Source of the DNA: Hemileia vastatrix
Lineage: Eukaryota > Basidiomycota > Pucciniomycetes > Pucciniales > Zaghouaniaceae
Direction of reading: 5' to 3'
Assembly (NCBI GenBank): GCA_030280995.1
Contig: JASXTE010000017.1
Coordinates: 23,512,498 to 23,576,497, forward strand
DNA: 64,000 nucleotides
The notes under the pieces: generated by a model
Told to the model about the DNA's origin: nothing
Database searches by the model: none
The model's input: the letters and a program-made list of their open reading frames with translations, nothing else
Shown here: positions 1 through 64,000 of the stretch, piece by piece
Position numbering within the stretch: position 1 is the first letter of the stretch
How the letters are laid out: each line of letters begins with the position of its first letter
Program-made: the position numbers and the translations under genes

Positions 1-2
1 AA

Positions 3-982
3 GAAGGATTCACTGAGCGATATGGGCCCTCCAGAAGCACTGACTTCCCTTGGGACTCATCTGAGTTTCTAAGAGAGCTGATGATTTTAAGAAAATTCTG
101 CAACCATCCAATCTACGAAAATCTGGATGAAACTCCAACTTTTGATTTCACCTGGCAGAATTCCGCAAAGATTTGTCATCTTATAGGCCACTTAAAAAAC
201 TTTTTGTCTGGTGAAAGGGGTATAAATTTTCCAAAAGCTGTTATATTCTCCAACTTTGCAGACTTTTTGCAGATGTAAGTGATTCTATAATGAATTGTTT
301 TACTAAATTGTGTTGGCTTATTAAAAACAATTTTCTAATATTTCAAAATAGAATAAAAATGGCTTTAGATGACCACAATATTAGGTATACCCAGCTTACG
401 GGTGAACTCAGCAGGACAAAGCGAGACAAAAATATGCATGAATTCCATTTTAATAAAAATTGCCAAGTTTTGGTTGGAACGATTCAGGCTGCAGGAGTGG
501 GTATAGATCTCAGGTGTGCTCAAAATGTATATATAATGGTGAGCTCAATGTCTTTTATTTCATATTAAGAACAAAAATATTAAATTTTTTATATGTTCAA
601 TGTTGAAATAGGAGCCAAATTGGAATCCAGCAGTTGAGCAACAGGCTGTTGATCGGCTGTATAGAATGGGGCAGCAAAATGAAGTAAATGTTTTGAATTA
701 TTTTGTACAAGGAAGTATAGAATTCAGCATGTATAAGATTCAAAGGAAAAAAATGGAGCTAACAATGTAAGCCAAATTTCATTTCTATAAATTTTAATGA
801 TAATAGTAATCATTAAAATTATGTTTTTGTTTTCAAGGCTAAGTGTCCCAAACAGTGGAAATGAGGAGTATGAGTGTGCAAACCTATTATTAAGGGAGTT
901 TGTCAATCACTCACATAAGAGGAAGAAAGAATTTCAAGGAGAGCAGGTAAATTTATGGGTTTTTGAGGATTTAAAAGTCTGA
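3..982 (+). CDS. SNF2-family helicase, C-terminal part (5' end outside window)
   Basis: The predicted exons are 3-274, 352-538, 612-766 and 838-982, joined by GT-AG introns of 77, 73 and 71 bp. All phases agree and give 252 residues. The product is the second RecA-like lobe of a Swi2/Snf2 ATPase, which would act in the nucleus on chromatin. Visible marks are LRKFCNHP near the start, then VLVGTIQAAGVGIDL (motif V) and QQAVDRLYRMGQ (motif VI with its arginine fingers). The frame is open to the left edge, so the N-terminal lobe probably lies outside the window. The last exon reads through a good donor (GAGCAG|GTAAAT near 945) into a stop, so the true C-terminus may differ. Its end overlaps the convergent gene at 903-2023. 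Whether this is a host gene or transposon cargo cannot be told here. Confidence 0.8.
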
Positions 983-2023
983 GTTGTTGAGGATTTAGAG
1001 ATGCAAGATATAAGGGAGAATAACAGTCATTCGGCAAACCCGGGGGGACATGAGCAGGATTAAGGTTAGGGGATAATGTTGAAATCAAACTGATTCTTTT
1101 GTACAAGGCCAAGTCCTTTAGCACACTTCCAGAGTAGATTGAATTATCTCGAATATCATAGTGTTGTTGGTCAAGATATTGTGAAACTTTAGAAAAATCT
1201 TCAGACCCCCCTTGCATTAAGATACGTCTTAACGATCCATCATTATCAATTTCGGTGTCTGAACAACACTTGATGTTTGTGAAAAGATTGTGATAAGTTT
1301 CACAATGTGGAAGTTGTTTAAGAAGTTTAGTTCGGTTAACTGAATTCTAAGAATCTTTGTTATTTGAAATAAAGGTCATAAATAAAAACGGTTGAAAAAA
1401 AAGGGATTTTCATACTTTTTTTTTATTCTATATTTATGCTTTCTCACTTTGATTATTTCTTGAGAGCTATGAGAGTCTTTCTCAAGTCTTAATCTATCAG
1501 CATGACCTAAAAACCAATGGTGAAGAACTCCTATTTGATTTGAGAAGCTAATTTGAGTTGAGTCAATTGGATATGCAATCAAATTATTGGTTTTTAAGGC
1601 ATTGTCCCAGTGTTTAATGAGAATATTTGCCAAGACCTGGTTCCATTTGTCAAACCAATCTAGGTTCCAAGCAAAAGTTGATCCTGGGAAACCACACATG
1701 CGAAGGTGCTCAATAAAAGATTCACGGAAAATTGGTGGAAACTTTTCCGAAACCGCTGAATTTGATTCTGGATGAGATAGTTCAAAGGCAATGTTGCAAG
1801 AATTCATGTCAAATGATGAAAATCTGTCTAATTGCTCTTCAGTAGGGTTTTGTTTCCATCCATTTGATTCTGGTGACATATCCAAAAGTGAACGACAAAA
1901 ATTGTGTATAGATCTACAAAAGTGAGAATTGAATGGAGGCAAAGTCTCATTAAAAATTCTATTAAGTGTTCTTGTGTTTGTGGGCAGGTTTCCATGAGGA
2001 AAGTAAGAGCTACTAGGGTTCAT
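903..2023 (-). CDS. uncharacterised spliced protein, about 339 aa
   Basis: The gene model joins 2023-1448 and 1346-903 across a 101-bp intron (donor AAA|GTGAGA, acceptor TTCTTAG). Both exons are in phase 0 and the intron removes the stop that ends the first open frame. I do not recognise the family. The protein has no clear membrane segment or signal peptide. A Trp-rich middle part (NLDWFDKWNQVLANI, LHHWFLGH) precedes an acidic stretch (CCSDTEIDND). It converges with the SNF2 fragment and shares about 80 bp with its last exon, so one of the two 3' ends is probably wrong or decayed. It may be a lineage-specific hypothetical gene or transposon cargo. Confidence 0.45.
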
Positions 2024-3098
2024 AAATAATTAGATTAAGAAAGTGTTCAATTAAATTAAACAAAGAGGAAGGATAAATTGTTGAGCTCCAAAACTTTATG
2101 ATCAAAGTTGATTTAAGGAGAAATATCACAAAAATTAAGAATAAGAAATATTTCAACTTTATGGAATTATAATATGCATAAATTATATTTTTATATGCAA
2201 CTTGAACTCAAAAGGAATGGTATAAAATAAAGAGAATGATTATGTGATAAAAGCAGACTCATTTAAGAAACAGATTTTTTTTTCTTTTCAAAAAATTCTT
2301 CCACAAAAATAATTTGTTAAATGTGAGGCTATGTTCATTTTTTGATTACCAAAAAATTATTTTTGGTCCAATATGATAGTAATACATATTCTATTGAGTA
2401 ATTTTTTTCAACCTGAATAAATAGACTAGAGTGTCACTTCATCACATTTATGTATGAAAAGTTATACAAGGTTTCAGCTTTTATGTAATTCTTTAAGGTT
2501 TACACTTTTGTAGCATCTATTATTTGAGTATTTTTGATTTTTTCTTTATAGAAAATTCTACCTAGTACAGACCAATTTTCAAATTGAAAGAAATATGTTT
2601 GTGATTGTTTTTTACAAAATATTAAACTTATTTTTGGGTTTAACTTTGATTTTTGGGGTAATTTTTTAAATAATTATGTTAAAAATATGGATTACTTTTC
2701 TTATAGTCCATAACTAAGAATTTTTATCAGAATCAAATAATTATAGGGTAGTTAGATATAACTCAGAAGGCATTTGATAGAAAAATAATTAAGATGCTTG
2801 TGCGTACAACAGAATTTTTTCTATGATAGAAAATATTCTGATAAACATGCATGCATTGTTGTACAAGTGCAGAGAGTATACAGAATACAAATAAAGTAGA
2901 CTGCATAACTTTAAATTAATATATAATTTATCCGATTAAAAATTAAACATTTAAACTTAAATAATTTCAACACATATTCCATCATATTCTTTTGATAAAA
3001 AAATGTAGCTTATATTAGCTAGTGCCTTTCAAAAAAAGAAATACCTTCAATCGGTAACTTCGAATAGCTAACTTATTCCTACAATTATCACAATTACA
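2024..3098. other. intergenic AT-rich stretch, no gene seen
   Basis: Both strands lack long open frames. The sequence is rich in A/T runs and no repeat or RNA gene was recognised. It separates the convergent pair on the left from the transposase pseudogene on the right, and could hold that element's left end. I found no convincing terminal inverted repeat by eye. Confidence 0.4.
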
Positions 3099-6000
3099 AT
3101 GCCTCCATTTTTTCATGTATGTCAATGTCAAGATCTTGGATGTGTCAATAGAAATTATCAAACTTCTTCTGGGTCCTTTGAAGTTGGTATGGCTTTCAAA
3201 AGCTCTAATTCTTATGCAAAACATCAAGAGGAAAGAAATAGGAAGGCCCAGATGGTTATTTCTTCCAACAATCCACTTAACATTGGAAGTTCCCGCTCCA
3301 CAGAAACAGTAAGCTGTATATCTATAGTTCAATGTGAGAATTAAAGTCTTTATGATGTTTCAATGATTTATTACATAGGGGCAGTTGCTATTGGGGGCAG
3401 AAGTATCTTCAACAGTCTCTAGAAACTCAAATCTTGGAAAACGGTATAGCCAAATAATTATGTGGTAGGCAGCAAAGCTTTCTCTGATTCATCATTTGAG
3501 CAAAGAAGGTTGTACTCAATTTTTGGATGAAGAAATTAAGAAGCTCAAACTTCTAGGTGATAGTGGAATACTGGATTCTGATAGCATTGTCCGCCTGGTC
3601 CCACGCTCGATAGATACAGTTTTTAGTTGATTAAAGCTCAATCAATCATTTTTCACTAAAACATGCTGTCCTAAATGCTTTGCTCTTTATGAGTATAACT
3701 CTGAATCTCAACCATCTATACTATGTTGCAATCAACTGTTTCTTTCATCATCAAAGCGCTATTTAAAAATGTTTGGAGCAGGACAAATTGCAGTTAAATG
3801 TGATGAAAGGCTGTATTTGATGGAGGAACATCAAGAACATGTAAAATACTTATCTCTTAAAACATTTCATCACAATTCTTTTATCGACTGGCTTAAGGAA
3901 AAGATCAAACTGTTCAAATTTGAGCTTCTGATTGAGAAGAAAACCCCTGTGGCAGAACGTGTAGAGTATGATTTGATGAAGGATGTTTTTGATGGTTAAA
4001 TTTGGAAAAACTTTCCCATAACCACTCCAGCTCTGGATAGCAATGATGATGAATATACGATAACTTCAGGAAACTTAATGTTTACTTTATATGTCAACTG
4101 GTTTAGGCCTGGTGGCAATAGGATTGGAGGTCATCAGAAGTCTGTAGGCAATATTATGATGGTGTGTATGAACCTACCTCAAGAAGATAGATACAAAATG
4201 GAAAATCTTTTTTTGTATGCTATTATACCCGGACCAACAGAACCCACAAGTGAACAGCTTAATCACCTTCTAAAACCACTGGTTAATGATCTACAAACTC
4301 TATGGGATGGTATATTGATTGAAAAGACACATCTTTATCCACGAGGCCGGAAATTAAGAGTTGCATTGTTCTCTTTGATAGGTGACATTCCTGCAATACG
4401 AAAATTGGCTGGCTTTTCGAGTCACTCTGCAAAAATGTTCTGCTCTTTCTGTAATATCTCTAAAGATGAAATTAGTGAAAAGAATGTGGGAAATTTTTCA
4501 TTTCGGAATCATGAGGATCATATGTGCTGGGCAACAAAGTGGAAAAATTCTAAGTCACATTGGGAGCGTGTATCAATTGTTCAAAATCATGGGGTACGAT
4601 GGAGTGAGCTGAATAACCTTGAATATTGGCGTCCAACTGAATATTGCTCAATTGATGTTATGCATTCACATATGCTTGGCAACCTAAAAGATCACAGTCT
4701 AAGCTATTTTCAAATCCAAAATGCAGCAAAAGATCTAGAAAGAAAGCTGGAAAAGGATAAAAATTGGCATGTAAGAGAAGAAGATGATGATTTCTTTTCT
4801 GATACTTCACTGCACAAACATTCAAAAAAACGTAGAAGTAGCTTAAGCACCACAAATAATGATGATGATGATACAGGACACACGAGACAGCACAAGCGGC
4901 AAAGACGTACGAGTTCAAGACAGTCATCAAGTCATCATGGACTAGATAATGAAGGATTGGGAACAAATCGATCAAGAAGCCAGAGTAGGTCATCCAGCTC
5001 CAAATTTATTCCTCCATATAGCGATGTGGCCTCAATACAGTCTCACAGCAGTGACAGTAGGAATTCATTGTATAACTTAAGGCAAAGAAGCATTAGCATA
5101 TCACAGAGTGAAGGATCTCACTCAACAAATGAGACAGCTAGAGATGAAGAAAATAAAAGGAAAGGTAAGGAGAAAGAAAATGAAGGTAGTAGTAATCCAC
5201 AAATCACAGCAGCAGAGCTACAGGTTGTATGGAAGATGATTGATCAAGTAAGAAGACCTTCCTGGCTAACACGAGTTCCAAAATCAGTAGGATCTAAAAA
5301 GGCAGGATCCCTCAAGGCAGAAGAATGGCACATGCTGTATACTCTCTACTTCCCTTTGTCACTTATACCCCTTTGGTTTGGAAAATTTAAAGAATATGAA
5401 TCTTCAGCTTCCTCAGCTGATAAACCAAGAGAATATTATCTTCTCAAGTCACTTGTAACATTATGCTCGATCACCAATTTTTTGACATTAAAAAATATAC
5501 AGACTAATGAGCTTAAAGATCTAGATCAATTTCTGTTAGAGTATCGTGAGTGCCTTGAAGAGGGTTGGAAGAATATTAATGCAAAGCCAAATCTGCATAT
5601 CACTCAACATTATCCTTAAATGATAAAGCGTCTTGGTCCACCATCAGGTACAGCTACTTGGTCTGGAGAGCGGGTGAATCATATATTATTTGAAACTCCA
5701 AACAATCACCATCCACGTATGTAATGTTTTTAAGCAATGATTTAAAAACTCAGCTGTGCTAATTTATTAATATTTACCACAGGAGAGCTACCGCTAAAAA
5801 TGCTCAAACATTGGTATCGGAAGTCTAGGGTATTAGATCATGGTGAAGCTGAAGATAATGATCAATGTGAGACTAAAAAAATCCATATTGATCTCGATAA
5901 ACAAAACAAATAAATCCATCTAAGTATGGCATTATTTACTAAATGGGTAAGGGCACGAATGGGAAAAGAAACTTCAAGACGGGCTTTGACACCATCAGAG

Positions 6001-6477
6001 AAAAGTGGGGATCGGGTAGTTGAAAATGTAGCAAGCATATTGATACATGGAAAGAGGTTTACTAGTTACCATTGACACATTGCTAATTCAACAATTGAAT
6101 TCTACTATGGAAAAGATAGCCAGTTTGGGCAAATTGATGATCTTTTCAGATCAAAGGAAGAGATTGATCAAATATATTTAATAGTAAGTCCTTTCAAAGA
6201 GCTCCTTCCAGAAGAAACATCAAAGGATCCCTATGAGCTTTTCCCACAAGTGCATTGTTGGTTAGTAAGAGTAGCCAAAGCAACTCAAATTGTGATTAAG
6301 AAAGATGCAATAATTGGACATGCAGCTACTGTCGAGCACAAAAAAGGAATGTTTGGAATCAAAGACGAGGTTGTCACTGCCATTGGACTGCAGACAGTAG
6401 TGAGTGAAAAAATTAATCAAATTTATTTTCTGTTGACTAACATCTTTGTGTTAATTTGGGATTGGGGAAATTTGTAG
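3099..6477 (+). pseudogene. Plavaka/Tnp2-like (CACTA-related) DNA transposase, decayed
   Basis: A transposase of the CACTA-related group common in basidiomycetes, which would cut and paste its own element in the nucleus. From the start at 3099 come HVCQCQDLGC, a zinc-ligand-like CCPKC near 3665, and then the core (about 4021-4730) with YVNWFRPGGNRIGG, MNLPQEDRYKMEN, IIPGPTEPTSEQLNHLLKPL, a CSFC pair and the DVMH motif. The downstream part has ITQHYP followed by KRLGPPSGTATWSGERVN, also typical of the group. Introns are likely at 3309-3378 and 5717-5782. An insert rich in Ser, Arg and Asp at about 4780-5180 looks nuclear or disordered. In-frame stops lie near 3462, 3628-3630, 3997-3999, 5617-5619, 5911 and 6073-6075, so it is dead. 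Family placement rests on recalled motif resemblance, not a search. Confidence 0.75.
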
Positions 6478-6903
6478 GATTGGTGATATTTGTAAATGGT
6501 GAAAGAAATAATTCAATGCTCGATTAAAAAATGCAATGCATCCAACTTACCTTATCATAAATCAGTGAACAATTACTTTGGTTGCTTTTATTGCGAGAGA
6601 ACCCATGCTTTCAATGAGTCATTTTTATCTTAAATGTAAGAATGAAAGAAATAAAATCATGATAATGAGAAATATGATAAAATTTTTACTTAATGAATGA
6701 TCTTCTTTCTCATTCATCTACTATAAGTAGTTTGACCTTCCAACTTTAGCTGATAGCTATGTATTATTCACTTTAATTTTTGACAAGAGAACATACACGT
6801 TTACAAGACTATATACATAGTATCTTTTTTTACTTTAGCTTTGATAGGTATAAATTTTAACAACTGTTTATTTTTATTTTATTTTATTTTATTACAGTTC
6901 ATT

Positions 6904-8581
6904 ATGGATGATAATTTTGAACGGATGTCTGTTGACCCAACCAATTCTGATTGTTTTCCGCCTCAACATACTAATACTGGAAATACTCCTCCACCACCCT
7001 CTGCTGATCCACCTCCAGATGCATCTCAATCTGTACCACCTAATCCTAACCCACCACCTAATCCCAATCCAGGCCAAGAGTCTCATTCAGAACCGAGAAA
7101 TTTTAATCCCAATCATCCTTCTGCTTCTGAAAGTGCTAATCAGCAAGCTGATCAGCTAGGAAGAGATTGGGCTAGTGAAGTATTGAGGGAATTTTTTGGA
7201 GACCAATCATCATCCGCTCAGCCTAACCAAGGAGCAAGCACAAGTGGAGCAGGTAAGTCAAATTTGTAGTGTATTCTTTTATTGAAAAATAACCAATTTA
7301 ATTAACTTATTTGAATTGTTAGTGAATCCCTCAATCATTATGGGTATCAGTGATTACCACAGACTCAAATCAGCAGAGTCTCATGAGCGAGAACGGGGGT
7401 TAAGGGCTGTAAGAGGCTTAGTTAGAAGGAATGATGTTCCCAGGAGCTCGGAAAGTCTAAATAGAAATATTTACCACTTTCTGAAGTATTGTCTTGGGGG
7501 ACCAACACAAATATCAAAATATCCTGCGAGCCCAACACCTTTGGAGATTGAAAATTGGAAAGATTGGAGCCAATTCAAACTAAAAACCATTCAAACAGTC
7601 CTAACCCAAGTCCAATCTTCTAACCATGCCAATTCTGCAGCTGATCGACAATTTCTGATAACCGATTCTATAGCCTTCTTGCAATCCAAAATTCGACTAC
7701 CCAAATTTTTTCCAGCACCTGAGCCTTGAGGAATAAAAGGAGGAGCACCGATCCCACTTTCTGTCAAAAGAAACTTAGAGTGTGAATTGCAAGAAAAAGG
7801 TTTTCGGAAATTCGTGTTTGATTGGACTTGCCGTGATTTTTCAGAATCAACTTGGAATCAAGTCATGGGAAGCATAGTATGCGACCACTGTACCAGATGG
7901 CTCACCACCTTGAATACAATCGATCAGTCAAAGCTTCAGTTCACTCAATGTGTTATTGAGAAATGGGTAGTTAATAAGGGGAAGGAGATGATAAGGTTGT
8001 TTGGGCAAGAAGAGGAAAGGGTAGCAAGAGAAAAGATTGAAAAGAGGGCAAGGGCACAAGTAAAACGTTATCGGACCAAGGTAAGTTTTTTATTTTACTT
8101 TGCTTTTTGTTATTATGAAGCTGATTTAGTTGGAATTCAGATTTCTAGTGCACGCTACAAGTTAGCAAGAGATCTCTGCAGTGATGTGCCAGGTTTTGTT
8201 GTGCTTTTTCATGATACTAGGTGCATCTCTGATATCGAGGAAGGCCCAGCACCAGCCCCAACTGCACCTATCCGAGATATTCCTGGATGGCGAAATCCTG
8301 AACTCAATGATTTGTTTAAAAAAATGGATAAGATGACAAAGGAATTAGCCCATACACCAGCTCAAAAAAAATCAGCATTAAAAACATATTCACGGTCATC
8401 AGAAAGGACAGTTGCACAAAATGGTATATTCAATGTTCCCAAATACCTCCCCAAGAATTGCTATTCAGCAACAATTTTGCAAGGATTATCTGTGAATGAA
8501 CGTGAGTCACTTGGGGTTGGAGCTGATATTGATCTGGTAAAGATTCGGGAATCAATTAATAGAGCATCAACATCATCATAA
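6904..8581 (+). pseudogene. unknown ORF beside the transposase, one in-frame stop
   Basis: The predicted exons are 6904-7252, 7323-8080 and 8141-8581 (introns of 70 and 60 bp with GTAAGT donors), giving 515 codons. The only break is a TGA at 7727-7729 in the context CCT-TGA-GGA. The first exon encodes a Pro/Asn/Ser-rich disordered segment (runs of PNPPP). The second holds a helical basic segment (YHRLKSAESHERERG) and FDWTCRDFSESTWNQV. The third ends with NGIFNVPKYLPKNCY. I do not recognise the domain. It follows the transposase by about 430 bp on the same strand, so it may be the second gene of the same DNA transposon. That link is inference. Confidence 0.5.
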
Positions 8582-8796
8582 CTTAGGTATAACGGTGATC
8601 TTCTGTGTAATATAGCTATCTTATATTGAATTTTATGTATTCTGTTTTTTTTCAAAGCAGCTTGGTAAATGTTATAAAGTGATATTGAGAGAGAGTAACA
8701 TTTTATTTAAGAAAAACAAATAATGTATGAGATATAAAAATATATTTTCAACAAATTGATGGTCCATACCTCTTTATGTCACATTTATGTATCCAT
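8582..8796. other. 3' flank of the unknown ORF, no gene seen
   Basis: A short AT-rich spacer between the stop at 8579-8581 and the first palindrome of the array. No further structure was seen. Confidence 0.4.
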
Positions 8797-10325
8797 ATTA
8801 ATTTCAATCGAATTTAATGCTGACCAATACATAGTGAATACACGCTATGCCACTTATACTTGCCAGGCATTGCTACCATTAAATATGCCAGTATCAAAAA
8901 TTAATTTCGATCGAAATTAATGAGCATGATAATCATGAATTTCTGGAGTCAACTGCTTATTTTTATGCATGGTGCCTTGCCAACATTAATTTCGATCGAA
9001 ATTACTTTTGATACTGGCATATTGCATGGTGTCTATTCCTGGAAAGTGTAAGTGGCATAGTGTGTATTCATTACGTATTGGTCAACATTAATTTCAATAG
9101 AATTTAATATTGACATTTTCATATTGAACCCAAACCAGCAAACGACCCAAAAAATTCTTCATAAAACTGCTCATTAATTTCAATCGAAATTAGTGAGCAC
9201 CATATACATATTGAATGGTAGTTATATCTGGTGTGTGTAAGTTGTAAAGCTTGTGTTCAATGTTTATTGGTCAACATTAATTTTGATTGAAATTAATATT
9301 AATGTGTAAATGATATTTACATGCTCAATATGCATTGTAATGTTTTTAATTAAGAATAGAGTGCCCTACTTTTCATCTTACATAAAAATGCTTGGTGGCA
9401 TGTCAAATTCAATTTTTATTAAAATTAATGTTGACATGTTACCATGCATAACAGTAAGCAACTGACTGAATAAATTGATGATAATCATGAACCTTAATTT
9501 CGATCGAAATTAATGTTGCCAAGTGCAAATTGAAAAAAAGCTATGCCACTTACACTAGCCAGGCATATTTACTATTTATTATGTATTGGTCAACATTAAT
9601 TTTTATAGAAATTAATATGGATATGTAAATTTTATATTTACCCTCAACATGTATAGTAAATTTCAATACTTAAAAATACTTGCCGTCCTTTACATGTCAT
9701 GCAAAAAAGCATTATATCATTTCAACATTAATTTTGATCAAAATTGATGTTGGCATGCCATTATGCATTGAAACAACTAACTGACTGAAAAAGTTCATGA
9801 TCAAAATGCTCATTAATTTTGATCAAAATTAATGTTGACCAATACATATTGAATATAAGTAATCTCTGCTTACTCAGACCAGATATAACTACCATTCAAT
9901 ATGTATATGGTCAGCCTTAATTTCGATCAAAATTAATGGGAAGTTTTATGAAGAATCTTCTGGGTTGTTTTCTGGCTTGGGTTCAATATGCAAATGTCAA
10001 CATTAAATTCGATCGAAATTAATGTTGACCAATACATAATGAATACACACTATGCCACTTACACTTTCCAGGCATATATACATGCAATATGCCAGTATCA
10101 AAAGTAATTTCGATCGAAATTAATGTTGGCAAGGCACCATGCATAAAAATAAGCAGTTGACTCCAGAAATTCATGATTATCATGCTCATTAATTTCGATC
10201 GAAATTAATTTTTGATACTGGCATATTTAATGGTAGCTATGCCTGGCAAGTGTAAGTGGCATAGCATGTATTTATTATGTATTAGTCAACATTAATTTCG
10301 ATCGAAATTAATATGGACATGGACT
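8783..10325. repeat. long inverted repeat (arms about 8783-9300 and 9810-10325)
   Basis: The left arm matches the reverse complement of the right arm almost without indels. Position pairs 8826/10282 and 9270/9837 both sum to about 19,109, which puts the centre near 9554. Matching landmarks are ATACTGGCATAT on one side and ATATGCCAGTAT on the other, and AATTCTTCATAAAAC against its complement GTTTTATGAAGAA(T). The middle (9264-9510 and 9590-9835) is a direct repeat. Confidence 0.8.
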
Positions 10326-10734
10326 ATGCATAAAATTCCTATAAGTATAGGTAAGCTAAGCAGTTAGATAAACTGGTTTGATCAAGTAAACCATATAAAA
10401 ATTGATGTTTTAATGCCTTGGTTAATTTTGATCAAAATTAATTTTAAGCCATGCATGTTGAATTTTATCTATGTCTGTGTAGTCCATGTGAAATGGCTTG
10501 TATTCAATATGCAGGGGTCTATATTAATTTCGATCGAAATTATGAGGTTCATTGCCTCATAAATTTGATGGTTTCTGTCAGTGTTTCATGCATGGTGCCA
10601 TATGATACTTGTTGATTCCTATCAAAATTAATTTCAACACCAATATATTGAATACAAACCATGGCACTTACAGTACTTGGTCATAGCTAAAATTCAATAT
10701 GCTAGTCTCAAAATTAATTTCGATAGAAATTAAT
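8797..10734. repeat. array of about 20 TCGATCGA-centred palindromes
   Basis: The unit core is the perfect palindrome TTAATTTCGATCGAAATTAA, often extended by GTCAAC on one side and GTTGAC on the other. Centres lie near 8808, 8911, 8996, 9099, 9184, 9287, 9416, 9504, 9606, 9739, 9823, 9926, 10013, 10113, 10199, 10302, 10434, 10533, 10625 and 10722. Spacing alternates between about 85 and 103 bp over most of the array, so the higher-order unit is about 188 bp. Two linker types alternate, one with TATGCCACTTA and GCCAGGCAT, the other with ATGATAATCAT. Degenerate cores differ mostly at the CG steps. There is no coding frame. Confidence 0.9.
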
Positions 10735-11767
10735 CAGGATCCATGAAGTTTATCAATAGTGTATCAGTTAAGTTTCAAGTCATATGTTTCATCATTTTCT
10801 TGCACCCATTTCTAGGTTATCTCAACAATTTTTTTCAAGTTTTATTATATTAATCAAAACTGTGGTAAGTTGTGAAAAATTAGCTAATCCAAATCTCAAA
10901 TTGAATATTAATATTTTAATAATTTTGAATGTTGCTTAAGTTATTTCATTGGGTGATTCATAATAATATTTTATCAACTTAGTAGTCCTATAACTTTTGA
11001 AAAGTAACAATATTGGTATAGTTAGGAACAACAATGCAATATCTTGTGCAGACTAAGATATATTGCAAAATAAAACTATTCAATTTTTTTTTCCCTTAGT
11101 TGTATCCAAGTTTATCAAAGGTTTGGTCACGGTGCCCACACCCTAGCCTGACACTCCTCCTGTCACTTAAAAAACAAATTCTTATCTTAAATTCTAATGT
11201 TACCAATTTTATATTTATAATTCATTTCTTGTTTGATGAGGCATATCAGTATATATGTGAATCTCTCATTGTCATCTGAAAGTAAATTTAACAAATATTC
11301 ATAAAAGATTATCCTTTTTTTTCATATAATATACTAATTAAGTGTATCTCCATTGTTTAGGAGTAAATTCTAATTTAAAAAATTTTGTATTTACCCGTGG
11401 CAATTTGCATATGGGATATACATTTGTTATTATTTGTTTTTCACACTAAAAGTCCCCAAAGAATTACTAGTATTTTCTGTTAGCTACATCGAATTTCGCT
11501 TCAATATAAACAGATTGTGATTTAGCATGTTACTCAGTTTACCCCACTATGAATAATACATGTTAAAAAAAGCTCAAATAATATAAAATCCCCCTCTTTA
11601 TGTTTTCTGTTTCTTTCATCCTCACTTTAATTTTAATCTTATTCAATTTTTTATCCTATTAAATTATCAACTTCAATTTTCTAGAATAGAGTTTCTTATA
11701 ATTATTCATCATATTAAATCATAATTTTTTGATATCGAATACTTTTTTTTAATATTCATTAATCAAT
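10735..11767. other. non-coding spacer, no gene seen
   Basis: AT-rich sequence between the palindrome array and the next pseudogene. No long open frame, repeat or RNA gene was recognised. The last 150 bp presumably hold the promoter of the downstream gene, but no specific element could be named. Confidence 0.35.
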
Positions 11768-14172
11768 ATGTCTAGTATACAAAATCCTACACCTCCACTT
11801 TGTATGTATATCATGTTCCTCTCTCTTAATTTATATATTTCACTTATGTTATATATCTTTTTTTTTCAAAAATTTGATTTTCCAGCACCCAAATTTGTTT
11901 CATCCCACTCTCTGATTGATACTCGCTTTGAAGCTTTTGAGCTTGCACCATGTCTGCCACATGGCATGGCACCTAACCCTCCTGTACTTAGCAATGAGAG
12001 GCAGGAAATAACAAGAGTTCAGTATCGCAATTTACTTGAATTGGCTAGAGATAAAACAGAAGAGCTTGTCAAGATCCTTAACAATAATCCTTCTCCTTCA
12101 TATTTATCTAACCCTTGTAATGACTTACTCCAATATGTGAAAAGCCTTGAAAAATGTATGTTCATCACCTTTTTTGTCTCCTTTTAAATTAGTAGATAAG
12201 ATTATTAATATTTTTTTTTCTTCATATATATTTGTAGCTTATGAGGAGGGTATGATTCCTCCTGATGAAGTCATTGTCATTAGGGATGATGATGAGACAG
12301 ATGAACCATCAGCTTCAAATCATGCTTCAACTTCTAAGGAAAATCTTGAAACACCTGTTATCTGCTCCAAGAAAAAGAGATTTTCCCAAGGCTCCTCTTT
12401 TGTTCGACGTATTAAACCGGCTTCTGCTAATGAATTTTCTGATGTATCAAATAATAAATCTCAAAAAAAAAGCAAAGGTTTTGATAATGAGTATATTCTT
12501 GTTTCCTTTTTTTTATTTTTATTCTTTTATCTTTAAAATTCTATCATATATCTCTTTTATTGCTTACATATTGTACTTTTTATCTTTCTTTTGATATTTT
12601 GTACCAGAAACTCACCTGCTGTAGATTGTTCCATCCATAAACGCCCTCTCCCTGATGAAGATGATGAAAAGAGCAATGAAAACAGCAATGATCAACTGTC
12701 AGAATATGAAGCTATGCTTGTTCATCAAAAAAAGCAAAGTTTAAAATCTTCTTCAAGACATGTTGATATGTTTGATAAAGATGATGATTCAAACAGCTCA
12801 TCACCAAATTCCTTCATTTCTAAGAAGCAATACCTATCACCTCCTAAATTACCTACTTTGACCTCTTTGAAAGCTTCTCTACCAATGAAATCAACTCCAA
12901 TCAAGATATCGAAAAAGCCTCTAACTTATTCTCCCTCAGTTCTAAAAGAATCTGATTTGCAGGAGGAATTCTGTAAAGTTCATAATTTTTATAAAGGTAG
13001 AATCAGCACGGCAAAGGTCCTCAGGTCGTGGTTGGAAATTGTTACTCTCCTCGAATTACGCTCTTCTACTTCTTCCCAAGAACCCTTGTCAAATATTCCA
13101 ATGTTTACTTTTCATTGGGAAAAATCTTGTGGAGAAGATTGGCTTTCAAAACTTACTGAGTTATGTAAGTTACCATAATTTTTAGTCTTGACTTTTGTTC
13201 TTTTACTTATTTTTTTTTCCTTTTGTAGCAAATATTTTTTTAGAGATTGATAGCTCACAGCTATGGGTACTCGATAATATTGATTTCAAAAAAATGGAGA
13301 TTTATGTGATCCTGATGGTTTAAATACTGAAATTCTTTCCTCAACAAAGAAAACGGATCACCCTGAATCCAATCTTATCCGAATGCTCATGAGATTAATG
13401 ATCCCAAGTGACCACTGCCGGTCTTCATGGGTATCTCTTATATCATCTTCACTTTATCTGACCGCACATGAATTCATCCAGCTTCCATCAGATCAAAACA
13501 TTAACTCAGATTGTCCAATTGAATGTGGTCTTCAGCTTCTAGCTCACCTTTAAAATCTGAAGAGTCCGATTTCTGATGGCTTAGAAGTTGGTCCCACTGC
13601 ACTTCAAACCCGTGATATATCAATGTCAACTCTTCTTCAAATCAGCAATATTATCATTGATATAATTATGTCAATTATCATTCTTGAATCAAAATATTGT
13701 GCTGCAACAATATCAAGTGGCAAGACTAGTGAAGCTCAACAATCAAGTGAGAAAAACGAAAATACTGAACTGACTATAATGAGAGAGAAACAAAAGGCTG
13801 CACTAAACAAAATAAATTCTGAATACTCCCACCACCGATATCAATCTTTCACATTCTATATAATCGATGGTGTCCATGGTTTATTTCTGAGCTCTCAAGA
13901 TCATAGATTGGCTTCAGCAGCTGATTGCTTGGAGGTAATATCAGAAGTTAAGTTTCTTAATTTACATGAAAAAAAAATCATTTGATGGAAGAAATTATTT
14001 GAAAAAATTTAAATAACTATATTTTAACATTAATAAAACCTTTTATAGGCAAGTGTGATCCATTTCCTCTAAAATTTGATACCCCAAGTCCTCCGGGAAT
14101 TGCTAGGGCTATTTCTGCAGATTTTCTTAATCACTGGAGCTCCATTCAGCCAGTATCACCTTTTTTTTGCTA
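11768..14172 (+). pseudogene. multi-exon pseudogene of unknown family
   Basis: Exons 11768-11801, 11886-12155, 12238-12490, 12608-13164 and 13229 onward join in consistent phase across introns of 84, 82, 117 and 64 bp. The start ATG is the first in frame and follows an open upstream gap. The N-terminal half is Ser/Lys/Asp-rich and probably disordered (VIVIRDDDETDEPS, PICSKKKR-like basic patches). The rest is more compact: YKGRISTAKVLRSWLEIVTL, SNLIRMLMRLMIPSDHCRSS and IDGVHGLFLSSQDHR. An A7 run at 13288-13294 needs one more A to keep frame, and an in-frame TAA lies near 13551. A last piece at about 14048-14160 (KCDPFPLKFDTPSPPG) follows a probable intron from 13935. I do not recognise the family. 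Confidence 0.55.
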
Positions 14173-14993
14173 AAAATAGCCTTTCAATAAATTAATATTC
14201 CAACATGTAAATAGATAAAGTTCTGTCTATATGATATATCTTGTATAATTCAAGTTATTTTCCTTCAAATACGTCAAAAATGTGACCATCTTTGAAATTT
14301 ATTAAGTAACCTTTGACATGATTTTCTAAATTAATTATTAAAAAAAATTATTGTAAGTCCAGCAATAACAAAGATTTTAAAATCTACTTATATGATTTCA
14401 AATACTTGTATTAAATTCTTAAATATTTTATTGTTTATATAAAAATATGATAACTGCTCTAGTTTTGTTACTTTACCTTTAATATTATATAATCTATTAA
14501 TTATTACAAATATTTTCGTTGATTGTAACATTTTTAATCAGAAGTAGAACAATTTAAATAATTAAATGAGTACATTCTTAAAAAAATACAATTTAATCTA
14601 TTATTGATTCAAAATTCTTTCTTCAACTCTTTATTATTAACTTTTTTATTAATAAGCCTGTTTGACCTAAAATACTATATAGTTAATTTGGTAGCATTAA
14701 AAGCACATTTTTATGGCTAATGTATTTCAAATTATTTATTATAGTTTTTTTATTTTAGAACCTTTGCTACCAATTTAATAAAAATGACATTTAAAGATTT
14801 CACAACTTATATATTTCCTCAAAAGTAAATCAAATTTTCTTATAATATTATGAAAAAAAATTATTTTATTTCACAAATAAAAAAAATAGATAATACTATA
14901 ATTATCAAAACTGAAAATGTTACAGCTACTCCCAGTATTTATCATGTTTAAGTTTGCATTAAGTTGTGTATATATAATATAAATTTTTAATAT
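14173..14993. other. AT-rich spacer, no gene seen
   Basis: No open frame of note and no repeat recognised between the two pseudogenes. Confidence 0.35.
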
Positions 14994-16177
14994 TTATATA
15001 TCTAGACTTTTTAGATTTGTCTTAACATTAGATAAATAATACTTTTCTGATTCTATTTCTTCCTCTATTAAGTCATCTCTTTTCAAAAAAACTCTCAAAG
15101 CACTAATCAAATATTCTAACCTAAATTTTTCTTTTTTAATTTCTAAGTATTCTGAAATATCAAAATCAAAAACATTAAGCTTTTCTATAGCATAAAAAAG
15201 TCTAGTGCTGATTTGAATAGAAGAACCTATCCTAGTGAAGCCAGGAATTTCATGACATCTTGAGGTAAAATTCCTTAGTTGATTGGCAGGTTATAATGTC
15301 ACTGTTATTCCATTAGTTGCTTCAAAGTTGATTTTACTTCGAATTTCGGGAAACATAAGTTCTCCACCTATTTGTCGTGGTTGGGTCTTATCATACTTCA
15401 TATGAATGGTGTTTTTTTCTGTATCTTTAGGAAAAAATATTCCTAAAGTATACTCACTTGCATCCTTATCGAGATGAACCTCATTAGAGAACCCATTACC
15501 ATTCCCTCCAGATGTCCAAGTTAAATTACTAGCAAACGGTACACCCTCTTCTTCACTAGAAACTTTTGAAAATCCAGGAATACCAAGTTTTGCGCAAAGA
15601 TTAGTTGCCTCATTGTACTTTACATATGATATTTTTTTAAAAAAATATTCAAAGTACATTACAATCCTCTTCATTCGTTTTTTATATTCATCCGTTTTTA
15701 CAATATCATCAGTGTATTCATCTGCAAGGAAAAGCATTCAAAAATTCAGTATTTAAATTAAAAAAAGTGATACTTACGAATATGTAAAGATTTCTTTCTA
15801 TCTAAAATAAAGCCACCACCAAACATTTTTCCAAAACCACCAGCTCTTTGATGATAACCATTATTTTTAATTTCATGTTCGCAGTAAGAAAGATCCTTAA
15901 TGCATCTCACCATAGCTTCTAACATATCTAGTTCTTTGAGCTCATGAATTACAAAAGTCTGCACAAGAACATTAGGTATTAAGACACCTTTTGGTTTATA
16001 AATACTACATCCAGGAAAAAAATTGTAATAATTATTGCAATCTGTCATATTATTTGCATAAGATCGTGCATAGAAATGTGGCTTCTTCCCATTTGTATCC
16101 ATTCCAAGAGCGTTTACAAGTTTCATTCCAGTAGCAATATCTTTTGCCCACCTATTGTTAGAGTTCTTCCCTGGCCG
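14994..16177 (-). pseudogene. TET/JBP-like 2OG-Fe(II) oxygenase, premature stop
   Basis: Enzymes of this superfamily oxidise a substrate methyl group (5-methylcytosine in TET proteins) using Fe(II) and 2-oxoglutarate. Related domains are expanded in rusts and other basidiomycetes, partly as transposon cargo. The exons 16177-15778 and 15721-14994 join across a 56-bp intron (GTAAGT...TTGCAG). The metal-binding H-x-D is in NEVHLDKDASEYTLGIFFP (about 15465-15480), followed by GGELMFPE. An in-frame TAA at 15291-15293 cuts the protein before CHEIPGFTRIGSSIQISTRL, which holds the likely distal His (15252-15254) and the 2-oxoglutarate-binding Arg. The frame then stays open to the stop at 14994. Upstream, an A11 run (16178-16188) separates a possible start (MSNDL) that is out of frame. 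The TET-like call rests on motif order and spacing. Confidence 0.7.
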
Positions 16178-16188
16178 TTTTTTTTTTT

Positions 16189-17949
16189 CAAATCGTTACT
16201 CATTGATGGTTCAATCCTAAGAGAATTCAATTTTGATTTAAAATAGAAAAAAATCAAAAATTAGAAAATAGTAACATAATTTCAATTATCAGTCAATGAT
16301 ACCTTTAACTTTATCATATCTTTAATATTAGAAATACAAAAGTTAGCATATCTACATATTAGTAAATTTATATACTTTTTCTTTATTTCAAATATTAAGA
16401 AAGCGTTTCAAAGGTATACTTTATTAAATTATACATATAAAGAGTATAGCTTTATCCTGTATGCATTCAGAAAGTACAAGATTTGGCTCTACACTTAATA
16501 TTAATAATATAATGAAACTATAACTCCAATACACTAGTAATATTAAAAAATTTACGGAATTATGATATCAACATATATAAAATGAAAAATCTTGCTCTGA
16601 TCAATATATTGACTTAGAAAGTTATACTTCAATAAATTATTAATTTTTAAATTGTAGCATTGTCCTGTATGCTTTCAGCAAGTACGAGACTTTGAAACAA
16701 CTTAAAAATCAATAAATTAAAGGTAAAGTACAAAAAATCTAATTATTATTATGAAAAGCAAAACATTATCCTGTATGCTTTCAGCAAGTACGAGATGATG
16801 TTTTACTTTTCATATTAATAATATAATGGTTGAGAAAGTATTAAAGAAATATAAAAAAATGATAAGCAAAACATGAACTTACATGTCTATAAAATCTTCT
16901 TCCATTTGTAGCTGATTGATCAAAATTAATTATAAAGTTTATTTTATAATCACTGTTTTAAAAAATAAATGGTTAGATAAATAAATTGAACATTTTTGAT
17001 AAGGAATAAAGAAAAGTAAATTGACAAACAAATAAAAAAAATTTAAGTTAACTGAAAAAGAATTATTTTATAATGAATCAAAAGGGTACAGTAAAAGATA
17101 CCATAAAAATAAATTCAGAATTAGAATCATTAGATTAACTTGTCAAAAGTGTAAAAAAGTGTAACAAACCAAAATGATATGAAATGCAATAGCAAGAAAA
17201 ATTTGCTTACCGGTAATCAGATAAGGTCATGAAAATAGTACCAATAATTCAAAATGATAAAGCAAAAGTATGATTGATAATTTTTGAAAAAGGTAAGTGA
17301 GAAAGAGAAAGGAAAAATAAATTGGGTGGCAAACAGATGTATATATCATGAATTTTCACTGATCACATTTTCAAAAAAATGCAGCTCTCCAAGTCATATG
17401 ATAAACTTCATCTAAATTCCAAGAATGATGTTGCCAAGGCACTGTACACAGCATGATCATTTTTTCCTATGCATATACTAATTCCAGCTAGAATTTACTT
17501 GGCTGCATGTTGTACAGATGCAAATTTGTGGAACACTGAATTTCACATCTAAAAAAAAATGACGCCACATAATTCTAGCTACCATGTTTCACGTAGCTAA
17601 AAAACATACACTCATCACATTTAAATTTACATTGCGCCAAAATTAATTCATTTTTGAATTTTTTTAAAGGGAACTATAATGTGCACCACCTATTTCTAAA
17701 ATATGAACCTCCGCACCATATTAAATTGGGAGACTTTTAATTATGCAATTTTTTTGCCGTGACCTTTTTCCTGATCTTACTTGGTTCAAAATATTGAAAC
17801 ATGGCCAATGTTGATGAAAGAAACATTTGATTTTGTTTCTATGTGTAACAATGGAAGGCTGTTTCTTACTGGCTGAAGAGTGTTGTATATTTTATTTGAA
17901 CAAATTTTTATTTTTTCATGTATTTTATTTAAAAAATTTACTTTTTATT
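16189..17949. other. AT-rich non-coding region with a thrice-repeated motif
   Basis: No gene was seen. The motif TCCTGTATGCTTTCAGCAAG, followed by TACGAGA, occurs at 16673 and 16769, with a variant (GCATTCAGAAAG) at 16455. The surroundings share ATATTAATAATATAATG. The rest is low-complexity A/T sequence. Confidence 0.5.
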
Positions 17950-18656
17950 GCAGCCAGATTTATACTGGCTGCTTTTTAGAAACCTTAATTTATGACCCAA
18001 GCCTTTGAAATTGGCTTGGGTCCCTTACATTGCAATTTAGTACTTCCAGCCAGGTTTCCCCTGGCTGGAAGTGTATCTTTCAAGCAATCGAAGTCGCTAA
18101 AAGCGACTTCGATTGCTTGCTGTAATGTTTTCCACCCTCCCAGCTAATTTACTAGGCTGGGAGGTGGCCAAAGCAGTGTGCAACACGCGTTGCTGCTGCA
18201 AGTAACGCGCGTTGCACAATCGCTACCATATCTCATGCAGCTGATATCAAGTCAGCTGCATGAGATATGCGCAGCACATGCAATGCGTGCTGCATGCAGC
18301 AGAAAGGCGCGTTGCATGCAGCAGCAATGCAGGCTGCATGTGCTGCATGCAGTGCATTGCACAGCCAGTTTTTTTCTGGCTGTGCAATGCACACAGAGAA
18401 ACCAAAGTCCCTGCAAGGGACTTTGGTCTCTAAAATGGAAGCGACTTTCCCTACCAGGTGCAATCTGGTGGGAAAGTGAGAGAAACGTTAGACTGAAGTT
18501 GTTTGAAAGCAACTTCGGTCTTAAAAACATTAAAAATCATAAAAAAAAAATGAGAAATGTAGAAAAAAATTAAAAATTAAAAATTAAAATGTGAGTATAA
18601 GAAAAAAAATAAGTGCTATTGATACCAAAAATCCAAGCCAATTTCATTTGGCTTGG
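17950..18656. repeat. chain of at least ten different near-perfect hairpins
   Basis: Consecutive inverted repeats with unrelated stems. The perfect ones are GCAGCCAG 17950-17957/17965-17972; GACCCAAGCC 17994-18003/18013-18022; a 13-bp stem 18042-18054/18060-18072; an 18-bp stem with 3-nt loop 18081-18098/18102-18119; CCTCCCAGC 18136-18144/18156-18164; a 17-bp stem 18228-18244/18252-18268; a 17-bp stem 18352-18368/18376-18392; ACCAAAGTCCCT 18401-18412/18416-18427; and CCAAGCCAA 18633-18641/18648-18656. Imperfect ones lie at 18178-18216, 18434-18467 and 18491-18520. Between 18270 and 18350 is a GCATGCAGC-rich palindromic patch. The island is much richer in G+C than its flanks. Open frames across it on both strands are by-products of the palindromy. 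Confidence 0.85.
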
Positions 18657-20803
18657 TTATTTAATAATTATTTTTTAATACATTAAATTTAAAATTCAAA
18701 CACCATAAAATATATGAATTTTTTTTATATGAATATTATAAATTTAATCTACCTCTTTCTCATAATTATATTTATAATTTTGTTTTTTTAATTTTTGACA
18801 TTTAAGTTTATTTTTTGGAAATACAAAATTAAATTTTCAACTAAATTTTTTAGTAAGGTAAAATAAATTATAAATTTGACATTTTGTAATTGAATAATGA
18901 AAATTTTTTTAAATTTATTTAAAAAATATTTTTGTTAAAAGAATAAAAATATTTTAAGGGTAGAAATATGGTGCAAATTGTAAGTAAAAAAAATTATATT
19001 TTTTTTTGTGAGGGGTTATTTCTATTTTTAAAAATATTTTTCAAAAACATTCATTAAATACTGAATTAAATTACTTTGAAACTCAAATTTTTTGTAAAAT
19101 AATTAAAAATGAAATAATAATATTGTTGTATTTGATATAAAATTTGAATTGGTAATATTAATGTCTCTTTAAGTAAATTTGAAAATCATTTAAAAAGACC
19201 ATGTTGACATTTTTGATATACAATGGTTATATATATATCTTATATATATTTCTTGAGTGTTATTTTTATATACATTCAATAAAATTTTTAATATAAAATG
19301 CCATTTAATAATTAATTAATGTTCAACTTAGTTATAACAACTTCATATTTAATACCAGCCACTAGTATTTACTTTTAAATTTAAAACTCCAATATAATAT
19401 GAGAGTATCCTTATTTTGTCTGTATGTAATGAACAACAATAACAGACCATAAATGAGTGGGTAATTAATTACGATAAATAGTTGAAGAATAACCTATAAG
19501 AAATGATAAGTTTATCAAAAAGAGTACATTAAAAAAATATACTTTTGAATTTTTTTTGATATAATTTGGGTAGTTAAATGAAAATTTAAATTATCAGACA
19601 TCAAAATGGATAAAATCTAAAAGTGGTGTTTATATAATAAGCCTCATATAAAAAAAAGGATAAAAAATCTACTATGTAACTAAATTATTAAATATTAAGG
19701 TATTATTAAAATTATTGAAAAACTTATTTTACAGTTATAATGAAATCTAAATGTGAAAATAATGGTGGGATAATAGTAAGACTATGTGGAAACACTTTAA
19801 TTTATACATACTTTCAACTATGTTCAGATAAAAAAATTGTTAAAATTGTATAATAACATCTAGTTAATAGTGATGCAATTTTATTTAGATCAAGAATAAA
19901 TTTTTCTGAGGAAAAACTAATTAAATTGAGATATGGCCATCTCCTTTCAAGAGATAGAATAATAATAAAAATTTAAAAAATTATAATAAGTATTCTTAAT
20001 CACCATTTATGAAAAGTCTCTAGTAAAATTCATTATAATATATCATTCCTTGATTACATTATATGGAGTTTCATCTTGAAGTAGTGATGTGCAGCTTTGA
20101 ACTTATGTTATGAAAAACAAAAAAGTTAAAAAATATATAATTATACTAATGAAAAAGCCAAAAATAAAAATACTATTATAAATTAAAAAAATAAAACTAC
20201 ATAAATTTTATTCTGCTCTAATGATGGAAGGGTACTATGTATGAATTTCCACATGTTAAATCCAAACCTGCTTTAAGGCTAGTTTACAGGTAGAGCTATT
20301 AAGTTTCCTTAAATTCTAAAAATAACTTATGCATTTTACTAATTATTTTTTTCTTGTTTTCTTTCCAAAGTTGTTAGAGTTGCTTAATTAATACTGTTAT
20401 CTTGATTGTAAGATATATAATTTTTTTTGAATACATGATTTATTGTTTCAAAAATTATATTATAAATGTAAATCATTTATTTCATTTTCTAAAGCTTCAT
20501 TGTCAAAGACACAACTCCATTTTCTATTACTTAACAAATATATAAAATGTGATAGTAAAATTTGAGGAATTTTCTTTTTGAGAGGGTCAAACTATATTGT
20601 GAAGATTTTTATCTAGAAATTCTTGTACTCTAAAACCAAATAATTTTCTCCCTTAAGTAAGCCATTTCAAAAATATGAGAAGATAAACAAGAATTTTAAC
20701 TTATCTTATTTTTATTTTCTTTACTGAAAGTTTGAGTTCAATCCCTTTTTTTATATGACATTAGTATAAAAACATGGTTAAATGCTACTATATAATTAAT
20801 TTT

Positions 20804-20854
<51 letters not shown>

Positions 20855-23800
20855 TTAGAAGGTCATCCTTTTTTATTTACTTGAATAAATGGCTCAATTA
20901 TAATACCCAACACTTATTAATGTTTCCCAAACTCAATAACAAATTTCTCATATGAAATATTAGCTTCTAATATAAGAAGTTTATCTATAGATGATATTCA
21001 ACATGTGATTTTACTTTTTAGATTCAGCTAAAATTAAACAAAAGGAGAAATCATGCATATGTGTATAAATGGTAACCATATGTTACTTAGAGGATTGTGA
21101 AATTCACTCATCAGAATGGTTTAAGTATTAGAATAAATTGAGGTCATTATTTTCTAGTATTTGAAACTAATTAGGAAATTATTCTAAAAATATATTTTAA
21201 TGTGTATCATGTTTAAAAAGTTGGAAATATGATTTTTGAAAATTGTGAGTTTATTATGAGATACCAAGCTTTAGTTTACATTGTTTCAAGTAAAATAGAA
21301 TTTCAGTATTAGAAATTGAAAGCAATGTACCATTATCAGATTTTAACTGTGTTCTACTTATAGAATGATTACATAACATTAAACATTATTTAAATCAAAA
21401 AGGTTTAAAAGATATTTAGAATTTTACCAAATTTCACCATTTATTAATCTTTGATTTGAAAACAAACTATGATGTACACTCACTAGAAATAAGCAATCCC
21501 AATTTTAACATAATTTATCAATCCAAAAATAATGAGTCAATTAACAAGAAAATATATATTATTTCAAAACCAATTCTCTAGATTTAAAATATGATGCTTT
21601 AATGAAAAATTATTACAATACTTTAATGCAATGAAGTTTCTTAAAAAATTCAAAAATAGAATATCAAAACAAGTAATTTCTGCAAAAAAAACTACTAACT
21701 ATTGTAGATAAAGCGTAAAAATAAGTCATATTTTTTAAAAAAATGATCTAACAATATTTATTTTTGTTAAAAAAATCAAAACATTGTTAAGTTTGCTTTT
21801 TATAATAATGTTAAAATCCACTAAACATTATCTAAAGGTGGTAAAATATGTTAAAAATATGTTGAATTTTATGAGATAAAAATCAACAATTTTGTATCAT
21901 TTCCTGTTGTGCTATGACTTTATTCCACCCTTTTTATCTGATTCTTCCAGTATTTCTTTGCTATGATCACTAGTTTTCAAGTTAAAATTTACAAATGTTC
22001 ATTATACTTGATAATATGAAAAATAACTCAAACTTTTATAACTACAAAATAAGATTTTGTAACTCCTTCTTTCAATCAATATTTGAAGAAATTTTTAGTT
22101 TATTTGAGTAATGATTTTAAGAATAACAAAAAATTTAAAATTCACAAGGAATAATTTCCAGAGACTATAATTATTTACTTGTGTAATGCATGAGCTACTT
22201 ATCAATGATGTAAAACATCAGAAAAGTAAGTTATAGTTATAAATCTACAGATTATACTGTTTCTGGTATATATATCTTCAATAAATCTTTTAAACTTATC
22301 TTAGCCTACATACCACAAAATAGAAAATCATTATATTAAAAAAGGAAAAAATTCTATGATAATATCATAAAGAATGATAACCATGGATTAATATTCCATA
22401 AAAATGGTTAATAATATTTTAAGAGAACCTAAATCAGTATTCTTTCATCAAAATATATCCTTTTTGTCTTTGTAATTTATTCCAAACAAATTTTTTGAAA
22501 GTTGAATCTATATATCTAATGCCAAAACCACTATTAAGTTCCCTCTTAGACTTTTTAAGAAAATATATATATATATATATGTATATATATTTATTATTTA
22601 TCAAAATATGAAATAAAGAATAAACACATAATTTTATTTACCTTTAATTATTTAAATATAGAGTATTTTCAGAATGCATTGTGGTTACTTGTGAAGGTTA
22701 GAAGATTTGAACTTGGATTTATGAGTTTTTAGAAGGGCAAATATTGTAAAATTCTTTCATAAATATTTATTTCATAGTTTCAAATGTTGAAATCTACAAA
22801 CTAATGGGATTTAAAATTATATTGAGATTTAAAATCTGTTTTCTACTCAAGTAAAATAAAATAAAATGATGATATCAAAATTGAAATTAAGTTTAAACTT
22901 TTGATATGCTCTATCTTCAATTTTATTGATAGTGCATCAAAAATTTAATAATATTTTTTTCCTTCATCACTTTTTACATAAAAGATAGTTTTATCATTTT
23001 ATGAATTAAAGATTGCTTATATAAATTTAACATCTATGTCAACTGTTTATGACTATTAATCTATATAATAAATTTTTTAGAGGAAAAAATAACATCAGTA
23101 TATACTGACTTTGAAATTATTCAATTTAAAATAGTTTACAGGTAGATAATGAAGGGTGATTTCATTTTTGAATATGAATTATAGAAGTCTTATTTTGTCA
23201 ATTTTAATTCTTTTTGAGCTCAAATGTATCCACCGCAACTTATGTAAGAATAAAAATTATTTTTATTGAAATTTACATGAGAAAGTATGCCTATTATTCA
23301 AAATCAAACTTGCTCTAATGGTGTTTTTAAATAATTATTTCCATTCATAACAATAAAAAACATTTCGATTTGCTGATGTTTTAGTTTTTGATATCCCCAA
23401 GTTTATATCTCAGGTGTACTATTCACAAAATTATTAAAAATATAATTTTCGAAATACATGATAGACTTGAAAGTGAGGGGGCATTAAATTTTTAAAAATG
23501 AATTCTAAATTCAGGATGGATAGTATTTTTTCTATTTTCACAAATGAACAATTTTTTGTTTCAATTAATCCAGAAAGAAAATTTTGTTGTAAGCATATTA
23601 TATTATATTTATTATGATTTTAAATACAATATTTTCAAGATTTGTGTTTAATATATCCTGTGAAAGTTAATGTTAATGTGAATTTAAAGTAAGCTTGAAG
23701 AAATTTAACCAATAGGCATATTGGATATTTAAAATAATATTTTGCTCCAATCTTGAATCATCCTGGGCTAAAAAATATCCCAAATAAGGTTTTTGTGGGT

Positions 23801-24497
23801 CAATTTGGATTTAAGTAGGATTAAGTGAGGTTTAATAAAGGACAGATAAAAGGCTAAATTCATTACTAGTGACTTTTTTCTCAAAATAGTTATAAAATAT
23901 GTATCATTCTGGAATCAAGCTTCAATAAAGTTGAATTGAAACAGAGATAATTTCTAGCAGCACAACACCATATTTACAAAGGTGTAAAATACCTCAAATA
24001 TTACTCATAATATAGGAAGGCAAGGAATCTACAAAATTCACATTTCAAACGAGGATTTATATTTTGAATTTGAAATTGAGAAATGGAATATTATTTTCCA
24101 ATTTAAATATCTATTAGTCATTTTACCAAAAGTTTTCAGTAATCAGATTGAATTTTGATGGTATTTTGTTGTAGATTAATCATTTTGATGAGCCATTTAC
24201 TCAAAATTACTGGTTTCGTTTCTAATATTCCATGTGAAATTCATTACGAATCTTTTTGAAAGTGAATAGTTGACATATTGGATATGCAAAAGCTTATGTT
24301 AGATCAAAGTGAGATCAAAGGGAGTTCAACTGATGATCAAATTAGGATTTTCAAGATCAAACGGTGATCAATGTAGGTTCATCTTGAGCACAATTTGTGA
24401 CAAATCTCTGACTAAATGTAAGGCCAAACAATTTACTACATGGTGATGATGTGTGCATAATTCAAGCATAGATTTGTGGCTCAACGGAGTTCAAGCA
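18657..24497. other. gene desert, very AT-rich
   Basis: Almost 6 kb without a convincing open frame. It holds TA microsatellites at about 20807-20847 and 22564-22590, and many A/T runs. No protein-coding remnant could be recognised in either strand. It may be old repeat sequence too decayed to read. Confidence 0.5.
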
Positions 24498-26395
24498 AGG
24501 GGTATTGCTAGCAATACCCCCCCATTTTTTCTGTGGTGAACATGACCAAGAACTTTTAAAGAATGGAACCCAAGTTTACATTTCTTCAAAGCAAGTGTCA
24601 TATTTATTTCATCCATTTTTTGGAACACTTTACACAGGTGGTTGAGATGTTCCTCAAATATTTTTGAGAATATAATGATATCATCAATATAAACCATCAG
24701 CCATCCTTCAATTGTCTCTTGATGGAATGTGTTATCCATGACTTTTTGAAAAATTGAAGGGGCATTTTTAGGGCCAAATGGCATCCTAATATACTTATAA
24801 ATACCCATATGAGTAGCAATCATCAGAAAATTCTGAGAATTTTTCTCAACAGGTACCTGGTGATATCCCTTATTTCCATCAAAACAGCTGATATATTTAG
24901 CACCCTGTAAGGTAGCATGTATAGAGCTAATTGTAGGCAAAAGATAGATATCATCAACAGTATAAGTATTTAGTGCTCTATAATCACCACATAACCTGGC
25001 TTTATCTTTCTCATAAGAAATTAGGACAGGTGAGATAACACAATATTTAGGTGTTTCAACTACCTTTTCAATAATATTCATTTTTAAAATAGTAGAGATA
25101 TTGTCTTCAATATCTTTTCTCTTTGTGGGAGAAGCAGGATAAGGCTTCTTCTTTAAACTAGGAGTTATATCAGTTAATGGAAAAGACAATGAAAGTTTCA
25201 TTTCCCCTTTAATTAATCCCAGTTCATGTGACCCATGAGCAAAGGCTATAGGAAAAGACTTTATCAAGTTAATGATAGAATCTTTAACCTCACCAGAAAG
25301 TTGTTCTCCAAAAGAAGCATTATCAATTTCAGACATATGGGCATGCATTTCTTTTGTAGATCTTCCTTTATATTGAACTACAGAATTACATGTGTTCAAT
25401 TTTGGTTTTAATAATTTTTTGGAGGAAGAAATCTTATATTTCCTCTTCCCATTTTTCCCCATTGTGAAACATTGGCTTGAGGGATCCAATTTTATGCCAT
25501 ATTTGGTTAAAATATCATTCCCTACAATAAACCTATTGCTTAAGTTATCATTTTTCATGACAACAAAAACACAAATAGCTCTTACAAACCCATGGTTATA
25601 CTTAAAAAACACTGTGTCTTTGTATTTACCAATGAGAGAAAAAACAGAGCCATAACCTCTCCAATTTTCAGAAATAATAGGCATAAGTTTTGATTTATAG
25701 TCTTGATCCACTGAAGCAAGTTCTCTTTCAGAAACTACACTTCCTCCAGCTTCAGAATCCAGAACAACTTCAATGCTGGTTCCATTGATCAAGACTGGTG
25801 CCTTGAGAGGGGCAATAAAAATTGAGGTATCCTCAATGTTCTTTATGATCTCTGCATCTTCCACTGTAGATAAAGCATTATTATCAATATCAATAGTATT
25901 TAAATAATGAATATCCTCTTCCAGCATCAAGATTTCTTGTTGAGATTCATATGAAATATTGCTGGCACAATCACTTGAAGTATCATCCAGTGCTACTGCG
26001 TCATCAGCATGCTCCTCTGTTTGTTCTACAAAATTTATCTTCTTGTCACAAACATGACCTTTCTTCCAAGGCTTGTTGCACTTGAAGCAAGTGTTTGTTG
26101 CATACTTTTTTAGTGCAACAGGGGAAAAAGGTTTACCAACCTTTTCCAGAGGTTTCTGTTGGTAAGTGGAGGTTTTCTCCAAAGGGGTCCTAGGAATGAA
26201 TCTTCTGGCATCATACTTGTTGTTTAAAAGGATGTCATTGCAAGTATTAATGAAAGAAGAGGGTTCTCTGGAGAACTCAGTCCTAGCCACTATCAAGTCT
26301 CTCAGAGACATTGGTAATTTATAAAGGATCTTGTCCTTCCATAACTTAAACTCCATATTTGGGTCCATTGCCCTTAAGATTTTTAAAAGTTTCAT
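24491..26395 (-). pseudogene. Gag zinc knuckle, protease and RT of element D (truncated pol)
   Basis: This continues the Gag frame after one TAA. In order it shows a CCHC-like knuckle CFKCNKPWKKGHVC (about residue 100), an aspartic protease region with VLDSEAGGSVVS and FIVGNDILTKYG, and the reverse transcriptase: ARLCGDYRALN, FDGNKGYHQVPVEKN, MPFGPKNAPSIFQ and the catalytic YIDD in WLMVYIDDIIIFS. The protease catalytic triplet reads D-S-E where D-S/T-G is expected, so it is probably inactive. The last residues after the RT (HHRKNGGVLLAIPLA) are read-through into unrelated sequence. RNase H and integrase are absent. Confidence 0.8.
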
Positions 26396-28267
26396 TTAAA
26401 ACTCAATAGGTTTATCAGTAGAAGAGCTATATCTAGTTTCCTCATACTGCCTTTGTTGAGCCATTCTGAGCTTGGAGCCACCAAATTGTGCTTTAATTAA
26501 TTTCTTCCAATCATCCCATGAGTAGTCATTCCCATCCAAGAGAACAGATTCATACCACATTAGAGAAACATTAGTAAACAAAGAAATTAACTTGGACAAC
26601 ATTTCCTCATCTGGGAGTTTGTAAGAATTTTTTAAGTTATCAATTCTGCAAATAAATTGTTGCCAATGAGAGGAAGAATCACCATCAAATGTTGGGTACT
26701 GGTCAAGTTTTGGCCAATTCTTTTGATTTGAAGGAGTCTCCTTAGTAAAAGCTTGTTTCTGAGTAAGGAGCAGCTGTAACTTCTCTAGTTGTGCAGTCAT
26801 CTCATTGGTTAATCCCTCTGCTGAAGGTCCTGGTGCATCATTAATTTTTAATGGAAACTCAGGGGTATTGACATGTATTTCTGGAACTAATTTATTTTTA
26901 GATGAACTAGCCACAGGTAACTCTAAAGCATCCTGTGCTATTTGTTCTTTTAAAGAAATCTCAGAATACTTTTGATCAATAAACAATGAATTCAATTTCA
27001 CCTCAATGGTTGTTAGTCTAGTTTTCAATCTTGGAAGACTAGATAAACTCTCATTGATTGTTGCAAAAGATAACTGATTCTTATTTTGAAAAGATGAAAA
27101 ATGGTCATTCAATCTTTTCAGATTCATATTATCTATCTCCACCTCCTGGCAACAGGCAGATACAGTATCTTTCAGTTTAGACAAAACATTTTTTATATTT
27201 TACCATAAAGCAACTTTCTTTTCATGTGTTGCTTTGTAATGAGACAATTAATCAGAAACTCTCTATAATTCACTTCTTAATGCTTGATAACCCTGATCAG
27301 TTAACAAACTATTATATTTCTGAGTCAATTTCATGTTGTTCATTATATGGTTTTGTTTGGCAATAATATTTCTCAAATATTCATCATTGATGTTAGCTAC
27401 ATCTGGAGTGTTTCTCAGTAAGGAAACAGAGTAACTTTCCAGCATCTCATAAAACTCAGGTTCAAGTGTCTCATAAATAATAGCCATATAAGGATTTATC
27501 ATTGAAGTAGCAATCAGAACTAAAGGATTAGATACATTTGAAATTTGAGTAATTTGTCTACTGTTCTCTAGAGGTCTCACAGTCTCATCTCCTCTTCCAT
27601 AATTACCTGAGGGAACTGAATTAGTTACAAGAAATGGTACTTGAGAATCAATAGAGGGGCTTACCAAGGTTTGCTGGGCAAGATCATATTGTTTTTTCTT
27701 CTTCTTCCTCCTTGATAGGGGTGAGGAGGTGTTGGGTTGACTTGGTTGTGTCTGGATGGACCTGCTTGGGGCGTCTGTTAGTTTTGAGCCAGGTAATCCC
27801 ACTGAGTGCTCAGCCAATCACACTGCCACTTGGATACTTCTACCTTCTCTGGCTTCTGGGGAGCCAATTGCTGAAGATCCCTGTTGGGAGGAGGTTTCCT
27901 CTTCTCTTAAAGAAAAGCATCTATTTTTCTTAACTTTTCTTCTAGAGCATCTACCTTTGACCTCAATTTCAAGTTTTCTGTCCTTAATTCCTTTATATGT
28001 GTTGACAGGTTCTTTACTTGTTGAGGCAATAGCATCTTTTTTATCTTGAAGCCTTTTGGAAGTCCTTCTGGGGGGTTTATAATAGGTTTCTGTTCCTGAG
28101 TTTCCACCAGAACTTCCACTTCCTCCATTTCTGCATCCTGATTGGGGCAATTATTGATCAATTTGAGCTAATTTTCTAGTTAAATGGGAACTTACAGAAG
28201 TAGCCTCATCATAATCAATCAAATCCAATTCTTCTTCACATGCAGCAGAGAGACCTTGATCAGTCAT
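26396..28267 (-). pseudogene. Gag of element D, broken by stops
   Basis: Gag would form the virus-like particle that packages element RNA. A probable start at 28267 opens a short exon ending ...DEATS|GTAAGT, then a 50-60 bp intron to CAATCAG. A coiled-coil segment follows (about 28160-27907, VKNLSTHIKELRTENLKLR). A frameshift near 27915 leads to SLREEETSSQQGS. The main frame from 27817 continues through 27263 to 27184 and 26396 in one phase, interrupted by TGA near 27818, TAG, TAA and TAA between 27262 and 27185, and TAA at 26396. The conserved Gag core WPKLDQYPTFDGDSSSHWQQ is at about 26720-26660. The zinc knuckle lies in the next entry. Confidence 0.6.
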
Positions 28268-28365
28268 TTCTAGTTTTTACTGCAATGAGAGAGGAGAAAA
28301 TAAGATGAATTAATTTATATTTTTACTTTATATTAAAAAGAAAAATAATAAAATAAAATTTTTCA

Positions 28366-28770
28366 GGATAAAATCAACTAAAATAATAATCAATTTTTAA
28401 ATTCAAAAGAATTTAAAACCAGGATTATAATATAATCAACTGATGAAATAAATTTAAATTTTTTTATTAACAATTTTATGAGAATTATTATCAGGATTTA
28501 TAAATCAACTGAATACTTAACTACCAGGACTTAATATCAACTGAAATAATTAAATATGAATTTTTTAAAATTTTATTTTCAGGACAATTTGTCAACTGAA
28601 ACAAATAAATTTAAATTTTTCAGGATTTTTAAATCAACTGAATACTTAACTACCAGGACTTAATGTCAACTGAAATTATTAAATATGAATTTTATAAAAT
28701 TTTATTGTCAGGACAATTTTTCAACTGAAACAAATAAAATTAAATTTATCAGGACAAAAAGTCAACTTAA
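28366..28770. repeat. repeat block of CAGGA...TCAACTGA units
   Basis: About nine copies of a degenerate unit, CAGGA, 6-14 A/T-rich bases, then TCAACTGAA or TCAACT, occur at roughly 40-70 bp spacing. A larger 129-bp tandem duplication is clear (first CAGGATTTATAAATCAACTG at 28492, second at 28621). It sits just upstream of element D's Gag start and could belong to its leader. Confidence 0.65.
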
Positions 28771-29105
28771 TATTATAATAATTAATTTTTAAAATATAAT
28801 TTTTATTACTTCTAGGACTAAGAACACAATCGCTCTATTATTGTCAACTAGGAAAAATAAAAAAAATAAAAAAAATAATTCCAATTTACTTGACACCTCC
28901 CTCTGTAAAATGAGCAAATTAATGCCACTTACAGATTTCTGAGTAAAAGGAAATACATAGAGTATGAAGAGTGAAAAGTGACCCACGAATAGTAATCAAT
29001 AATTAACACGAGATATATAACTATCAGAAAGTATATAAGCTTAAGTTTTGGAGCGAGGTTGGATTCCTGTTTGCAGCAAAAAATAAGTCACGTAATGTAT
29101 GACGT
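28771..29105. other. spacer, no gene seen
   Basis: AT-rich sequence between the repeat block and the start of element B's left LTR. Nothing else was recognised. Confidence 0.35.
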
Positions 29106-29928
29106 TGAAGACTGTTCTAAAGTACTAAGCAGTAGACACAATGCGAGATGGGTTGGTTCTCCTTTTAATTTATAAAAAGAAGCGCCTTCCACTCTTATTT
29201 TTAAAGACAGTGTAATAATGTGTAACACTAATATTTGACTAGAAAGTTTATAAGTTGAGATGAGTTAAAGATAAGGAAACAAGCACTACTATCTGGAGAT
29301 TTCTATTCTTAACAAGCGCTATTATCCACAGCTACTCCCTCTTGAAGCGCTCTCTTTGAATTTGCCTTATTATAGTAAAAAAATATCTCTAATAATAGTT
29401 AATCCCACTGAATCTATATATTCTCTCTATGTTGCGCTCTTTCACTATACTATATAAAATACACACACAGACGCACAAACTCTAAAGACTCAGAAAATAC
29501 CTTTTAATATTCTCTAAAACAATTAATCACAAATGATCTAATATCTTATACTGGGTACTATGACTATAGCTACACGTATATCTCTATATTGATTTTTTTA
29601 TGATCTGCTTTTTAAAATGACAACTAATGCAATTTTGCTTATTTTATTAACTAAATAGATAGATCAACCAGCTCTCCCTTTGTCCCTACCTAATAGTCCT
29701 CCTTTTATATTCTTCCAGCGCTCAAGACACAGTTCCCTAATGGATCTCCAGCGCTGACTCTAGCGCCACATTAGTAAAACAATAACTATTTATTAGTATG
29801 CTACTTACACTGCTTGCAACAACTACAGCGCCTAAATCAGACCCTATAATTACTAACACTAGTATTAACTTGATTCACTGATTCTCCACATATGCGCTTT
29901 TAACTATACCTTGTTTTGTTTCAGCGCT
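29106..29928 (-). repeat. left LTR of B, outer part
   Basis: It matches 49435-50140 of the right LTR, sharing GTTCTAAAGTACTAAGCAGT, AAGAAGCGCC, CTACTCCCTCTTGAAGCGCT and ACACACACAGACGCACAAA. The left copy carries extra sequence around 29510-29680. It ends in TTTCAGCGCT, where A1 is inserted. Confidence 0.85.
29924..29928. other. target-site duplication of A1, left copy (GCGCT)
   Basis: GCGCT directly precedes the A1 LTR start ATGGTAAGG. The same five bases follow the A1 end TACCACA at 42606-42610. The uninterrupted site, TTTCAGCGCTACT, is present once in the other LTR of B (about 50131-50143). Five bases is the usual gypsy duplication length. Confidence 0.85.
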
Positions 29929-31022
29929 ATGGTAAGGTAAACTCTTACAGTCGCCTTGATGTAAGCAGAATCCGGAGGAGATATGTGGATTTAGCTGAAA
30001 ACCCCGTCCTTCCAATAAAAATAACAAAATGGGAATTCTAAATCACTAAGATAACCAATCTACTTGGATCTGATTGATGAAAATAATGAAACTCTAAAAT
30101 AATTAACACTTATTGAGATTTAAAGAAAGTGGCTGTTGATAAAAGAAATACTGATAACAACAATTAAGGTGTACCAGTGAAAGATCTGAAAAGATTGACT
30201 TTTATGTTTTTATAATAATTTGAATTTTTATGAGACAGCAATAATCAAGTCCCAGCGATGAAGACCTTTCTAAAGATACCCTGTATGAAGTGTGATTTAA
30301 ATTGTTGAGTAGTATTTCTAAAATGTTATATATAAAATATAAAGTTATAAGGGTATTACAAATTTATTTAATTTGTTGAGTAATAAAAAATGAGACCGTG
30401 GTGTTTAAAGATTAAGCTGTATATGTTCTGTCCCCCTTCAATTTCGAGTTTGAGAGGCCCTTAAGTATTCCTAGTCACGTGCCTAAGTTTTCCCCTCCAG
30501 AGCTCTCCCAGAGTCAATCCGGAGCCCGTACAGAGTCCGTACGGAGTCTGTCCGGACTTCCGGACTCAATTAGAACCTTAAAAACTATAATAAAAAATCT
30601 AAAAAAATTACTCATAATAGAGCTACTTCCCCTTTATATTGCTAACTAATTTTCGTAGTCTGCGCAGCTCTAATTACTTCGTGAAAATTCATCGAGGTTA
30701 AGTAATTTCTGAAAACGTAAATATTTCTATAAAACTTTAAAATTCATTTAAAAATATAAGAAAAATAGTAAAAATTCTGGGAAAATTTCCCAATACTCTT
30801 GAGTGACTCGACTTGATACTTATAAACTTTCCAGACCGTAAAAACAAGTTTTCTCCGTAAAATAAATTGTTTTGTGTAGGCATTTGCTCGTGACCAATTT
30901 CTTCATATTTAAAACTAAAATAAATTAACAAAACCCTTTTATAAAATAATAACGCCAATCTTTCACGCCGTAATAACTCCATTTAGGTACTTAGGTGCCA
31001 TACTAAACTTTAGGCTACCACA
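29929..31022 (-). repeat. 3' LTR of A1
   Basis: It starts ATGGTAAGGTAAAC and ends GGCTACCACA on the plus strand. It matches 41513-42605 and 58363-59464 along its full length. Near 30515-30566 it carries a cluster of GTACGGAGTC and TCCGGA palindromic units. The tract TCCTCCCTCC just inside (31023-31032) is the complement of the purine tract that primes plus-strand synthesis. Confidence 0.92.
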
Positions 31023-31688
31023 TCCTCCCTCCAATTGAGAATGTCCCCATTCTCATAACTTTGCATAAGTGGTTGAGCAATTCCAAAAGAATTATCTTTT
31101 CTAATAAAATAATTTGATAAATTTGTTTTAGCTGGTCTTCTTTTAATTCTTTATAATAAAAACGTTGTTTCTTCTTCTCTGGCTTGATATAACATAAAAT
31201 AAAATAATATAAATCTTGTGATGATTCCACTACTGAGAGCAAGGTTTGAATCCCTTCAGACTCCCATATACCAGTCTTCCTTCTTGTCACAGCATTGAGA
31301 GAGTGGATCTTCCTATGAGCCGAATACGCCTGATTCCAACCTCATAGGGCCCCCCACTGAGCCAAATTCTATGATTCCAATCTCGCCATAAGGTCCTCCA
31401 AGCTTCACACCAAAAATGGCCTAACAATGAGGCACTAAAAAAATCATTCCCTAAAATCCAACTACCATCCTAACTTCTGATTCCTTCATCACAATTTTTA
31501 AACTTTGCTATACAGCAAACCCATAAAATACTTTTGCCAGGCTTCCAATAATAATATTAACTTTAGACCATGTTAAAGCGCCACAAATTTCACCTAATTA
31601 CTCATTATTCTTTCCTTAGCATCATCACCACCTAAAATTTTAACCTCCTAAAGCTTATCAGCACCCAATTCCAGAAATAATTGAATAA
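31023..31688. other. A1 non-coding region beside the 3' LTR
   Basis: Nearly the same sequence occurs in A2 at 59465-60132. Its minus-strand frame (31015-31290) is short and also broken in A2, so I do not call a gene. It contains CCTCATAGGGCCCCCCACTG shared by both copies. Confidence 0.6.
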
Positions 31689-32158
31689 CCAGTTTAGAGT
31701 CTTAGTGGACAGTGATAAATTAAAAGATTGAATTGGGTTATCCAAACAAGATTGACATTCCAGTTTAAAGTCTTGGTGGACCGAACATATAATCGATTGC
31801 CAGTTTATGGTCTTGGTGGACCAAAGATCGTTTAGGTGCATAAATAACTTGATAAATTCCTAAATAAGGCCTAGGCTTGACCAAAGATTGAATAAACTTG
31901 ATAATCCAGTTTAATGTCATAGTGGACCAAACATTTGATCGACAATAATTCCAGTTTATGGTCTTGGTGGACCAATGAATTTTGAATTATCCTGCAGATA
32001 TTAATTTTCCAGTTTAAAGTCATAGTGGACTAAAACAATGAATGAACTACCAGTTTAAAGTCATGGTGGACCAAACATTTGATCGATAGTAAATCCAGTT
32101 TAAGGTCATGGTGGACCCAACAGCTTGATAACAGCCCAGTTTAAGGTCTTGGTGGACC
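31689..32158. repeat. hairpin minisatellite array in A1, GTC/GAC type (9 copies)
   Basis: Copies of CCAGTTTA, two bases, GTC, TTGGTG or ATAGTG, GGAC(C) start at 31689, 31760, 31800, 31916, 31951, 32009, 32050, 32095 and 32136. Each can form a small hairpin (GGTC/GACC or AGTC/GACT). The separating A/T-rich spacers vary in length (about 13-94 bp) and sequence. The matching array in A2 starts at 60133 and has 14 copies. A single further copy is at about 33842. Confidence 0.9.
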
Positions 32159-32252
32159 TAACAACTTCTCTATCCTTGAACCCAGATTTTGCCACCAGCT
32201 TTCTTCATCCTAGTTTCAAGTTTTCTTCTTCAAAAAAATATCTCCTAACAAG

Positions 32253-33266
32253 ATGAAACCTTCTGACTTCATTGCTTCAGCTGATCAATCTTGCAAATAT
32301 TGTGCTTTCACCCATAGGGAATGTATCTTCACTATCAACTGGCAAAAGCACACTTATAACAGGGCCTGTTTATCCTGCTATGAGAAGAAAAGAAAATGTT
32401 CTGGCTTGAATTGTGGTTCTTTCCCCATTACTGCTACTAGCTTCGCCGCCTTCTGCAAACCTCCTCCTTCTTCTTCACCTTCTACTCCACCCCCTATTCC
32501 ATCAACCTCTAAAGATCCCATCCCTTTTTCTCCATCAGCCTATTTAAATCTTTCTCCATCACCTAATCCTCTGGGTCCTTCTCTCCAATCTAGACTTGCT
32601 GCTACTCCCCCAAGAACTCTTGCTTCTCCCAGGGCCACACTTCAAACTTCTAACCATTCTTCTCCTACTTCCAACATCTTGAAGCACAAAAGGTCCTATA
32701 ATAGCCAGCAATCTTCATCTTCTCTTGTTTCATCCAAAAGGCCCAGAACATCTACTTCAAACACCAAATCCAACACCAGTCCTCCTCATCTATCAAAAAT
32801 AAAAAATTCTTTTTTAAACATAAAAAATCCCACTCCATTACCAAGTAAGCCGTTTATCTATGATCATGATAGTGTTGACACAGGTTAGTTGTCTCTTTTT
32901 ATTTTCTTAATCTTCAGGTTTTAATTTGCTGATATTTTAATTTGATAAGCGTCCACCGGTTCTCCAATTTCATATTCAGCTTATGAACTACCAGAACCTA
33001 ATCCAAGCTTCCCTAGAGTTCCAATTCACCTAGTGTCTGAAAAGCTTTTTGCCAAGTTTAATAACCTTATCGCTTATTTCCAACAATACCCTCCCTCTGA
33101 TAGATCAGAATCTTGTATGAGAGAGCAACTGTTAAGAGACCTTTTCAAAATAGCCAACTGGCTTCAACACTATCGTGACCGTGAAATAAGATTCGAATCC
33201 CAGGAAATCGATCAAGGTCCTTCTAAATTTTCTAATTTCGATTCTTCAAAAGATAACAACCCTTGA
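32253..33266 (+). CDS. antisense, spliced zinc-cluster-like protein inside A1 (315 aa)
   Basis: The exons 32253-32883 and 32950-33266 join in phase across a 66-bp intron (CACAG|GTTAGT...GATAAG). The N-terminus has a Cys-rich block: CKYCAFTHREC, then ACLSCYEKKRKC and a further Cys (about residues 15-55). This spacing resembles a binuclear zinc cluster and suggests nucleic-acid binding. A long Ser/Pro/Thr-rich segment with basic patches (KHKRSYN, SSKRPRTS) follows, then a helical C-terminus (EKLFAKFNNLIAYFQQ, LLRDLFKIANWLQHYRDREI). The frame is intact while all the element's own genes are broken. It lies opposite to the element's transcription, and A2 lacks it. An extra antisense retrotransposon gene or a captured host gene are both possible. 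Confidence 0.65.
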
Positions 33267-33358
33267 TGGGGTTCTTCCTGGTATGTAGCTTTCTTGAATA
33301 ATGTTTGAAAAATAAAATATAAACATCTAAACTACCTAAAACTAAAATACCTTTTATA

Positions 33359-33407
<49 letters not shown>

Positions 33408-34174
33408 GATAAATTTGAAATAAAAGTTAAAATTTAATTTTTAAAGAAAGATAAACGAATGTGAAAAGAAAGATAAAAAAAGTAATAAAAATTTTTAAAA
33501 TAAAAATTTTAAAAGATGCCCCCCGGCCATTTGATGAGCCATACCCTCGACATCATACCAACATCCAAGTGCAACTTGATGTGGTTACACAATTTTGAGA
33601 AATTGAAAAGAAAGAAAATAAATGAAAGTTTTTAGAAGATAATTTTTATAATGATGATCACTGGGTGGGCTCCCTCCAATTTATAAAAATGATTAGAGAC
33701 CACCAGTGAGCATCACCTTTACAATAATTCATAATATATGTTAAAGAAAATAAATCACAATCTAACATAAAAAAATCAAAAACAAAATAAAATAAAAAGA
33801 ATCTTGAATCCGGCATTGAGAGCGGTGTCTCTTGATTTGTTCCAGTTTATAGTCTTAGTGGACTTCCTATAATTAAAATACAAAGCCAGGATTCAACTAG
33901 AAACAGGAAAAATTTTGGAAACGAACATTATGGGGTAATTGTGTATAGAGCAGCCAGCCCATCAATTACCCCCACACTTGCCAATATTAAATTAAGAAGG
34001 TTCCCCTCTGAACACTTCTTCCAATAAATTTTTAAAATTTTCCAACACTATCTTCACCCATATTTTAAGAATTTTAAATTTTGAAAATTTTCAAAGAAGG
34101 TTTTCTCACATTTCGTTATGTTTCATCAACCATATGCAGTGTAACGACAGTAAAGTATTTTGATAAAAGAAGAT
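33267..34174. other. A1 non-coding region between antisense gene and hairpin array
   Basis: It begins with low-complexity sequence (TA repeat then a run of about 30 T, 33355-33402). From 33500 on it is nearly identical to A2 61320-62000, including CCATTTGATGAGCC and CAGCCAGCCCATCAATTACC. No gene was seen. Confidence 0.6.
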
Positions 34175-34521
34175 AGTTTATCCTCGTTGCGGAGGTCATC
34201 ATAAAATTTCGTTGATATCATAGTTTATCCTCGTTGCAGAGGTTAATAAAATTTAATAATTGTCATAGTTTATCCTCATTGTGGAGGTCATCATAAAATT
34301 TCATTGATATCATAGTTTATCCTCATTGCGGAGGACAATAAGATTTTTATAAACATCATAGTTTATCCTCATTGCGGAGGAATCCATTAAATTTTGTAGA
34401 TATCATAGTTTATCCTCGTTGCGGAGGTATCCATAAAATTTAATAAATTTGATAGTTTATCCTCATTGCGGAGATGTCCATAAAATTTCGTAGATATCAT
34501 AGTTTATCCTCGTTGCGAAGG
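34175..34521. repeat. hairpin minisatellite array in A1, CCTC/GAGG type (8 copies)
   Basis: ATAGTTTATCCTC, GTTGC or ATTGC, GGAGG starts at 34175, 34220, 34265, 34312, 34358, 34405, 34452 and 34499. The unit is about 46 bp, with spacers resembling TAAAATTTCGTAGATATC. The last copy overlaps the integrase end and supplies its final residues E-D-K-L and stop. A2 has only two copies (about 62002 and 62047). Confidence 0.9.
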
Positions 34522-35657
34522 TAGACTTCAGCACTCCTGGTGCCTCTAGGATAGAACCGTTTCACTTGATCGGCCACTACCCTCTTCTTCAATACTACTC
34601 CATCCAACTCTTCTAACACATATGAACCGCCGGAAACTTGCTCCTTGATTTTATACGGTCCATTCCACCTATCTGCAAACATCTTTCCCCACTGACTTTC
34701 CAAACTCCTATTATACACCAGGACCATATCACCTGGGTTCAAAGGTTTCCTTAATCAATGTGCCAACTGCTCATCCCAATATCTGACTGATTGATTTCGG
34801 ATCTTCATCATCTGCGAATATGCCTTTTCTAAATATTCTTCTTTCTTTTCTAGCTGCATCATTCTTGCACACAATAATTCATCAGTAGTTTTGACCATGT
34901 CCCAGTCAACTCCAAGATATGATTCAGCTTCTAAATCAACCGGTAAAACTGCTTTCTGTCCAAAAACAAGTTCATAAGGTGAAAATCCGGTCGTCCTTTT
35001 GGCAGTGATTCGATCAGCAAATAAAACTAAAGGTAAATTGTGCCTCCACTTTTCGGCACTTGTCCCACACATTTTAACTAAAGCATCCTTAATAACTTGA
35101 TGCCCTCTTTCAACCATGCCTTCAGCTTCAGGATAATATGGGGTTGCTACCCTAACCTTAGATCCAACTTTCAATACGGCCTCTTTAAACTCTGTCCCAA
35201 ATTCAGGACCTCCATCTACCGTTACCAACTTCATCACCCCATACCTATATACCCAATTATTCAAAAAAAATTCTGCCACATTTTTGGCAGTTAAATTAAT
35301 AAGAGGCGCTGCCTCTACCCAACCAGATAAATCATCTCTGGCCACAATTAAATATTTATACTGTCCCTCTTTTATATGAACGGCATCTAAACTAACTCTC
35401 CCAAAGAGCGTATATTCACCGGTTGCGCGTCCAGGTTCTTTTGGCCTTAAATAAATTCGTCTTTGACATTCTTTGCATGACTGAACCCACTGTTTAACAG
35501 CCATCTTCATGCCAGGCCACCAAAATCGATCAGAAATTCTTCTAAATGTTTCTCCAACGCCTCTATGCCCAAGATCTTCATGCAGTGATTTAAAAACTAA
35601 TTCTTGCCCCTTCTGTTGAGTTATAACTACTTGAGGATTTGGATACCTTCTCCTCAT
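34497..35657 (-). pseudogene. integrase of A1
   Basis: Integrase joins element DNA to the chromosome. The N-terminal zinc finger is LHEDLGH followed by CKEC. The catalytic core shows D in VSLDAVH, D in TVDGGPEF and E in YPEAEGMVERGH. The C-terminal domain has the GPY module WNGPYKIKE. A TGA at 34755-34757 separates the core from the C-terminal domain. A2 has CGA (Arg) at this codon, so the stop is a C-to-T change in A1. No chromodomain is visible. Another TGA at about 35661-35663, just before the start used here, is shared with A2. Confidence 0.85.
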
Positions 35658-35663
35658 TAAACG

Positions 35664-36719
35664 TCAACCAGATAGGTAGAACGTAGATGACTTCCCCTTG
35701 ATAGCCACCCATTCATCGTCTTCACACTCTTCTGGCCTCTCTAAAGTCAACAAATATTTGACTAACAAAAAATAAAATCCAGTCTGACACCAGACTTCAT
35801 CTTGAAAATCAATTAATATAACATCAATAGGGACTTCTCTATCACCAATATCACCTGCACATGAATGAGCCAATAATTGTTGACCCCTAAATAAATCTTT
35901 AATCGAGCTATGTCGACATTTTTCTTCTGAACCTTTGGATCCTTCGTAAACTGTATTCAAAAATGCCTCTTTCTCTTTACCCAACTTTTTATTTAAATTC
36001 TCTAATTCTCCAACATATACACCATTCCTTAATTTACTACTATCCCACACTACTAATCCATCTTCCTCTACATACACCACATCTTCTTCTACCTTCTTTC
36101 TACCGCATTTATCTACACCTTTTCCAACACCTTTATTAACATAAAAACTATTTTCCAGTTTATCCTCTTGGTGGAGGTCATCATCACCATAATCTAAACA
36201 CAATAATCCTGCCAGTTTAACCTCATGGGGGAGGTATGGAAAGTCTTCAGCTCCTTTAGTGCTGGCTTTGATAATAGGTATATCTTCATCAAACTCTTCT
36301 GAGTCTGAATCTTCTTCAGTGGGTGGTCTCCTTGATAAACCATCTGGCATAGTAAAAGTTTTTCCAGGCTTATGAACTAAATCAAACAAAAAATGTTTAA
36401 TAAAAGCTACCCATCTTGTCATGGGTGCTTTCAGTAAACTTGGGGAATTAATCATCTGGATTAATGATTTCACATCCACTTGCAACTCAAAATGTTGCCC
36501 CCACAAAATATGCTGAAGTTTCTTCAGTATTTTTGCCACACCACATAATTCCAATTTTGGTTGAGAATATCTTGATTCGACCTCAGTAAATACTACAGAT
36601 TCATACCTAACTGGCCTGATGTAACCAGCTTTATCCATCTGAGACAAAACCGCCCCAGCTGCAACCTGACTTGAATCAACTGCTAAATGAATTCTGCCAG
36701 CATCTTTTCCATAATCCAA
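35664..36719 (-). pseudogene. RNase H and linker of A1
   Basis: The RNase H part shows VDSSQVAAGAVLSQ, SRYSQPKLELCGV and VDVKSLIQMINSP, then HKPGKTFTMPDGLSRRP, typical of gypsy RNase H ends. An acidic linker follows, and two copies of the hairpin motif lie in it (36155-36177 and 36212-36234). They are read as DLHQEDKLENS and LPHEVKLAG. An in-frame TAA (just before 36719) separates it from the RT, where element B has an open frame (KDILLKKLEYG). The TGA at its end is shared with A2. Confidence 0.8.
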
Positions 36720-36731
36720 CTTGTGCAGGAC

Positions 36732-38768
36732 TTAATCCTTCCCCACAACCTCCTTCAACTTCACAAACGCCTTCTCACACTCTTCATCCCACTCCCAGTC
36801 TGCATCTTTTCTCGTTAAACGTCTCAATGGAGCTGCCAATGAAGAAAAGTCCTTAATAGACATTCTAACATATACGCAAACGCCTAAAAACCCTCTAACT
36901 TCGGTCGTATTCTTGGGTCTTGGCCAGGACTGAATTTTGTTAACTTTCTTCTTGGACATAATCCTACCCTCTCTACATACCACATGGCCTAATATTTCTA
37001 AGGCTGGCACACAACATGAAAATTTTGAACCTGAAATAGTTAAACCAGCCTCTTCAATTCGAAACAAGATTCTTTCTAAAGTAATTTCAAACTCCCAAAT
37101 GAATTTGCGTATCCCAGGATTCTCTTCCAACACCTGGTTATCGTTGTCGGTTGTTGGTCCCTTAATTCCTCCATCATCTATAAAGATTCCAACATATTGT
37201 GGAATTTCTTCTTGAAGGATCCAAGCCATCCGAGCTTGATAAACTGCAACCAAATTTGTTGCTCCTTGAGGTAATCTTGTTAACTGTAAACGTCCTAGTG
37301 GTGTATTGAATGTAGTGAGAGGCCTTGAGTCCGGATGTAACTCTCTCTCATCATATCCGCCCATAATATCTCCCAAACCATAACACACTCTCCCTGCAAA
37401 CGCTTCAACAAACTCCTCAGCACTAGGAGGTATCCCAGCATCCTTTATTGTAACCCTATTTAATTCCCTAAGATCATGAACAACTCTAAGCTTGCCATTT
37501 GGTTTCTTGATACAAAATACCAGACTAGAATAACTTGACGTTGATTGCTCATACAGTCCAGTGCGTATCCGTTCACTGACAACTTCAATATAGGATTCTT
37601 TTAATGCAGCCGGAATAAGAACTGGTTTCTGCTGCCATGGTTCATGACATACCACAGGAATCTTGTAAGGCTCCCCATAGGAATGCTTCAACACACCCCT
37701 CTCCTCTTCTACAAAAGCAATGGCTTTCTCTCGCTTGACCATCACATCCAACAACAACTTCTTCTCTTCTCCAGACAACAAACCATAAGGTCCAAAATCA
37801 ACAACACCCAGTCTCTCAAAAGTGATTCTTGACGTCTCAAAAAATTCAGGCAGATTCTTTACCAAGGGACTTTCATAAGGATCTCTTGATAACCTTGGTC
37901 TTCTCAAAGGTGGATTTAATTCAGCAGGTAGTGGTTCATTAATAGGTCGAACTTTATTTGCTACCTTCTTATATTTAGCTGCGTCCACATCTAAATAAGC
38001 TTGAGGTAAATCATTTACTTTTGTATCGCCATTAAAAATTTCATCAAATGAATCTTCTTCATCGTCAGAATCGGAGTAAGAAAAATTAGAAAAATATTTT
38101 ATTTCATGTTTAAATTTTACCCTTTTCTCCTTTCCCTTGTCTATATTATAAACAGATTTTCCAACACCTTTGCTTCCCTTATCCAACAGTAAATCACCTG
38201 TAAAGAAAGTTGGCAGTTTAACCTCTTGCTGGAGGACCGGAATTGAATTTTCACAAAAATTATTTTTTTGTGTTTTAATTATACCAAGATTTTTTATTGG
38301 ATTTTGATGTAATTTTTGCAGTTTACCCTCTTGCTGGAGGTCCATAATAGAAGGAGATACTTGCAGTTTAACCTCTTGCTGGAGGTCCGGAATAACATTT
38401 TCACATAAGTTATTTTTTTGTGTTTTAATTATACCAAGATTTTTAATTGTATTTTGATGTGATTTTTGCAGTTTACCCTCTTGTTGGAGGTCCAAAAACA
38501 TACCCTTCCAATTTTTATCCAACCTAATTTGGCCCATTTTGCCTTTTTCACCATTTTTAAATTTAATAGAAAAATAGGGTAAATCCAATAAACATATAGA
38601 AAAGTCCAAAACGTATTTGCACTCCAAAGTAATATTAACATAAAATAATTGAGAATCCACTTGAATTATCTCCAAGTGAGCTGACCTATTGCAATCCGGG
38701 ATCTCATCCTGAGGAGAGATTACAACATTAGAGTGATCAGCCCCTGCTACCCCAAAAAATGAGGGCAT
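36732..38768 (-). pseudogene. reverse transcriptase of A1 with repeat-bearing linker
   Basis: The first 200 residues or so are a linker containing four hairpin-motif copies (38213, 38318, 38363 and 38468), translated as repeats such as DLQQEGKLQK and VLQQEVKL. The RT follows: LRVVHDLRELN, GLGDIMGGYDERELHP, RLPQGATN and the catalytic FIDD in YVGIFIDDGGIKG, then EILGHVVCREGRI. The FIDD form (rather than Y-x-DD) is shared with element B, so it is a family trait. It is one base out of frame with the protease at an A6/T6 run (38754-38759). Confidence 0.85.
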
Positions 38769-39277
38769 CCATCCCTTTCCAACAAAAATAATTCACCAGA
38801 AGCCGTCCGTTTAATATGCCGCTTCTTGGTGCAAACACAACACTGGCACAGAGTAGTAGTCCCTGGCCGTGTTTCCCAACCTTCATCTCCAGGAGGCGCT
38901 AACCGCATATGTAACCTCCGCATATCTTCACCAGTGATCTCCAAACTAATCCCCATGCCAGCTTGATACCCTATCCTGGCCTCAAAATCCATCAAAAAAG
39001 GACCACCCAGAACAGTTTTGACTGATCCTCTGGCCACATAAAAGTGAACCTTACCAACAGATCCACCAATGCCTAACCTGACATGCTCAGCTGTGCCCAT
39101 CAGCTCTGTTGCATGTCCTCCAATACCTCTGAGGTTTCCCCCAGTCCCACTTTTAATTGGCAAACCTATACTCGTTGCTTGCTCCAATGAAATTAAATTA
39201 ATTTGAGACCCTGAATCGACCAAGGCCTTAACTTCTTTACCGTTAAGAGTTACCACCAGGTAACCCAGGGGAGTCAA
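38747..39277 (-). pseudogene. aspartic protease of A1
   Basis: The protease would cleave the polyprotein. The catalytic triplet is intact in VKALVDSGSQINLIS, and the hydrophobic-G motif is VLGGPFLMDF. The region ends with a Cys pair (CQCCVCTKK). No ATG opens it, because it is part of a Gag-Pol polyprotein. It is shifted one base from the upstream frame at a five-base run (39276-39280) and from RT at 38754-38759. Confidence 0.75.
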
Positions 39278-41335
39278 AAATGTGTATCTACATCTTCCCC
39301 AAACTTTTCAGAATTTTCACAAATATATTCCACCTCTCCAGTGGAAACCCAACGCCTCGTCGAATGCTCCTTTTGCTTTTCAGCAAGGGCCGAACTAATC
39401 GTAAATAACTCCCCCAAAGATAAGGGAATCTGCAGTTGATTCACCCTATTCAAAACTGCGTCCATCGCATTAGCTTGACCAGAAACTACTGGCCGCTCAT
39501 ACTGGACCTTTGATTTAACAACCTTGTCCCTGGGTACCTCTTGAGGTCCAACCGAGCCATCTTCACTTTCTATAACCCTAACTCCGTCACCAGCTTCTTG
39601 CACTAATCCTGATCCATTGCTAGTCCTTCTTACACCCTCCATTGGGATGGGACCGCTAAAACTTGGTCTGGGTAGAGACGCCAATGGTACGTCCTCCTCA
39701 GAATCCAAATCATCCTCTGGAATAGGCTCACCATTTAAATCAAACTTGCCATAACTAGGGGGCCCCATATCAGCTATCCCCTTCTGCATTTTATATAATT
39801 CGTCCTTAGAGTAAGGGTTCAATTTGTTGGCGGCAGTTTGAGCACTAGAATTTTTGTCCTTAGAGTAAGGGTTCACTTTGTTATTGGCCTTGCCAGTATT
39901 AGCCCTCAATTGACTCTGAATGCTACTCTTCGCTTTAGTAGCGGCTGCTTTTCTAGCAGCATTAACATCGTATTCGCCAGCCATACAACTACCCTCCACC
40001 TGGGCAACCCTTGCCAGCTCTAAACCACCAAAAGAAGTAGAAAATGTGGCTTTACTGACCTCTTTCTCTTTACCTTTGTCAGCTTTTCCACCATTACCAT
40101 TACCATTTTTTGCCACCCTTGGCACTAACATCTTCATCCGTGACCTCTTCAAATCTGGCTCTCCTTTCAGCCATTAAACTTCTTCTGACAAAATAAGAAG
40201 GAGACTTTCCATCGCCGGGCTTGATGAACAAACCATCAGGAAATTTATAAACTTTACCATCAAATAAAACTCGCCCAGCATCCATATCCTTATCAAGAGC
40301 AAAACAAACTGTTGCTCTATGCCCCCTCCTATTACAATAGGAGCACACCTTTGGCTCATTGTAGCCACCTCTATAACTACTTCCACCATTCCCACCATTT
40401 CTCCCATTGCCTGGGAAGCGGTTACCGTTATTATTGCCATTATAATTTTGACGTTCATACCCTCTAGACTGATAAGAAGTTGACGTCAACAAAGAAGCGA
40501 TTGGGGCCTTATTGGCCTTCTGGGTTTCTTGAACAAATATTTTTAACTGTTTAGTTAAATCAGACAAATGATCGACCATCTTATTATCTACATTGCCCTC
40601 CACTTTAGCAGCAGGTAATCCCATTTGTGCCTTCTTGGCCTCCTGGGCTTTGACCATAATATTGTTGTTTTCGGCCAAAACTTTGCTAACCTTGCTAACA
40701 TATTGAGTGCATGACTCTTGATATTTGTCCAATGCCAATAACTTTAGATGGGCTTGAATGTTGTCCTTGATAACCTCCAGAGCCGGCAGTTTCTGCTCAC
40801 CATTAGGCAGTTCCTTCATCAAATCTTTTCTTGAAAGATCCTTCAAGACATCCATTCAAATATCCCTACTGCATGCTGACCAAAACAAATCTTTTGCCTA
40901 GTTCTCATGCACTAACTCGTCCACCAGTATGAGATATTCCACCACTTCATTAAACTGAACACAGAGCTTTTTGAAGTCAGCCATAGAAGAAACTCCAACT
41001 TTTGCTTTCCAGTCTCCAACAATTTTATTGAGGTCCATCATAGTAAACCTAACACCCCATCTATCAACCATAGCTTTAGAAAGCTTAACCCAATCCTTGT
41101 CCTTAAATGCCTGCATAGCAATAACCTCTTTTTCCACCTCCCTATCAGCAATAAAAAACCTAACTTGCTTCACCATATCCACATGAGAAGCACCATCAAC
41201 AGCAGCAGGAGCTTCATACCTGCTAATGAACCATTTAACCTCCTCCCCATCAAACTTTGGGCCATCCCAAGAAACAATTCTAACTGAGGGAGTAAGAGGG
41301 TTAGAAGATCCAGAAGCAACAGCAGAAGAAGACAT
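39274..41335 (-). pseudogene. Gag of A1 and Gag-Pol spacer
   Basis: The Gag start at 41335 (MSSSAVASGSSNP) lies about 150 bp inside the primer-binding site. Residues 20-140 hold a Gag core (VRIVSWDGPKFDGEEVKWF). The zinc knuckle CSYCNRRGHRATVC follows a Gly/Asn/Arg-rich stretch at about 40360. TAG at 40898-40900 and TGA at 40856-40858 break the frame, yet both sides are in one phase. A six-base run at 40106-40111 shifts the frame before a Lys/Ser-rich spacer (39274-40152). Confidence 0.8.
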
Positions 41336-41490
41336 CCCAATATGTAATGAAAAGCGTTAACAATCGATAAAATAACAAGCTTCTTGCAGGCCAATAACAA
41401 AAATCCAATTAATGTTCCAGAAAATAAACCTCTTGCAGGCTAATAACGTTCTTGATCCAAGTAAGTCTTTAAAGAAAGCTAGAGAAATCA

Positions 41491-41510
41491 AACCCCACGT
41501 TGGGCACCAA
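41491..41510 (-). other. primer-binding site of A1
   Basis: On the minus strand TTGGTGCCCAACGTGGGG follows the end of the 5' LTR after two bases. A TGG-type start just inside the LTR is the usual position for tRNA priming. The priming tRNA is not identified. Confidence 0.7.
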
Positions 41511-41512
41511 CT

Positions 41513-42605
41513 ATGGTAAGGTAAACTCTTACAGTCGCCTTGCTGTAAGCAGAATCCGGAGGAGATATGTGGATTTAGCTGAAAACCCCGTCCTTCCAAT
41601 AAAAATAACAAAATGGGAATTCTAAATCACTAAGCTAACCAATCTACTTGGATCTGATTGATGAAAATAATGAAACTCTAAAATAATTAACGCTTATTGA
41701 GATTTAAAGAAAGTGGCTGTTGATAAAAGAAATACTGATAACAACAATTAAGGTGTACCAGTGAAAGATCTGAAAAGATTGACTTTTATGTTTTTATAAT
41801 AATTTGAATTTTTATGAGACAGCAATAATCAAGTCCAGCGATGAAGACCTTTCTAAAGATACCCTGTATGAAGTGTGATTTAAATTGTTGAGTAGTATTT
41901 CTAAAATGTTATATATAAAATATAAAGTTATAAGGGTATTACAAATTTATTTAATTTGTTGAGTAATAAAAAATGAGACCGTGGTGGTTAAAGATTAAGC
42001 TGTATATGTTCTGTCCCCCTCCAATTTCGAGTTTGAGAGACGCTTAAGTATTCCTAGTCACGTGCCTAAGTTTTCCCCTCCAGAGCTCTCCCAGAGTCAA
42101 TCCGGAGCCCGTACGGAGTCCGTACGGAGTCCGTCCGGACTTCTGGACTCAATTAGAACCTTAAAAACTATAATAAAAAATCTAGAAAAATTACAAATGA
42201 TAGAGCTACTTCCCTTTTATATTCCTAACTAGTTTTCGTAGTCTGCGCAGCTCTAATTACCCCGTGAAAATTCATCAACGTTAAGTAATTTCTGAAAACG
42301 TAAATATTTCTATAAAACTTTAAAATTCATTTAAAAATATAAGAAAGATAGTAAAAATTCTGGGAAAATTTCCCAAGGTTCTTGAGTAACTCGACTTGAT
42401 ACTTATAAACTTTTAAGACCGTAAAAATAAGTTTTCTCCGTAAAATAAATTGTTTTGTGTAGGCATTTGCTCGTGACCAATTTCTTCATATTTAAAACTC
42501 AAATAAATTAATAAAACCCTTTTATAAAATAATAACGCCAATCTTGCACGCCGTAATAACCCCATTTAGGTACTTAGGTGCCATACTAAACTTTAGGCTA
42601 CCACA
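41513..42605 (-). repeat. 5' LTR of A1
   Basis: It is the partner of 29929-31022, with the same ends ATGGTAAGG and TACCACA on the plus strand. It presumably contains the promoter driving leftward transcription, but no TATA element could be assigned with confidence. Confidence 0.92.
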
Positions 42606-43116
42606 GCGCTAGTTCCAGATTTGACTTATCCTAACGCTGCGTCTAGTTGCCTTAACTCTTGGGTAGTTTTACAATTGAGTCCCCACTCTCTTTTCTTTAA
42701 TACTAGATTTGTAGTTCTGACAGCTCGCTTTACTAGTTAGCCTTCTTCATTACTTGTCTCAGTAAGCTTCCCAACTGGCCGCAGTACAGCATACCATGCA
42801 CTTGAGTCGTCCTTAATCCATGACTTTCTTCTTAATGTGTAACACATACTTTTTAGAAAGCCCAAATCCATATTGTTTAGCGCTTTATGGTCCTAAATCA
42901 ATAACACACAATTCCTCATTGTGCAGCACATCTCGCTACAAAATCCGAGCACACAGACCTCAATCTTTTTCCGCGCTTCCATTTCCTTTGTTCCTTGAAA
43001 CACGCAAATACATATTATATTTTAACATTTCCTGCTGCACTAACTCCCCTTTGTTCTTCCTGGACTACGCGCGCTTATTGGTCTAAAATCACGCTTCCTG
43101 CAAGGCGCGTACCATA
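42606..43116 (-). repeat. left LTR of B, inner part, starting with A1's right target duplication
   Basis: Bases 42606-42610 are the second GCGCT. The rest matches 50141-50646: TGGGTAGTTTT/CGGGTAGTTTT, GAGTCCCCACTCTC, CTGGACTACGCGCGCT and GCGCGTACCATA/GACGCGTACCACA. Homology stops at ACCATA|ACG. Confidence 0.85.
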
Positions 43117-43953
43117 ACGTTTGTTGTTCTCGTTGTCCAATTGTCCTTATAGGTACCTTGATGGCGATGGTCCCATGCCCTCCAGTCCTCAAGATATCAA
43201 TGCGCTGTCAACGATTCAGAAAGGCTCTTAAGTGCCAAGGGGTCTTTTTGGTCTAGAAGATTTATTCGAGGTTATACAAGGATTTTTTGGGTTTTAATGG
43301 ACTCTCAAAAGGTAAAGTACGTATTTTTTAATCAAACTGATTTTATTACTCAAATAATAAGAGGTAGTGTTAAATATTAATATATTTTATAGATTAGATA
43401 TACGTTGATGTAAATACTAATGTTATAAAAGTATAGAAATAGTAATTGTGTTGTGTAAAAGTAATAAGTAAGTAAGTAAGGAATGAATCAAAAAAGACAA
43501 AAAAGAAAAGGCCTTTTATAGCCAAGATGTGAGAAAATAGAACACGGAATTACCACCCCCTAGTACAAGAGTATGAGAGGGAAAACTTAAATAAAGAGAG
43601 TATGTGATATAATAAGAGTAAGTCTAAATAGTGCGTAAATAAAAGTATTTATTTTATTTGAAATAAAACTATGAACCCTTCAGTCCTTCACATTTTAGTG
43701 TAAGAACATTTGATTTGAAATATAGAATCAATAAAATCTAATTAAAGGAATTTGAAAAAGTATTTTTTCTTTTTATAATTTTATATATTTTTTTAATACT
43801 AATTTTTATTCCCATCTCATCTGTATTATTGAGCACAGTGTTTGGGAGTAAAAATATATGTGAGACAATTACTTATTTTTATTAATTAACTACTTAGTGT
43901 ACTTAGTTAGTTAATTGTAATTAATACATAAGTATTTAATAAATAATTAATTA
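43117..43953. other. unassigned sequence between B's LTR and cut integrase
   Basis: No gene was seen. The sequence is A/T-rich with GTAAGTAAGTAAG near 43465. It replaces the missing end of B's integrase, so it is an insertion or a rearranged flank. A near-perfect 26-bp palindrome at 43986-44011 lies beside the breakpoint. Confidence 0.5.
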
Positions 43954-44316
43954 TTAATAAGGATCTAAAAGGCGTGGCTTAACCTCAGTAAGATAATTAA
44001 TTATTTTACTGGGTAAGTCTAGTAGCCTGTCTGACAAAATATATTCTTTCTTCAAAAATTCAGCTACATTACTCACGTTAAGATTTATCAACGGAGCTGC
44101 TTCAACCCATCCTGATATATCATCCCTGGCCACTACCAAGTATTTAAAGCTTTCTTCTTTTATATGAACTGCATCTAAACTCACCCTACCAAAAACAGTA
44201 TCTTTGCCCGTTGCTCTACCTTTCTCTTTTGGCTTTCTGTAACTCCTGCTCTGACATTCAGGACAAGATGTAACCCAATCTCTTACTTCATTCTTCATAT
44301 TGGCCACCAGAATCAT
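43954..44316 (-). pseudogene. integrase fragment of B
   Basis: It keeps the CPEC end of the zinc finger and the first catalytic Asp (VSLDAVHIKE), with VARDDISGWVEAAPLINL. Similarity to A1 integrase ends at NVAEFLKKEYIL (about 44030). The second catalytic Asp, the Glu and the C-terminal domain are missing. The stretch 44317-44522 upstream holds the decayed zinc-finger start. Confidence 0.75.
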
Positions 44317-44522
44317 TCCCTAACTCTGTGATACATCACATCTTTATCTCTATGTCCTAAATTCTCATTCAACTCCGTGAGTATCTTCTCCTTTCCTTAC
44401 CTAGTTTGAACAACTAACTGAGGAGACAAAGCTTGATTCTTCCATAACTTCTCATTTTAAATAAAGTAACCCTTAGCCCACTTCTTAATATTGCGCCAAA
44501 CCTTTTTTTTGCAAAAATCTGG

Positions 44523-45467
44523 TCAACTACTACCTTCCAAATATAACCTTAACAACTCTACTCTCTCATCAGTAGATGCGTTGTCTTCAAAATACTCCCC
44601 CTCTTCGAGATGAGTACTACTTTCATGACTTCCCCTTGAATTATATTCATCATCTGACTCTTCCACTACCTTGCCTTGTGCACTTCTTGTCACTTTGTTA
44701 GCTTCAGTGTCCCCTAAATCCAGTTGCAGACTACCCTTGCTAAAAACATCCTCTGTATCGTCAATATCTAGTTTTAGATTTTTACGGACATTCCACGTTA
44801 CTTGTTTATTGTCATTGCAAACATTACTGCCTGCTAGTTTATTGTCATCGCGGAAGTTACTATCAAATCTTTCATAACAATAATCTATACCATTTACCCA
44901 TCTCTTATCTTCTTCAAATTCTTCAGCTTCCGAGTCCTCTTCACACAAAGGTCTTCTTGACAATGAATATGGCATAGTGAACAATTTTCCCCGCTTATGG
45001 ACCAAATCAAAAGGAAACAAATTAATCTGGGCTACCCACCTGGACATGGACGCAACTGGTAAACTCGGGCTAATAATCATTTGCACTAACGATAGTGCAT
45101 CAACCTGCATCTCAAAATGTTGCCCCCAAAGCATCCATTGTAGCTTCTTAAGAATTTTTGCTACTCCGCATAACTCCAGCTTGGTCTGAGAGTACCTGGA
45201 CTCCACTTTAATAAAAGTAATAGACTCATAAAGTACAGGTCTATCATTACCTTCCTCATCTTCCTGCATCAAAACTGCGCCCACGGCGGACACACTAGAA
45301 TCCACCGCTAGAGTAATTTTCCCAGCGCCTAGTCCATACTCCAATTTCTTCAAAAGAATATCTTTCCCTAAAATCCTTTTCAATAACTCGAATGACTCCT
45401 TGCATTCCTCTGTCCAATCCCATACAACATCTTTTCTCGTTAAGCGCTGTAAAGGTGAAGACAACAA
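44523..45467 (-). pseudogene. RNase H and linker of B
   Basis: It shows VDSSVSAVGAVLMQ, SRYSQTKLELCGV and HKRGKLFTMPYSLSRRP, close to A1's RNase H. The A1 motif TMPDGLSRRP reads TMPYSLSRRP here. The acidic linker contains two degenerate hairpin-motif copies (near 44795 and 44830), read as DNKQV and DDNKLAG. It continues the RT frame after a TGA at 45477-45479. Confidence 0.8.
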
Positions 45468-45476
45468 AGCAAAATC

Positions 45477-46565
45477 TCAAATAAACATTCTTACATATGT
45501 ACAGATTCCTAAAAACACTCTATCTTCCTTAGTATTTCTTGGTCTTGGCCATTTCAGTACCTTATTCCTCTGTTTTTCAGCAATGATTCTCCCTTCCTTG
45601 CATACCACATGTCCCACTATATCTAGCGCTGGAACACAACAAGCAAATTTGGAACCAGAAATCGTTAATCCTGCCTCCTCTATCCTAAATAGTACTCTTT
45701 CCAGAGTAATCGCATATTCCCAAAAAAACTTTCTAATATACGGATTCTCTTCTAACACTTCCCCATCATAATCACTGGCTGGTCCTTTTATACAGCCATC
45801 ATCAATGAAAATTCCCACATGTTCTGGAATTTCATCCTGCAATATCCACATCATCTGAGCTTGATATACCCTCACAGAATTTGTAGCGCCTTGCAGTAAC
45901 CTTGTCAACCTGAAGCACCCCAGTGGTGTTTCAAATTTCATCATGGGTCTGGATGATTCATCCAATTTGCGCTCATTTTCTCCTCCCATAATATCACCTA
46001 ATCCATAACATGCACGTCCCGCAAAAGAATCCACAAACTCCTCTGGCATTTGTGGAATCCCTGCGTCCTTTACTGTAACCTTGTTCATCTCCCTAAGATC
46101 ATGAACAACCCTTAATTTACCATTATGTTTAACAACACAAAACACTGGACTTGAATAAATAGACATAGACTGTTCATACAAGCCAGACTTTAACCTTCCC
46201 CTAATTAATTCCACATACTCTTCTCTTATAGCTGCTGGTATTGGAAAAGCCTTCTTCTGCCACAGCGCATGAGGTATAACTGGAACAATATAAGGTTTAC
46301 CATAAGAATGTTTCAACAAACCTCTTTCCTCTTCTGAAAACGCAATAGCATTTTGCCTAAGAACCATAACATGTAACGACAACTTCTTTTCTTCCTGCAA
46401 TAACCAATCCTCTGGTTTAAAGTTTACCATCTGAAGCCTTTCCATTGTAATCTTATTATTAGGCATAAAATTTGGCAGAAACTTCGTTAAAGGAGTATCA
46501 TAAGAATTCCTGGACAGGGCCAGCCTCTGCAAAGGAGGATTCAAATTGGGCATTGCTAAATTCAC
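45477..46565 (-). pseudogene. reverse transcriptase of B
   Basis: Motifs match A1: LRVVHDLREMN, GLGDIMGGENERKLD, HVGIFIDDGCIKGP and GHVVCKEGRI. The end MFI-TGA-DFALL aligns with A1's MSIKDFSSL, so the TGA replaced a sense codon. A frameshift near 46570 separates it from an upstream stretch (46583-46795). That stretch is in a different frame and may contain the decayed linker. Confidence 0.82.
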
Positions 46566-46881
46566 TTGTTTAACTTTAACGCCTACTGGTTTATACTTTT
46601 GTGAGAAACAGCTCTTGCTGTTCCTCCATTAATTAAAATCAAACCCTTTCTAATATAACTATGGGTTGCACCTAAATCCTGTTTTTGTCTTTTCTTTTTA
46701 ATATAAGTATAACAATATCCATAATCAAAGAAATTAAAAAGCTTAGGTATAATACATTCTACAGTAGTATTCCCAAGACACCTATTAAGTACCAATTTAC
46801 ATATCCCTTCTTGTTGGACTGACTGGTCACTATCCAGGTTCCTCTCATCCTGGGAGATATTAACACCTAAAATGCCAGTCC

Positions 46882-48027
46882 CTATTGAAAATGTTGGCCC
46901 CTTCCTGACAGTCGCCCTATCTCGTCATCTGAGACTTCCTCATAAAATTCTCTTTCTTTCTCTAACTGCGCAGCTCCAGAGTACTTAGTTTCCCAGCCAC
47001 CATCCTTGGGCGCTACTAAGACTGCTGTTACTGGAACACCATCATCACCCATAATCCTTATTCCAATAGTCTTATTCAAACAATAATCTATAGTTGCAGA
47101 ATAATCCATTAAAAATGGCGTGCCTAAAAATGGTTTAACTACACCCATTGGAACATAAAAATCTATATCCCTCGTTGCTCCCACAACTCTAGTGCGTACA
47201 TACTCTGCTACACCTATAACAGGTAACCTACCTCTACCAATTCCTGCGACAGTGCCTTCACCATCTTTAACAGGAAGACCTAACTCCACTGCATCATCCA
47301 CTGACACCATGTTGATTTGTGAACCTGTATCCACTAACGCTTTAATTTGCTTACCATTTACAGTAATTGTTAAATACCCTAATGGTCCTGCATAATGTGG
47401 CTCCCTAGGTAATCTAACAACCATCTGAAATGACTTCTGTTCAACATCAAACTCAGTGCAATCAGCAATCCTTTGCTTCCTGCACTTATCCACAATTCCA
47501 TTTGCTACATCTGGCGCTACTGCTGTCAGAATCCCCAATGGAACAGAGACTGTAGTCTTCAAACATTGCACAACTAAATCCTCAGCTGCTTTAGGAAAAT
47601 CAGAGTGAACTGGGTGCTTCATTCTCCATTTAGGTTGAGTTGCCTTTGCACCAGCTTTCACTCTTCCAGGTGGGTTCTTTGGAGTATTATGCCTTGCTCC
47701 TGGCATTCCTTCAGCAGGTACTGCTCTTTTCTGTAATACCTCTGACTCCTCCAACATCGCTGTTTGATCTTCTACCTGATGATCCACATCATAACCACCT
47801 GTTTCCATACCATCCATTTCAACATCCTCAATAGGTGCAGGTGTATTCTCTCTAGTAGTATACCCTACTTCCTCCATATTCTCTGGATTTGCATACCTAG
47901 CGCCAGTCCTTCTTGGCCTAGTAATTGTAGGTGGGGCCATTTTCTTGTGCTTTGCTGCGAACATCTCCAAACGCCCTGCGGTAAGTGGAGCTGCAACTGC
48001 TCCCTCTTGTACTTTAAAATCCAGCAC
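46882..48027 (-). pseudogene. Gag-Pol spacer and aspartic protease of B
   Basis: The protease triplet is intact in IKALVDTGSQINMVS, with FLGTPFLMDY as the second motif. The upstream 180 residues are a basic and acidic spacer (PPTITRPRRTGARY, IEDVEMDGMETG). It continues the Gag frame after in-frame stops at 48181-48183 (TAG), 48160-48162 (TGA) and 48031-48033 (TGA). Confidence 0.75.
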
Positions 48028-48180
48028 TGCTCAAGTAACTGCAAAGTTGACTGACTTTGCATCCTTGCCTTTCTCTTTAATTTCAGACTTTTTGCCCTTT
48101 TTTGACCTGCCTTTGATAGACTTTTTATTAATATGATCGATGACCATGGCTCGCATCTCTCAATCCTTGTCTTTAACAAG

Positions 48181-49191
48181 CTAAGTGCCGTCTTCCGACA
48201 TAAGCATAGTCCTGTCCTTGTAAACTACCTTTTCTTCTTTATCCTTTTGAAGCGCATTACACCTCATCCTTGTATGCCCCTCTTTATTAAAATAATAGCA
48301 CACCATAGCACAAAAAGGCAAAGGTTGAGGAGAACTCTTGGGCCTAAACGATTCTTTCATCTTTTCCGCTTCAATTACCTTTTTCACCAACTCATCAATT
48401 CTTGCCATAACTGAATCTGGCTCCTTAGTGAAAACTTTGACTTTAGGAGACAACATCTGAGGTGGCGATTGCACGCCAGACGCATCTTCATTTATCTCCT
48501 CATTATCCAAAGCAACCCTAGCTGCGCGACTCTCAACTTGACACAACTTCATTTCAGCTTCCACTGCCATTTCTACTTCTTCTAATCCAGGATACTTATA
48601 ATTTCTGTCCCTTTTTTTAACCAGCTTTCCTTCATTATCCAAACGTCTTTTTTCCCAGTCTTCAACTTCTGGCGCTAACGCTTTACAAAACCAAGTTAAA
48701 GATGCATTAGCATCACTAAAATCTTCATTACTAACTAAATATTCCACTTCTCAGTGGTAGTCTTCCCTAAAACTTTTAAATTCCTTAGGGTCTCAAACAT
48801 CCCCTTAAGCTTTGACCTTATTTACCAAGATATTCAGGTCCTTCATTGTATATCTAGTTTCCTTGGTAACCTTTGGCCATCTCTTGAGCATCTGTTCTTT
48901 TAGCGCTGACCAATTTCGCTCTTCATGTCCCTTTAGATCCTCTAAATTTTCTTTGAATTCATTAGTTACAAAGAATAGTACTTGACGCAAGATATCATAT
49001 TCAGTAGCCCCATGAACCTCAGCTGCTTGTTCAAACCTTCTTAAAAACTTCTTGGTATTAATGCCCACAAAACACAAGCTTTCATCTTTATACCTAATAA
49101 TTGTAGTTACCATCTTTGGCAAAGATGCCAAAGAATTGGGCAATTTAACCCTCTTCTGACATCCCCTAGATGTAGTCGCAGTAGGATCCAT
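48181..49191 (-). pseudogene. Gag of B
   Basis: Gag starts at 49191 (MDPTATTSRG). A core with NTKKFLRRFEQAAEVHGATE and YTMKDLNILVNKVKA is followed by a break (48748-48804). Then comes a helical region and a knuckle that reads CYYFNKEGHTRMRC. The second Cys of the C-x2-C-x4-H-x4-C pattern has become Phe, so the knuckle is probably not functional. Confidence 0.72.
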
Positions 49192-49434
49192 TCCTGAAAT
49201 ATAAAAATGAAACAGAGATCACAAAAACACACACTTGGTAATTAAACCTGACTATATTCACAATACATCCCTAGGCTATCCTCTGATTACGGCTATTGAT
49301 CCACTTTGTTGTAGACCCTACGACTCTTCCGCTGAAGTGCCGGCTTGATCAAGTCCTCCTTACAAAACACTGAAAAACCAAACAATCTAATCAAAAAATA
49401 CTAGTTACAATTGAGCCACTGTTGGGACACCCAT

Positions 49435-50646
49435 TGTAGAGAGTTCTAAAGTACTAAGCAGTAGACACAATGCAAGATGGGTTGGTTCTCCTCTTCAATT
49501 TCTAAAAAGAAGCGCCCCCCACTCTTATTTTTAAATACAGTGCAATAATGTGTAACACTAATATTTGATTAGAAAATTTATAAGTTGAGAGATGAGTTTT
49601 AGAGATCAGGAAAAACAAGTTTTACTATCTGGATATTTCTATTCTTAACAAGCGCTAATACCCACAGCTACTCCCTCTTGAAGCGCTCTATTTGAATATG
49701 CCTTATTATAGCAATAAATTAACTCTAATAACAGTCAATCCTACTAAATCTATATATTCTTTCTATGTTGCGCTCTTTTCACTATACTATATGAAATACA
49801 CACACAGACGCACAAATGATAAAAGACTCAGAAAATATCTCTAATTCACTTATTCTACTCTTCTTATATTCTACTTACAAAAAGACTCCCTATCTCTATC
49901 AAATAGTCCTCCTTTTATATTTTTCCAGTACTCAAGACACAGTTCCCTAGTGGATCTTCCGCGCTGGCTCTAGCGCCACATTAGTAAAACAATAACTAAT
50001 CTACTAGTAAACTATGTACACTTCTTTTAGCAACTACAGCACCTAAAACATACCCTATGATTACTAACACTAGTATTAACTTGTTTCACTTATACTCCAC
50101 ATATGCGCTTTTGACTATACCTTTGTTATGTTTCAGCGCTACTTTCAGGTTTGACCCATTGTAACGCTTATCCTAGTCCCCTTGACTCTCGGGTAGTTTT
50201 GTGATTGAGTCCCCACTCTCCTTTCTTTAATACTAAGTTCATAGTTCTGACGATTCACTTAACTAGTAAGCCTCCTTTATTACCTGTTTCAGTAAGTTTA
50301 TCCAACTAGCCGCGGTGCAGTATACTATGCACTTGAGTCATCCTTAAGCCATAACTCCTTCTTTAATGCGTAACACATAGTTATTGGAAAGTCTAAATCT
50401 ATATTGTTTAGCCCTTTACAGTCCTAAATCATTAACACACAGTTACCCATTGTGCGGCACATCTTGCTGCAAAATCTGAGCGCACCGACCCTTAATCCTT
50501 TTCTGCGCTTCCATTTCTTTGTTCTTTGAAACACACAAATACATATTATATTTTAGCACTTCCTACTGAGCTAACTCCCTTTGTCCTTCCTGGACTACGC
50601 GCGCTGATTGGTCTAAAATTATGCTACCTTTGAGACGCGTACCACA
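49435..50646 (-). repeat. 5' LTR of B, uninterrupted
   Basis: It starts TGTAGAGAGTTCTAAAG and ends GACGCGTACCACA on the plus strand. It contains the intact A1 target site TTTCAGCGCTACT at about 50131-50143. The adjoining minus-strand sequence TGGGTGTCCCAACAGTGG (about 49417-49434) is the likely primer-binding site. Confidence 0.82.
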
Positions 50647-51587
50647 ACGCGCCACGTGACACTCGAGGTAAAAGTAGCTCATTAAATCAATAATACAGAG
50701 GTCTAAATCCATACTCAAAGCGCAGAAAATAATTATACATAGAAACTGCAACTTTCCTTTGTGTACTCACTATTCAACTGCGCTAGTCTAAACTTTAAAT
50801 CTAAATTAGTCAATCTCTCAATAGTGTGTTTAGTCTTTTCTTTGATAAGTGACACACAGCGCAATAATTAATGTAACATTCCACTAAAAGGTTTATTAAG
50901 TATCTGTGGCTTATTAACAGGGGTAGTGAGTATGGACGGGATGGCTAGTGGAGGATTAAAGGGTTAACAGATGTTAGTGAGGAGGGTCCAGGTGTAACAG
51001 GTGTATTTTTTGTAGGTCTGTGGAGTGCGGAATGATGGATGGGTATGAGGTCAATGCAAGGAGGGGTTGGATTGTGGTTCAATATTTCTTTAGAATTAAA
51101 TTATAAAATGTATATATAGTTAATAGTGGTAAAGCTTCAGGTTAAATCATTATTATTGTACATTTCTTTATTTTTTCTCAGTAATCATTTCTAAAACTTA
51201 AATCTTTGATTATTGAGTTTCCAACCCTTTTTGAGATCTTAATAATATTTTTCTCAGTAATCATTTCTAAAACTTAAATCTTTGATTATTGAGTTTCCAA
51301 CCCTTTTTGAGATCTTAATAATATTAATCTTACCTTTAAAATATATTAGAATTCTTATTGAACATATCTCAAAGCAGTAGCTCTTCCTTTGAGTCATCTT
51401 CGAATCATTTCCTCAAACCTTTCCTCTGTGCTTTGAAAAAGGTTCTAAACTACTCTCTTCATCTCACTTCCAGGAACACCCTCAACCTTGTGCGTAGGTA
51501 GTCCGGTGACAGTATAATTTAATTCTCCGTAGTTCTCATTCTTCGGCACTACTACGTCCTTTTTTCAGGTGTTTAAATCCTTTAGAA
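50647..51587. repeat. spacer, then probable 5' LTR/leader of element C with a 76-bp tandem duplication
   Basis: From about 50872 (TGTAACATTCCAC) the sequence leads into C's Gag start at 51588, so it is likely LTR and leader. The LTR end is uncertain. A perfect 76-bp tandem duplication spans 51171-51322 (each copy begins TTTTCTCAGTAATC). No 3' partner was found after C. 50647-50871 has no feature. Confidence 0.45.
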
Positions 51588-53336
51588 ATGGCACCTTTTC
51601 AATGCACTCCTCCTACAGGCTCTACTACTAGGGCTTGCGCCAGAGGCAGGCCAACAGCTACACGACCTTTTTCCCGCACTCACTCCCTGGAACCTCTCGA
51701 CCTTAGGGAGCGGGGAAACTCAGTCCAATCTGTAGAAGATATTCCCCAGGATTTTGATGATTCTAGCAAGGAAGAAGAAGGAGAGGATACAATGCATGAG
51801 GCACCATCTTCCCCTGCTACTCACCCTTCTGGTCAACCTTTGGAACCTGGACCATCTAATTCTCTGGAAGACTTCATGAGACTTTTCATGATAACCCTTT
51901 CCAATCCAACATCTTTGGAGGGATAAAAATTCAAAACTCCTTCCAAGAAATCTCCTGATAAATTTGAAGGAGAACATCCAGAAAGATTGCGCCCCTTCTT
52001 GCAAACCTGCTAGCTCCTGTTTCATAATGACCCTCGAACCTTCAATAACGACCAATCAAAGGTTGTTTAGGCTTCTTCATTCCTAGCCAGAAAAGCAGCA
52101 AGGTGGTTCGAACCTTATCTTCTCATGCTCTCTTCAACAGAAACCCACCTACTCATTAATAACTTGTAAAAGTTCAAAGACCAACTCTTTACGTTGTTTA
52201 ATGACCCTAATGATGCTGACAATGCAGAAATTGAACTTGATTTACTCCGCATGAGTGATAATGGTAAAGCCTCTGAATATATTTGGAACTTTAGAGCACT
52301 TCAAACTTGAGTAGGTTGGAATTATGCTGCCATCAAGTATAATTTTAAAAATGGACTTCCTTTGAGGATTCTGGATCAATTAAATCTTCATGGTCAGAAA
52401 ATGACTACTTTAACGGATTTAATGGATTGAAAGCTCAAACTCAAAGGCGTTTATCAAGGACGACTTCAACATCGTTGATACGCCAATAAATATCAAGGCC
52501 TAAATTTTAAATAGGGACTTTCTTCACACCCACAGACAACTTAATCCAAACCCAATAAGGGAAAGGACAAACCTCGACCAAAAAGCTTGACGCCAGGCAA
52601 TATCATTAAGGTACTGTATCCAAAAGGGGAGCTTAAAGAAGCTGAGAGGAAGAGACGAGCAGATAATGGGCTATGTATGTATTGTGGGGGTAAACACAAG
52701 CTAGAAGATTGTGTAAAGTTGAAGGAAAGAGAAGGTACTAGTTCAAGGTCAAAAAACTAATAGATAGTTTACTTGTGTGCAAATTAAACTATCTTATCTC
52801 TCCCAGTGCACAGAACCTCCATGTCTTAAGGACTGGAGTTGCCTTAAACCGCTTGAGATTCATTCTTTTTTAGGAGGATACCCCCTTCAGTTGTCCTATA
52901 GACTCTGGAGCTTCAATTTCTTTTGTCAGTTTATCTTTTGCCAAGAAGTTAAAGCTGACATTCACAGATATTGATTGAACTCCAATTTATTTGGTTGAAT
53001 CAGAGGAAAGCAAATATTGGGTAAGTAAGAAAGTTTATGGGTTTTCAACTTTCTGAATTTTCACCCCTTCGAGTGGGAATTATCAGTCTTAGACACCCCA
53101 AGAATGGACAATACCATCCTTGGCCATGACTTTTTAACGCATTGGAATCCTGAAATTGATTGGTCACAGGGATTGATCACCCCACGCACTAAGTATATTT
53201 CTGATTCTTCAATTCAGGTCAATAGGGAGTTAAGCAACCCACCTGAAAATTTCCTGCTGGAGGACAAATCTCTTCCAGATGACTTGCAAGCATCTGATAT
53301 TTCTCTAAATAAGCAATTGGCGAACCCTTCTAGCTA
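51588..53336 (+). pseudogene. Gag and protease region of C
   Basis: Gag begins MAPFQCTPPTGSTTRA with an acidic linker (SSKEEEGEDTMHE). In the same frame come SPDKFEGEHPERLRPFLQTC, a Gag core (FNDPNDADNAEIELDLLRMS) and the knuckle CMYCGGKHKLEDC near 52678. In-frame stops include 51924-51926, 52308-52310, 52428-52430 and 52476-52478. A protease remnant is suggested at 52880-53180 by the cryptic match to D-S-G-A-S-I-S-F (in frames near 52895) and by NTILGHDFLTHWNPEIDW at 53107. Confidence 0.65.
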
Positions 53337-53459
53337 GATCACTTCACTCGAAGAGGATTTAAATTGCCTCAAACTAGTCGAATTATGCTCTCTCAATTCT
53401 GGTCTTCCCTTGACAGATTCTCTCAAAGATGATGAGGACAACCAAATCAACTTTGAAGC

Positions 53460-54200
53460 CATAAAATTGACTCTACTGGGAATCTAACTGTTCATTTTGT
53501 AAAGAAAAAAGAAGGTAGACTTAGGTTGTGTTTTGACTATAGAAAGCTCAACACAGTTACAAAGAAGAATGTATATCCAGTTCCTCCTATGTCATTGCTT
53601 CTTACCCTTTTTAATGATGCTAATTTCTTTTCTAAAATTGATCTTAAAGGTGCTTATAATCTTATTCGCATTGTGGAAGGTCATGAACCACTGACTGCAA
53701 TGCGCACTAGATTTGGAAGTTTTGAATATTTAGTAATGCCTTTTGGATTATGTAATGCACAATCTACTTTTCAAACTTTTGTTTATGACATCTTTCAAGA
53801 TGTTGTCAAACAATTTATTGTTGTCTACTTAGACAATATTTTAATTTTCTCGAAGACACTAGATGAAAATATTCATCATGTTGGACAGGTTCTAAATCGC
53901 CTTCAAGATCACAGTCTCTATGCCAAGAACAATAAATGTGAATTCCATCTTAAATATATTTATTTTTTAGGGTTTACGTTTTCCACTTATGGTTAAGTCA
54001 TGGACAACAAAAAGGTCCAAAAAATCTTGGAATGGCCTGAGCCCAATACCATTAAATCCCTTCAAGGATTTTTGGGTTTTTCCAATTTCTATAGAAGATT
54101 TATTAAAGATTACTCTAAAACTATTTCCAATCTTATTTCTCTTTTTAGAAAAGATATTCCTTTTGTTTTTACTTCTACAGCACAAAAGTAACTTGAAGCA
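53460..54200 (+). pseudogene. reverse transcriptase of C with altered catalytic motif
   Basis: Typical motifs are LRLCFDYRKLNTVTKKN, FSKIDLKGAYNLIRI, FGSFEYLVMPFGLCNAQSTF and YFLGFTFSTYG, then KVQKILEWPEPNTIKSLQGF. The catalytic box is VYLDNILIFS. The second Asp of Y-x-D-D is Asn, so polymerisation would be lost. A TAA near 53995 and a stop at 54189-54191 break the frame. Confidence 0.85.
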
Positions 54201-54920
54201 TTGAAGACTGCTTTTACCACAGCTCCAATTCTTTGATACTTTTATCCTTCTGCTTCAACAATAGTCAAGACAGACGCTAGCGATTATGCTATCTCAGGGG
54301 TCATTTCTCAATTAAATCCTGTAACAAAATTGTTTCATCCTGTTGCTTATGAGTCACGCAAACTCATTGCGGCAGAATTAAATTATGAAATTCATGACAA
54401 GGAGCTTTTAGCTATTATTCATTGTCTTAAAAAATGGTGCTCTTTTCTTCTCAGCCTAGATAGTCCTTTTTAAATCCTGACTGACCATAATTCTTTATAA
54501 TACTTTATGTCTTCCAAAGTGTTAACCAGGCGTCAAGCCAGGTGGGCTGAATTTTTGTCTGAATTTTGTTTTTCTATTTCCTATCTCCCAGTTAAGAACT
54601 GCATTGTCCCAGATATCCTGTCACCTTGGGATGAAGTTTACCCACAGCAGGGGGACGCATTTGCTGACAAGAGCCCAGAAAATGTGAAATCAATTTTCAA
54701 CAAATCAATGTTAACAACTCATCAACTAAATTTGATGACAATTCAATCTTTTCAAAATCCACTATCCAACATCCTCGAAGCTCAGTTGAAGCACAATTAT
54801 TGTTTAGGGATTAAAGACAAAATACCCTCGAAGCAAGGGGAAAAAAGATTTAGTATTGAATCAGGTAGAGTAGTCATACCCAAAAATAATGAAATAAAAT
54901 TATGGATTTTCAATAGTTGA
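54201..54920 (+). pseudogene. RNase H of C and start of integrase
   Basis: RNase H shows VKTDASDYAISGVISQ, YESRKLIAAELNYEIHDKEL and the connecting RRQARWAEFLSEF and VPDILSPW. Stops lie near 54472 and 54500. The frame then enters the integrase linker (KHNYCLGIKDKIP) and ends with TGA at 54918-54920. Confidence 0.8.
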
Positions 54921-55152
54921 CATGATTCTCCATTAGCTGGTCATTTTGGGGTTGATAAAACCTACCAGTTAATAGAAAGGGATTTCTTCTGGCCAGGAAT
55001 GACCAGAGAAATCAAGGCCTATATAAGATCTTGCTAAGAATGTAATAGGAATAAGGCTCCCCCTCACCAGAAGCATGGGTTGCTTCAACCACTTCCTATT
55101 CCCACTAAACCTTGGGAATCTTTATTGATGGATTTTATTTCTCAACTTCTGT
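54921..55152 (+). pseudogene. integrase zinc finger and start of core of C
   Basis: HDSPLAGHFGVDKTYQLI (H-x-H), FFWPGM and C-x2-C (C, stop, ECN) form the zinc finger. [18 protein letters not shown] begins the catalytic core with the first Asp. The solo LTR interrupts directly after this. Confidence 0.8.
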
Positions 55153-56226
55153 TGTAGACAATCCTATAGTACTAGCTATAGGCCTTAATCAAGGGAGTTG
55201 GAGAAAAACCATATAGAAAATCCCCTGTCCCTTTAGAAAAATAGAGTGAGATTTACTTGCTAAAGTTAGTTGGTTCCTGTTTTGCTAAACCCCTTTTCCA
55301 ACACACTTGACTGCTTGATGAGCCAAGAAAGTAGTCCCCAGACAGACTACCAAACCAGAGAACTGAAATGTAGACCAATGTCCACACCAGAGAAAGAAAT
55401 GATACTTGATGTAGGTTGCAAATCCACACCAGAGACAGTAATAATACTTGATATAGCTTGCAAGACTACACCAGATAAAACAGTTGCCAAAGTTGAGTTA
55501 AATGAAGAACAAACCTTGCAACAAACACAGCCAATTGTGGCCAAAAAACAGTGAAAACTGAGTGAGGAACAAGGATATCACCTCCAGATGGTTGTATGAT
55601 AATTAAAGTTGCCCCAAACTGTCTTATTCACTATGTACACACAGACCACTATCTAAGAGCCCATGCACACCACCAAATTTGGCGCCTGTACCAGCCAAAT
55701 TGAATAAAAACCCTCCAGAAGCGCTCCCCAACCTTCTAAAACAGAGGCGGGCGGGCCGGCTGAAGCGTCCCGGCCTCCCTGAAGCCAGAAAACCAATACA
55801 AACACCTAATCTACTTAGAAAAATTAGCTACAACTACTAAAACCTATAAAACACGGAATTTCACTATAACAACATTGTGACATGAAATATAGAGCTAAAT
55901 TAGCCCTATCCAATGGTGCTAAGTACTTAACCCTAATACTTAAGGTTAGCCTGTAAAACACAAAAAACAAACTTAAACAGTTATCTTTTGTAACTGAAGA
56001 ATGAGGAAATGACCCCTTAAAACTTAGAATATGAAAAATATTATCAACACATGAAATATATAGAAAAACCGGGGCTATCCAATGATAGTACCCAAATACC
56101 CACAGTACCAATATCCACGGAATAAAACCAAAAAAATACCCAATTCTTCAACAGATGTCAATTAAGACATGCACAAACAGCCCCAAACTACACAACAAAG
56201 GCCCCTGCAAATGTTGGAAGACCACA
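55153..56226. repeat. solo LTR inserted in C integrase (about 1,074 bp)
   Basis: The insert begins TGTAGACAATCC and ends GAAGACCACA. CTGT flanks both sides (55149-55152 and 56227-56230), and removing the insert plus one copy restores the integrase reading (ISQL then FSNNFDAILVIVDRFS). It carries a 54-bp near-repeat around 55384-55490 (CACACCAGAGA... ACTTGAT) and a repeated ACATGAAATATA segment. The open frame at 55270-55554 comes from this repeat and is not called a gene. It belongs to a family otherwise not seen in the window. Confidence 0.75.
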
Positions 56227-57252
56227 CTGTTTTCTAATAATTTTGATGCTATATTAGTAATAGTAGATAGATTTTCAAAAATGTCTATTTTTATTAAAAC
56301 CACTACTACTGCTACAGCATAAGATTTGTCAAAATTGTTTCTAGAAAATGTATTTTCCAAACATGGATTACATAATGATATTTTTTAGATAGAGGCACAT
56401 TGTTTGTATCCACATTCTGGACTCAATTGTGTTGACAACTCAATATCACGAGGAATCTCTCCATGGCCTATCATCCTGAAACCAATGGGCAAACCAAAAG
56501 GGTAAACCAAATCCTCAAACAATACCTTCAAATGTATGTCAGTTACCAACAAGACGATTGGACCACATGGTTACCATTGGCTGAATTTGCTTATAATAAC
56601 TCTACTCATTCTTCGACACAACGATCTCCTTTAAAAACTGTTTATGGAAGACATCCTTGAATCAACTCAATCCATGTAGGAACTAGTCATCCTGCTGAAC
56701 ATTATCTTCGAAGCATATCACGACTCCAAGAAGAACTTAAATCAAACTTGGAATTAGTGATTTGAAGGTACAAGGAACAGGCTGACAAACAACGACAATC
56801 TGCTCCTTCCTTTAAACCAGGCAACAAAGTATGGCTTGACGCACAAAACATTCGAACAACTCGACCATAAAAGAAACTGGCCAAAATGCACTTGGGACCA
56901 TTTGAAATCGACTCCGAAGTCTCTAAAACTGCATTTTGACTCAAACTACTTCCTAAATGGCAGGCTATTCACCCTGATTCCACGTATCTCTCCTGGAACT
57001 GGCTTGAGAAACATACCCGTGCAGGAACCAACCTCCTCTGGAACTGGTCAAAGTAGAAGACCATCTAGAGTGGGAAGTAAGCCGTATCCTTGATTCAAGA
57101 ATATGCAAAGAGAAACTTTAATACCTCCTTGAATGGGAAGGCTTCGTCAATGACTCAGAAAAAACATCCTGGGAACCAGCCATAAATGTTTCTAACGCCC
57201 CTGAACTCCTAAAATCTTTTCATATTGAATATCCTTTAAACCCAAAACCTTA
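56227..57252 (+). pseudogene. rest of integrase and chromodomain of C
   Basis: The core continues with ILVIVDRFSKMSIF, the region of the second Asp is decayed, and AYHPETNGQTKRVNQ holds the catalytic Glu. The C-terminal region shows FKPGNKVWLDAQNI and LGPFEI. The chromodomain is read as WEVSRILDSRICKEKL, stop, YLLEWEGFVNDSEKTSWEP (about 57065-57180). It would bind methylated histone H3. Stops include 56658-56660, 56763-56765 and about 57118. Confidence 0.78.
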
Positions 57253-58079
57253 GAACTCTCTTTTAATTTTCTCTTCTCTTCTCTTTTTTCTTTTCTTTCT
57301 CTTTTCTTTTCTTTTCTTAAAATTCTAAAACTTCTTCTTTTCTAAAAATCCTTACTCTGTTTTCTTTTTTTCTTCTTTCTTCTTTTCAAAAGCTTTTTCA
57401 ACCTTCTTTAAAAATAAATAAATAGAATAAAAATAAAATAAAATAAAATAAAATAAACTAAAATTAAATTAAAAAGTTAAAGTTAAAAATAAAATAATAA
57501 AATAATAAAAATAAAATCTTAAAATTCATTAAAATAAAATCTTAAATTCGGTTAATTTTCTTTCTTTCCTCCTTTCAAAATTTTTTTTCTTTTCCCTTAT
57601 TTCTTTTTCTTCGAACTAACAAAATTTTTCACGAACTCAATACAAAAATCTTTCTCAAACTTCACTTCAACCTTTAAATCTCTCTTATAAAATTCTTTGA
57701 ACAAATTACTTCTTTCTTTCAAATTCTTCTTTCAAAACTATATTTTTTTTTTCTTTCTTTTCAAATAAACAAAATTCCTCAAAAACTTCAATAAATAAAC
57801 TTTCACGAATAACAATTATTTTTTTTTTACCTTTCATTTCAAAAGAAATTTTTTCAATCAACTATTTTTTTTCTCTTCTTACTTAAATTTTTCTCTTTCA
57901 AACTGAAACTAAAATTTCGTCAAACATTCTTTTTTTTCTTTTTTCCTTTTTCTTTTTATTTTTTAAAATCTTATAAAATATATATTAAAATTTCAATTAA
58001 AACAACAAAATAAAATAAATACACAAGTTGCTTTCTATTTTTCCTTTTTCCTTCCTTTCTTTTTTTTTCTCTATCCATT
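57253..58079. other. pyrimidine-rich low-complexity tract
   Basis: Long T/C runs (TTTTCTTTTCTTTTC types) alternate with an AATAAAATAAAATAAA stretch at about 57415-57540. There is no gene. Long homopyrimidine tracts can form triplex DNA, but nothing shows this here. Confidence 0.7.
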
Positions 58080-58362
58080 TCAAATTTTCTCCTGTATTTT
58101 TTCCCGAACCAATTTCTTCATTTTTTCCAAAACCACCCTTATTTCTTTCCTGAATTTCTCAAATACCTCCTCCTCTCCTACCAGTAATTCTTCTGCCACA
58201 TCGAAGGAGGTAGAATTGACAATCTTGTTGATCTCATCACTTAAATTTTCAATGAAATGAGCTCGTTGACCCTGCCAAGGTTTCTTTGACCATACCTGGT
58301 CAATGGTTTCCATGTTATCCTCCCTTGAATCAACCGCAAGTTGACTTTCCTCAATTGGCAGT
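58080..58362 (-). pseudogene. C-terminal fragment of an unknown ORF cut by A2
   Basis: The frame is open from the A2 boundary at 58362 to the stop at 58080, so the ORF was longer before A2 inserted. Residues include METIDQVWSKKPWQGQRAHF and a charged helical end (EVFEKFRKEIRVVLEKMKKL). The family is not recognised. It may be Gag-like, but this is a guess. Its start would lie beyond the right edge of A2, outside the window. Confidence 0.45.
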
Positions 58363-59464
58363 ATGGTAAGGTAAAATCTTACAGTCGCCTTGCTGTAAGC
58401 AGAATCTGGAGGAGATATGTGGATTTAGCTGAAAACCCCGTCCTTCCAATAAAAATAACAAAATGGGAGTTCTAAATCACTAAGCTAACCAGTCTACTTG
58501 GATCTGATTGATAAAAATAATGAAACTCTAAAATATTTAACGCTTATTGAGATTTAAGTAAAAGTGGCTGTTGAGAAAGAAATACTGATAACAAAAATTA
58601 AGGTGTACTAGTGAAAGATCTGAAAAGATTGACTTTTATGTTTTTATAACAATTTGAATTTTTATGAGACAGCAATAATCAAGTCCCAGTGATGAAGACC
58701 TTTCTAAAGATACCCTGTATGAAGTGTGATTTAAATTGTTGAGTAGTATTTCTAAAATGTTATATATAAAATATAAAGTTATAAGGGTATTACAAATTTA
58801 TTTAATTTGTTGAGTAATAAAAAATGAGACCATGGTGGTTAAAGATTAAGCTGTATGATGTCTGATGATTGTAATATGATGCCCAATTTCGAGTCTGAGA
58901 GACTCTTAAGTATACCTAGTCACATGCCTAAGTTTTCCCCTCCAGAGCTCACCCAGAGTCAATCTGGAGTCCAAGCGGAGTCCAAACTGAGTCGGTCCGG
59001 ACTCAATTAGAACCTTTAAAACTATGATAAAAAATCTAGAAAAATTACACATAATAGAGCCACTTCCCCTTTACATTGCAAACTAATTTTCGTAGTCTGC
59101 GCAGCTCTAATCACCCCGTGAAAATTCATCAAAGTTAAGTAATTTCTAAAAACGTAAATATTTCTATAAAACTTTAAAATTCATTTAAAAATATAAGAAA
59201 AATAGTAAAAATTCTGGAAAATTTCTCAAGGTTCTTGAGTGGCTCGAATTGATACTTATAAACTCTTCAGACTGTAAAAATAAGTTTTCTCTGTAAAATA
59301 AATTGTTTTCGCATAGGCATTTGCTCTTGACCAATTTCTTCATATTTAAAACTCAAATCAATTAAATAAAACCCTTTTATAAAAAAAATAATAACGCCAA
59401 TCTTGCACACTGTAATAACTCCATTTACGTACTTAGGTGCCATACTAAACTTTAGGCTACCACA
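58363..59464 (-). repeat. 3' LTR of A2
   Basis: It matches the A1 LTRs from ATGGTAAGG to GGCTACCACA but is more diverged. An example is 58855-58880, where A1 has CTGTATATGTTCTGTCCCCC and A2 has a different stretch. CG steps of the A1 palindrome cluster are largely lost here (58960-59005). Confidence 0.9.
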
Positions 59465-60132
59465 TCCTCCCTCCAATTGAGAATGTCCCCATTCTTAAAA
59501 CTTTTCATAAGTGGTTGAGCAATTCCAAAAGAATTATCTTTTCTAATAAAATAATTTGATAAATTAGTTTTAGCTGGTCTTCTTTTGATTCTTTATAATA
59601 AAAACGTTGTTTCTTCTTCTCTGGCTTGATATAACATAAAATAAAATAATATAAATCTTGTGATGATTCCACTACTGAGAGCAAGGTTAGAATCCCTTCA
59701 GACTCCCATATACCAGTCTTTCTTCTTGTCACAGAATTGAGAGAGTGGATCTTCCTATGAGCCAAATACTCTCGATTCCAACCTCATAGGGCCCCCCACT
59801 GAGCCGAATTCTATGATTCCAATCTCGCCATAAGGTCCTCCAAGCTTCACACAAAAAAAGGCCTAACAATGAGGCACTAAAAAAAAATCATTCCCTACAA
59901 TCCAACTACCACCCTAACTTCTGATTCCTTCATCACAATTTTCAAACTTTTCTATACAGCAAACCCATAAAATACTTTTGCCAGGCTTCCAATAATAATA
60001 TTAACTTTAGACCATGTTAAAGCGCCACAGATTTCACATAATTAACCATTATACTTTCCTTAGCATCATCACCACCTAAAATTTTAACCTCCTAAAGCTT
60101 ATCAGCACCCAATTCCAGAAATGATTGAATAA

Positions 60133-60952
60133 CCAGTTTAGAGTCTTAGTGGACAGTGATAAATTAAAATATTGAATTTAGTTATCCAAACAAGATTGAC
60201 ATTCCAGTTCAAAGTCTTGGTGGACCAAACATATAATCGATTTCCAGTTTATGGTCTTGGTGGACCAAAGATCGTTTAAGTGCATAAATAACTTGAAATA
60301 TTCCTAAGTAAGGCCTAGGCTTGACCAAAGATTGAATAAACTTGATAATCCAGTTTAATGTCATAGTGGACCAAAAATTTGATCGACAAGTAATCCAGTA
60401 TAAGGCCATAGTGAACCAATGAATGTTGAATTATCCTGCAGATATTAATTTTCCAGTTTAAAGTCATAGTGGACTAAACAATGAATGAACTACCAGTTTA
60501 AAGTCATGGTGGACCAAACATTTGATCGATAAGAAATCCAGTTTAAGGACATGGTGGACGCAACAGCTTGTTAATAGTCCAGTTTAGGGTCTTGGTGGAC
60601 CTAACATTTGATAACACTCCAGTTTAAGGTCTTGGTGGACCTAACATTTGATTTATATATAAAAAAAAATCTGTCTCCGAAAATATCCATAAAATCTTGA
60701 TCATCCTTGAAATTCAATTTAAAGTCTTGAAGGACTAACAGCTCCAATATAAAATCTTTAATGACAGTCTTGAAAATTAGCCAGTTTAAAGTCTTGGAGG
60801 ACTAAAAGCTCCAAAATTTGTATAAAAACCTTAAATAACGTCTTGAACAGTAGCCAGTTTAAAGTCTTGGAGGACTAACAGATCCAAAATATGTATAAAA
60901 AAACCTTAAAGAACGTCTTGAACAGTAGCCAGTTTAAAGTCTTGGAGGACTA
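60133..60952. repeat. hairpin minisatellite array in A2 (14 copies)
   Basis: Copies start near 60133, 60204, 60244, 60350, 60396, 60454, 60492, 60538, 60579, 60618, 60716, 60780, 60853 and 60929. The first ten are of the GTC/GAC type seen in A1. The last four have AGTC-TTGGAG-GACT stems and a shared spacer with AACAG and TCC. A1 has its antisense gene in place of these last four. 60953-61320 is low-complexity T/A sequence without a gene. Confidence 0.9.
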
Positions 60953-62001
60953 ACAGATATCTTGAAGTAAAATCCCATAGGTATTGAGCTCCCGTAGACC
61001 CTGTTTCCTGTCTAAACTATATGAATAAACTAAAAAGAATAGTGACTGAAAAATAAAACTAAGAAATATAATAATAATTTTGATTTAATTAATTAATTTT
61101 TTTTTTTATTTATTTTTATTTTTATTATTTATTTTATTTCTTTTTATTTATTTTTTTATTTTTTATTTTTATTTATTTTTAGTTTTAATTTGTTTTTAAT
61201 TTAAAATAAAAGATTTTAGAAAAGATAGTTTTGAAATAAAATTTAATTTTTAATTTTTAAAGAAAGATAAATGAATGTGAAAAGAATTAATAAAGAAGAA
61301 TTATCAAAATTAAAATTTTAAAAGATGCCCCCTGGCCATTTGATGAGCCGTACCCTCGACATCATACCCACATACAAGTGCAACTTGATGTGGTTACACA
61401 ATTTTGAGAAATTGAAAAGAAATGAAATGAAATGAAAGTTTTTAGAAGATAATTTTTATAATGATGATCACTTGGTGGGCTCCCTCCAATTTATAAAAAT
61501 GATTAGAGACCACCAGTGAGCATCACCTTTACAATAATTAATAATATATATTAAAGAAAAGAAATCACAATCTAACATAAAATAAAAAATAAAAAAACAA
61601 AATAAAATAAAAAGAATCTTGAATCCGGTGTTGAAAGCGGTTTCTCTTGATTTGTTCCAGTTTATAGTCTTAGTGGACTTCCTATAATTAAAAGACAAAG
61701 CCAGGATTCAACTAGAAACAGGGAAAATTTTGGAAACAAATATTATGGGGTAATTGTGTATAGAGCAGCCAGCCCATCAATTACCCCCACACTTGCCAAT
61801 ATTAAATTAAGAAGGTTCCCCTGTGAACACTTCTTCCAATAAATTTTTAAAATTTTCCAACACTATCTTCACCCATATTTTAAGAATTTTAAATTTTGAA
61901 AATTTCAAAGAAGGTTTTCTTGCATTTCGTTAAGTTTCATCACAGTTTTGTCGCCCATATGCAGTGTAACAATAGTAAAGTATTTTTGATAAAAAAAAAA
62001 G

Positions 62002-62069
62002 ATAGTTTATCCTCGTTGCGGAGGTCAATAAAATTTGATAAATGTCATAGTTTATCCTCATTGCGGAGG
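62002..62069. repeat. CCTC/GAGG hairpin motif in A2 (2 copies)
   Basis: ATAGTTTATCCTC plus GTTGCGGAGG and ATTGCGGAGG at 62002 and 62047. The second overlaps the integrase end and supplies its stop, as in A1. Confidence 0.88.
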
Positions 62070-63205
62070 AAGACTTCGGCACTCCTGGTGCCTCTAGGAT
62101 AGAAATGTTTCACTTGATCGGCCGCTACCCTCTTCTTCAATACTACTCCATCCAACTCTTCTAGCACATATGAACTGCCAGAAACTTGCTCCTTAATTTT
62201 ATACGGTCCATTCCACCTATCTGCAAACATCTTTCCCCACTGACTTTCCAAACTCCTATTATACACCAAGACCATATCTCCTGGGTTCAAAGGTTTCCTT
62301 AATCGATGTGCTAACCGCTCATCCCAATATCTAACTGATTGATTTTGGATCTTCATCATCCGCGAATATGCCTTTTCTAAATATTTTTCTTTCTTTTCTA
62401 GCTGCATCATTCTTGCACACAATAATTCATCAGTAGTTTTGACCGTGTCCCAGTCAACTCCAAGATATGATTCAGCTTCTAAATCAACCGGTAAAACTGC
62501 TTTCTGTCCAAAAACAAGTTCATAAGGTGAAAATCCGGTCGTCCTTTTGGCAGTGATTCGATCAGCAAATAAAACTAAAGGTAAATAGTGCCTCCACTTT
62601 TCGGCACTTGTCCCACACATTTTAACTAAAGCATCCTTTATAACTTTATGCCCTCTTTCAACCATGCCTTCAGCTTCAGGATAATATGGGGTTGCTACCC
62701 TAACCTTAGATCCAACTTTCAATATGGCCTCTTTAAACTCTGTCCCAAATTCAGGACCTCCATCTACCGTCACCAACTTCATCACCCCATACCTATATAC
62801 CCAATTATTCAACAAAAATTCTGCCACATTTTGGCAGTTAAATTAATAAGAGGCGCTGCCTCTACCCAACCTGATAAATCATCTCTGGCCATAATTAAAT
62901 ATTTATACCGTCCCTCTTTTATATGAACGGCATCTAAACTAACTCTCCCAAAGAGCGTATATTCACCGGTCGCGCGTCCAGATTCTTTTGGCCTTAAATA
63001 ACTTCTTCTTTGACATTCTTCGCATGACTGAACCCACTGTTTAACAGCCATCTTCATGCCAGGCCACCAAAATCAATCAGAAATTCTTCTAAATGTTTCT
63101 CCAACGCCTCTATGCCCAAGATCTTCATGCAGTGATTTAAAAACTAATTCTTGCCCCTTCTGTTGAGTTATAACTACTTGAGGATTTGGATACCTTCTCC
63201 TCATT
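62045..63205 (-). pseudogene. integrase of A2
   Basis: Close to A1 integrase. The junction HRLRKPLNPGDMV is intact where A1 has TGA. It is broken elsewhere: TGA at 63073-63075 (A1 has CGA at 35526-35528), and loss of one base in a run near 62829 (A1 has five T, A2 four) shifts the frame after NLTAK. The catalytic residues VSLDAVH, TVDGGPEF and EAEGMVERGH are all present. Confidence 0.85.
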
Positions 63206-63210
63206 AAACG

Positions 63211-64000
63211 TCAACCAGATAGGTAGAACGTAGATGACTTCCCCTTGATAGCCACCCATTCATCGTCTTCACACTCTTCTGGCCTCTCTAAAGTCAACAA
63301 ATATTTGACTAACAAAAAATAAAATCCAGTCTGACACCAGACTTCATCTTGAAAATCAATTAATATAACATCAATAGGGACTTCTCTATCACCAATATCA
63401 CCTGCACATGAATGAGCCAATAATTGTTGACCCCTAAATAAATCTTTAATCGAGCTATGTCGACATTTTTCTTCTGAACCTTTGGATCCTTCGTAAACTG
63501 TATTCGAAAATGCTCTTTCTCTTTATCCACCTTTTTATTTAAATTCTCTAATTCTCCAACATATACACCATTCCTTAATTTACTACTATCCCACACTACT
63601 AATCCATCTTCCTCTACATACACCACATCTTCTTCTACCTTCTTTCTACCGCATTTATCTACACCTTTTCCAACACCTTTATTAACATAAAAACTATTTT
63701 CCAGTTTATCCTCTTGGTGGAGGTCATCATCACCATAATCTAAACACAATAATCCTGCCAGTTTAACCTCATGGGGGAGGTATGGAAAGTCTTCAGCTCC
63801 TTTAGTGCTGGCTTTGATAATAGGTATATCTTCATCAAACTCTTCTGAGTCTGAATCTTCTTCAGTGGGTGGTCTCCTTGATAAACCATCTGGCATAGTA
63901 AAAGTTTTTCCAGGCTTATGAACTAAATCAAACGAAAAATGTTTAATAAAAGCTACCCATCTTGTCATGGGTGCCTTCAGTAAACTTGGGGAATTAATCA
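63211..64000 (-). pseudogene. RNase H end and linker of A2 (cut by window edge)
   Basis: From the edge it reads TRWVAFIKHFSFDLVHKPG, DGLSRRPPTEEDSDSEEFDE and the same two hairpin-motif peptides as A1. A one-base deletion near 63511 (TGCTCTTTC against TGCCTCTTTC in A1) shifts the frame after DKEKE. The end LAHSCAGDIG to FYLSG and the following TGA are identical to A1. Confidence 0.8.

What the first reader, a model, noticed from the sequence alone, without database searches (positions are those of the whole stretch)
31689..34521. Dispersed hairpin minisatellite with covarying stems in element A
A 22-25 bp unit, AGTTTA plus a 4-bp stem, 5-6 nt loop and complementary stem, occurs in three forms: CCTC/GAGG, GGTC/GACC and AGTC/GACT. 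Changes on one stem side are matched on the other. Units are separated by variable A/T-rich spacers, so arrays look superficially CRISPR-like. Compensatory change suggests the folded form matters, perhaps in element RNA packaging, dimerisation or in spreading of the unit.
Basis: partly seen in the sequence, partly recalled or inferred. Interest (0 to 1): 0.85.

Follow-up and report, generated by a model that had tools for sequence, protein, structure and literature searches.

The report
Palindromic motif arrays in fungal retrotransposon
A jumping element in a large fungal genome carries many copies of a short palindromic DNA word, in its non-coding parts and in its own genes, next to a back-to-front gene for a probable DNA-binding protein, which suggests that the element may mark its own copies for its own regulator.

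Summary
The units are real. The interval holds 18 copies of a 21-nt unit, AGTTTA-N-[4]-[6 nt]-[4]; 12 are perfectly paired, 6 are not. The host genome (748 Mb, probably a rust fungus) holds 137,111 matches to the core pattern, against 381 to the reversed pattern. In every sampled locus where gag or pol was found, the units lie antisense to it in related Ty3/gypsy elements.

The stem covariation is real but shallow. Of 134 AGTTTA sites with complementary arms in 303 kb, 133 are the three known forms. Position 2 is almost always C-G or G-C, and position 1 often mismatches. A few founder variants explain this.

Two findings go further. Units inside pol keep one reading frame; their silent positions hardly vary while amino acids do, so selection seems to act on the nucleic acid. 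And the 3' array ends about 115 bp before an antisense ORF with a Zn2Cys6-like motif: the 150 best-scored of 8,189 genomic candidates are full length without stops, and a diverged homologue sits at the same place in another subfamily.

Best explanation (0.4): palindromic binding sites for the element's own antisense-encoded protein, in the manner of VANC. RNA hairpins are the main rival. No binding was shown.

The parts
29924..42610 (-). Element A: Ty3/gypsy LTR retrotransposon with 5-bp target duplication GCGCT (29924-29928 and 42606-42610); LTRs 29929-31022 and 41513-42605; gag-pol on the - strand
   Evidence: LTR alignment 96.9% over 1096 bp; LTR ends and target duplication located; Pfam hits
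31691..32158 (+). 3' array: nine units, GGTC/GACC, AGTC/GACT and mixed classes; the last unit starts 115 bp before the ATG of the antisense ORF
   Evidence: similar geometry in 16 further copies
33844..33864 (+). single unit AGTC TTAGTG GACT
34175..34521 (+). eight units of class CCTC/GAGG (two imperfect), spacing 45-47 bp, at the pol 3' end
36157..36234 (+). two units inside the RNaseH-integrase linker (coding on the - strand, LHQEDKL and LPHEVKL)
38215..38490 (+). four units inside the PR-RT linker (coding on the - strand, LQQE[VG]KL), spacings 105, 45, 105 (multiples of 3)
32253..32888 (+). antisense ORF (211 aa) with a CX2CX6C-X14-CX2CX6C zinc-cluster-like motif
   Evidence: homologue in L029; 150 of 150 scored genomic copies open, out of 8,189 candidates; pN/pS 0.18 in 17 copies
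32964..33266 (+). possible second exon of the antisense ORF (open frame of 100 aa)
   Evidence: translation; splicing not tested
34755..35657 (-). integrase ORF (H2C2 above cut-off; rve 32.5 bits, just under its cut-off of 32.6)
35664..36719 (-). RNase H ORF
36732..38768 (-). PR-RT linker plus reverse transcriptase
38747..39277 (-). aspartic protease
39274..40855 (-). presumed gag ORFs, by position
   Evidence: no Pfam hit at 0.001; CCHC knuckle far below cut-off
60135..63780 (+). 18 units in a second copy cut by the window end, without detectable antisense ORF

Best explanation
The unit is a palindromic recognition site: an AGTTTA box followed by two inverted half-sites, (G/C)TC and GA(C/G), separated by 6 bp. 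It is dispersed through a Ty3/gypsy retrotransposon and bound as DNA by the protein that the element encodes in antisense between pol and the 3' LTR. Binding to the 3' array would control the antisense gene's own promoter. Binding along the body would set expression or chromatin state of all copies, including deletion derivatives, much as VANC proteins act on motif arrays in VANDAL elements. Arrays grow and shrink by whole units, probably by strand transfer during reverse transcription. Shown: the units, low silent variation in the pol units, the antisense ORF, its open copies and its near-constant distance from the array. Inferred: DNA binding, self-regulation, anti-silencing, the route of array change.
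For: Pol-linker units (39 of the 49 listed; the other 10 lie at the pol end, where translation is uncertain): codon 1 CTC in 36 of 39, codon 4 GAG in 38, codon 5 ends in T in 39, codon 6 AAA in 39, while codons 2, 3 and 5 change amino acid freely. In-frame translation was seen for the window and L029. Third bases of codons with the same amino acid agree, inside units detected in both partners and elsewhere: L019 11 of 11 and 472 of 921; L029 22 of 23 and 389 of 774; L015 31 of 35 and 458 of 663; L011 22 of 23 and 705 of 927; L030 24 of 27 and 733 of 990; L028 45 of 46 and 1406 of 1521; second window copy 15 of 15 and 422 of 430. Without requiring a unit in the partner, five of these comparisons: 14 of 18 and 574 of 1062 (L019), 19 of 24 and 469 of 886 (L029), 31 of 35 and 548 of 769 (L015), 20 of 21 and 831 of 1088 (L011), 25 of 28 and 862 of 1161 (L030); p 0.008 to 0.048. 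Antisense ORF: 150 of 150 scored genomic copies full length without stops, out of 8,189 candidates; 17 copies give pN 0.011, pS 0.062; homologue at the same place in a subfamily with about 62% identity over the PR-RT ORF, 48% over 46 aa at E 8e-11. In 16 of 16 fetched copies and the window a unit array lies upstream; the nearest unit starts 113-123 bp from the ATG in 16 of these 17 and 156 bp in one. Requiring only the box, complementary arms carry TC/GA inside in 133 of 134, while loop positions 3-5 vary. PDB profile search: the only hit is the Zn2Cys6 factor AlcR, both halves matching in swapped order, E 8.6, not significant.
Against: No binding was tested. The protein reaches no Pfam cut-off, has no homologue in two searches of 5.8 billion proteins and gives a poor model (pLDDT 58). 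The antisense ORF was found in only 2 of 11 element copies whose 3' region I held. Sites also lie inside coding sequence, unlike the mainly non-coding VANC21 motifs. Three arm classes with the same box are unusual for one DNA-binding protein. Box and loop make the site asymmetric. The units were found through box, inner TC/GA, loop positions 1, 2 and 6, so their conservation at those positions is partly selected for by the search; in the partner-blind test the contrast is weaker. Within 14 aligned recent copies, unit columns are not clearly less polymorphic than spacers (15 of 100 box, stem and loop columns against 52 of 224). Copies for pN/pS were taken from the best protein scores, which lowers the ratio.
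Confidence: 0.4

Rival explanations
1. RNA hairpins: the unit folds in the element's genomic RNA and is a dispersed cis signal, for example bound by Gag for packaging. Non-autonomous derivatives keep it for that reason.
For: Arms complementary above independence and above chance with only the box required. In each locus where gag or pol was found the units have one orientation, as an RNA signal would need. Hairpin present in the predicted fold of 85 (plus strand) and 86 (minus strand) of 101 units. Gag-bearing derivatives L010 and L031 keep units; no pol like that of element A was found in them, apart from a 25% RT match in a stretch of L010 that L031 lacks. AGTC/GACC (a G-U pair in the sense RNA) has 5,536 copies, GGTC/GACT 304. 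Dispersed stem-loop packaging signals are known in RNA viruses (PMC6281560, passages read).
Against: Only three arm types among 133 of 134 complementary pairs; inherited mismatches at position 1 include T.C, A.A, A.G and C.T. The loop centre is variable. Stems of 4 bp, mean -3.3 to -3.9 kcal/mol. No Rfam match at gathering scores.
Confidence: 0.27
2. Non-adaptive minisatellite: short repeats multiply and are homogenised by strand transfer in reverse transcription, and settle where insertions are tolerated (linkers, 3' untranslated region).
For: 3' untranslated tandem repeats of such a supposed origin are common in plant Tat elements (PMC7004042, passages read). Arrays lose whole units in register (L041, L043, L045). 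The linkers look long beside three relatives read by eye, so insertions seem tolerated there. Recent unit columns are not clearly quieter than spacers.
Against: Silent positions vary little while amino acids change. Sites keep their own loops (for example ATGGGG at the second RNaseH-integrase unit in window, L011, L015, L028, L029 and L030), so site-to-site homogenisation does not readily explain conservation.
Confidence: 0.22
3. The unit is itself mobile, a miniature palindrome that inserts into new sites.
For: Dispersal to several sites of one element.
Against: No unit of opposite orientation was seen within an element; in the 20 evenly spaced stretches units were seen only with related elements, except two at the edge of L020 that I could not assign. 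Target duplications were not sought.
Confidence: 0.06

Closest known systems
VANDAL21 / VANC21 anti-silencing system of Arabidopsis (PMC5735166; passages read)
   Different: VANDAL is a DNA transposon (recalled). Here an LTR retrotransposon, a zinc-cluster-like protein encoded in antisense, a palindromic motif, sites also inside pol, and binding not shown
Tat-lineage plant Ty3/gypsy elements (Ogre, Grande, Retand) with antisense additional ORF and 3' tandem repeats (PMC7264820 passages; PMC7004042 passages; lineage membership of Grande and Retand recalled)
   Same: Antisense ORF between pol and 3' LTR; hypervariable tandem repeats behind pol
   Different: Host fungal; one motif shared between 3' region and pol linkers; ORF has a zinc-cluster-like motif
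Fungal Zn2Cys6 regulators that bind inverted triplets (PPR1 type, 6-bp spacing; recalled)
   Same: CX2CX6C twice; inverted half-sites at 6 bp
   Different: Cluster halves in swapped order; below every family cut-off
Dispersed RNA packaging signals of RNA viruses (PMC6281560; passages read)
   Same: Many stem-loops with a shared motif along one genome
   Different: Arms here come in three forms only and the loop centre varies; no assembly evidence

Membership tests
Structured RNA family | arms complementary above independence | tested here: met
Structured RNA family | many independent compensatory changes along the stem | tested here: not met
   three arm types in 133 of 134; A/T on both sides of position 2 in 299 of 137,111, not clearly paired; no tree of events was built
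Structured RNA family | match to a known Rfam family | tested here: not met
   window 29500-64000, gathering scores
VANC-like self-recognition system | family-specific motif arrayed in one orientation | tested here: met
   (two units at the edge of L020 not assigned)
VANC-like self-recognition system | conserved intact element-encoded candidate binding protein | tested here: met
   (copies chosen among the best scoring); present in 2 of 11 copies held before targeting it
VANC-like self-recognition system | sequence-specific binding to the motif | not testable with these tools
   no assay available
Tat-type LTR element | Ty3/gypsy pol, antisense ORF before 3' LTR, 3' tandem repeats | tested here: met
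Tat-type LTR element | phylogenetic place in the plant Tat lineage | tested here: inconclusive
   best named RT relatives are fungal, Puccinia striiformis 73% and Austropuccinia psidii 67%, which speaks against; no tree built
Zn2Cys6 domain | Pfam Zn_clus gathering score | tested here: not met
   9.3 and 10.9 bits against 21
CRISPR array | near-identical repeats with spacers of near-constant length | tested here: not met
   start-to-start spacings 40-106 bp in the 3' array, units differ

The most novel reading that the evidence does not exclude
A retrotransposon-encoded antisense zinc-cluster protein recognises about 137,000 copies of its own palindromic site in one fungal genome. The site is under enough selection to be written into the element's own pol gene in a fixed frame, which would be a self-recognition and anti-silencing system of an LTR element.
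Probability: 0.35. Interest if true: 0.8.

Novelty: new variant of a known kind. Interest (0 to 1): 0.6.

Why it matters
A review of antisense ORFs in plant LTR elements calls their functions still unknown (PMC7264820, passages). Here an antisense ORF and 3' tandem repeats occur together in a fungus at a near-constant distance, with a motif constrained at silent coding positions and a candidate reader of that motif. This makes the function of antisense ORFs in LTR elements testable, and may help explain how such a family spread in a very large genome.

Tried and rejected
Known RNA families: none. Peptide footprint of the unit in related pol proteins: among 120 listed relatives 13 matched the regular expression, which I read as a different, conserved RT-proximal motif in most and scattered matches in the rest; so the coding units look lineage-specific, though no DNA of those relatives was at hand and many of the proteins are partial. 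Searches for related DNA in viral and prokaryote contigs: none. Plasmid search: three records with distant integrase matches. Homologues of the two antisense proteins: none. Structure model of the zinc part: too poor to use. Unit-versus-spacer comparison of 3' regions: inconclusive because units misalign; unit columns were more alike in 7 of 10 pairs and less alike in 3. Strand asymmetry of transitions as a control for the A.C excess: 602 A/G and 530 C/T differences summed over the 10 pairs, yet the A.C excess comes mainly from two founder sites, so it is not evidence of wobble selection. Protease-site or peptide function of LxxEDKL disfavoured because silent sites hardly vary and amino acids do. 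Genome-wide counts of AGTC/GACT, GGTC/GACC and G-C at position 2, and a genome search with the L029 antisense protein, did not complete, so the table of pairs is incomplete.

Full report
What is there. The window lies in a 747.6-Mb assembly of 791 contigs. Among named sources the RT of element A matches rust-fungus proteins best (Puccinia striiformis 73%, Austropuccinia psidii 67%), so the host is probably a rust fungus; the species is unknown. Element A (29924-42610) is a Ty3/gypsy LTR element with 96.9% identical LTRs, a 5-bp target duplication and pol on the minus strand. The finding's interval is its 3' region, between integrase and 3' LTR.

The unit. A profile search found 189 matches at E<=2 in the window, 23 stretches of 7-10 kb and four 3-kb loci; a few are weak or out of register. 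The unit is AGTTTA-N-s1 s2 T C-W T N N N G-G A t2 t1. Information content in 104 unique units: box 1.6-1.9 bits, s3/s4/t4/t3 1.6-1.9, loop position 2 1.84, loop position 6 1.31; the others 0.1-1.0. Box, inner stem and loop positions 1, 2 and 6 were also the search criteria, so their figures are inflated. A scan that requires only AGTTTA finds 452 sites in 303 kb; 134 have complementary 4-bp arms, 61 CCTC/GAGG, 55 AGTC/GACT, 17 GGTC/GACC and one other; the reversed sequence gives 2 of 513. Genome-wide, 137,111 matches to the core pattern against 381 for the reversed pattern. Units occurred in 6 of 20 evenly spaced 10-kb stretches of one contig. Five of the six hold gag or pol matches to element A (L011, L015, L019, L020, L028). 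The sixth, L010, is a derivative with a presumed gag ORF 41-42% identical over 109 aa to those of element A, L019 and L028, and no pol like that of element A; its 25% RT match lies in a stretch that the related L031 lacks. In each locus where gag or pol was found the units run antisense to it; two units at the edge of L020 could not be assigned, and L001, L003, L006 and L008 were not searched for gag or pol.

Covariation. In 101 unique units, positions s1:t1 pair in 78 (38 expected from independence), s2:t2 in 94 (47 expected), and the next position outwards in 27 (37 expected). s3:t3 and s4:t4 hardly vary, so they say nothing. Genome-wide, s2:t2 is C-G in 54,365, G.G in 365, and A/T on both sides in 299 against 152 in the control. 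Of the 100 of those 299 that were listed, 59 pair, against 52 expected (p 0.12), among them 13 ATTC/GAAT, 7 CATC/GATG and 7 CTTC/GAAG, so compensated A-T pairs exist but are rare and not clearly favoured. G-C at position 2 was not counted because the search did not complete. In the held sequences class CCTC/GAGG lies in pol, just behind it, and behind gag in L010 and L031; AGTC/GACT and GGTC/GACC lie in the 3' region. AGTC/GACC has 5,536 copies, and the 100 listed are mainly two sites of one lineage. GGTC/GACT has 304 copies, the 100 listed being scattered. Other inherited mismatches are T.C, A.A, A.G and C.T. I conclude that pairing is real, that very few founder states explain nearly all of it, and that ongoing compensation is not shown.

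Selection on the nucleotides. One search lists 49 units that I assigned to pol; I set aside the 10 at the pol end, because the frame there is broken in the window copy and stops at the unit edge in L029. Of the 39 linker units, all can be read as L-x-x-E/K-x-K-L in one frame, one with a stop at the second codon; codon 1 is CTC in 36, codon 4 GAG in 38, codon 5 ends in T in 39 and codon 6 is AAA in 39, while codons 2, 3 and 5 vary in amino acid. Third bases of codons with the same amino acid agree in 11 of 11 (L019) and 22 of 23 (L029) inside units found in both partners, against 472 of 921 and 389 of 774 outside; for closer partners the contrast is smaller: L015 31 of 35 and 458 of 663, L011 22 of 23 and 705 of 927, L030 24 of 27 and 733 of 990, L028 45 of 46 and 1406 of 1521, second window copy 15 of 15 and 422 of 430. 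Without requiring a unit in the partner, in the five partners tested, the contrast is weaker but has the same sign in 5 of 5: unit codons 14 of 18, 19 of 24, 31 of 35, 20 of 21 and 25 of 28, p 0.008 to 0.048. Sites keep their own loops across subfamilies, which argues against simple homogenisation. Against this reading, in 14 aligned recent 3' arrays units are not clearly quieter than spacers, and in alignments of 3' regions unit columns were more alike than the rest in 7 of 10 pairs but less alike in 3 (units misalign).

The antisense gene. An ORF of 211 aa on the plus strand begins at 32253, 115 bp from the start of the last unit of the 3' array. Its zinc-cluster-like motif (CX2CX6C twice, the basic half second) was seen by eye and by pattern. 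Pfam Zn_clus is below cut-off, and the single PDB hit, AlcR, is not significant but aligns both halves in swapped order. A homologue lies at the same place and orientation in L029 (48% over 46 aa, E 8e-11), an element with about 62% identity over the PR-RT ORF and 76% over integrase. Of 8,189 candidate places in the genome the best 150 were scored; all 150 cover the query and have no stop. Sixteen of these were fetched, and all 16 carry units upstream; the nearest starts 113-123 bp before the ATG in 15 of 16 and 156 bp in one, with single units missing in register or undetected in a few. With the window copy, pN/pS is 0.18 overall and 0.12 in the zinc part; choosing from the best protein scores biases this downwards. 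Of 11 element copies whose 3' region I held before targeting the ORF (window A, the second window copy, L001, L003, L006, L010, L015, L020, L029, L030, L031), 2 have it. The others would depend on it in trans, if it acts.

Reading. Three facts must be joined: signs of nucleotide-level constraint on a motif spread through coding and non-coding parts; arms kept as inverted half-sites with a free loop centre; and an antisense gene for a probable DNA-binding protein, open in many copies, at a near-constant distance from an array. [quoted passage not shown] RNA hairpins explain orientation and pairing and remain possible. A purely passive minisatellite does not easily explain quiet silent sites.

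Known or new. Plant elements of the Tat kind also pair an antisense ORF with 3' tandem repeats, so the architecture is a variant of a known kind. My paper searches for this combination in rust or other basidiomycete fungi and for hairpin minisatellites in fungal retrotransposons listed nothing that described it; I judged those hits by title and start of abstract only, and the library holds open-licence papers only.

Noticed in passing
window 44836-44856: A weak unit (TGTC ATCGCG GAAG, E 0.19) sits just past the RNaseH match in a more distant related element; similar TTGTC...GGAG forms recur genome-wide, perhaps a fourth arm class.
   Followed up: partly
G000, listing: Rare fully paired forms ATTC/GAAT, CATC/GATG and CTTC/GAAG among matches with A/T on both sides of position 2; whether they belong to small lineages with their own arm class was not followed.
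   Followed up: partly
L010 154-3025 and L031 13-3160: A derivative family with a presumed gag ORF and no pol like that of element A keeps 3' units and CCTC units behind gag.
   Followed up: partly
window 28488-28754: A 129-bp tandem repeat containing another short palindrome (CAGTTGACAAATTGTCCTG on the minus strand), outside element A and not related to the unit by eye.
   Followed up: no
window 51172-51325: Two identical 76-bp tandem copies.
   Followed up: no
window 41494-41512: Putative primer binding site TTGGTGCCCAACGTGGGG (sense) next to the 5' LTR; read by eye.
   Followed up: no
G000 C26 61287794-61317743: Four identical AGTTTAAGGTCATGGTGGACT matches about 10 kb apart on one strand, suggesting a tandem array of elements or a segmental repeat.
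   Followed up: no
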